Shown piece after piece: positions 1 to 34,148 of a stretch of DNA of 34,148 nt. The notes beneath the pieces were generated by a model, which was given only the letters and a program-made list of their open reading frames with translations, made no database searches and was not told the DNA's origin. Each line of letters opens with the position of its first letter. Position 1 is the first letter of the stretch. Made by a program: the position numbers and the translations under genes. Origin of the DNA: a virus; the IMG/VR virus record IMGVR_UViG_3300035698_024864, positions 1 to 34,148 of that record; one strand, written 5' to 3'.

Positions 1-157
1 AACATTCAACCATTTCTTCTAAATCTTTAACCAAATTCTTTCCAACAATACCATTCATTTTTTCTTCAAAAGCTACAAATTTTTCCCATGAATCAAAATC
101 AAAACATTCAGCAAATTCTTTTCTTACTTTTAATCCAAATTCTACTTGTTTATTCAT
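1..157 (-). CDS. Hypothetical protein, 3' end outside window
   Basis: The reading frame starts with ATG at 157 and is still open at base 1, so only the first 52 residues are visible (MNKQVEFGLKVRKEF...). A GAGGTGAG ribosome binding site lies just upstream, inside the end of the preceding gene, and the ATG directly follows that gene's TGA. The visible part is charged, probably helical, with a few aromatic residues. I do not recognise a family. It is the last visible member of the accessory gene string. The start is well supported; the function is unknown. Confidence 0.6.
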   Translation of the reverse strand, partial: MNKQVEFGLKVRKEFAECFDFDSWEKFVAFEEKMNGIVGKNLVKDLEEMVEC

Positions 158-286
158 TCACTCACCTCTTTTTTCAAAAAATGCATCGAAATTCTTTTTC
201 CCATTCGGTTGTTTCACGTGGTGTAACCTGTGTGTTATATTTGCTATAGTTCCATCAATATCAACTATTATTGCTTTTGTTTTCAC
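158..286 (-). CDS. Truncated HAD-type phosphatase (N-terminal fragment)
   Basis: This 42-residue ORF starts with GTG overlapping the TGA of the methyltransferase upstream. Residues 6-13 read IIVDIDGT, the HAD superfamily motif I with the two catalytic aspartates (D9 and D11), followed by ANITHRLHHV and then NFDAFFEKRGE and a stop. Viral polynucleotide-kinase-type HAD phosphatases normally begin this way (DIDGT, then an HR.H stretch, then W/FDAFF) and continue for at least 100 more residues with motifs II-IV. None of that follows here, and the next frame downstream is unrelated. The fragment therefore lacks the motif II Ser/Thr, the lysine and the motif IV acidic residues, and is unlikely to act alone as a phosphatase. 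It may be a decaying remnant, although the overlaps with both neighbours are tidy. Confidence 0.6.
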   Translation of the reverse strand: MKTKAIIVDIDGTIANITHRLHHVKQPNGKKNFDAFFEKRGE

Positions 287-753
287 TTAATCACCTTGAG
301 GAATATGTGTAGTTCGAAGAAGCAGTTCTCGAGTGATTGGCCTTGTCCTTGTTTCACTACTTTGAATTTGATGTCTTTGCGATCTATTTTCCACTTGGTC
401 ATGTCAAGGTTTCTTTCGAACCAGTCATTGTAGAACATGGTCCTGTGGTTTGGTGCTACGATTGCGAGGAGTGGCACATAGATTTCTACGAGTGAGTTTG
501 GTTTGCAGACTCTGTGGATTTCTTTCATGAAGCAATAAGGATCTTCGATGTGTTCTAGGAAGTGACCTGCATAAATCTCATCAACTTCACTATCTTTGAA
601 TGGAATTCCTGTGTTGAGGTCATGGATTATATCTACTTTGAATTCTTCTCCTGTTGCTTCGTTATGTTCTATGATATCTATTCCTGTGAATCCTTTTTTT
701 GTGAATTGGCCACAACCGACATCAAGTTTTATTTTTTTAGTTTCTTCACTCAT
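283..753 (-). CDS. SAM-dependent methyltransferase (class I, small)
   Basis: A 156-residue class I S-adenosylmethionine methyltransferase. Motif I is LDVGCG at residues 10-15, followed by GFTGIDI, which carries the acidic residue at the end of strand 2. GHFLEHIEDP at about 63-72 and the following FMKEIHRVCKPNSLVEIYVP are the familiar Methyltransf_11 strand 4/5 region (in bacterial sugar and lipid enzymes this reads FEHI/VLEH...L...RVLKPGG). Its start overlaps the previous gene's stop as ATGA, with AGGTGAAAGG as ribosome binding site. The acceptor cannot be read from the sequence. Its place beside glycosyltransferases and sugar epimerases suggests methylation of a sugar or a virion or host-surface glycan, but a nucleic acid or protein target is not excluded. 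Confidence 0.8.
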   Translation of the reverse strand: MSEETKKIKLDVGCGQFTKKGFTGIDIIEHNEATGEEFKVDIIHDLNTGIPFKDSEVDEIYAGHFLEHIEDPYCFMKEIHRVCKPNSLVEIYVPLLAIVAPNHRTMFYNDWFERNLDMTKWKIDRKDIKFKVVKQGQGQSLENCFFELHIFLKVIK

Positions 754-1784
754 CCTTTCACCTTGAACCAGAGTATGTGTCTGTTGATTCTTCCAGGTAT
801 TTTTTTTACTAACTCGAATTCTATAAATTTTGCGTAGTTTTCAACGAGTTCTACTTGTTCGTTGTTGATTTCGAACACAATTTCTTTTGTAGCACTGAAC
901 AAGTGGTGTAATGATTGTGTTGTGTCTGTGTAGTGTAACATGTTCAAGCAGAGTGTGATGTCTCTTGGCCTTGGGGTGTAATCATCAATGTTTTCTTGGA
1001 GAAAGTCAACTGGACATTGCTTGAGCCAAGCTATTTTCTTTGCATTTTTAATGTATTTTTCATGGATCTCGATTCCAACGCATCTACTTGCTCCTGCTTC
1101 TTTGATTTTGAATAAAAAGAATCCTTCGTTGCATCCTACGTCAACAACACACTTGTCTTTGAAGTCGATTCCCATGTCTTTGAGCAGAACCCATGTTTCT
1201 TGGCATGGAACTACTCCTTTAATAGTGTTTCCAGGAAGCTCAATGTCATCATATTGATTGCTAGTATCTCCTAGTGATTTAACAAATTCTACTTGATCTA
1301 ATGGTGTTGGTTTTGTGTTGATTTTTTCCCACTCTCCTTTGAATTGTTCTATTGAATTAAATGTTTTTATTTTTAATGGTTCTCCTGTGTTCACAAACTG
1401 AATTTTTTCTAGGTTGTTTTTGTTAATTATGTTTGCGTAATAATTGTAATTGTCTTCACTTGGTCTTCCAGTTCCTAAGTATTTTTGTCTTTCGTTTAAG
1501 AGGAATAGTGGAGCATAAACAAGAATGTAGCGAATGTCTTCGAATCTTTCTTCAAGTTTTTGTATTGCTGTTTCCCACATTGGGTAGCCTTCTATTAGTG
1601 TTACGAGTGAGATTGTTGAATCTAAGGTTGCTACTATTCTTTCTTCTAACCCTGCTTTTGTAATGTCGAATGATTCTGTTGCAAGGGCTATGTCATATCC
1701 CTTGTAGATTTTTGGCCACTTGAAAACAGTGTGTTTTCCTGCTGTTGAAACTCCCTGAATCAAGATAACTCCTTTCTTTTTCAT
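750..1784 (-). CDS. P-loop kinase-like domain fused to SAM methyltransferase
   Basis: A 344-residue two-domain protein. The N-terminal part (about 1-150) opens with VILIQGVSTAGKHT, a Walker A loop at residues 11-19, as in small-molecule and nucleotide kinases. Later ESFDITKAGLEER and LIEGYP could supply lid or acidic positions, but I cannot assign a kinase family. The C-terminal part (about 185-344) is a class I methyltransferase: motif I VVDVGCNEG at 213-221, the strand 2 acid in CVGIEI at about 239, and DITLCLNMLHY at 275-285 as the strand 4 region. The gene is joined to both neighbours by ATGA overlaps. A kinase-like ATPase with a methyltransferase in one chain is uncommon. The N-terminal domain might phosphorylate or only bind the nucleotide or sugar substrate that the second domain methylates; that is inference. 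Confidence 0.75.
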   Translation of the reverse strand: MKKKGVILIQGVSTAGKHTVFKWPKIYKGYDIALATESFDITKAGLEERIVATLDSTISLVTLIEGYPMWETAIQKLEERFEDIRYILVYAPLFLLNERQKYLGTGRPSEDNYNYYANIINKNNLEKIQFVNTGEPLKIKTFNSIEQFKGEWEKINTKPTPLDQVEFVKSLGDTSNQYDDIELPGNTIKGVVPCQETWVLLKDMGIDFKDKCVVDVGCNEGFFLFKIKEAGASRCVGIEIHEKYIKNAKKIAWLKQCPVDFLQENIDDYTPRPRDITLCLNMLHYTDTTQSLHHLFSATKEIVFEINNEQVELVENYAKFIEFELVKKIPGRINRHILWFKVKG

Positions 1785-2041
1785 CGTTTCACAACCACAC
1801 TAAACTCAATTATTTTAAATTCCCCTTTATCATAGACTAATGAAGGTGCTATTGAAATTAAGTTTTTTTCAAATTTATCAGTGACTTCTTTTACAAATTT
1901 TCTTGAAATGGTTATTGATCCTATTATTGAATCTGAAGTTGCAGCAAAATCTTTTGTTAAAGGAACAGTTAAGTGTGTTCTTGTTGAACACCAAGGAGAA
2001 TGTATTCCTTGCTCCCCTCCACAATCATTACAATGATTCAT
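1781..2041 (-). CDS. Small zinc-binding-like hypothetical protein
   Basis: An 86-residue protein whose N-terminus, MNHCNDCGGEQGIHSPWC, carries CxxCGG and a third cysteine 12 residues later. This looks like a short zinc knuckle with H14 as a possible fourth ligand. The rest is a mixed alpha/beta stretch (GSITISRKFVKEVTDKF...EFKIIEFSVVVKR) that I do not recognise. It starts within the stop of the upstream zinc protein (ATGA-type overlap) and ends in an ATGA overlap with the kinase-methyltransferase gene, so it is translated with them. Function unknown; nucleic acid or protein binding is possible. Confidence 0.6.
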   Translation of the reverse strand: MNHCNDCGGEQGIHSPWCSTRTHLTVPLTKDFAATSDSIIGSITISRKFVKEVTDKFEKNLISIAPSLVYDKGEFKIIEFSVVVKR

Positions 2042-2346
2042 TTATCTTTCACTTCCTTTTGATATTCGTCAAGAATGAAATTGAAGTGATCGTCTTTCAT
2101 TTCATTAACACAGTCCATTTTCCAGTCAATTTCTTTTTTAGCCTCTAATATTTTTTCTAAACAAGGCATACAAATCCAAAATCTTTGTCCATTCATTGTA
2201 AAAGGAATACCCATCCCTTCATCGCTACAATTTTGGCAATATCTACACTGACAAACTCTGTCAGTTCCATCATAATTTTTGTGTTGATTATTTCTTTGTC
2301 TTATTTCCCAATTGGAGCTAGTTAAAATGCTAATTGTTGCATTCAT
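2038..2346 (-). CDS. Zinc-ribbon-like hypothetical protein
   Basis: I place the start at the ATG at 2346, which overlaps the stop of the upstream glycosyltransferase, giving 102 residues. A longer frame to 2388 would run back into that gene. A cysteine cluster CQCRYCQNC and a later CMPCLEK make a four-cysteine zinc site of ribbon type, with GIPFTMNGQRFWIC between the halves, much like small treble-clef or ribbon proteins. The C-terminal third is acidic and helical (EIDWKMDCVNEMKDDHF). Such small zinc proteins are common in viral accessory regions and are often regulators or host-interaction factors. The family is not recognised. Confidence 0.6.
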   Translation of the reverse strand: MNATISILTSSNWEIRQRNNQHKNYDGTDRVCQCRYCQNCSDEGMGIPFTMNGQRFWICMPCLEKILEAKKEIDWKMDCVNEMKDDHFNFILDEYQKEVKDK

Positions 2347-3407
2347 TGATCTTTCACTTCCGACCAGTTGCTTCTTTTGTGTTCGCATTCAATCCATGGG
2401 TTTAACCAGATTTTTATTCCTCGGTTTTTACAGTCTCTTGCAAAGAAAGTATCTGGGTGACAGTCCCTTGAATATGGTTCAAGAGAAAAGATGTCTTCGA
2501 GCATTCCCCACATGTTGTGTTGAAAATCTGCTCCTCTTTTGAGCGGTAGAAGGTATTTAAAATAGTATTTACTAAGTTTCTTTAGGGCTTCTGGGAACTG
2601 GCTCTGTTCTCGAGGCCTCACTAATTTTAGTACTCGTTGTTTAATCAGAATGCAACCAAATCCTACTGAGTGTACTTGAAGAACATTACCTTGTCCATCT
2701 GGCCATGGTAATTCTAACATTTTGTCCTTGATTTTTGTTATTTCGTTCATGTGCATCATTTTGTTAGCCCATTGACCTTGGTTATTGATCTCGAGTTGCT
2801 TTGATATGACGCATGCAAAGTTCCCAAGGTCTTCCTCCGGAACTCCCTTTGCTTTTTTACCTAGTGCTAACCTGTGTTTCTCTACCATGTCTTCATTTCG
2901 AAGTGAAAACAAGCCACCTACAACATCTTTCCTGTGTTTCATTAGTTCTTCTATCACATTTAGCGGAGGAAAGACATCTGATTCAAGGATAAAAACATAG
3001 TCGTATCCTCGGGTTAAGGAAAAATCCCAAATATATTCTTGGCTAACTTTTTGGGTTTGCTTAGTGTTCTTTTGACGTGCTGTGTGGTGAGTATGGATTC
3101 TAAGCCCTGAAAATCTAAGCTTCTGATCTACTATGCTAGCAGAAGTCATGGCTCCAAATAATCCACTTAATTTTTCATTGTAATATTTTTTTGTTTTAGA
3201 ATTATCAACAATCAATAAGTCATAATTATGATAAGTTAATTTCTTCACTCTTTCAAACCATTCATCAAAGCAGTAGTCTTTGTGTTCAGCTACATATGTA
3301 GCTAACAAAACTTTGGGTGGGTTGTCTTTGATTTCTCTCGCTTGTACTTTGTAAGGATCCATGAGTTTATGCATGACTCCATTAAATGTTTTCTTTAAAC
3401 TATCCAT
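2343..3407 (-). CDS. GT-A fold glycosyltransferase
   Basis: A nucleotide-sugar-dependent glycosyltransferase of GT-A type, 354 residues from the ATG at 3407. That start sits behind GGTGGGAAG, and the upstream extension to 3428 would only add residues overlapping the epimerase gene. The N-terminal half has PPKVLLATYVAE, then YDLLIVDNS (strand with DNS, as in family 2 type enzymes). YVFILESDVFPP at about 138-148 holds ESDV, the metal-binding DxD-like motif. HSVGFGCILIK and, near the end, HPDTFFARDCKNRG followed by NPWIECEH match the acceptor-side pattern of phage and Anp1-like transferases (D.FF....G...W..P...C.H). It overlaps the epimerase gene by 13 bases. It probably acts on a glycan built by the neighbouring enzymes; donor and acceptor are unknown. 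Confidence 0.8.
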   Translation of the reverse strand: MDSLKKTFNGVMHKLMDPYKVQAREIKDNPPKVLLATYVAEHKDYCFDEWFERVKKLTYHNYDLLIVDNSKTKKYYNEKLSGLFGAMTSASIVDQKLRFSGLRIHTHHTARQKNTKQTQKVSQEYIWDFSLTRGYDYVFILESDVFPPLNVIEELMKHRKDVVGGLFSLRNEDMVEKHRLALGKKAKGVPEEDLGNFACVISKQLEINNQGQWANKMMHMNEITKIKDKMLELPWPDGQGNVLQVHSVGFGCILIKQRVLKLVRPREQSQFPEALKKLSKYYFKYLLPLKRGADFQHNMWGMLEDIFSLEPYSRDCHPDTFFARDCKNRGIKIWLNPWIECEHKRSNWSEVKDQ

Positions 3408-4258
3408 TTGTCTTCCCACCAGTACCATGTTTCCATTAGTGCATAACTGAAATAAGTTTCATGCTTAATAGGTTTGTTGCATTTTGAGATCCCAAGATCA
3501 CTGAGTTCTGATGCTTCGATTGTTATTTTATCTGGGTTTCTCATTGAAACAGATTTGCAAGTGTTAAAAACAAAGTTCACTGAGTAATTGTGTTTCGATC
3601 CAACCTCTACTTTCTTTTTCTTTTTATACATGTATCCAACGAGTTCTCTGACTAAGTCTTTAACATAAACAAAGGATCGTACTTGCTCCCCATGTCCTTT
3701 GATTGGGAAGGGTTTGTTTTTCCTGATGTGTTGGAATACTTTTGCTATCAAGGCTGGTGGCTTTTGTCTCGGCCCGAAAACATTGTAAGGTCTAACGATT
3801 GTGTAATCATAACCTTCATCTTCTTTTGAGTAATGCTCCACTCGCATTTCAGCAATTCTTTTAGTCATACCGTAGAAGTTTTTCTCTTTAGGTTTTGCTG
3901 CTATGCTTGAAAGAAAGATAAATTTTCCTCTTGGTTTAACAAACCAAAGCATATTTGAAGTACCTTCAACGTTAGTTGTTCTATATTCTTTCTTTTTTTC
4001 TTCAGCTTCATGAGCATTTATGAGTGCTGCTAAATGAAAAACAACATCAAATTTAGGTAATTTATAAACTAAATTCGGATCTCGAATATCATTGATGTGG
4101 ACATGTAGATTTCGAACAAGTTTGCCTGATTTCTTACAGATTTGTAATAAATTAGTAAGTTTTCGGTCAACAACATGTACTTCATGACCAAGACTTAATA
4201 ATTTATCAACTAAATGAGAGCCAATAAATCCACACCCACCCGTCACACATATCTTCAT
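3395..4258 (-). CDS. NAD(P)-dependent sugar epimerase/dehydratase (extended SDR)
   Basis: An extended short-chain dehydrogenase/reductase of the nucleotide-sugar epimerase family, 287 residues from the ATG at 4258. An in-frame ATG three codons earlier, at 4267, lies directly against the ribosome binding sequence, so I prefer the second. GGCGFIGS at 7-14 is the dinucleotide loop. FDVVFHLAA at about 70-78, FLSSI at 115-119 and YGMTK (catalytic Y129 and K133) follow, then VRPYNVFGPRQ, typical of UDP-glucose 4-epimerase or 4,6-dehydratase relatives. The serine motif is FLSS rather than the dehydratase TDE, so an epimerase or reductase is more likely than RmlB. It is somewhat short (GalE is about 330). 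It lies between an HNH gene and a glycosyltransferase. Confidence 0.82.
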   Translation of the reverse strand: MKICVTGGCGFIGSHLVDKLLSLGHEVHVVDRKLTNLLQICKKSGKLVRNLHVHINDIRDPNLVYKLPKFDVVFHLAALINAHEAEEKKKEYRTTNVEGTSNMLWFVKPRGKFIFLSSIAAKPKEKNFYGMTKRIAEMRVEHYSKEDEGYDYTIVRPYNVFGPRQKPPALIAKVFQHIRKNKPFPIKGHGEQVRSFVYVKDLVRELVGYMYKKKKKVEVGSKHNYSVNFVFNTCKSVSMRNPDKITIEASELSDLGISKCNKPIKHETYFSYALMETWYWWEDKWIV

Positions 4259-4263
4259 AATCC

Positions 4264-4758
4264 TCATCTCCTTCCTGTCGCATAAGCATTTAATAATCCA
4301 AATGAAATTGCGACTTTGTGGCTTTCTTTTCTTGGGTGATTATGGAAACACTTTTGAGAACAAAAACTTCCTCTATTTTCTTCTTTATTTTTTAATCTCC
4401 ATGATCCTATTAAAAATTTTTGATTACATTCAATACAAGTTTTTTCAGTTTTTGTTATTCCAGTAGCATGATAACTACCATGCTCTTTTGAAGTAACTAA
4501 CATCAGATTTTTTTCTGAATCATCAGATTTTATTTTATTAACATGATGGATTTGGAAACCTTCAAGAATTTGTTTGTTATGATAAGTTTCCCAAGCAATA
4601 AGTGATCTTAGAACATACCCTTCTTTAGAAGCTCTATGGTGGCCAGGAGAATATACTCTAACTCTACCTGTAGAGTCAGCATAACCATCACTGAAATTGT
4701 TTAAAGACCAAGGTTTTCTTGTTCTTAAAAACTTTCCATCTTTTTCTCTTGTCAACAT
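4264..4758 (-). CDS. HNH endonuclease with C-terminal zinc finger (homing-type)
   Basis: A 164-residue HNH nuclease like the free-standing homing endonucleases of tailed phages. After an N-terminal substrate-binding part (RVRVYSPGHHRASKEGYVLRS) comes the HNH core: AWETYHNKQILEGFQIHHVN with H71-H72, then the asparagine in SEKNLMLVTS (N84), then KEHGSYH (H93). A zinc finger follows, C108-x2-C111 and C133-x3-C137 (CIECNQKF and FCSQKC), and then a basic tail. The ribosome binding site GGTGTT precedes the ATG. There is no sign of a split host gene or intron around it, so it appears intron-less. Such genes move into neighbouring intergenic sites and often travel in variable regions like this one. 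Confidence 0.85.
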   Translation of the reverse strand: MLTREKDGKFLRTRKPWSLNNFSDGYADSTGRVRVYSPGHHRASKEGYVLRSLIAWETYHNKQILEGFQIHHVNKIKSDDSEKNLMLVTSKEHGSYHATGITKTEKTCIECNQKFLIGSWRLKNKEENRGSFCSQKCFHNHPRKESHKVAISFGLLNAYATGRR

Positions 4759-4774
4759 TTTAACACCTTTAAAA

Positions 4775-4957
4775 TTATTTAAGTTTGACTCCCATTTCTT
4801 TGATTTTTGTGTTAAGCTTGGTTGTTAGTTCTTCAAGTGATTCTTCGAATTGTTTTTGCTCATCACCTGGTTCTGGTGAAACTGAAACCCTTATTTCAAG
4901 TGATTCATAGTTTCCTAGATTAAATTTTCTTCCAACAGTTGCTTCATTGATCTTCAT
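4775..4957 (-). CDS. Small hypothetical protein
   Basis: A 60-residue protein with a strong GAGGAGG ribosome binding site and an ATG start. It begins MKINEATVGRKFNLGNYESLEIRVSVSPEPGDE, two short strands around a K/RKFNLGNYES pattern that I associate with small uncharacterised phage proteins. It ends in a helix (EESLEELTTKLNTKIKEMG). There are no catalytic residues or membrane segment. It lies between a coiled-coil protein and the HNH gene. Function unknown. Confidence 0.55.
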   Translation of the reverse strand: MKINEATVGRKFNLGNYESLEIRVSVSPEPGDEQKQFEESLEELTTKLNTKIKEMGVKLK

Positions 4958-4970
4958 AGTTTGGCCTCCT

Positions 4971-5396
4971 CTATATTTTTTCCATTTTTCTAATAACTTC
5001 TAATATTTTTGGTTTGTCTCCAAAAATTAATTGCTCTTTAAATTCTTTATCAAGAGTTTCTAGTTTTTCTATTCTTTTTTCAACATCGCTTAATTTCTTT
5101 TTTCTTTCAACTGGCATTTCAACTTTAGCTCTATATAGCCAGCTTAAATCTGATGGCTTTTCGTTATAGTTATCTAGTTCCATTTGGTATTTCTTAACAT
5201 GCTCCCAAAGTTTCTTTTTTGCATCTTGCCATCCATTAAAGAATTTCAAAAACTCCTTTGACTCATAATGCTCTTTGAGTAATGCATCTTTATAACCATC
5301 TCGTAACTCACATTTCTCATTTGATAATTTACTTCTTTTTGTATTGAAAATAGTCTCAGTATATTTTTCTATTCTTTTTATTTCTGATTGTGTCAA
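4971..5396 (-). CDS. Helical coiled-coil hypothetical protein
   Basis: A 141-residue, very charged, almost wholly helical protein (IKRIEKYTETIFNTKRSKL... and LSDVEKRIEKLETLDKEF) with no recognised domain. The nearest conventional start is the TTG at 5396, but the strong GGAGG site lies about 20 bases upstream of it. The frame stays open through ATT and ATA codons right behind that GGAGG before meeting TAA. The true N-terminus may therefore be six codons longer with a non-standard start. The gene follows a hairpin and AT-rich leader, so it may begin a new transcription unit. Function unknown. Confidence 0.55.
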   Translation of the reverse strand: MTQSEIKRIEKYTETIFNTKRSKLSNEKCELRDGYKDALLKEHYESKEFLKFFNGWQDAKKKLWEHVKKYQMELDNYNEKPSDLSWLYRAKVEMPVERKKKLSDVEKRIEKLETLDKEFKEQLIFGDKPKILEVIRKMEKI

Positions 5397-5462
5397 TTTT
5401 TCTATCTCTATAATTTAACCTCCTTTTTTATAAGAGTAAATAAATACCTCTGAATATCTTAT

Positions 5463-5492
5463 GAACAAACCATTTTATAAATGGAGTTGTTC
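5463..5492 (-). terminator. Hairpin after the 48-residue ORF, terminator or regulatory
   Basis: An inverted repeat of two 6-base-pair stems separated by a 2x1 internal loop, read on the minus strand: GAACAA pairs with TTGTTC and CCATTT with AAATGG around an ATA loop. It starts inside the TGA stop of the upstream small gene. There is no T-run after it, so intrinsic termination is not certain. The central ATTTATAAAA could instead serve as a TATA box for the next gene, with a leader of about 50 bases. Confidence 0.45.
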
Positions 5493-5637
5493 AGAGTTTT
5501 ATTAGGAGAACCCCTTTCTTTTCTTCTTCTCCCATTGCTCTTGTGAGCTTGTCTTTTTCTCCTTTCTCAAATTGAATAGCAAAATCATTTCCTTGTGGTA
5601 CTAATCTAATCTTGAACTTAGTTCTTTTCTTTACCAT
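5491..5637 (-). CDS. Small basic hypothetical protein
   Basis: A 48-residue ORF, MVKKRTKFKIRLVPQGNDF..., starting with ATG at 5637 behind a good GGAGTGTGA ribosome binding site that lies within the 3' end of the glycosyltransferase gene. It has two predicted strands, the second in FAIQFEKGEKD, then a charged helix, and ends KGVLLIKL. It fills the space between the GT4 gene and the hairpin and would otherwise be missed because of its size. Function unknown. Confidence 0.5.
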   Translation of the reverse strand: MVKKRTKFKIRLVPQGNDFAIQFEKGEKDKLTRAMGEEEKKGVLLIKL

Positions 5638-6658
5638 GTCTTTCACACTCCTTTTTGAACATGTTTTCTAGTTTGTCAATTGATTCTTTCCACTTAAAAT
5701 GCTTGGAAGCATATTTGGAAGCATTTATTCTTATTGTATGAGAGTGGTTCTTGTCTTCTGCTGCTCTCATAATAGCTTGTCTCATCTTAGAATCGCTTCC
5801 AAGTTCATATTGAATACAATTGTAATCAGGGATACAGTATTCATCTACTCCTGTGCAATCAGATGTAACAACGAGTGTCCCTAGTTTCATTGCTTCCATG
5901 TGTGGTGTTGGTGATCCTTCAAATTTAGATGGTTTCACAAGAACATCTGCTGATCTAATGATGTTCAAGGAATTAGCCCAGGTTTGTGCGAAGAATCTTT
6001 GTTCAAACATCAAGTGGAATTCGAAAGGAAGGTCTGTTGGCTGTGCATTTGTTAACAACCATTTCTCATAAGGTAGGTTCCTCAACACTCTGATTGCATC
6101 ATGCACTCCTTTGTTTGAGCTTCTGATGTCTCCTTCTACCAAGATTATTGGCCCTCGTTTTTTAGAAGCTTTAGTGAGCCTTGTTGGAAGATTCGATGGC
6201 ATTTGTTGTTTGTTTGGGATGTAGTAAACGTTTTTAGCGTACTTCAAAAGGAATTCGTTTCTGAGCCAAGCTGCTTCAGTGAAAATTGTGAAGTCTTTTT
6301 GGTAGTAAGTGAACTCTGCTCTCATCTTCGAGTATTCATCATGGAAGAATCTTGATTCTATTTGTTGAGCAAAGTAAAATTTCTTCACTTTTTTAGGTAG
6401 ATTCAATTGGTTGATGTGGTAAACTGTTTCAAAGTAAGTTGCAACTATTGCATCTAGTGGAATTTCTTTTGTTTCCATGAACTTTTCAATTACTTTTACA
6501 TTTTTATGCAGTTTTATCCAGTCTAACTTGTATAATTTTGGTTGGAAAGCAGTCACATACATTACATGCCCTCGTTTAGCTAGTCTATTCATGTGTTCTA
6601 CTACTATTCTGTTGCCTCCACAGCACATGAAACTTGGCATCACATAACAAATTTTCAT
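5618..6658 (-). CDS. Glycosyltransferase family 4-like (GT-B)
   Basis: A 346-residue GT-B glycosyltransferase. The N-terminal Rossmann half opens with MKICYVMPSFMCCGGNRIV (glycine-rich loop as in WcaG/RfaB relatives, typically P..GG) followed by EHMNRLAKRGHVMYV. The C-terminal half has PIILVEGDIRSSNKGVHDAI, then IIRSADVLVKPSKFEGSPTP and HMEAMKLGTLVV at about 246-264. The last is the E-x7-E nucleotide-sugar-binding signature of GT4 enzymes (FEGSPTPHMEAM). The start overlaps the previous gene's stop by ATGA. It is retaining by family, with sugar and acceptor unknown; the context points to the same glycan pathway as the epimerases. Confidence 0.85.
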   Translation of the reverse strand: MKICYVMPSFMCCGGNRIVVEHMNRLAKRGHVMYVTAFQPKLYKLDWIKLHKNVKVIEKFMETKEIPLDAIVATYFETVYHINQLNLPKKVKKFYFAQQIESRFFHDEYSKMRAEFTYYQKDFTIFTEAAWLRNEFLLKYAKNVYYIPNKQQMPSNLPTRLTKASKKRGPIILVEGDIRSSNKGVHDAIRVLRNLPYEKWLLTNAQPTDLPFEFHLMFEQRFFAQTWANSLNIIRSADVLVKPSKFEGSPTPHMEAMKLGTLVVTSDCTGVDEYCIPDYNCIQYELGSDSKMRQAIMRAAEDKNHSHTIRINASKYASKHFKWKESIDKLENMFKKECERHGKEKN

Positions 6659-6906
6659 TTAATCACATCCAGCAATTCTACAAACGGATCTCCAATAGGC
6701 TTTATTGATATATGCCACCTAGGATCAATAAATTCAAACATAGGAGTAGGAAAATTTTCAGTCCCTACTACAATATCTTGTGTTGGAGATTCTATAATAA
6801 CTTCTTCTGCTTCTGTCACAAAAAATTGAACTCTACCACCCATAATAATTCCATAAAAAAATATAGCTTTTTCTTCGGTCTTTGATTTTTTATTTTTACT
6901 CATCAT
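6655..6906 (-). CDS. Hypothetical protein
   Basis: An 83-residue protein whose ATG overlaps the TGA of the glycosyltransferase upstream, behind GAGGTG. It has a basic N-terminus (MMSKNKKSKTEEK), then strands AIFFYGIIMGGRVQFFV and VIIESPTQDIVVG, and ends in an ATGA overlap with the GT4 gene. The second methionine codon at 6903 is an equally possible start. There is no recognisable motif. Being coupled between two glycosyltransferases, it may be an accessory subunit, but nothing in the sequence shows that. Confidence 0.55.
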   Translation of the reverse strand: MMSKNKKSKTEEKAIFFYGIIMGGRVQFFVTEAEEVIIESPTQDIVVGTENFPTPMFEFIDPRWHISIKPIGDPFVELLDVIK

Positions 6907-7799
6907 TCACACCTCTTTACTAAATCAGACCAACACTTGTTTGCTGAGAACTTTTTTCTAACGAGGTTGAGGGAATTTTGTGCAATTTTTTCTCTTGCAC
7001 TTTTATCTTCAAGGTACTCTTTAATTGTCGGAACAAGGTCTTCAACTGATTCAAGTGGAACAAAATGTTCGTAAGGAATCATGTCATCATGATGAGTCAA
7101 TGGCTCTGAGATAATGAAACCTCCACAAGCCATGATGTTTTGCATTCTATGTTGAAGCTGTGGGTACTCGTCAATGTGTAGATTCAAATTGATTTTGATT
7201 TGGTTAATAACTTCAACGAGTTTAGAACCAACTAACCCATGTGCAACATGTAAAAAATTCATTTTGTGTTCAACAGGCATGAGGTACTGAGTTCTTCGAG
7301 GAGTAAACATATCCATGTTTCTCTCTCGAAAATCAGTTGATCTTCCAATGAATCCAACATCCCATTCTTTTTCAAGTGCTTGAGGCCTGAATGTATTGAG
7401 GTCAACAGGTAATTGAAATTCTCCATCAACCTTGTAGCCTTTACTCTTCAAGTAATCAATGTGAGTCTTATCATAATGGAAATGATAATCAAACCTGTTC
7501 TTCCCTTGTTTCATACAGAAAGGAACTTCTGCTCTTTCAATAGGCTCTGTAGAAATCCATACCTTTTTACCGCTTAACTGATTTAGGATTTCATCTCTGT
7601 AAAATTCTCCTCTTAGGAAGAACCAGTAATCAAATTCATCTTTGTATTCTAACAGAGGATAAGCAAAATTCTCCTCAATTTTTTTGTTGGCACTAAAATC
7701 ACCAGCTAGGTCAAACTTAGTAACTTCATGATTAAACATCCCTTGAGGAATTGCACAATCATAGTAGTGCATTTGCCCTACTATTGCTATTTTACTCAT
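6903..7799 (-). CDS. CgeB-like glycosyltransferase
   Basis: A 298-residue protein resembling the CgeB/Glyco_trans_1_2 family (GT-B type). The N-terminal half is degenerate (IAIVGQMHYYDCAIPQGMF). The C-terminal half has KEWDVGFIGRSTDFRER at about 145-160, then INQIKINLNLHIDEYPQLQ and HRMQNIMACGGFIISE at 217-232. The family pattern is KI.LN......R.FE..ACG.F.L.E. It ends with a short helical region (KEYLEDKSAREKIAQN) also usual for the family. It starts at ATG behind AAGGTAATTG and belongs to the surface-sugar cluster. Confidence 0.8.
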   Translation of the reverse strand: MSKIAIVGQMHYYDCAIPQGMFNHEVTKFDLAGDFSANKKIEENFAYPLLEYKDEFDYWFFLRGEFYRDEILNQLSGKKVWISTEPIERAEVPFCMKQGKNRFDYHFHYDKTHIDYLKSKGYKVDGEFQLPVDLNTFRPQALEKEWDVGFIGRSTDFRERNMDMFTPRRTQYLMPVEHKMNFLHVAHGLVGSKLVEVINQIKINLNLHIDEYPQLQHRMQNIMACGGFIISEPLTHHDDMIPYEHFVPLESVEDLVPTIKEYLEDKSAREKIAQNSLNLVRKKFSANKCWSDLVKRCE

Positions 7800-7809
7800 G
7801 TCAATTACC

Positions 7810-7959
7810 TTATTCTAATCCCATTTCATGTTCTTTCAGGTCAAGCATTCTTTCGTTCTGCATGATTAGTACTGCTAGTGGAGCAAGAACTATAGTGAAA
7901 ATGCATAACAATGCAATGAGTTGCATTGTTACTTTGTTGAATGAACTTCTTTTTTTCAC
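7810..7959 (-). CDS. Small single-span membrane protein
   Basis: A 49-residue ORF that starts at a GTG overlapping the TGA of the TRAM gene (GTGA) and ends just before the CgeB-like gene. It has a basic N-terminus (MKKRSSFNK), one hydrophobic span at about 11-33 (TMQLIALLCIFTIVLAPLAV, then LIM), and a charged C-terminal tail NERMLDLKEHEMGLE. The positive-inside rule puts the N-terminus in the cytoplasm. It could be an unrelated small holin-like or signal-anchor protein. The direct coupling to a TRAM RNA-binding gene is notable but its meaning is unknown. Confidence 0.6.
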   Translation of the reverse strand: MKKRSSFNKVTMQLIALLCIFTIVLAPLAVLIMQNERMLDLKEHEMGLE

Positions 7960-8150
7960 TCTACCACTTCTCCAAAGCTTACTGTTCCTCGGACAGCAGT
8001 AATTTTCACTGCTACACTATCTCCTTTTTGTACTCCAGGAACTATGATAACATAGCCTTCTACTCTAGCAATGCCATCTCCTTTATCCCCAATGCCTTCG
8101 ATCACGACATCATAGGTTTCTCCTTCTACAACTGGTATGTTTTCTTTCAT
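7956..8150 (-). CDS. Free-standing TRAM domain protein
   Basis: The whole 64-residue protein is one TRAM domain (RNA-binding beta barrel of the OB type). It contains VVEGETYDVVIEGIGDKGDG at about 7-26, IARVEGYVIIVPGVQKGDSV at 27-46 and VAVKITAVRGTVSFGEVVE at the end. The GxGxxGDGIA and FVPGxxxGDxVxVxI pattern is that of TrmA/RumA-type TRAM modules. Stand-alone TRAM proteins of this size are a known archaeal family (some act as cold-responsive RNA chaperones in methanogens); in bacteria the domain is usually part of a larger RNA-modifying enzyme. It overlaps the RmlC-like gene by ATGA. It probably binds viral or host RNA; it also supports an archaeal host. Confidence 0.9.
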   Translation of the reverse strand: MKENIPVVEGETYDVVIEGIGDKGDGIARVEGYVIIVPGVQKGDSVAVKITAVRGTVSFGEVVE

Positions 8151-8773
8151 TTTTTAGTCATCTCCCATACTTCTTTCCCAAGAACAAATGGAGAAATTCT
8201 TGTTTCATCAGGTTTCTCCTGATTGTACTCTCTATTTGCTGTTGAAATCATAATTGTGTCATCTTCTAAGCTCTTCCATCCATGATACCATCCAGCAGGT
8301 ACTATCAAACACTGAGGTTTTCTATCAGTTAAGATGAATGTTTGTCCTTTCATGAAGCTTAAAGAATCAACTTCCTTTCCTCCAGGATAATTTAATTTCC
8401 CTTTAGCTATAGCTTCAAGAGTTCCATCAGTTTGTTCTCTAGTAGCTAAATCCATTGCTTCTTTAGGAAATAGGATAAACTTTGCCGATCCTTTCACGAT
8501 GTGAAAGTAATCCCATAGTTCTTCATGAGCGTGGAAAGCTCTGATTGTATTTCGAACAGGATCCCCCACCACGTAAACCTGTCCGAACTTATCCAGATAT
8601 TCATCCGAGCCATGGATGATTTCATAGAGGTAGCCACGATCATCAACGTTTTGGATAAGATCAATTACTCTTGGATCTTCTTTTAATTTTTGTTCAGGAA
8701 CAATAATTTTATCCTTTTCATCTACTTGTTTTTGTTTCTCTTCTGCTTCTGTTGGATCGTTTTGCATTGCCAT
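8147..8773 (-). CDS. rmlC: RmlC-like dTDP-4-dehydrorhamnose 3,5-epimerase (cupin)
   Basis: A 208-residue cupin-fold epimerase of the RmlC family. After about 35 polar residues comes VDDRGYLYEI (43-52), FGQVYVVGDPVRNTIRAF (63-80) and HAHEELWDYFHIVKGSAKFI, with H81/H83 where RmlC has its active-site histidine. PAGWYHGWKSLEDDT at 159-173 is the usual PxGxxHG barrel strand. In the standard pathway RmlC converts dTDP-4-keto-6-deoxyglucose to the 4-keto-rhamnose form. Because the middle of the protein differs from bacterial RmlC (FPKEAMDLATREQTDG), a related 3- or 5-epimerase or ketoisomerase is possible. A GGAGGAG site precedes ATG. RmlD lies one gene upstream. Confidence 0.78.
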   Translation of the reverse strand: MAMQNDPTEAEEKQKQVDEKDKIIVPEQKLKEDPRVIDLIQNVDDRGYLYEIIHGSDEYLDKFGQVYVVGDPVRNTIRAFHAHEELWDYFHIVKGSAKFILFPKEAMDLATREQTDGTLEAIAKGKLNYPGGKEVDSLSFMKGQTFILTDRKPQCLIVPAGWYHGWKSLEDDTIMISTANREYNQEKPDETRISPFVLGKEVWEMTKK

Positions 8774-9103
8774 TTATTTCTCCTCCGGTACTTTAGGAGG
8801 ATCTGTTGCTTTTACTGTTTCTCCTTCAATTATTTTGTATGCTTGACCAACAATAAGAGGACCAAAAGCTTTCCCTATTACTTCTTTTATTGTTTTGACA
8901 TCTTCAACTCTCAAGTCTAATTCATTTGATGAATTAAGTTTGATTGCTATATCATATCTTCTTGCTTTCTCATCTCCTTCGAGAGCTTCTTCTCCTTTAT
9001 AAGCACCCATCAAAGCATTTTGACAAACTGTTTTCAGGTTGATCCCTTCTTTTATTTTCGATCCATCTAAGTTAGTTAATTTTTTTGAAAAATCTATTTT
9101 CAT
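8774..9103 (-). CDS. Conserved-type phage protein of unknown function
   Basis: A 109-residue protein with the layout MKIDFSKKLTNLDGSKIKEG, then NLKTVCQNALMGAYKGEE, KARRYDIAIKLNS, DLRVEDVKTIKEVIGKAFGP and LIVGQAYKIIEGE. I recognise the pattern (L.G..I.....TL..V..NALM....G.EK.RRY.LA.KI.....DL..ED..LIK..IGK.F.PL.VGQAY..L) as one widespread among tailed phages without a known role. It starts at ATG behind GAGGTGAT and sits between RmlD and RmlC genes. It might be a structural or host-interaction protein; nothing links it to sugar synthesis except position. Confidence 0.6.
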   Translation of the reverse strand: MKIDFSKKLTNLDGSKIKEGINLKTVCQNALMGAYKGEEALEGDEKARRYDIAIKLNSSNELDLRVEDVKTIKEVIGKAFGPLIVGQAYKIIEGETVKATDPPKVPEEK

Positions 9104-9981
9104 TTAATCACCTCAAGATTATACTCTCCTAATTGATATTTTTTCTTATCAATTAAGTACTCATCAACAGCATCTTTCCAATCGACTTGTTCAACATCTA
9201 CTCTGTTTGATAAGATTGAAGACTTAGGTCTCAATGCTTTTGCTCCTGATTCTTTTGTAGATTGAGAAGCTACTTTAACATCGAGTCCTGATTTAGTAAT
9301 TGCGTACTGAGCTAACTCTTGCCATGTGCAAAAGCCTTTATTAGTCAAATGAATTACTCCAGCTATATGTGAATCAACACACTTCAATAACCACTGAGCT
9401 AAATGCTTTGTGTAAGTAGGAGAAAACTGTTGGTCATTCACTACTTTCAATGGAGTTCCTTCGCTTGCTAGTTTAATCATCAAGTCAATGAAGTTATGTT
9501 TCTTTGCTGAAGGTCCAGCTACTCCAAACAATGCTGATGTTCTACAGATAATGAATTGATCTGGATCCATTGCTTGGTTAATCAATTGTTCTCCAAGTGC
9601 TTTTGATGCACCATAAACATTTATTGGACAAACAGGAGAATCCTCTGCATAAATGTGGCTTCCATATCCACCAAACACATAGTCTGTTGAGATGTGGATT
9701 AGCTTTATTCTTTTCATCGCACAGATTTTAGCAAGGTTCTCTACTCCTTTTGCATTTACTCTGAATGCCATGCTTGCTTCTTCTTCAGCTACATCAGTGT
9801 TATGATAAGCAGCAGTGTTGATGATTAGTTGAGGATTCACTTCATCAATTTGAATCTTACATTGTCTGTGGTTTGTAAGATCGAAAGCATCTTTGTTGAA
9901 AGAAGTTACTTTGTGATCTTTGAAAGCAAGCCTCAAGTCATAAGCTAATTGTCCTTTACTACCAGTAATTAGAATTCTCAT
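9100..9981 (-). CDS. rmlD: dTDP-4-dehydrorhamnose reductase (RmlD)
   Basis: A 293-residue reductase/SDR of the RmlD family, started at the ATG at 9981, which overlaps the TAA of the upstream epimerase (TAATG). The long frame to 10044 only extends back into that gene. GSKGQL at 7-12 is the RmlD-specific Rossmann loop, then LIINTAAYHNTDVAEEE, HISTDYVFGG (STDYVF at 98-103) and NVYGASKALGEQ (catalytic Y123, K127), and later QQFSPTYTKHLAQWL, the substrate-binding pattern of RmlD (Q.G.PT...DLA). It reduces dTDP-4-keto-L-rhamnose to dTDP-L-rhamnose using NAD(P)H. The C-terminal part (RPKSSILSNRVDVEQ) is also family-typical. Confidence 0.88.
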   Translation of the reverse strand: MRILITGSKGQLAYDLRLAFKDHKVTSFNKDAFDLTNHRQCKIQIDEVNPQLIINTAAYHNTDVAEEEASMAFRVNAKGVENLAKICAMKRIKLIHISTDYVFGGYGSHIYAEDSPVCPINVYGASKALGEQLINQAMDPDQFIICRTSALFGVAGPSAKKHNFIDLMIKLASEGTPLKVVNDQQFSPTYTKHLAQWLLKCVDSHIAGVIHLTNKGFCTWQELAQYAITKSGLDVKVASQSTKESGAKALRPKSSILSNRVDVEQVDWKDAVDEYLIDKKKYQLGEYNLEVIK

Positions 9982-11012
9982 TAGAAAACCTTCCCATTGT
10001 AACCATCTACAACTGTTTTGAATTTCAACAACAACTTCATCCAATTAATATTGTAGTAGATTGGGTTATCAAAATCTGTTTTGTTGTTTCCAATTATTTT
10101 ATCAACTATGTAACCAACACTTTCAAGTATGTTGTACTGTGGTTCTAATTTCAATAGTTTTTTCATCTTTGAATTATCTACTCTGTAATTTCTAACTGCT
10201 TTGTTTGTGTACTGAGGATTCAAGCTACACTCAATTCCTTTCTCACTCAAAGCTTTTTGTATTTGGATTGCTACTTCACTTATTCTGTAATTCTCTTTTG
10301 AAACATTAATTACTTCAAAATTATTTTTAAGAGGAATCATAATTGCTCTTACGTATGCATCAGCAGCATCCCTGACATCTATCAAAGGTCTCCAGATTTC
10401 TCCACCATTATGAAGATCAAGTTTGCCTGTTGTCATTGCTGATTTAACAAATGTATTGACAACAAGATCATACCTCATCCTTGGAGAGTACCCATAAACA
10501 GTTCCTTTTCTCAAGCAAATTACTTCAAAATTTTCATCTGAAAGGATTTCTAAATCTTCTTCTGCTTTGTACTTAGAAGAAGCATAGTAAGATTTTGGAT
10601 TGACTGGTGATTCTTCAGTTGCTTCTGTATCTTTTAGTTCTGAGTCTCCGAAATCATAAACTGAACAGGTTGATGCGAACACATATCTTTTTACTCCGGC
10701 TTCTTTAGCCATGTGCGCTAGCTCAACAGGTGATTTGTAATTTAGTTGTTCATTAGCTTCTGGATTAAAATTAGCCATTGGATCATTTGATAGGCCTGAT
10801 AAAAATATTACTGCTTCAAATCCTTTGAAGTCTTTTACTTCAAGGAGCCTCATGTCGCTTTCAATCAAAGTTATTTTATCTAGCAATCCATCAAGAGAAT
10901 CTAAACCAAAGTAACCTCGGTCACATACTGTTACTTGATGTCCTTCTGCTACTAATTGTCTTGTGAGAACAGAACCAACGTACCCTGCTCCACCAATTAC
11001 TATAACCTTCAT
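9981..11012 (-). CDS. NAD-dependent nucleotide-sugar epimerase (extended SDR)
   Basis: A 343-residue extended SDR. GGAGYVGS at 7-14 binds the cofactor. VIFLSGLSNDP at about 69-78, ASTCSVYDFGDSE at 113-125 and YASSK (Y143, K147) give the Ser-Tyr-Lys active site, then CLRKGTVYGYSPRMRYDLVV, and EIWRPLIDVRDAADAY at about 205-220. This resembles UDP-glucose 4-epimerase-like enzymes of surface-polysaccharide clusters. RmlB would need TDEVYG in place of STCSVYDFG, so it is not dTDP-glucose 4,6-dehydratase. The C-terminal 60 residues (SVGYIVDKIIGNNKTDFDNP) are typical of this subgroup. It starts at ATG behind GGAGG and its stop overlaps the RmlD start. Confidence 0.82.
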   Translation of the reverse strand: MKVIVIGGAGYVGSVLTRQLVAEGHQVTVCDRGYFGLDSLDGLLDKITLIESDMRLLEVKDFKGFEAVIFLSGLSNDPMANFNPEANEQLNYKSPVELAHMAKEAGVKRYVFASTCSVYDFGDSELKDTEATEESPVNPKSYYASSKYKAEEDLEILSDENFEVICLRKGTVYGYSPRMRYDLVVNTFVKSAMTTGKLDLHNGGEIWRPLIDVRDAADAYVRAIMIPLKNNFEVINVSKENYRISEVAIQIQKALSEKGIECSLNPQYTNKAVRNYRVDNSKMKKLLKLEPQYNILESVGYIVDKIIGNNKTDFDNPIYYNINWMKLLLKFKTVVDGYNGKVF

Positions 11013-11254
11013 TTTAATCCAGCCTCCTTAAAGTGTAATCTTATTCTTGTCAATGGAATTCTTTCTTTCTCTACAAGTATTTGAGTGAGGCGAGCCACCA
11101 CATCCTTTGGTTCATCCATCTTAGCAAGGATCTTTGGTTTGTTTTTCAAATAGTAATCTCTACTGTACTTGGATATTTTCTCTTTATCTAAAGAGGAATG
11201 ACTCGACTCGTTAGCAGCTTCATTTTTGTTCTGCTTTTGATTCTGGTTTTTCAT
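11009..11254 (-). CDS. Small basic helical hypothetical protein
   Basis: An 81-residue protein that overlaps the upstream gene by 35 bases and the epimerase start by ATGA. Its first 30 residues are low-complexity and polar (MKNQNQKQNKNEAANESSHS). The rest is basic and helical (KEKISKYSRDYYLKNKPKIL, then VVARLTQILVEKERIPLTRIRLHF). It has some resemblance to a small DNA-binding or scaffold protein but no recognisable motif. Confidence that it is translated comes from the tight overlaps and the open frame. Confidence 0.45.
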   Translation of the reverse strand: MKNQNQKQNKNEAANESSHSSLDKEKISKYSRDYYLKNKPKILAKMDEPKDVVARLTQILVEKERIPLTRIRLHFKEAGLK

Positions 11255-11510
11255 TTTTTGGTTTCACAGTGTCCCTTGGGTCTTCCTTGGTTATTCCTTT
11301 TTCATACAAGGATAGATCAACTATTCGTCTCGTTAATGCAATTAGTTTTTCTACTGACATAGCTCCTTCTTGAACTCCATAAGTATCAAACATTACTTTG
11401 TTAATTTCTTTTCCTACTTTGTCTTGTAGCTCTCTAAACCCACCTACTTCTTTTTTCAAGACTATCATTTTATCTTCTGCTTCTTGCAGAGTTAATTTTT
11501 TATCAGTCAA
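11220..11510 (-). CDS. Hypothetical protein, TTG start
   Basis: I start this at TTG 11510, seven bases behind a GGAGGT ribosome binding site. The longer frame to 11525 begins inside that site. The 96 residues are mostly helix: MTDKKLTLQEAEDKMIVLKK (coiled), EVGGFRELQDKVGKEIN, SVEKLIALTRRIVDLSLYEK, and a low-complexity KPKNEKPESKAEQK tail. It is the first gene after the hairpin that closes the replication block and so heads the accessory transcript. Function unknown. Confidence 0.6.
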   Translation of the reverse strand: MTDKKLTLQEAEDKMIVLKKEVGGFRELQDKVGKEINKVMFDTYGVQEGAMSVEKLIALTRRIVDLSLYEKGITKEDPRDTVKPKNEKPESKAEQK

Positions 11511-11553
11511 AATAATTACCTCCAAGTAATTGAAATACTTATGAACCTATCTC

Positions 11554-11561
11554 CTTTTAAA
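11554..11561 (-). promoter_or_regulatory. Possible TATA box of the accessory operon
   Basis: On the minus strand TTTAAAAG lies in an AT-rich leader about 45 bases before the TTG start at 11510 and just after the hairpin at 11585-11603. Spacing fits an archaeal TATA box with a transcript start about 25 bases downstream. The match to the archaeal consensus is weak and no BRE element is clear. Confidence 0.3.
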
Positions 11562-11584
11562 CTGCTCGTTATAGAGGAAGAAAA

Positions 11585-11603
11585 GGAGGGAGATTACTCC
11601 CCC
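11585..11603 (-). terminator. Terminator-like hairpin after the replication block
   Basis: On the minus strand GGGAG pairs with CTCCC around a TAAT loop, and the loop contains the TAA stop of the preceding gene. Pyrimidine-rich DNA (TCCTTTTCTTCC) follows. It separates the replication genes from the accessory operon, which fits a transcription terminator. Confidence 0.55.
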
Positions 11604-12124
11604 AAGAATGCCTTCACTATATTTTTATTGTAGTTCTTGTTTTGGAATGTTGTCACTATTGTTTGTATTTGAACTTTCTTTCCGATAACAATAGTCCTTA
11701 GATCATCCAAAGCTTTTCCGAATTCATATGAATTATGTGCTAGAGCATCAAGAACTCCTAATGCTGATTTAGGGCCAAGCCACATTGCACCATCTTCTGT
11801 GTAGATTCTTCCACCTGAGAAGTTTTCATAACTTTGTTTTCCATCAACCTCGTACTCTAAGGTTAGGTAGAATGGTGTGAACTCTTGTCCTTTCTTATCC
11901 ATTTTCTTTTCTTTAACTTTCTTGAATTGTGCATCTTTAATCAATGCTGTTGTGAGTTTCTCAAACAATGGTTTTCCACCAGCGTCTGGTTCTCTCTTTG
12001 TTTCTTCAGCCGACATTGGCACAGATTTATTTTCCTCGTCTTCTTTATTCGCAGGATCCTTTTGATTTGGTAGGTCATCCTGAACTTCTGCGGGCTTGGG
12101 AGCCTCTTGGTTTTCTTTAGCCAT
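11594..12124 (-). CDS. Possible single-stranded DNA-binding protein
   Basis: A 176-residue protein with an acidic, disordered first 50 residues (PAEVQDDLPNQKDPANKEDE) and a compact C-terminal domain. FYLTLEYEVDGKQSYENF, then WLGPKSALGVLDALAHNS, FGKALDDLRTIVIGKKVQIQ and TIVTTFQNKNYNKNIVKAFL resemble OB-fold phage proteins with a GKK strand followed by a ...YN.I..F strand. In single-strand binding proteins the acidic tail is usually C-terminal; here it is N-terminal. The position at the end of the MCM-like helicase operon also fits a replication role. This is inference; no family is certain. Its stop codon sits in a terminator-like hairpin. Confidence 0.5.
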   Translation of the reverse strand: MAKENQEAPKPAEVQDDLPNQKDPANKEDEENKSVPMSAEETKREPDAGGKPLFEKLTTALIKDAQFKKVKEKKMDKKGQEFTPFYLTLEYEVDGKQSYENFSGGRIYTEDGAMWLGPKSALGVLDALAHNSYEFGKALDDLRTIVIGKKVQIQTIVTTFQNKNYNKNIVKAFLGE

Positions 12125-12413
12125 TTGTATCAGTCCTGTTATTCGTTTCTTTTGTAACGAGATAACTGTTAATCAAGGATTCATCTATTGTTGGAATATA
12201 TTCAGATTCTTTTTTACATCCTTGGCACCTTCTGTGCAGTAATTCTGAGAGCTTTTCACATTGTGGTGTTCGATACACTCCTCTTGTTGTTTCCCCTGTT
12301 CCTTCAATCCATTTTTCGTAATGTACTTCACTGAAAGATTCTTCTTTTAATTGTGTCCTTGTAATTATAAAATCACAATGTGGACACTTAAAGTATAATT
12401 CCTTTTCTTGCAT
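12117..12413 (-). CDS. Zinc-finger hypothetical protein
   Basis: A 98-residue protein with a zinc ribbon-like pair: FKCPHCDF at residues 9-15 and RRCQGCKKES at about 62-71, with an extra C52 in RTPQCEKL. Between the pairs are acidic and aromatic residues (EVHYEKWIEGTGETTRG). CxxC...CxxC ribbons in such operons are often nucleic-acid or transcription-factor-like. It overlaps the downstream gene by 8 bases and follows a GGGGGAG ribosome binding site. The exact partner is unknown. Confidence 0.6.
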   Translation of the reverse strand: MQEKELYFKCPHCDFIITRTQLKEESFSEVHYEKWIEGTGETTRGVYRTPQCEKLSELLHRRCQGCKKESEYIPTIDESLINSYLVTKETNNRTDTNG

Positions 12414-12918
12414 ATTTTCTCCCCCACAGACAGTTGATACAGTTTACATATATTGGTGTCTCTATTCCTGCTGATAATTCTCTTATTTGATGGCACTTCA
12501 TTTTCAGGTTCTGCTCTACTCTTTCTTCAAAATAAGCTACTGCATTAGGGTGTCCCTTCCTTATTAAAAAAGGTAAGAGATTGCAGACCTGTAGTACAAA
12601 TGCATTCTGGCTATTCTTTTTCTTTAACTTATACAAGTCAGCAGTCAATGCAAACAACCCCATTGACTTTATCTCATCATAAAAACAAATATAAGAACAG
12701 ACTGAAACAAGAGATTCATTCTCAGGAAATCCAATAGCTCTCAGTCTTTTCAAAGTAAAAGAAACACTACTATTTTTATTTGAATGAATGTACTTTAATT
12801 CTTTTTTGATTAAAACAAACCAAGAACCAAATCTATTGTATACTGGAGTACCTCTAAGAGTGAGCATGTGATTCTCATAAAGAATTCTATTCTTCTGCTT
12901 CTCTGTTAAATTCAACAA
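12388..12918 (-). CDS. Hypothetical protein in the replication operon
   Basis: A 176-residue protein with a TTG start behind GGAGGCTGAGG, overlapping the end of the helicase gene by 32 bases. The N-terminal third is basic and helical. A leucine-rich central part (YDEIKSMGLFALTADLYKLK, VLQVCNLLPFLIRKGHPNAV) is followed by YVNCINCLWGRKY near the end, where CINC may bind a metal together with other cysteines (KCHQI). I do not recognise it. Position suggests a replication accessory, for example a loader or primase partner, but there is no motif for either. Confidence 0.55.
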   Translation of the reverse strand: MLNLTEKQKNRILYENHMLTLRGTPVYNRFGSWFVLIKKELKYIHSNKNSSVSFTLKRLRAIGFPENESLVSVCSYICFYDEIKSMGLFALTADLYKLKKKNSQNAFVLQVCNLLPFLIRKGHPNAVAYFEERVEQNLKMKCHQIRELSAGIETPIYVNCINCLWGRKYARKGIIL

Positions 12919-14956
12919 CCTCAGCCTCCTTCATAGTTCTATGGTTCTTTACTATTGAATGCCAGTAAGGATAAATCTTTCTGTAAACCCCAACCTGAAT
13001 AATACTCACCAATCCTATTTTTTCTAGTTGTTTAGCCATATAGCTTGGAGATTTAACTGGCTTGTTTGTCTCCATCTCTGCAATACTAATGCCGCTATTC
13101 TGACAAACATATTCATACAGAGTTCCTAATTCTCCTGTCAAATAATCTTTTCTTTTTGCAACAGGTAGATTCATTAAATCAATTGCGCTTTTGCCACCCC
13201 ATGTTCCAACGATAACTGTCAACAATCCTTTTGCTTCCTCGTAATCCCCTGGAAGAATCTCAAACTTCTCTCTCTGTTGAATTATAAAATTATATTTAGA
13301 GACTCCATCAATCAAAGCATAAACCATGTGTCTTCCTCTGGCTTCCCAGATACCTTGTAATTTCTCAGGGACTTTTGTTTCTATCTCTCTGAATAACTCT
13401 TCAACTAAATTACCTTGAGGGCTAATCTTGAAACTAACCATGTAATCATACAAGGAAATAAAATCATTGTTCTTCTTTGGTTTTGGATCTCCATCCATAC
13501 TCCTGATGAGGTTCTCTCTGCTCTTAATGAATTTAATATGCTCTGGAGTCTGGTGATACCAAATGAATCTTGACATGAAAGCTTCATCTAAAACACTAGC
13601 CATTTCAACAATAGAAGAAAAAACATTCTTCCTTGGATTACTCGCAAGGAAAACTTTAGAAGAAGCTCTAACCTTAAGTTTCTGATCGTGCTTTCCAGAA
13701 CCAGCTAATCTTTCTTTATGCTCAAGGATTGAAGTAATCAAGTCAGCATCATTATCAGCATAAGCTCCAATGGATTTGTTTCTTTTCAAAGCCCTCATGA
13801 ATTCATCTATAATAGAAACTCTGAAGCATCTGCAGATGTACCCTTCATCTGGAAGAGAGCCTCCAAAGTTAGGAATAAGATTTTTGAGTGTGACTGTAGT
13901 TCCATCAGCAATTCCACTAGGCTCATCAAATACATTAGCCAAGCTTTCTAAGAATGAGCTTTTACCTGTACCTCTCTCAGCAAGGATACCGAAATGAATA
14001 GGCCATCCATCATAACCTCGTAAGCTACAAAACAAAATAGAAGCAATTAGTTTCTCAAACCATTGAGGATGTCTCAATTCTCCAAAAATATTTTTAGCCA
14101 AGGTCTCATGATTCCATCCTTTTACAAGGCCTTGTGCTTCTTCAAATGATAGAGGAACAATCGCTGGTTTAACTTCACTGAGAAAAATAATATCTCTCTT
14201 GGAGTGAAGAGTTGTTTTCTCACCAATCTTTAATTGCTCTTGCATCCTAACAATCATTCCACTTATTTTACATTGACCTATATCTAATTCTTTAACTGAA
14301 AGAAGCAAATACTCTTGTTTGTCATTGTCTTGATAAAGGTACACATAGAATGATTCTACAAATGAATCAATCAAATTCCTTTTCTCAGAACTGTCACCAA
14401 ACCATCTTATTAGATTCTTCCCATCAGCTTCTTCGTAAATAGCTGTTAAAAGAATTGGTTGTTTGGTTTCTATTTTTTTAGAAATGATCCTACCTTGAGA
14501 TTTGAAGTTACCAAAAACAAAGAAAGGTAAAGTTATTTCTTCAGGATCTACTCCATCAATTGCTTGGTCGTCTATAAGTTTAATCGTTAATCTTCTTGAT
14601 GTACTGGCTGAATAATCAGCATCAAGGAATCTTATTTTTCTGGAAGCAGGATTCTTTTCAACAAACTCCTTAGCTACTTGGAATAAGCCTTCATCTATTT
14701 TCTCAATAGGTGGTTTATCTGTTCCTACTACTCTTCCTTTTTCAAGGCCTCCAATACCAACATAGTTTTTAGCAGTGGATAAATCAATTGAATATTTTGA
14801 TTCTGCTTCAATCAAGTAACTCATTATTTTTTTCTTATCTTTTTTATCAATAAGTTTTTTAAGTTCAGCTTGGATTTCTCCAATTCTTTCAATAGAAATT
14901 GTCCCTTCTTTTAATTCATGAAGAGCATTAAATACTATTCCCTTAATGAAACTCAA
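12887..14956 (-). CDS. MCM-like AAA+ replicative helicase
   Basis: A 689-residue protein with an AAA+ core of the MCM group. The N-terminal 280 residues look like a beta-rich DNA-binding part (GKNLIRWFGDSS, CKISGMIVRMQEQLKI). The MCM-type core runs from about 295 to 470: WFEKLIASILFCSLRGYDG, then GILAERGTGKSSFLESLANV with Walker A at 326-333, a hairpin region, RVSIIDEFMRAL with Walker B at about 381-386, VFLASNP with sensor-1 N440, and VLDEAFMSRF with the arginine finger R463. A winged-helix-like C-terminus follows (SPSYMAKQLEKIGLVSI). No N-terminal zinc finger is visible, unlike cellular MCM. It starts at TTG behind GGGTGAG, overlapping the upstream gene's stop, and is probably the replicative helicase of this virus. 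Confidence 0.82.
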   Translation of the reverse strand: MSFIKGIVFNALHELKEGTISIERIGEIQAELKKLIDKKDKKKIMSYLIEAESKYSIDLSTAKNYVGIGGLEKGRVVGTDKPPIEKIDEGLFQVAKEFVEKNPASRKIRFLDADYSASTSRRLTIKLIDDQAIDGVDPEEITLPFFVFGNFKSQGRIISKKIETKQPILLTAIYEEADGKNLIRWFGDSSEKRNLIDSFVESFYVYLYQDNDKQEYLLLSVKELDIGQCKISGMIVRMQEQLKIGEKTTLHSKRDIIFLSEVKPAIVPLSFEEAQGLVKGWNHETLAKNIFGELRHPQWFEKLIASILFCSLRGYDGWPIHFGILAERGTGKSSFLESLANVFDEPSGIADGTTVTLKNLIPNFGGSLPDEGYICRCFRVSIIDEFMRALKRNKSIGAYADNDADLITSILEHKERLAGSGKHDQKLKVRASSKVFLASNPRKNVFSSIVEMASVLDEAFMSRFIWYHQTPEHIKFIKSRENLIRSMDGDPKPKKNNDFISLYDYMVSFKISPQGNLVEELFREIETKVPEKLQGIWEARGRHMVYALIDGVSKYNFIIQQREKFEILPGDYEEAKGLLTVIVGTWGGKSAIDLMNLPVAKRKDYLTGELGTLYEYVCQNSGISIAEMETNKPVKSPSYMAKQLEKIGLVSIIQVGVYRKIYPYWHSIVKNHRTMKEAEVVEFNREAEE

Positions 14957-15183
14957 GGTCTCACCCTACTCTTCATTAGAATGTAATAAGTTTTACCAGA
15001 AGGATTGTCATCAGAAAAATAGTATTTCTCTCTATCTTCAAAGATAATTCCTGAAGGATTGAGTGTTTTATTATTAGCACTAGAATTAAAATCAGCAATT
15101 GTTTTTAGATCTATTAAAGTATTCTTTTCTTTAATTTTGTTTATTGGAATCCAATCAGTTTCTAAAGAATTAACTTCTTTCAA
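14953..15183 (-). CDS. Small hypothetical protein, first gene of the replication operon
   Basis: A 76-residue protein with a TTG start behind GAGGGAGATAC; no ATG is available nearby in frame. It is hydrophilic, with a possible beta-hairpin GIIFEDREKYYFSDDNPSGK and YYILMKSRVRP at the end. It lies just downstream of the TATA-like box and stops exactly at the helicase start (TTGA overlap), so it heads that transcript. There is no homology I can name. It may be a regulator of the module or a small DNA-binding protein. Confidence 0.55.
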   Translation of the reverse strand: MKEVNSLETDWIPINKIKEKNTLIDLKTIADFNSSANNKTLNPSGIIFEDREKYYFSDDNPSGKTYYILMKSRVRP

Positions 15184-15247
15184 GTATCTCCCTCATCGCA
15201 ACACATCTCACATTGAAAATTCAATGCATTAATATTACTCACTCAAT

Positions 15248-15257
15248 CCATATAAAT
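15248..15257 (-). promoter_or_regulatory. Archaeal-type TATA box for the replication operon
   Basis: On the minus strand ATTTATATGG sits about 65 bases before the TTG start at 15183, just after the lysis-gene terminator. It is close to the archaeal TTTATATA consensus, and a transcript would start about 25 bases downstream, giving a leader of roughly 40 bases that includes the GAGGGAG ribosome binding site. No bacterial -10/-35 pair is obvious in the same interval. Confidence 0.5.
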
Positions 15258-15266
15258 GTATGCCAT

Positions 15267-15289
15267 AAAAAGGGATTAGTTCCCTTTTT
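15267..15289 (-). terminator. Strong hairpin terminator with T-run (bidirectional symmetry)
   Basis: Read on the plus strand, AAAAAGGGA (15267-15275) and TCCCTTTTT (15281-15289) form a perfect 9-base-pair stem around a five-base loop. On the minus strand the stop codon TAA of the holin-like gene lies in the loop and the 3' arm ends in TTTTT, as an intrinsic terminator or archaeal T-rich terminator does. The symmetry makes it workable from either side. It closes the tail and lysis transcript. Confidence 0.75.
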
Positions 15290-15533
15290 CTGGCTCTGCA
15301 ATCCTTGGCATTCTTTCCGGATGTTGAACTTTAATCCAGTTAACAACCAAAGATACTATTAATAATCCTGCTGATATTGCTCCTGCCCCAAATAATTTTT
15401 CTATTAACATTTCAATTAGTTCTGGGAAGAAGAGATATGCAAAGACTGAGAATGTAATTCCATAAAGAATTAGTGCTTTCCCTTTCTTTAACAGACCTAA
15501 CAGTAAACTATAGATTTCTTTTTTTGTTGGCAT
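15276..15533 (-). CDS. Holin-like two-span membrane protein
   Basis: An 85-residue protein with two hydrophobic segments, about 20-37 (ALILYGITFSVFAYLFF) and 49-67 (GAGAISAGLLIVSLVVNWI), a charged N-terminus (MPTKKEIYSLLLGLLKKGK) and a basic/acidic C-tail (KVQHPERMPRIAEPEKGN). Size and topology match class II holins, which form the pore that releases the lysin. The neighbouring transglutaminase-like gene and the coiled-coil anchor support a lysis cassette. It begins at ATG behind a strong AGGAGGTGA site, and its stop codon is in the terminator loop. Two-span proteins of other function exist, so this rests mainly on context. Confidence 0.65.
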   Translation of the reverse strand: MPTKKEIYSLLLGLLKKGKALILYGITFSVFAYLFFPELIEMLIEKLFGAGAISAGLLIVSLVVNWIKVQHPERMPRIAEPEKGN

Positions 15534-15544
15534 CTTTTCACCTC

Positions 15545-15916
15545 CTAGAATACAACTGCAACCACTAGGCTAACACAGATGCTAACTGCAGTTACAATCA
15601 CATAAACATTAGCTTTGAAAATTTTAAGATCAGTAATTTCTTTTGTAAGCTCTTTGAAAATTAGAGCGTTTTCTTCACAATGACTTTTGAATATTTTTTT
15701 TATTTCAGTTGTTTCTGTTTTTATATCATTAGTTAAATTTCTCAAATCACTTTTCATTTCAGTTTTAAATTCTTTTCTTTCTTCTTTTAAATCTCTAAGT
15801 TCGTAAAGCATGAATCCTTTGAAAGCATCGTTAGGAGTATCTCTTCCCAACTCTGTGTGTTTCCCATTAATTTTGAAATCATCCAATGTTATCAACTCTA
15901 ATTTTTTCCTTGCCAT
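15545..15916 (-). CDS. Coiled-coil protein with C-terminal membrane anchor (XhlA-like)
   Basis: A 123-residue protein. Residues about 35-100 form a long coiled coil (LRDLKEERKEFKTEMKSDLR, TNDIKTETTEIKKIF). The last 21 residues (VYVIVTAVSICVSLVVAVVF) are one transmembrane span at the very C-terminus. This layout (coiled coil then TM) is like haemolysin XhlA-family lysis proteins and some phage anchor proteins. It overlaps the transglutaminase-like gene by 19 bases and precedes the holin-like gene by 11 bases. It could tether the lysin at the membrane or regulate the pore; sequence identity to XhlA was not tested. Confidence 0.6.
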   Translation of the reverse strand: MARKKLELITLDDFKINGKHTELGRDTPNDAFKGFMLYELRDLKEERKEFKTEMKSDLRNLTNDIKTETTEIKKIFKSHCEENALIFKELTKEITDLKIFKANVYVIVTAVSICVSLVVAVVF

Positions 15917-16818
15917 TTTCTTTTTCTCTTTATTGTTATCTTATCCCCAAGTTCTTTCTTGAATGTTGCTGATGCTTCTCTTGATTCAAATTGATGGATA
16001 CTAAATACATCATTGTAACTAAACCAAATTCCACTTGGTTTGAGTCCGGAATAATCATTATTGTTATGCCTTGAAGGATAGAGTTTCAAATCAGAATGTG
16101 AGTAATCTTTCTTTGTTGAATTTAGATGTCTCCAAATTCCTGTTGAATCTTTTGTATAAACAGTAGCATGACCAATATTATTTCTAGCCCAACCAAAACT
16201 AATTAACCACTTGTCTCTTGGGATATTTGCTGCTGCGAAATAAGAACCAATTTTGTTAGCCCAATCATCACAATCACCAGCAAGTCCTTTGCTTCTAGCA
16301 AATCTAAGTTCGTATGGAAACATCAAATACTCTGAGAAACCATATTGAGTATCAGAACCATATTTGTAATTACTCTTAGCTTTCAAATAAAGTTTAGGAA
16401 TGAGTTCATCAAGATCTTGAGAACCATTATACCTAAGAGATTTAACCGCTTTTTCTATTGTGAAATCAGGCATGATAAAATTCCTGATGTCCATCTCAAC
16501 TTGCTTGAAATGATTAGGTCCAACAAGAACAGGTCTTTGATAAGTTATGTCTGCATTAGGAATGTCAGTTGGTGGTTTGATTAACCCATTAATCTTGTCT
16601 TTGAGTTCTTCAATTTCTTTTACATCAAGGACAATTGTTTCTGAAAGGATTTTGTTTTCATCTATTTTTCTTGCAATAGTATTTTTTTGAGAAAGAACTA
16701 AACTATTATTCCCAACAATTACTTTACCTAGTCTTATAATTTCTTCTTTCTGAAACTTACAAGGATTTGTTAAAGACTCAAATACCCTTGAGATAAATTC
16801 TTCAAACTCATTGCTCAT
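15898..16818 (-). CDS. Transglutaminase-like cysteine peptidase (candidate lysin)
   Basis: A 306-residue protein. A helical/coiled N-terminal third (about 1-80) is followed by a transglutaminase-like domain: YKYGSDTQYGFSEYLMFPYE, then RSKGLAGDCDDWANKIGSYF with the nucleophile C183 in GDCDDWA. NIGHATVYTKDSTGIWRHLN follows with H217; the third residue is N233 (HLNST) where Asp is usual. GxCxDWA...GHA is the arrangement of the transglutaminase-like and bacterial BTLCP-type peptidase families. Tail-adjacent position and the downstream anchor/holin-like genes suggest a virion or lysis peptidase that cuts the host envelope. In an archaeal host the target could be an S-layer or pseudomurein peptide; that is inference. 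Confidence 0.7.
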   Translation of the reverse strand: MSNEFEEFISRVFESLTNPCKFQKEEIIRLGKVIVGNNSLVLSQKNTIARKIDENKILSETIVLDVKEIEELKDKINGLIKPPTDIPNADITYQRPVLVGPNHFKQVEMDIRNFIMPDFTIEKAVKSLRYNGSQDLDELIPKLYLKAKSNYKYGSDTQYGFSEYLMFPYELRFARSKGLAGDCDDWANKIGSYFAAANIPRDKWLISFGWARNNIGHATVYTKDSTGIWRHLNSTKKDYSHSDLKLYPSRHNNNDYSGLKPSGIWFSYNDVFSIHQFESREASATFKKELGDKITIKRKRKWQGKN

Positions 16819-17182
16819 TCAAGACCTCCACAACAATTATTGAATTGATTTGTTCTTCATCAGTCTTATCAAAAACAGGATAATTATTTCTAGTAAAATG
16901 AACTGTTGACCCAGAGAGAACTCCTCTAAGTGCAAGTTCTCTAAAGCTAATTGAGTTTCCTTCAAGCAATCCAAGTAAGTGTTCATAATTAATTTGGAAT
17001 TCTGTTGTTGAAGGAGTAGATGCAAAGGCCTTGTTAGTAGTAGCAACTGGAGCTATCAAAGAAGTTTGGTTTTCATTTGCTGCTGTACCATCAGTACCAA
17101 GAATAATTGTAAGAGGGGTAACTGGTGTTTGTCCTTGTAAATATTTTATGACTTGTGCAAGAGCAGTATTAAGAACAACCAT
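16808..17182 (-). CDS. Hypothetical tail or baseplate protein
   Basis: A 124-residue protein started at the ATG at 17182, which overlaps the TAA of the upstream ORF (TAATG). An in-frame GTG at 17191 is possible. It has strands TPLTIILGTDGTAAN, TSLIAPVATTNKAF, EFQINYEHLLGLLEGNSISF, RELALRGVLSGSTVHFTRN and YPVFDKTDEEQINSIIVVEV. The ...E.AL....G..FSR...F..I.KT.DE.L...I..EV pattern resembles small tail-fibre-assembly or baseplate proteins of tailed phages. It belongs to the tail operon just before the lysin. Function unproved. Confidence 0.55.
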   Translation of the reverse strand: MVVLNTALAQVIKYLQGQTPVTPLTIILGTDGTAANENQTSLIAPVATTNKAFASTPSTTEFQINYEHLLGLLEGNSISFRELALRGVLSGSTVHFTRNNYPVFDKTDEEQINSIIVVEVLNEQ

Positions 17183-17313
17183 TACTCCCACCCTTTTTCT
17201 TTAGCTAGTAAGGATAATTTTTCAGTAGTAGTATTAGCTTTCTCCCAATTTTCTTTTCCTTTTTTCTCTTTAATTTTATCTAGGTTTATTTTATATTTAC
17301 CTTTTGTTTCCAT
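17182..17313 (-). CDS. Small basic ORF between fibre and baseplate-like genes
   Basis: A 43-residue ORF with TAATG overlaps on both sides, starting in the stop of the fibre gene and ending in the next start. The sequence METKGKYKINLDKIKEKKGK and ENWEKANTTTEKLSLLAKEK is highly basic and helical and ends GWE. The tidy double overlap suggests it is translated, for example as a small assembly or linker protein. No homology recognised. Confidence 0.55.
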   Translation of the reverse strand: METKGKYKINLDKIKEKKGKENWEKANTTTEKLSLLAKEKGWE

Positions 17314-18323
17314 TAACCCCACCACGCTATACTATATGCTTTATGTACGTCTGCTGTTGCAATAATTCTTATTTTTAATTCATCACCTTGAGTTGATGTG
17401 ATATTTACTTTCTCATTAAAATTAACTCCAGTAGTCCAAGTAGCACCTGCGTCACTAGAGACATCATAAGTACCTGTAGGGAAAGTATTATCATTATTTT
17501 TTACAGTTAACCACGTGTCAGTTATATTTGTTGGGTTGCTTGAAACTAAAGATTCAGTTTGAGTGTAATCATCTGTTGCTTGATTGTAAGCAACAATATC
17601 ATCAACAGTCATTCCAGCTACTTGACCACCTCCACCTGAACCATTTAAAGCTCTAAAAATTAAATCTTGGCTTCCTGTTAAATTTCCACAATAAATAAGT
17701 TTAGTTCCATTACTAGAAATAGCTAATGTATTTGAACCAATTAACATACTATTAGCTCCTGTTCCTGGATCACTAAAATTTGTTACTACAAATTCAATCC
17801 AAGAAACACCAGTAACATCAACTGACTGAGTTATTTCTCCTTTAGTACCAGGAGTCCATGGAGTTCCACCTGAATTTAAATTACAAGCATTAGATGTAAC
17901 TGTTGCAGTTCCTTGTGATGTGCTTGTATCAGTCCAACCAGTTAAATCTCCTGTTGCAAAATCACCGTTAGTTACTTCTCCAGAATCAGCACCAGTACCA
18001 GCAGTATAACTATCTACGTTTGATGCACCACTACCTAAAGCGTTAGTTAAATAAGAAGAAGTTGTATCCCCAGTATCAATTGTATTCAAATACCCTGTTG
18101 AATCTGAAAAAATATCTGCTATACTTGCTGTATGAGTTCCACCAGTAATTGAAGCATCTTGTTGTAATTGAATAATATCAATTGCTTGTTCCATGAGAGT
18201 AGTAAACATTACTCCATAAACTGAATCATTTATTTCATCAACAATATCTTGAAAATTTTCATTCACTTCATCAGCATCTGCTGGAGTCCCATTTGAAAAA
18301 CTATTAGTTACATCGAAAGCCAT
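17313..18323 (-). CDS. Tail fibre-like protein
   Basis: A 336-residue protein. The N-terminus MAFDVTNSFSNGTPADADEV, then NENFQDIVDEIND, is the F.NGT.ADA..VN.NF attachment pattern I know from phage tail proteins. It is followed by a Ser/Thr/Gly-rich shaft (GGTHTASIADIFSDSTGYLN). About 115-245 looks like a carbohydrate-binding-type jelly roll (GEVTNGDFATGDLTGWTDTS ... ASSNGTKLIYCGN). The C-terminus is GTYDVSSDAGATWTTGV, then beta strands ending IRIIATADVHKAYSIAWWG. It is probably a receptor-binding or appendage fibre. It starts at ATG behind GATGTGAT, follows a short AT-rich leader, and overlaps the next gene by TAATG. Confidence 0.7.
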   Translation of the reverse strand: MAFDVTNSFSNGTPADADEVNENFQDIVDEINDSVYGVMFTTLMEQAIDIIQLQQDASITGGTHTASIADIFSDSTGYLNTIDTGDTTSSYLTNALGSGASNVDSYTAGTGADSGEVTNGDFATGDLTGWTDTSTSQGTATVTSNACNLNSGGTPWTPGTKGEITQSVDVTGVSWIEFVVTNFSDPGTGANSMLIGSNTLAISSNGTKLIYCGNLTGSQDLIFRALNGSGGGGQVAGMTVDDIVAYNQATDDYTQTESLVSSNPTNITDTWLTVKNNDNTFPTGTYDVSSDAGATWTTGVNFNEKVNITSTQGDELKIRIIATADVHKAYSIAWWG

Positions 18324-18367
18324 GGTATCACATCCTATATACTTTTTTCTCTTATTTAATTATTTGC

Positions 18368-18375
18368 TTTATAAA
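18368..18375 (-). promoter_or_regulatory. Possible TATA box before the fibre gene
   Basis: TTTATAAA on the minus strand overlaps the stop of the upstream gene and lies about 45 bases before the fibre start at 18323, in an AT-rich 45-base gap, the longest in the tail operon. A start site about 25 bases downstream would leave a short leader with the GATGTGAT ribosome site. This is weak evidence and may be chance in AT-rich DNA. Confidence 0.28.
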
Positions 18376-18665
18376 TCACCTGTATCATATACGACTACCC
18401 AAGATCCAAATGCAGTAGCATCATCACCCCAATCAAAGGAACCCCAGATCCCATAAGTTGGGTGTCCCCAGATTAAAACATCTGAAGCTGGAAGGTAAAT
18501 TCTTTTTTCTCTTATTATTCTCTTTACTCTTAATTTAATAAAATTATCACTGAAGAATTGAATGTATGGAGTGCCTCCTGATAGGTCTCCAATTTGGGAT
18601 CTTGTATTAAGCGCAGTTGAATTTTGATTTGCTATTTCTTTTCCAATATCATTTGCTGAAGCCAT
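18369..18665 (-). CDS. Small tail-associated protein
   Basis: A 98-residue protein; the start is the ATG at 18665 in a TAATG overlap with the hub gene (the longer frame to 18713 runs back into that gene). MASANDIGKEIANQNSTALN is polar. The rest is beta-rich with repeated aromatic turns (LIWGHPTYGIWGSFDWGDDA, TAFGSWVVVYDTGDL). This composition suits a baseplate or fibre-tip protein. It lies between the hub and a fibre gene. Family not recognised. Confidence 0.5.
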   Translation of the reverse strand: MASANDIGKEIANQNSTALNTRSQIGDLSGGTPYIQFFSDNFIKLRVKRIIREKRIYLPASDVLIWGHPTYGIWGSFDWGDDATAFGSWVVVYDTGDL

Positions 18666-19912
18666 TAGATACCTGCCTCTGTTTCTTCTCTTACATTCAA
18701 TGTAGTAAACCAACCATCAGATCCAATCGTGTGTTGAGTGTCTTCTATTCTTAAAACTTGAGGTGCTGCTGCAGTCCAACCATATTGAGGGATAACAAAA
18801 TTATATAACCCGCCAATACTGTAAGTATTTGTTCCATGGAAACTTGCTCCACCTTTCCATCTAGGGATTGATGTTGCTTCTAGTATTGCTTCAACTTGAC
18901 TTCTTCCTAAAGCTCTTATGTCTGTTCTAAATTTAGCATTACCACCTGAGTATTCTGCAGGGTTTCCATTGGGAAATTCATTATCTATTGTTACTCCATT
19001 AGATAATTTTATTTGTCTTGATATGTTCAAATCAGGAATATAAGTCCAACGGAATCCACCTGAATCTGTAACACCTCTGTAATTCACAGCGTAATAAGTT
19101 ATTGCTTCTCCATTGAAATCAGATCCTGCATTGTATATTGCTGCATTGAAAACACCAAATACTTTCTTTGAAAAATTAAGATTGAAAATATCATCAGTTC
19201 CATAAGTGATTGTTCCATCAACTGGGGAAGTTGAAATTAGTTTCCAATGAAAAACATTGTCACTATCTATGAAGAAATAAAATCTTTGTCCTGAAGTATA
19301 ACTTCCAGCACCCCAATCTTTCAGAACTTCTCCTGCTGGTTTGAATGAAGCAGTATATTCTACTCCTGTTAATCCATCAGGAAAATCAGATGTATCAATT
19401 GAATCAGCAGTAAGAGTTATTGCTGCAGCACCTGTTAAATTAGCTTGTTGATTAAGCTGAGCAACCAATAAATGTACTAAGGAATTATCTTCATCCCCTC
19501 CGGAAACACTTACTCTTCTTCCATCTGATTCGTTGAATGTTTGACCAAATACAAGAATAAGATTTAATATTTCAGATCGGGATGTTACTTCAAGCCCAAT
19601 TGATTTAGCACCTGCTGAATCAACAGGGTTCAAATCAGATATATCCCCAACAATCAAAACATCATCCGAGTTATTTGATGAGAAATTATCAAGATCTCCT
19701 CTGTCAACAAACCTTCCGTTCTTTGCATAAACTGAAAGTGAATCTCCTATAGTAAATGCGTCAACATAACTGCTGATGTTCTTTAGAATAACACTGCCTT
19801 TTCCTGCAACGGTCTGGATTGCTTGATCTGCTGATGTGTCTAATATCTCTGTTAGATCAGTCTTAGTTCCAGAAGAATCCTCATGCAATGCCATCAAGCT
19901 TAAATAAGACAT
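18665..19912 (-). CDS. Tail hub/baseplate protein
   Basis: A 415-residue protein in the position of the tail hub (after tape measure and distal tail). The N-terminal part has ADQAIQTVAGKGSVILKNIS and SYVDAFTIGDSLSVYAKNGR. The middle is a long beta-rich segment (ADSIDTSDFPDGLTGVEYTA, KPAGEVLKDWGAGSYTSGQR). The C-terminus YSIGGLYNFVIPQYGWT ... VLRIEDTQHTIGSDGWFTTLNVREE matches the end of many hub proteins, where a beta-barrel ends in I.....H.I...GW.TTL.V.EE. It begins at ATG behind GAGGT. It likely forms the cap under the tail tube and anchors the fibres that follow. Confidence 0.68.
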   Translation of the reverse strand: MSYLSLMALHEDSSGTKTDLTEILDTSADQAIQTVAGKGSVILKNISSYVDAFTIGDSLSVYAKNGRFVDRGDLDNFSSNNSDDVLIVGDISDLNPVDSAGAKSIGLEVTSRSEILNLILVFGQTFNESDGRRVSVSGGDEDNSLVHLLVAQLNQQANLTGAAAITLTADSIDTSDFPDGLTGVEYTASFKPAGEVLKDWGAGSYTSGQRFYFFIDSDNVFHWKLISTSPVDGTITYGTDDIFNLNFSKKVFGVFNAAIYNAGSDFNGEAITYYAVNYRGVTDSGGFRWTYIPDLNISRQIKLSNGVTIDNEFPNGNPAEYSGGNAKFRTDIRALGRSQVEAILEATSIPRWKGGASFHGTNTYSIGGLYNFVIPQYGWTAAAPQVLRIEDTQHTIGSDGWFTTLNVREETEAGI

Positions 19913-19922
19913 AGTTAGACCT

Positions 19923-20492
19923 CTAATTTTGAGTATATGTTACCTCTAAATCAAATTCAGTTATATAACCGTAATGTTTCTCCCCAGATTGTCCTCTCTC
20001 AGTATCCATTGTTCTTGTAAAAGTGAAATCTGTTATTTTTCCATAAACAAATTTATTAACTCCAAAATTAGAGTCTTGAGATGAAAGATTATTATAACTA
20101 GGATTAACTGGATTGTCATCATATACAGTAAAGTAATCATCTCTGAAAGCCATGACTGCAACACTCCTTCTCATCTTAAGAAGATTAGCAAATAATGTTT
20201 GACCAGCAGACGTAGAGAAATCAATAATTCCGTGAATAGAATATTTTCTGTTTACTACTGAAGTTGTCTGAACTTCATTCTCATCAAGCAACCCATCACC
20301 ACTAGCATCCTTTGCAAGAGATGGTTGATCTGTATTTTCTTTAGGAGCATTAAGAACCAATTCAGATCCAGGAATAATAATTGCGTTTCCGCTATTTATT
20401 TTTGTGTAACCAACAATTTCAGCAGCAGCATTTACTGTTGCTTTCCCTGTATCTAAAATCATTACTCCAACATTGTCAACCATTTCACACAC
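19923..20492 (-). CDS. Distal tail protein-like (Dit position)
   Basis: A 189-residue protein in the Dit position, directly after the tape measure with a short overlap. The GTG at 20492 or the ATG at 20483 may be the start; I list the longer. A beta-rich fold shows INSGNAIIIPGSELVLNAPK, VVNRKYSIHGIIDFSTSAGQ, FANLLKMRRSVAVMAFRDDY and VYGKITDFTFTRTMDTERGQ, then EFDLEVTYTQN. This layout (loop, then strand...FTVYDDNP, closing FT..D....G....YE..F.I.EV) is like a Dit ring subunit. Family assignment is from gene order and general pattern only. Confidence 0.58.
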   Translation of the reverse strand: MCEMVDNVGVMILDTGKATVNAAAEIVGYTKINSGNAIIIPGSELVLNAPKENTDQPSLAKDASGDGLLDENEVQTTSVVNRKYSIHGIIDFSTSAGQTLFANLLKMRRSVAVMAFRDDYFTVYDDNPVNPSYNNLSSQDSNFGVNKFVYGKITDFTFTRTMDTERGQSGEKHYGYITEFDLEVTYTQN

Positions 20493-22740
20493 CCTTTGAA
20501 ACTGCTCTTAAAATATTTAGATTATTCCTTTCAACTGCAGCACTAACTGATGAAACATTATTTGCTCTTGTTCCATTAATATTAGTTGTTTGATTTACAT
20601 TTATTCTAGCTGCTGAAATTGCTGCTGCCGCTCTTGCTGCTTGAAGTCTTCTGATTGCTTCAATAGCTCTATTAACTTCCGCAATAATTTGTCCAACAAA
20701 ATCAGTAACAATATCTAAAGCGCTTGTCATTGAAGTAGTGAATACTTCTGAGACTGCTTCATCAAGAACAGGGCCAGCTTCTAAAACACCAGTAGCAAAT
20801 TGAGTTACCATTGATTGACCTGATGCTGTAACATTTGATAAAGGTCCTCTTTGAGCATCTCCATCAAGAGGATATAATTCCATAAGCTTTTCATTATTAG
20901 CTAAGGTTTGTTCATCAACTATAGGAAAATTATTATCAAGGCCTTGTGCGAATTGATTTTGAAATTGTAGCCCTGTACTTTTTGCATCTTCAAAAATAGA
21001 TTCACTAAAAGAAGTATTAAAATCCTTAGCTCCTTTTTTAGCTTCAGCAACAAAGTTAGAAACATTAAAAGAAAACGAACCTGAATCTGTTGAAAGTCCA
21101 GTTACATCTTCTTTCATTTGTTTAAGAGCTTCACTTGCTGATTGTGTATTTGTTGCAATAGAATCAATATTTTCAGAAGTCTTTTTTGTTTCAGTAGTTA
21201 CTTCTTCAAATCCTTGAGACAATTCAAAAAACTCTCTAAGATCAGACCTCACTTGTTCAGAAGATCTATTAATTGAATCAGAAAAGTTAGAAGCATTTTT
21301 TCCGGCTGCAATAAATCTTTTATCTAAATCAGAAATGTCTCCTTCTAAAGCAGTTATACTTTGAGTAGCTCCAGAAGAATCAAAGAAATCAAAACCTAGT
21401 TGCGCATTCAATCCTTCAGCAAGTGCTTGAGTTGCTTTAGCTGCTTCTAATTGAACTGTCTTAAGAACTTTAATAAATAAAACAATTGCTTGAGCAGTGA
21501 ATGAAGCAAGCAACACTCCTGCTTGAATAATAAGATTTGATAATGCAACAATGATGTCAACAAAAACCCCTATTGCTCCTGCACCAATATCAGTTATACC
21601 TTGAGTGATCTTAGGAAAATCATTCGAAGTTAATCCATCAATTACTTTTCCAAAACCACCAATAAATTGTGGAAGATCTTTCGTAAATAAATCTTCAGCA
21701 GATTTTGAAATTACTTCAAATGTATTCGTTGTGATATCCTGTATTTTTCCAAAATTATTTCTCCAGACTCCTTCTAATAAAAGAACTGCTGCAGCTAAAA
21801 CTGCTAATCCTACTAATAAACCACCTAACCCAATTCCTTCAATTGCAATTCCTGCTGCAGTAAATACTTCTGCTAATCCAAGTGTAGTTGCAAGACTAGC
21901 AATACCTTGTAAACCTAAACCGATTATTCCAATCCCTAATAATAAACTCCCAAAAATAAAACCAGCAGCACCAAGAAGTCCAACAAATTGTTGAACTGGT
22001 CTAGGTAAATCAGCCCAAAGATCAACAAACTGAATGACAACATCGAGAAGCCCCATGATTAAAGGAGCTAATGCTTGAGTTAAAGTGAAATTAAAAAATG
22101 TCACAGCAGCTTCAAGTTCAGTGAACTTTTTTGATAGAGGAGTTACACCTTGAGAATCAACTTTTCTGAATCCTTCAATCGCACCTCTTAAGAAATTTCC
22201 AAAGGTTCTTTGTAAAGCCATTCCAAAAAATAAAAGAGAAAGTAGCTCTGCTTTAAATCTTTTGGTTGCTACTTGTGTTTCTCTGAATGTTTTTGTTAAA
22301 TCAATTCCTTGTGCTTTCAACTGAGCCATTGCAGGAATAGCTTCCATTATTTCTCTTGAGAAAAGTCTAGCTGCAGGAGGTAGTTGTTGAGACACACCTA
22401 ATAATTTTTGCATTGTCGAAGTAGCTATTTGAGCTTCTGTAGACATTGCTCTAGTTGTTTGAACACCAAGGTTTTGTGCTTGGAAAATTTGCTTCACCAG
22501 AGAAGTTATTTTTAGATAAGCTTCAGATAAAGGGATAGTGGAAGCGGTTGCTTCTTGATTGCTCTTAGATACTTTAGCCATGTTCTGTGCAACAACTGAA
22601 CTTGTTGCACTTATTTGTTCCATGGCTTTTGCTGGCAATGATGCAGTCGAAGCCATTTTGTTTAAAGCTGAGTTAATCTGATTTAAGCCAGTTAAGTCAG
22701 CCTTTGTCTGCAATAGAATGTCAACTGCGAATTGTGCCAT
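20485..22740 (-). CDS. Tape measure protein
   Basis: A 751-residue protein, the longest in the tail block, fits a tape measure that sets tail length. The N-terminus is helical (MAQFAVDILLQTKADLTGLN). Long hydrophobic membrane-like runs lie at about 245-325 (GFIFGSLLLGIGIIGLGLQG, LGGLLVGLAVLAAAVLLLEG) and about 390-425 (LIIQAGVLLASFTAQAIVLF). Coiled helices follow, and the end is Ala/Arg-rich (AIRRLQAARAAAAISAARIN). It starts at ATG four bases after the tail assembly chaperone frame, behind GATGAT. By its length the tail would be about 110 nm (rule of about 1.5 angstroms per residue); that is a family rule, not measured here. Confidence 0.88.
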   Translation of the reverse strand: MAQFAVDILLQTKADLTGLNQINSALNKMASTASLPAKAMEQISATSSVVAQNMAKVSKSNQEATASTIPLSEAYLKITSLVKQIFQAQNLGVQTTRAMSTEAQIATSTMQKLLGVSQQLPPAARLFSREIMEAIPAMAQLKAQGIDLTKTFRETQVATKRFKAELLSLLFFGMALQRTFGNFLRGAIEGFRKVDSQGVTPLSKKFTELEAAVTFFNFTLTQALAPLIMGLLDVVIQFVDLWADLPRPVQQFVGLLGAAGFIFGSLLLGIGIIGLGLQGIASLATTLGLAEVFTAAGIAIEGIGLGGLLVGLAVLAAAVLLLEGVWRNNFGKIQDITTNTFEVISKSAEDLFTKDLPQFIGGFGKVIDGLTSNDFPKITQGITDIGAGAIGVFVDIIVALSNLIIQAGVLLASFTAQAIVLFIKVLKTVQLEAAKATQALAEGLNAQLGFDFFDSSGATQSITALEGDISDLDKRFIAAGKNASNFSDSINRSSEQVRSDLREFFELSQGFEEVTTETKKTSENIDSIATNTQSASEALKQMKEDVTGLSTDSGSFSFNVSNFVAEAKKGAKDFNTSFSESIFEDAKSTGLQFQNQFAQGLDNNFPIVDEQTLANNEKLMELYPLDGDAQRGPLSNVTASGQSMVTQFATGVLEAGPVLDEAVSEVFTTSMTSALDIVTDFVGQIIAEVNRAIEAIRRLQAARAAAAISAARINVNQTTNINGTRANNVSSVSAAVERNNLNILRAVSKGV

Positions 22741-22744
22741 AGTA

Positions 22745-23026
22745 TCATCTTCTTTTCTTGTTATTAAAACCTTTCTTTCCTTTGTTGCTTCCTGCTTTTG
22801 CAGCCCTTGCTTCGTTAGCGTATCTCCGGTTTATGTATTTTATTATTACCAAAAACTGAGGAATATCAAGAGATTTCAGATAATCTATTGTCCAACCGTA
22901 TTCTTTCAATACTATTTCTACAGCAGCCATCATATCTGAAGCCTTGAATTTCCTGTAACTTATGTCTCCGTCTATGATTTTTGAGTCGCCGGAACCGATG
23001 TGTCCGAGTCGCTCTGATGAAGCTCT
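22745..23026 (-). CDS. Tail assembly chaperone extension (gpT part, via -1 frameshift)
   Basis: A 93-codon frame (RASSERLGHIGSGDSKIIDG, DISYRKFKASDMMAAVEIV, LKEYGWTIDYLKSLDIPQF, LVIIKYINRRYANEARAAKA) that has no good start of its own at its beginning. It is entered by a -1 slip at the C run 23026-23032 from the upstream chaperone frame. The continuous -1 frame gives a 258-residue G-T product by my count. This is the usual G/GT layout just before the tape measure. An internal ATG at about 22933 could start a separate 62-residue protein, but its ribosome site is weak. The tail is basic (NKGKKGFNNKKRR). Confidence 0.72.
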   Translation of the reverse strand, partial: RASSERLGHIGSGDSKIIDGDISYRKFKASDMMAAVEIVLKEYGWTIDYLKSLDIPQFLVIIKYINRRYANEARAAKAGSNKGKKGFNNKKRR

Positions 23027-23520
23027 GGGGGGTCCTTTTTATCCCCAATGTTATTTGATTTAAGTATTTTAGCCATCAATGGAATTCCTATTGTAACACT
23101 AATCATTGAGACTTTACTTTTATTTGCTTCAACTAATTTAGGATCTCTTTCCTTTGAAGCTGGATCTATAGGAGTCATTGAGTAAGCCATAGCATACACA
23201 ATTAAATCCTGTAACAATTCATACAACTCTTTCGGAGCTGTTGCTTTAAATGAAGGAGTAATAATAATTGTTTTTATTTCTTTACCCTCAACATCCTTTT
23301 GAACTCCACCTTTTTCCTTATCGTATTTAGGATTTGGAAATTCTTTAGATTCTGTATTATCCGCTAACAAAGTTTGAGTTCTTAAAAGATCTGCAAACTT
23401 AGTCATTGGAAGAGGAGCTAATTCAAACATATGTTTATTTCCATCTGAATCAACTATCTCAACTTCTTGAGTTTTACTAAAGAGAGTTTGAAGTTCATCA
23501 AAATTTTGTATCTTACTCAT
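22972..23520 (-). CDS. Tail assembly chaperone (gpG-like)
   Basis: A 182-residue protein that overlaps the previous gene by ATGA and precedes the tape measure. FELAPLPMTKFADLLRTQTL and TAPKELYELLQDLIVYAMAY resemble tail-chaperone helices, and IDPASKERDPKLVEANKSKV lies near the end. The terminal region DKKDPPELHQSDSDTSVPAT is hydrophilic. In siphophages such a gene next to the tape measure makes a short product and a longer one by frameshift. Here the slip site lies about 18 codons before its stop. The chaperone coats the tape measure during tail assembly. Confidence 0.72.
   Translation of the reverse strand: MSKIQNFDELQTLFSKTQEVEIVDSDGNKHMFELAPLPMTKFADLLRTQTLLADNTESKEFPNPKYDKEKGGVQKDVEGKEIKTIIITPSFKATAPKELYELLQDLIVYAMAYSMTPIDPASKERDPKLVEANKSKVSMISVTIGIPLMAKILKSNNIGDKKDPPELHQSDSDTSVPATQKS
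23026..23032 (-). promoter_or_regulatory. Candidate -1 programmed frameshift slippery site
   Basis: The minus-strand heptamer C CCC CCA, in the gpG reading frame GAC-CCC-CCA, allows both tRNAs to re-pair after a one-base backward slip (CCC-CCC). The -1 frame is open from here through the gpT frame. Downstream DNA is unusually G+C-rich for this genome and contains a possible 5-base-pair hairpin, TCGGA (23003-23007) with TCCGG (22989-22993). I did not compute folding. Confidence 0.65.
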
Positions 23521-23768
23521 CCCCCAAACCTCCCTTCTTTCTTTTCTTTTTCTTCAGGTACTTCTGTAATTCTTCCAGTTTTATGTAATGTATTGTGTGC
23601 TTCCATAAGGAAAGGAATAGCTTGTCCAAAGCTTACTCCTCTCTCATTACAGAAACTTTCAAATTTATCGTATTGACCTTTCTCCATATTTTTGACCATG
23701 AAGGTCATAAGGTCTAGCTTCTTCTTCGGTTCCTTTCTTTCTACAACTTCGTTTTTTTTAGCTTCCAC
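23517..23768 (-). CDS. Small tail-region protein
   Basis: An 83-residue protein, started at GTG 23768, six bases behind GAGGTGA. A longer GTG start at 23777 lies inside that ribosome site. The sequence has a basic N-terminus (EAKKNEVVERKEPKKKLDLM), a helical centre (FMVKNMEKGQYDKFESFCNE) and a charged tail. It sits between the tail tube gene and gpG, where minor tail or chaperone-like genes occur. No family recognised. Confidence 0.55.
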   Translation of the reverse strand: MEAKKNEVVERKEPKKKLDLMTFMVKNMEKGQYDKFESFCNERGVSFGQAIPFLMEAHNTLHKTGRITEVPEEKEKKEGRFGG

Positions 23769-23782
23769 TTTTTTCACCTCAA

Positions 23783-24379
23783 TTAAGTGTATGTATAACT
23801 ATTGAATGCAACCCTTAGATTATTATCTCCATAAGGATCATCGAAAGCATTTGCTGCTGCATTATCCGTTTGTTCTACAACAAACTGTGGATTTGCATCA
23901 GCATCTGTTTTACTTAATTTTAATGTTACTGTTGCTGTTTGTTCACCATCAGCATCTTCACTAGGATCTACTGAGACATTCAAACAATTTACGTATGTGT
24001 ATCTCAAAGCTTTTCCTGAGTTAGGTACTTTTGGACTAGCTGAATCAAACCCGACAGCCCAAGTTATTGTGACTCTCTGTCTTAATCTTGTTCCATCAGA
24101 CGTAACAACATTTACGCTATTAGTTGTAACTGCTGCTCCGTACCTTGAAGAAAATGGCCACAAGTCATCATAAGGAATTATTTCAAATTGAACCTCAATC
24201 TGATCTGGTGTTTCTTCTTTAGTTATAATTCCTCCACCAAACACAGCGATATCAGAAGTATCTTCTGTTCCACCTGTTTGACTGAAAGATGTTACTTCGC
24301 CAGTAATACTCGTAGTAGTACCTGCTCCTGCAGCTTCAATTGTTAAAACCGCATCTTTTGAAAACCATGCATCTGCCAT
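23783..24379 (-). CDS. Major tail tube protein
   Basis: A 198-residue beta-rich protein: MADAWFSKDAVLTIEAAGAG, then SITGEVTSFSQTGGTEDTSD, IEVQFEIIPYDDLWPFSSRY and LRYTYVNCLNVSVDPSEDAD, and GEQTATVTLKLSKTDADANP. Length, beta richness, the early T.T..V....G.ED.E repeat-like strand, the DGEQTATVTLK strand, and the place between tail completion genes and the chaperones fit a tail tube subunit. It starts at ATG behind GAGGTGAT. Only one such gene was seen and no sheath, so the virus is likely a siphovirus. Confidence 0.78.
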   Translation of the reverse strand: MADAWFSKDAVLTIEAAGAGTTTSITGEVTSFSQTGGTEDTSDIAVFGGGIITKEETPDQIEVQFEIIPYDDLWPFSSRYGAAVTTNSVNVVTSDGTRLRQRVTITWAVGFDSASPKVPNSGKALRYTYVNCLNVSVDPSEDADGEQTATVTLKLSKTDADANPQFVVEQTDNAAANAFDDPYGDNNLRVAFNSYTYT

Positions 24380-24385
24380 TCTAAA

Positions 24386-24898
24386 TCACCTCACAATGTT
24401 TTTTAATATTGGCAATACTGTCTTATCTACAACATCCTGAGTGCTAACCACTTCGAATGCTTTTCTTCTGAACCCTGTAGCGGTTCCCTTGTTCGAATAA
24501 TCTGCTGTTAAAAACCCTCTGGATTTTGCAGCAAGTATTCTTGAATCAGACCAACCTGCTTTTAATTTAAGCCATCTTTCTAGTTCATCTGTTATTCTTA
24601 TTTTTACTGCTCTACTTCCTTTATCGAAGAAGACAGCGTACTTAGGAACTGAACCAACTATTGCTAATCCTTTTTGTGAAGCAGTTCTTACGATGTTCAC
24701 TAAAAGACCTTTGTCAATTCCCGCTACATAAACAGAAGTTCCAAACTCCTGATCTCTTCCAAATTCAATATTTTGTTTCATCAATTGTTGGCTTTTAAGA
24801 GCCATCGCATTTGATGATCCGTTAATTGCTTCATTAACTAATTTGCTTCTTAATCTTAATAATTGAGAAGTGTTAATACTTATTTGTAAAACTATCAT
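24386..24898 (-). CDS. HK97 gp10-like head-tail/tail completion protein
   Basis: A 170-residue protein in the head-tail joining region. NTSQLLRLRSKLVNEAINGS, NAMALKSQQLMKQNIEFGRD, then IVRTASQKGLAIVGSVPKYA, VFFDKGSRAVKIRI (the ...Y....E.GT / F-D-K-G-S loop before the C-terminal strand) and FEVVSTQDVVDKTVLPILKN match HK97_gp10-type tail completion proteins. ATG start, overlapping the previous gene by 4 bases. It likely helps close the connector or tail end. Confidence 0.65.
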   Translation of the reverse strand: MIVLQISINTSQLLRLRSKLVNEAINGSSNAMALKSQQLMKQNIEFGRDQEFGTSVYVAGIDKGLLVNIVRTASQKGLAIVGSVPKYAVFFDKGSRAVKIRITDELERWLKLKAGWSDSRILAAKSRGFLTADYSNKGTATGFRRKAFEVVSTQDVVDKTVLPILKNIVR

Positions 24899-25371
24899 AC
24901 CCTCTCCGAGTATGTCCAGGATAAAGCAAAATCTCTTTGATAAAAATTAGATTCACTCATAGGATCTGATTGGATCCCATTATCAATGATCTTAAGGTTC
25001 TTCATTCCTGCTGTACTAAATGTTGGTTTGCCATCTTGTAATCTTTTCATTGTTTCATTAGCAAGGACTTCAGCATCAGCAGTAGATCCTTTATGAGTAA
25101 CAGAAATAACCATTGACCCAGTTCTTGTGTCTTCTGAAAAAGTACCTGTTACTTCAGGAACAATTGTTGGTTGAACAACAACAATAGGATAACCAGTAAA
25201 ATCCTTGAAGCTTTTTCTTCCGGATTGTCTATTAGGAAAATGAGTAAGAATCCATTTACTCCTTGATCTCACAGGAGTTTGAATATCAGTAAGTCCATTA
25301 GTTGCATCTTTAAGATAATCAAGAACTATTGCTTTTGTTTCGCTAAATACATTGTCTTGGTTTATAACCAA
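24895..25371 (-). CDS. Tail completion/terminator-like protein
   Basis: A 158-residue protein with a TTG start behind GGTGAT. TKAIVLDYLKDATNGLTDIQ, SRSKWILTHFPNRQSGRKSF, GYPIVVVQPTIVPEVTGTFS and GSMVISVTHKGSTADAEVLA, then LKIIDNGIQSDPMSESNFYQ and DFALSWTYSERV. The P....D..I......ES.... ..R...L.W.Y. ending resembles tail terminator proteins. Its gene order, between a connector and gp10-like protein, agrees. Exact family uncertain. Confidence 0.58.
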   Translation of the reverse strand: MVINQDNVFSETKAIVLDYLKDATNGLTDIQTPVRSRSKWILTHFPNRQSGRKSFKDFTGYPIVVVQPTIVPEVTGTFSEDTRTGSMVISVTHKGSTADAEVLANETMKRLQDGKPTFSTAGMKNLKIIDNGIQSDPMSESNFYQRDFALSWTYSERV

Positions 25372-25417
25372 ATCATCACCTTTTAAAACCCAAGATATAC
25401 AAGGGAGTTTCTACTAA

Positions 25418-26080
25418 TTAAACTGATTCATCTTCTGTATCATGAAACACTCCTATCTTTTCTAATTGTCTATCTACTGCTGTTTCAAGATCTGTAACAT
25501 ATTGTCTAAAAACAACTGCGGGACTTGCAACTTCTCCAGCAGATTGAGTAGTGAATTCTGCTGTGTTAAGTAAAGCATTTTTCCCTTTTGGACTTTTAGC
25601 AATATTGAGAGTTGCAATTATTACTGTAAGCCTGACAACTTCCCAATACTTGTCAAGAACTCCGTAAGTGTAATCTTTTATTCTAGCTGTCCTGATTCCT
25701 GTAACAATAGAAACATTTGTGTTAATCAATTTTACTCTTCGATCTCCATCAATAAGATAATCTGAAGTTGTTAGTTCAGTCCAATTTGGTGCTGCTGATT
25801 CAGCATCAGCTAATTGAATTGTAATTGAAGAAGTAGAAACAAAAGGAGCATGTTGAATCTTAATATAGTTTCCTGGATCTGTTGATTCTTCTCTATTGTG
25901 ATATTCGTAATCTGAAATTAATATTGGAGTAAAAACTGTTCCGCAAAGTTCTTCAGCTTCTCTGGAAGCTGTTTCAAGAATTTCATTTGCTTCAGCAGTC
26001 GTATAACTATCCTCGCTGTCTGAACCATACCCTAATTGATTGTAAGAATCCAATTGTGCTATCGTTGCATAAACTACCAT
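25418..26080 (-). CDS. Head-tail connector/adaptor protein
   Basis: A 220-residue protein starting at ATG 26080, five bases behind GGTGA; the GTG at 26089 lies inside that ribosome site. MVVYATIAQLDSYNQLGYGS and EANEILETASREAEELCGTV, then YEYHNREESTDPGNYIKIQH, the strand TSSITIQLADAES, DYLIDGDRRVKLIN, and helical VVRLTVIIATLNIAKSPKG match gp6-like connector proteins (helices first, beta loop in the middle, closing helices). It follows the major capsid gene, the usual place. Confidence 0.68.
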   Translation of the reverse strand: MVVYATIAQLDSYNQLGYGSDSEDSYTTAEANEILETASREAEELCGTVFTPILISDYEYHNREESTDPGNYIKIQHAPFVSTSSITIQLADAESAAPNWTELTTSDYLIDGDRRVKLINTNVSIVTGIRTARIKDYTYGVLDKYWEVVRLTVIIATLNIAKSPKGKNALLNTAEFTTQSAGEVASPAVVFRQYVTDLETAVDRQLEKIGVFHDTEDESV

Positions 26081-26106
26081 GTTCTTCACCTAAAATTAAT
26101 TTGAAA

Positions 26107-26119
26107 GGGGGTTTCCCCC
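26107..26119 (-). terminator. Short G/C hairpin after the capsid gene
   Basis: GGGGG and CCCCC flank a three-base loop, nine bases after the capsid gene stop; minus-strand TTTCAAATTAATTTT follows. It is a candidate partial terminator or mRNA-stabilising hairpin that would raise capsid protein over the downstream connectors. It could equally be read through. Confidence 0.5.
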
Positions 26120-26128
26120 CAATCATAT

Positions 26129-27094
26129 TCACAAAGTAATTATATCTTTAATTATTGTTATTGCTTCTTGCCTTCTAGCTCTGAACGCAACACGCTCATT
26201 AGCATAGAATCTCCACTGATCTAACTCGAAATTTTTATCTCTTTCGAAAGTTAGTCTCCTTCTGTCTCCAATGAATGCTCCTTCTTTACCATTCATTACA
26301 ACACAGTCGGTTAATGAAGTTCCGGAACCTTTTGTAAGGTTTGTTGGAAGGATTTCTGAAATGAATACTTTCAATCCGTAGATTGTTCCGATTGCACCAT
26401 CTCTTAATATTGGTGAACCGAATGTTGCTTCATCAAAGATTGGTCTGCTATTTGCATCCTCAAGTGTTCTTAGCTTGTGGACAATTATTGAATTACAGAC
26501 AAATTCTGTTGCGCTGATTCTCCCTTTTGTTGCAGCCCATACTTTTTGAGCAGCAAGAGAAATCTTTGCAGTAGTGATATCATCACCATCTGCTCCAACA
26601 GCATCTACAGTATTTATGCTTGTGTAAGTTGTAGTGTCTCTTATTCCTGACAACTCACCATTATCTGTGTCGCCTGAACCTTCACCATTGAAGAAAGCAT
26701 CGTCTTCTCCGAATGCCATTTCATCAGCCATGATTCTGACAATTTCTTGAGCTACGTCAGGATTTGAATCCTCAAGTAGTTCTGTTGAGGTATAAACTTT
26801 AACCCTCAATTTCTTTGCAGTAAGAGTGATCTTACCTGTACCTGGAGTGCTTTCTGCACCAGTTATATTTTCAGCAGTCCATGTTTTGCTTGCTCCCGAA
26901 GTAGTTGTAGGAAAATCTTGAACATTACTCGTCATCCTAACTACTCTGAAAAGCTTACGCCCTATAGATGCTTCTCTTAAGAAACCAACAAACTGATTAG
27001 CAAGTGGTACTGGTACTGCAGTTCCACCTTCAGCTTGGTTAGCTTCGTTCATTGCTTTTAATAGGTCTTGTTCCCAGATTCTGTTTTCTTCCAT
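26129..27094 (-). CDS. Major capsid protein (HK97 fold)
   Basis: A 321-residue HK97-fold major capsid protein starting at ATG 27094, five bases behind GAGGTGAT (a TTG one codon earlier is in the leader). PVPLANQFVGFLREASIGRK, VVRMTSNVQDFPTTTSGASK, AENITGAESTPGTGKITLTA, YTSTELLEDSNPDVAQEIVR and AFFNGEGSGDTDNGELSGIR, then FVCNSIIVHKLRTLEDANSR, are typical of this fold (N-arm, E-loop, P-domain with TSTELLED, A-domain). There is no long N-terminal delta/scaffold domain, in agreement with the scaffold-like tail carried by the protease instead. Confidence 0.85.
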   Translation of the reverse strand: MEENRIWEQDLLKAMNEANQAEGGTAVPVPLANQFVGFLREASIGRKLFRVVRMTSNVQDFPTTTSGASKTWTAENITGAESTPGTGKITLTAKKLRVKVYTSTELLEDSNPDVAQEIVRIMADEMAFGEDDAFFNGEGSGDTDNGELSGIRDTTTYTSINTVDAVGADGDDITTAKISLAAQKVWAATKGRISATEFVCNSIIVHKLRTLEDANSRPIFDEATFGSPILRDGAIGTIYGLKVFISEILPTNLTKGSGTSLTDCVVMNGKEGAFIGDRRRLTFERDKNFELDQWRFYANERVAFRARRQEAITIIKDIITL

Positions 27095-27105
27095 CAATCA
27101 TCACC

Positions 27106-28146
27106 TCAGTAGTCGATATCTCCACCAAAGTCCTTAGTAGTATCTGTAAGGGCTAATAGTGCTTCATCGTCAGCTTTTTTCTTGTCTTCAGGTGATTGTT
27201 CTTTTGTATCTACCTGAGATTTTCTTTTCTTTATTTTTACTGCTTCTTTAAGAATTTCAACCATTGCTTCCTTGATAATCTTTTTATCAGGTTTAGCATC
27301 TAACTGTTTCTTAAGTCCAGCAACTTCTTTTCTCAATTCAGTTTCAACTGATTTTTTATCTTTATCAGAATCATCTTCATCGTCTTCTTCTTCATCTTCT
27401 TCTTTTTCATCAGATTCTTTTTCCTGAGTTTCTTTTTCTTTTTCTTCAGTTTTAGAATCGTCAGCTTCTTTTTCTTCTTCTTCTTTATCTTCCTCTTTAT
27501 CTTTTTTGTTTTCAGCCAATTGAATCACCTCGTTCATTGCTTTATTAACAACTGTAAACAGCGAATTCTTATTTGCCGGAATATCAACAACTGATATTTC
27601 CGCAAGCCAAAGCTTTTCAATAACATTCGCTTTCTTTCCTTCTCCTCTCTTGAGGACTCTACCGCCAATGCTAAAAGCCTTGACAACTCCCGCTTCAATT
27701 AAAGCCCATGCCTTATTTGCTAATGGCACATCAGGTGAATTAACAAGTTCTGCTTTTACAAACAAACCTTTCTCATCAACCTTAGCTTTAATAATCTTCC
27801 CAATTGGTTCCTCATTATGCATATAACGCATGATAGGATTCTTCATATACTCTGACAAAGCGCCTTTGAAAGCTTCTCTCATAATTATCTCTCCATGGCG
27901 ATCTGTCTCTTCAATATTAGCATAACCTTCTACTATTCTTGAATCATCAGTAGATTCCTCTGATTTATGAAGATCAAAGTAAAAATCAAAGTTTCCCTTT
28001 TTCAATTCAGTATTTTGTTTCTTATCCCTTCCAACTCTCTCAGTACAAATGGCAAAAGCTGATTGCTCTTTTGTTTTACCCTTTTGAGGTTTGAAATTAG
28101 GATCACCCATTATATCTTTTACGCATTTATCAAACTTTTCACCCAT
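27106..28146 (-). CDS. Prohead protease with C-terminal acidic scaffold-like region
   Basis: A 346-residue fusion. Residues 1-45 form a small domain (KCVKDIMGDPNFKPQKGKTK, EQSAFAICTERVG). About 50-205 is the HK97 prohead protease: RIVEGYANIEETDRHGEIIM, MRYMHNEEPIGK with H110, KAFSIGGRV with S159, LAEISVVDIPANK with E183. From about 210 come acidic/coiled repeats (KKDKEEDKEEEEKEADDSKT and DEEEDDEDDSDKDKKSVETE), then ELRKEVAGLKKQLDAKPDKK and a terminal helix. The acidic coiled part resembles a scaffold that the protease would remove during maturation. Confidence 0.82.
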   Translation of the reverse strand: MGEKFDKCVKDIMGDPNFKPQKGKTKEQSAFAICTERVGRDKKQNTELKKGNFDFYFDLHKSEESTDDSRIVEGYANIEETDRHGEIIMREAFKGALSEYMKNPIMRYMHNEEPIGKIIKAKVDEKGLFVKAELVNSPDVPLANKAWALIEAGVVKAFSIGGRVLKRGEGKKANVIEKLWLAEISVVDIPANKNSLFTVVNKAMNEVIQLAENKKDKEEDKEEEEKEADDSKTEEKEKETQEKESDEKEEDEEEDDEDDSDKDKKSVETELRKEVAGLKKQLDAKPDKKIIKEAMVEILKEAVKIKKRKSQVDTKEQSPEDKKKADDEALLALTDTTKDFGGDIDY

Positions 28147-28156
28147 TCATAACACC

Positions 28157-29749
28157 TCACATGTTGTTCCTCGGGATAGCTTCAATTGCACCTGTTAAGA
28201 AGCGCATCTTAAATTCTTCCACATCAATTGTTTCTTTTAACACAGTGTGAGTATAAAAATATAACCCATCGCTGAAGTAAAGAATAATCCTGTTTTCAAA
28301 TTCTTGGAAGAACACTTTTGATTCAACAAAAGGTCTTTGAGAAGAACTTTCAACAAGAGCAACAAAAATATCAAAATTAGGAATCTCCATAGTAGATGAC
28401 TTTCTTATCTTTGCATTTTCAGCAAATAACTGAATCATGACTTTTATTTTTTTATCATTACTATCCTCTCTGTCACCATTAGCATTATTATCTTGAGCTT
28501 GATTATTCCCAGGTGGTTTTGGGTTTTGATTATTAACCGGAGGCTTAAGTAACTCTGTTGGAACATCAGAACCATAACCAGCTTTTATTCTTGCTTCTTG
28601 CATAGTAATTACTGGCCTAGGTCCATTAAGAAGAAGATTGATTACTGTAGCTTCTCTGATCTCGTCTCTTCTATAATTTTTACTAAGGATAAATTCAACG
28701 TTCCCATCAAAAAATCTTTGAGATAAATCTAAATCCATTACTCTTTCAAGATCATCTTGCATTGAACCAATCGCAACAAAATAAGGTTGCAATGAAAGAT
28801 CAGATGATCTCTCAGCAGACTGATGACCAAACAAAGCAGGAGTAGTTCCAATTACTTCATCAAGCATTTTTTCAACACGATCAAGTCCTTTTAAGAACTC
28901 AGCATCTTTTTTGAACTCATTTAGAACTTTAAAATCTATATTTCCAGTGCTTACTAAAGGCCCTCTTCTTCCTTGCTTATGCCTTTGTTTCAAATCTTTT
29001 TTGAACTCAACTATAAGTTTAGATTTTGGTTTCTCATCAGGAAACATAAACATTATATCTGGAGTAGCATTGTTTTTGAAAAAATTCTTATTATAACTTT
29101 TTGCAAAAACAAGTGAAGTTAAATCAAGAACAAGAGGATAAATTTTTGAGAAACCATAAACATCATCATCAAGTCTAGCTAATCTAAAGTGAATTATTTC
29201 TTTAGGAGTAAAATTAATTGTTTCTCCACCATTAGGAGTTTGAGTATAGCCTTCAAGATTCCCATGTTTGTCAACTCTTATTCTAATTGTAGTTGGTCTT
29301 ACCCTAACCATATCTACAGGAAAACAAAGCTGAGGATTTGTTTTTAAAATAGAATCAAGTGTAATACTACTTTCAAAAGATTTATTCATTACATCAATCA
29401 TTGTTCTTAGTTGTGATTTCGTTGATGAGACTACTTCCCAATAAGCATTCCCAGTGAGAAGTAAATCTTGAACTGTTTCTTGTAAAAGGATTTTAAGATT
29501 CATTCCTTTAGCCCAAAGAGCAACTTGTTTCTTTTTGGTTTTCATGTTTGATTCTACTTCGACTTTATTTGCAACATCTATGGAAAATTTATTTATTCTT
29601 CCAAACACTTCTGGAATTAATTTAGCAGTAGCATATACTGTATCAAAAGTAGTATTTCCGACAACAGGAGTTGTTTTTCCATTTTCAGCATCAAAGTTTA
29701 TAAATTCGATTTGTGATTTAGGGGATCCTGCATCTTCTTCAGTCGGCAA
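28157..29749 (-). CDS. Portal protein
   Basis: A 530-residue portal protein of HK97 type. KVEVESNMKTKKKQVALWAK, ETVQDLLLTGNAYWEVVSST, VDMVRVRPTTIRIRVDKHGN, GETINFTPKEIIHFRLARLD and DVYGFSKIYPLVLDLTSLVF, then KNFFKNNATPDIMFMFPD, are the expected wing and clip regions (LL.GNAY, Y......EI.H.R, YG.S......N). LDEVIGTTPALFGHQSAE is the typical channel-loop area. It starts at TTG 29749 behind a strong GGAGTGAT site; no closer ATG is in frame. The last 150 residues hold an Asn/Pro-rich linker and a beta domain of unknown use. It precedes the protease gene. Confidence 0.85.
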   Translation of the reverse strand: MPTEEDAGSPKSQIEFINFDAENGKTTPVVGNTTFDTVYATAKLIPEVFGRINKFSIDVANKVEVESNMKTKKKQVALWAKGMNLKILLQETVQDLLLTGNAYWEVVSSTKSQLRTMIDVMNKSFESSITLDSILKTNPQLCFPVDMVRVRPTTIRIRVDKHGNLEGYTQTPNGGETINFTPKEIIHFRLARLDDDVYGFSKIYPLVLDLTSLVFAKSYNKNFFKNNATPDIMFMFPDEKPKSKLIVEFKKDLKQRHKQGRRGPLVSTGNIDFKVLNEFKKDAEFLKGLDRVEKMLDEVIGTTPALFGHQSAERSSDLSLQPYFVAIGSMQDDLERVMDLDLSQRFFDGNVEFILSKNYRRDEIREATVINLLLNGPRPVITMQEARIKAGYGSDVPTELLKPPVNNQNPKPPGNNQAQDNNANGDREDSNDKKIKVMIQLFAENAKIRKSSTMEIPNFDIFVALVESSSQRPFVESKVFFQEFENRIILYFSDGLYFYTHTVLKETIDVEEFKMRFLTGAIEAIPRNNM

Positions 29750-29797
29750 AAAATATCACTCCGTTAGAGTAAATTATTTAAATAAAGTGTTGAACTA

Positions 29798-29806
29798 TTA
29801 TAAAAA
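29798..29806 (-). promoter_or_regulatory. Possible TATA box before the portal gene
   Basis: TTTTTATAA on the minus strand lies in the 76-base gap between terminase and portal, about 50 bases before the TTG start. A start site about 25 bases downstream would give a short leader with GGAGTGAT. AT-rich alternatives (TTTATTTAAATAA at about 29773-29786) exist nearby, so the exact box is uncertain. Confidence 0.4.
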
Positions 29807-29825
29807 GCTATATGTTTAAAGAAAA

Positions 29826-31343
29826 TTAAATATCCCACATGTTTGATTCATAATCCTCATCATTAGAACTACCTTCTTTTGAAACATCAATGTCTTTTTT
29901 ACCACCATCATCTTCATCATCATCAAGATCAATTGATTCAATTGAAGTATAATTAATAGCAGCATCTGCAGCTTCTATAGCGAGAGCAAGAGCTATGACA
30001 CAATCATCATGCTTTCCTAAAGCTTCGTAAGTTTGCTTTCCTTGATTATCTCGTTTCAAACCAAATGTCAGTAACTCTTCAATAAGAGTTTCATCTGATT
30101 CATCAATAATAAGAACTTTGTTTCTCATGTAAGATTCAAGTTTAGAAAGAATAAGCTCCTTGGTTTTACGAGTAGTAATGAATGGTTCGAAAACCCCTGG
30201 GAATCCTTTATCAACTCCAGTAAGTTCATTAGCCATATCAATAGAAAGTCCAACCGCTTCAATCATTCCTTTTTGTATATTAAATTTCTCTTTCAAATAT
30301 CTTAGTCTGTCCTTTTGTTCATCCGATGGTTTTCCTTGATATCTCTCTTTTCTAGCTTGAGTTAATTTACCATCAAACTTTTTAAGGATAAAATAAACAG
30401 AATAGTCTGAAGATTTTTTAGTACCTAGTGCAATGTCTGCTCCAAGGAAATATTCTCCTGCTGCTCTAGCTTCAGACTCAATTTCAACTTTACCCATACA
30501 ACTCTTGACAAGATCATAAGGAAATAAAGCAGTTCCTGCAGCAATAGGTTTACACATGTACTCTTTGTTAAAAGAAGCAGAACCCATTGAGTTTCTTAAA
30601 CGTTCTAGTTTCTCAGCAGAGTATTTCTCAGGCCAAAGAGGAATATTAAATTTATCATCAATTGCTTGCATTTTAAGAACACTCATATTAGGAAATTTCT
30701 CTTCATCACTCAAATCACCAAGAAGCAAATCATCAAAACTCTGAGGAGTACCAGTAACCATGAGCTTTCCTTTTCTAGTTTGAAGAGTAGGATAAAGAAC
30801 TTCATGAAAACCTCTCTTAGCTTTCTCCCAAGTAATAGCATCATCTTCAAGAATATCATCAAGTAAAACATAATCTGCATGAATGGAACGAATTGATGTT
30901 GGCCTTGAGAAAGGTCTAGCATAAAATCTAGTTCCGTTCTTTAATTCTATTTCCCCTTCAGACCATTTAGAATCCCCACCTGGATAAAGATCTCTTCTCA
31001 ATTCAGGGATGTCTTCAATCCAACTTCTAATCCTATTAAGATTTCTAAGCGCTTGTTTTTCTTTAGCAGAACTAATTAAAATTTCAAGTGGTTTAGTAGC
31101 TTTCCAAGCTATGTGAGTTAAATAAGAAGTTGAAGTTACTGATTTTCCGTGGCCTCTTGGAAGAATAGAAAGAGATTCATCTGAAGCTTCGAAGTTATTC
31201 ACTAATGCTTTATGGTGCGGATATAACCATAAGTCTGGATCGCTCTGACGAATGATTGTATTGAAAAAGAATTCGTAATCATTCTTTGCCAGAATCTTCC
31301 GATGTAGCGGTGGTCTCTTTTGTAGTTGGTTCAACGGTTGCAT
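29826..31343 (-). CDS. terL: Terminase large subunit
   Basis: A 505-residue packaging ATPase-nuclease. The ATPase half has LPRGHGKS (Walker A, 61-68), YVLLDDILED (Walker B with catalytic acid, about 158-167) and VTGTP (coupling motif, 196-200). The nuclease half has GADIALGTKKSSDYSV (D303), GMIEAVG (E362) and KHDDCVIALALA (D446/D447), the metal-binding acids of the RNase H-like nuclease. The ATG at 31343 overlaps the upstream small subunit frame by 65 bases, with a GTGAG-type ribosome site five bases before it. The acidic end (SIDLDDDEDDGGKKDIDVSK) is not conserved. It cuts and packages DNA with the small subunit and portal. Confidence 0.92.
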   Translation of the reverse strand: MQPLNQLQKRPPLHRKILAKNDYEFFFNTIIRQSDPDLWLYPHHKALVNNFEASDESLSILPRGHGKSVTSTSYLTHIAWKATKPLEILISSAKEKQALRNLNRIRSWIEDIPELRRDLYPGGDSKWSEGEIELKNGTRFYARPFSRPTSIRSIHADYVLLDDILEDDAITWEKAKRGFHEVLYPTLQTRKGKLMVTGTPQSFDDLLLGDLSDEEKFPNMSVLKMQAIDDKFNIPLWPEKYSAEKLERLRNSMGSASFNKEYMCKPIAAGTALFPYDLVKSCMGKVEIESEARAAGEYFLGADIALGTKKSSDYSVYFILKKFDGKLTQARKERYQGKPSDEQKDRLRYLKEKFNIQKGMIEAVGLSIDMANELTGVDKGFPGVFEPFITTRKTKELILSKLESYMRNKVLIIDESDETLIEELLTFGLKRDNQGKQTYEALGKHDDCVIALALAIEAADAAINYTSIESIDLDDDEDDGGKKDIDVSKEGSSNDEDYESNMWDI

Positions 31344-31914
31344 CTATACTCACTTCTTCAGATACTCCATAGAGTTTTTTAACTCTATCAATATTTGTAA
31401 TTTTAATGACACCCATTTTTTCCAGGGCTTCAAGATCACAAAGATAATCTTTTCCAATAGAAAGAATATTAACTGTGTGCTGATCTCCTGTTCTGATTCT
31501 TCCAACTGCTTTCGCAATTAACTCGAAAGAACGATTAAGCTGTCCAGCAACTTGTGCAAAATACTTATACTTCTTTTCTTTTTCAAGAATATCAAGTGCT
31601 TTTTCAAGTCTTACTGAAAGATCATTCATTCTCTCAACTAATTGAGTTTTACAAGCCTCTAAATCTGCTGAAATTTTTACTTGTCTTTCCTCAATAGAAG
31701 AACTGTAATCAGGAAAAAGTTTTTGGAATTCAACAATAGTTATTTCATAACCATGTGAAGAATTTAGTTGCTCGATTGATTCTTCTAATGGAATTCCTGA
31801 AGCAACTCGATCCACAATATAATCCTTAATAGAATAAGGGTTATCAGGATCATATTTTGCTACTTTCAATTTCAATCTTCTCCACAAAACTATTTTTGTT
31901 TTTCTTCTTAGCAT
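31279..31914 (-). CDS. Terminase small subunit-like protein
   Basis: A 211-residue protein immediately before the large terminase. NPYSIKDYIVDRVASGIPLE, ESIEQLNSSHGYEITIVEFQ (a helix-turn-helix-like stretch), KACKTQLVERMNDLSVRLEK-type helices, then YKYFAQVAGQLNRSFELIAK and AVGRIRTGDQHTVNIL. A DNA-binding N-terminus followed by oligomerising helices is what a small terminase shows. The ATG at 31914 lacks a good ribosome site; a TTG at 31875 behind GGAGAAG would give 198 residues and may be the true start. The Thr/Ser-rich C-terminus (TVEPTTKETTATSEDSGKE) overlaps TerL. Confidence 0.68.
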   Translation of the reverse strand: MLRRKTKIVLWRRLKLKVAKYDPDNPYSIKDYIVDRVASGIPLEESIEQLNSSHGYEITIVEFQKLFPDYSSSIEERQVKISADLEACKTQLVERMNDLSVRLEKALDILEKEKKYKYFAQVAGQLNRSFELIAKAVGRIRTGDQHTVNILSIGKDYLCDLEALEKMGVIKITNIDRVKKLYGVSEEVSIDATVEPTTKETTATSEDSGKE

Positions 31915-31945
31915 CTAACATTTTAGCTAGTTTTACAGTCTCCAT
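31850..31945 (-). CDS. Tiny ORF at the start of the small terminase region
   Basis: A 31-residue ORF (METVKLAKMLDAKKKNKNSF, then VEKIEIESSKI) with an ATG six bases behind an excellent GGTGAT site. It overlaps the 5' end of the small terminase frame, which has a weaker site. It may be a separate small protein, or the real N-terminus joined to the terminase by a +1 shift near its stop (AAA-ATA-TGA becomes TAT-GAT). I cannot decide between these. Listed at low confidence. Confidence 0.35.
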   Translation of the reverse strand: METVKLAKMLDAKKKNKNSFVEKIEIESSKI

Positions 31946-32100
31946 GTTTCGATCACCAACGCTCCATTTTTAAAGTAAATACTATTTACCTTTTCTCCAT
32001 TAAAATTGTTTCCTTTTAATACTTTAGATATTTCTACAGCAAATTCTGCTGCAGAAAGATCCTTCAAACCTTCTTTTCCTGAAATTGTGATTATAGCCAT
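31933..32100 (-). CDS. Small hypothetical protein
   Basis: A 55-residue ORF with ATG at 32100 seven bases behind GGAGG. MAIITISGKEGLKDLSAAEF, AVEISKVLKGNNFNGEKVNS and IYFKNGALVIETWRL give a strand-helix-strand-strand layout. It sits between the adenylate-forming enzyme and the terminase genes. Small size and unclear family, but the strong ribosome site and clean frame support translation. Confidence 0.6.
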   Translation of the reverse strand: MAIITISGKEGLKDLSAAEFAVEISKVLKGNNFNGEKVNSIYFKNGALVIETWRL

Positions 32101-32116
32101 TCAAAAACCTCCTACA

Positions 32117-32815
32117 TTATTTTTCTTCTAGTGATAATTTAACACCACATACTGTTTCACTTGTTTTGTTCTCAGACATTCTTTTTATGTCTAACATTAT
32201 TCTCTGACAATCTCTTTTACAAAAAGGACAAGTTCCTTCTATTACTTCTCCAATATCTTTTGTACCTATCCCTTTGTAAGTCAATTCTCCTTTACCAACT
32301 TTGAATCCACCATCAAATACATGATAACCTGATTCTATATTGGCGCAAGTAGTCCATGCTTTCCTTGCTTCGGTTGTTCCATAAGTAGCTGTGATAACAC
32401 ATTCCTTTGGAACTAATTTCTTGAGTTCTTCTAACTTACCATTCAAACCTTTTGAAACAATCAAATGCTTTAGCTTTCCTAAAAAATCTTTTCCTTCAGC
32501 TAAAACACTTGGCAAGTGCATACTAAGACCTGCAATGTAAACCGGTGGAAATTCTTTAAACAACTCTTTTGCTTGCTCTGGCTTTATCATTCCTAATTCT
32601 ATTACTAGAGAATTAGTTAACTCTGCGTACTGGTGTACTATCCAGTAACCAATGTTTGAAGAGTGAGGGAAGAAATTGTAAATAATTCCTTGCTCTCCAT
32701 TGTAGATTTCTCTGAACTCCTCAGCACATTTATTTATTCCTTTCCAATCTTTCTCTCCGTAGAAAACAGGTGTTGGGTTTCCTGTTGTTCCTGTTGTATA
32801 TAATATCGTTTTCAT
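32117..32815 (-). CDS. Miniature adenylate-forming (PaaK/ANL-like) enzyme
   Basis: A 232-residue protein containing only the middle of an ANL adenylate-forming domain. TTGTTGNPTP at 7-16 is the ATP-phosphate loop (A3), SSNIGYWIVH and VYIAGLSMHLPSVLAE are core segments, ATYGTTEARKAW at about 143-154 is the A5 YGxTE motif, and IGTKDIGEVIEG holds the A7 aspartate (D187). CPFCKRDCQRIM (C196, C199, C203) and RMSENKTSETVCGVKLSLEE match the end of PaaK/LuxE-type N-domains. About 80 residues before the A3 loop and the whole mobile C-terminal domain with the catalytic lysine are missing. The start is firm: ATG behind GGAGGG. It might activate a carboxylate as an adenylate or bind one without catalysis. 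Confidence 0.75.
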   Translation of the reverse strand: MKTILYTTGTTGNPTPVFYGEKDWKGINKCAEEFREIYNGEQGIIYNFFPHSSNIGYWIVHQYAELTNSLVIELGMIKPEQAKELFKEFPPVYIAGLSMHLPSVLAEGKDFLGKLKHLIVSKGLNGKLEELKKLVPKECVITATYGTTEARKAWTTCANIESGYHVFDGGFKVGKGELTYKGIGTKDIGEVIEGTCPFCKRDCQRIMLDIKRMSENKTSETVCGVKLSLEEK

Positions 32816-32826
32816 ATAATCCCTCC

Positions 32827-33603
32827 TTAAGTGTTATTTGGTAATCCAACTTTTGAACCTGATGGCATTTTTAATTTAGAACCGCTTCCTTTTACATAAA
32901 TATGGCTAGCATCATCAAAAGATAAGCTAAATCCATTTATATCAAGAAAATAACCAGCATCTATTAACAAAGAACCTACTTTTTCTTCATCTTGCTCCAT
33001 TGTACAGTTTCCACTTGTGGCATTAATAACCCAAGCACCAGCAGGTGCAACACAAGCATGAGTATAATTAATCCCTAATTTAGCTCTATAATCTGTAGCG
33101 TTTGTATTATCATAATCCCAAGAATATATCCTTCTAGGGTCATCTCCTTTAGAACTAGCTGCTTCATCAAGTTTTATAGTAACATAATTCCCATAAGCAA
33201 AAGTTGCTTTGTCAACTATTCTTTGAATCAGAGCTGTGAAATCTGTTGTATCATAATTAGTATTTATAGCCCATATCCCAGCGTTCCAAGTAACATAAGT
33301 AGCCCAAAAAGTTCTTGAATTTAAATTCTCTGAAGCACCAAACACTGCTGAATTAACAACATCTTCAACATAAATTCTTGGGTCAAAATCATCACCAGCA
33401 GCAACATAAGAACGAACTTCTATGAGAGCAGCACCAATTGATGCACCTGGATAAACATTGAGTTGAAACCTAAGAAAACCATTAGTAGCACTATATTCAC
33501 ATCTAACGCTATCAGCTGTTAAATTAGGTGTTGAAGAAGACCTATCACAATACCCATCATTAGCACTTGCAGAAATACTTACAATAATGGCTTCAGTTCC
33601 CAA
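32827..33603 (-). CDS. DNRLRE-like tail fibre or appendage protein
   Basis: A 258-residue beta-rich protein with a TTG start overlapping the preceding ORF. NGFLRFQLNVYPGASIGAAL, then EVRSYVAAGDDFDPRIYVED, TFWATYVTWNAGIWAINTNY, DFTALIQRIVDKATFAYGNY, VTIKLDEAASSKGDDPRRIY and SWDYDNTNATDYRAKLGINY, fit the DNRLRE/CBM96-like jelly roll (W..G.W...D.T..IQ.IV....W..GN...I.......R...S.D...A.A..L.I.Y). The last 75 residues (CTMEQDEEKVGSLLIDAGYF, GFSLSFDDASHIYVKGSGSK) look like a separate small beta domain. Probably surface-exposed; host binding is inference. A contact role on virions is plausible because of the neighbouring fibre gene. Confidence 0.62.
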   Translation of the reverse strand: MGTEAIIVSISASANDGYCDRSSSTPNLTADSVRCEYSATNGFLRFQLNVYPGASIGAALIEVRSYVAAGDDFDPRIYVEDVVNSAVFGASENLNSRTFWATYVTWNAGIWAINTNYDTTDFTALIQRIVDKATFAYGNYVTIKLDEAASSKGDDPRRIYSWDYDNTNATDYRAKLGINYTHACVAPAGAWVINATSGNCTMEQDEEKVGSLLIDAGYFLDINGFSLSFDDASHIYVKGSGSKLKMPSGSKVGLPNNT

Positions 33604-33715
33604 GTTTACTCACTTCCCATTCACCTAACTCTGCTTTTTCAATTGCTTGGTCTAACAAACCACCGTCATCAATTGCTTTTTTTACAAGTAATTTTAATTC
33701 AGATATACAAATCAC
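33593..33715 (-). CDS. Tiny ORF between fibre genes, start uncertain
   Basis: An open frame of about 40 codons between two fibre genes: ISELKLLVKKAIDDGGLLDQ, then AIEKAELGEWEVSKLGN. It overlaps the next gene's TTG start by 11 bases. The only conventional start (GTG 33715) is inside the GGTGAT ribosome site. A non-standard ATA four bases behind that site (33706) would be the best placed start. The amphipathic helix-turn composition suggests it is real, perhaps a fibre linker. Confidence 0.4.
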   Translation of the reverse strand: MICISELKLLVKKAIDDGGLLDQAIEKAELGEWEVSKLGN

Positions 33716-33727
33716 CTTTGGTTTTAA

Positions 33728-34148
33728 TCACGCATCTACATAAACTGCTATTCTGCGAACAACTCCGTTTATTTCTACGCGCACACTTTCGAGTGAATTT
33801 GTTGCACCAGTAATTACTCCTCTGTCGCTTCCAATAAAATTTATGAATCCTTCTGACACATCTGCTTGATCTAGAACAAGAACTGGAATTCCTTCTGTTG
33901 TACTTGATTGGTCTATGTGAAGCTTTGCAACTGGACTAGCTGTTCCTATTCCTACATTGCCAGATGTATCCATAGTTAATTTAACAGAATTATCATATCT
34001 CCATTGAAGTTTATCTGAGATACTTACATCCATTCTCATCGTCCAGTCGTTTAAATCTGAACTTCCATCAGAAGTTAATTGTAATACTGGGTCGTTAGCA
34101 TCTGCTTCAATAGTCATAGTAGTCCAACTTGTGCCTTTTACGTGTAAT
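33728..34148 (-). CDS. Tail fibre/structural protein, 5' end outside window
   Basis: The C-terminal 140 residues of a protein whose frame remains open to the window edge (it reads LHVKGTSWTTMTIEADANDP before and after an internal Met that should not be taken as the start). TMDTSGNVGIGTASPVAKLH is the SGNVGIGT.SP...LH. repeat motif of phage tail fibre and structural proteins, and the LHVKG at the edge is the end of another copy. It ends with ESVRVEINGVVRRIAVYVDA. The position upstream of the terminases means this fibre block precedes the head genes. The rest must be outside. Confidence 0.68.
   Translation of the reverse strand, partial: LHVKGTSWTTMTIEADANDPVLQLTSDGSSDLNDWTMRMDVSISDKLQWRYDNSVKLTMDTSGNVGIGTASPVAKLHIDQSSTTEGIPVLVLDQADVSEGFINFIGSDRGVITGATNSLESVRVEINGVVRRIAVYVDA

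Follow-up and report, generated by a model that had tools for sequence, protein, structure and literature searches.

Does a 232-amino acid viral protein that matches only the central part of an acyl-activating enzyme still serve the virus, or is it what remains of a gene captured from a host? The question is raised by an open reading frame (ORF) in a 34,148-nucleotide stretch of viral DNA (IMG/VR record IMGVR_UViG_3300035698_024864; hereafter, the window), which the initial annotation described as a stand-alone, PaaK-like core of an adenylate-forming (ANL) enzyme.

The gene and its genomic setting

The gene for the ANL/PaaK-family core protein, identified as an ORF and with a profile of cellular homologues, occupies positions 32117..32815. 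The 232-residue frame originally proposed exists, but its strand had to be corrected to minus (32815→32117). The ORF starts with ATG, and the plus strand over the same stretch is crowded with stops; the other two frames of the gene contain 26 and 13 stops. Compared with the full-length relatives described below, the 232 codons contain no stop or frameshift, and all losses are in frame. The ribosome-binding site (TAAGGAGGGATTAT, positions 32816..32831, minus strand) lies 5' of the ATG and overlaps the stop codon of the fibre gene; with its Shine-Dalgarno sequence TAAGGAGGGATTATATG, it is strong and placed directly before the region encoding the A3 motif. The strong ribosome site and open frame noted at the outset are therefore both present. 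The codon adaptation of the gene is 0.667, compared to 0.644-0.748 for the structural genes of the virus.

Directly upstream, on the same strand, is the gene for a 258-aa fibre-like protein (32827..33603), which was called by fibre-gene adjacency and produced no match of weight in family searches. Downstream, the order is a 55-aa ORF preceded by its own ribosome site (31933..32100, minus strand), the small and large terminase subunits, the portal, the protease and the major head protein. The large terminase (29826..31343, minus strand; PHROG E=7.7e-44) is related to terminases of DPANN proviruses. The location between a fibre gene and the terminase genes thus stands, with the 55-aa ORF as an additional element before the terminases; in a six-frame profile search of the window, this ORF showed no resemblance to the absent ANL C-terminal domain. 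In a related provirus (L084), glycosyltransferase-like genes (2894-6165) are found between the small and large terminase genes, near the slot that the ANL core takes in the virus analyzed here.

The position of the gene, immediately downstream of fibre-like genes and ahead of the terminases, is compatible with a fibre-linked role, in which the protein would act alongside the upstream fibre genes, either as an assembly factor or by attaching an acyl or aminoacyl group to the fibre. Many tailed phages encode fibre helpers at such a position. Position is all that points this way, however, with no family link, and ANL cores are not known to play such a part elsewhere, so that this explanation appears very improbable.

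An identical copy of the gene, within 2501 identical bases, is present in a second IMG/VR contig, which makes an assembly join or artefact unlikely, although the two contigs may share a site or project of origin; being identical, the second copy contributes no evolutionary information. No relatives of the viral protein were found in INPHARED, and no other viruses with an ANL core were found in IMG/VR or INPHARED, so that one viral lineage is sampled. IMG/VR scans with real family sequences yielded nothing new; scans with artificial alignment rows made by hand, which served as steering patterns only, were empty and carry little weight. PaaK-like matches in 'phage' records were discarded: most are long and come from faecal contigs without annotation or from a very large Acinetobacter record, and they probably represent cellular DNA. 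The PaaK-like family was not found in six provirus-bearing genomes identified via the terminase of this virus, and a literature search on viral ANL enzymes, PaaK zinc sites and truncated ANL proteins returned nothing directly relevant. As far as sampled, the short form is apparently the virus's own.

Descent, probable host and cellular relatives

The Pfam AMP-binding model (PF00501) matches the viral protein with E=1.2e-4 and 21.4 bits, under the cut-off of 29.9, and a search of the PDB with the viral protein alone gave one weakly matching chain, a phenylacetate-CoA ligase. A profile built from 11 cellular homologues, with the virus left out, recognizes the viral protein with E=7e-27, in agreement with the proposed ANL/PaaK homology; in a six-frame search of the window with the cellular-homologue profile, it was the sole match of weight. 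The cellular relatives themselves match NCBIfam FlxY (E=9e-54 for the best member), and a profile of these relatives plus the viral row matches PDB 4r1l with E=1e-52. Descent of the viral protein from the ANL/PaaK lineage can accordingly be regarded as secure at the level of sequence comparison. Single-sequence structure prediction gave a pLDDT of 42.7, too low for a meaningful PDB fold search; in this low-confidence model, the order of strands and helices resembles an ANL core only in residues 1-157.

The genome likely belongs to a tailed virus with a DPANN host, given the matches of its TRAM protein, terminase, portal and MCM-like helicase. The stand-alone TRAM protein (7956-8150, minus strand), of a type characteristic of archaea, is 77% identical to a chromosomal copy from Diapherotrites, and its identity to a protein from a Woesearchaeota genome is 61%. 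The large terminase is 32% identical (E=2e-39) to that of a provirus in the phylum that includes Woesearchaeota; the portal shows 27% identity to one terminase-matched provirus of the same phylum, and the helicase, an MCM-like AAA+ protein without a Pfam match (12887-14956, minus strand), shows 30% identity over 457 aa to another.

Other genes of the window, all on the minus strand, include a large surface-sugar set (286-11012) that consists of methyltransferases, glycosyltransferases, NAD-dependent epimerases, RmlD and a dTDP-sugar isomerase-like protein. Within these coordinates, the product of 750-1784 combines a C-terminal methyltransferase domain with an N-terminal half that has no Pfam match and resembles a P-loop region of the nucleotide-kinase type. 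A 306-aa protein (15898-16818), also without a Pfam match, has a transglutaminase-like appearance (AGDCDDWA, GHA) and is possibly a lysis or maturation enzyme.

A search of 371 genomes of the Woesearchaeota-containing phylum produced 12 matches (E-values down to 8e-15), of which 11 lie in full-length proteins. The strong family matches in this phylum number 16 (loci L066-L075, L077 and L100-L104), and every one is full length (415-488 aa). One more match, a weak one (L076, G011 contig 21), falls within a frame that stays open for about 12,045 codons, in a genome from the same phylum. In the tree, the virus is placed, tentatively, as the sister group of 16 DPANN family members (support 93/85), on a very long branch (2.46 changes per site). 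No close source was found in the phylum Diapherotrites or among Halobacteriota (best E=6.5e-7).

The cellular PaaK/FlxY-like gene repeatedly lies beside a gene for a PlsC-type acyltransferase (PF01553), which directly adjoins it in half of the loci (8/16: L070, L072, L075, L077 and L100-L103), and in several loci, a neighbor reads as a putative ADP-forming acyl-CoA synthetase subunit. These neighbors suggest a role of the host family in activating acyl groups that are then transferred; the ligase and the PlsC-type gene, sometimes with the putative synthetase subunit, represent a candidate acyl-activation/transfer module in archaea. The viral protein could be a decoy, or dominant-negative form, that mimics the host PaaK-like enzyme, competes for its partners, such as the PlsC-type acyltransferase, and alters envelope chemistry during infection. 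The nearest relatives come from the phylum of the probable host, half of them directly beside the PlsC-type gene, and the surface-sugar genes carried by the virus fit the same scheme. However, a decoy that acts through protein contacts would have no use for the ATP and Mg contacts that the viral protein keeps, identity of 23-31% leaves surface mimicry unproven, and a place among structural genes suits a virion or assembly role better than an early takeover of the host. We consider such a decoy improbable.

Elements retained and lost in the viral protein

The A3 loop, the A5 motif, the A7 aspartate and the cysteine cluster that were initially recognized by eye all align with the cellular homologues. 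The phosphate-binding loop A3 (TTGTTGNPTP, residues 7-16; 32768..32797, minus strand, as are the segments that follow) fits the pattern [ST][ST]G[ST]TG.P in its first eight positions (TTGTTGNP, residues 7-14) and has the canonical ANL form, more so than in the nearest relatives. The A5 motif YGTTEA (residues 145-150; 32366..32383) contains the invariant, Mg-binding Glu149. In the A7 region (Lys186-Asp187; 32255..32260), the ribose-binding aspartate is invariant, the glycine of the usual Gly-Asp is replaced by lysine, and the preceding strand is lost. At the A8/hinge (Arg212 and the next residue; 32177..32182), Arg212 is invariant. Finally, Cys157, His165, Cys196 and Cys199 (32219..32347) form a C-H-C-C set that is invariant in 21 of 21 sequences and probably constitutes a zinc site. 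In PDB 2y4o, the histidine and a cysteine pair are absent together, which fits one common metal site, zinc itself being deduced.

The virus keeps all nine columns that show no variation among 20 cellular homologues (P-loop Gly9, Glu149, Asp187, Arg212, Cys157, His165, Cys196, Cys199 and Gly176), compared to 44 of 180 variable columns; if retention followed this background rate, nine of nine would be kept with a probability of about 3e-6. Among the columns with at least 75% conservation, 19 of 34 are retained (Fisher p=4e-4). This pattern indicates that most of the divergence took place under constraint, but need not mean that the constraint persisted once the protein had been truncated.

The losses are extensive. 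Relative to the cellular proteins, about 115 residues are absent ahead of A3, and the part absent after A8, of about 110 residues, includes the catalytic lysine (A10, in the C-terminal lid domain); the absence of both parts, already pointed out in the initial annotation, holds against 16 full-length relatives. The protein stops about 20 residues past Arg212, so that its end is near the domain boundary after A8. Two losses come in addition to those listed before: between His165 of the SGYH motif and Asp187, about 38 profile positions are reduced to 17 residues, with some 20 residues around A6-A7 gone, and the conserved GGE/GAE adenine loop before A5 is replaced by SKG, with a short deletion. 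The possibility of a split enzyme, with the missing parts encoded elsewhere in the window, was discarded after the six-frame profile search revealed no remnant of the lid domain. With the lid, the GGE loop and the A6-A7 strands gone, the protein is unlikely to be a complete, efficient ligase. The original description is thus correct in outline, the viral copy being more reduced than it supposed.

These losses invite the explanation that the gene is a non-functional relic, a captured host-type acyl-activating gene that has been trimmed at both ends and internally and is still present. Several functional pieces are missing, the close cellular relatives are full length in 16 of 16 cases, and the gene was not found in other IMG/VR or INPHARED viruses, nor was the family seen in the six terminase-matched, provirus-bearing genomes. 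Against this stand 232 codons without a stop or frameshift, with every loss in frame; a start and ribosome site that are well placed directly before A3; viral codon usage; and the retention of 9/9 invariant residues. The initial annotation had reasoned that full-length relatives might expose this copy as a broken gene; the relatives are indeed full length, yet nothing marks this copy as broken, and its intact frame, codon usage and invariant residues agree with the impression that it does not look like decay. On balance, a relic seems less than likely, while remaining a serious contender.

A proposed nucleotide-binding core and its relation to known enzymes

The reading that we prefer, with a probability of roughly one half (about 0.48), is that the central part of a PaaK/FlxY-type enzyme, from A3 to A8, is kept as a folded, zinc-stabilized ATP/AMP-binding core that performs at most the adenylation half-reaction and depends on a partner. 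In ANL enzymes, ATP and the acid are bound by the N-terminal domain; the C-terminal lid contributes the lysine used in adenylation and subsequently rotates to allow the second step. The viral core, which appears to hold the ribose, Mg and phosphate contacts and lacks the lid, might make or hold an adenylate, that is, accomplish the first half-reaction at most, perhaps weakly and with help; a partner protein, viral or host, would supply the role of the missing N-terminal region and lid. From the conserved residues, we infer folding, zinc and ATP binding, whereas partial adenylation with a partner is a guess. Given the acyl activation and transfer suggested by the neighbors of the cellular relatives, host acyl metabolism or the adjacent fibre would be the likeliest targets.

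The retained core is favored by the nine of nine invariant columns, the canonical P-loop and the open frame with a strong ribosome site within the structural block, as well as by codon adaptation inside the structural-gene range and a truncation near the post-A8 domain boundary. It is disfavored by the loss of the lysine domain, of approximately 115 N-terminal residues, of parts of the A6-A7 strands and of the GGE loop, by the very long branch, with the kept residues possibly reflecting constraint that preceded the truncation, and by the occurrence in one viral lineage, in two identical copies. A stronger version is in our estimate unlikely: a natural, selected minimal ANL core of ~230 residues, lacking the region before A3 and the lid, that still binds or generates an adenylate and serves the virus in a DPANN archaeon, whether completed in trans by the lid of a partner or acting on host acyl activation as a regulator.

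Either the viral protein is a minimal ATP-binding core turned to a new purpose, or it is a relic that has been well preserved. A functional protein would reveal how small a portion of an ANL enzyme suffices, a question so far addressed by laboratory truncation, and would represent a lever on host acyl chemistry for viruses of DPANN archaea; if a relic, it would record gene flow between such viruses and the acyl-activation genes of their hosts.

The closest known proteins, the PaaK/FlxY-like proteins of the Woesearchaeota-containing phylum, share with the viral protein A3, A5, the A7 aspartate, the A8 arginine and the C-H-C-C set at 23-31% identity, and the nearest of them also share the signature TE-x-K/R-x-A/V/S-W-x2-C, followed by SGYH, after A5. 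They differ in having an N-terminal region and a C-terminal domain (415-488 aa), in being chromosomal, often beside acyltransferases, and in a P-loop that is often GRTA or GRTG, unlike the viral one. The phenylacetate-CoA ligase 4r1l has the same order of core motifs, the Cys/His set and a CPCGR-type motif; it is, however, a complete two-domain enzyme of 436 aa, of which the viral protein, itself shortened internally, covers roughly the stretch from residue 89 to about residue 335. Lid-less ANL N-terminal domains, such as the N-domain of firefly luciferase, are laboratory constructs with the full N-terminal region. The viral protein resembles them in the absence of the lid with its catalytic lysine, but it is the product of a natural gene and dispenses with the region before A3 as well.
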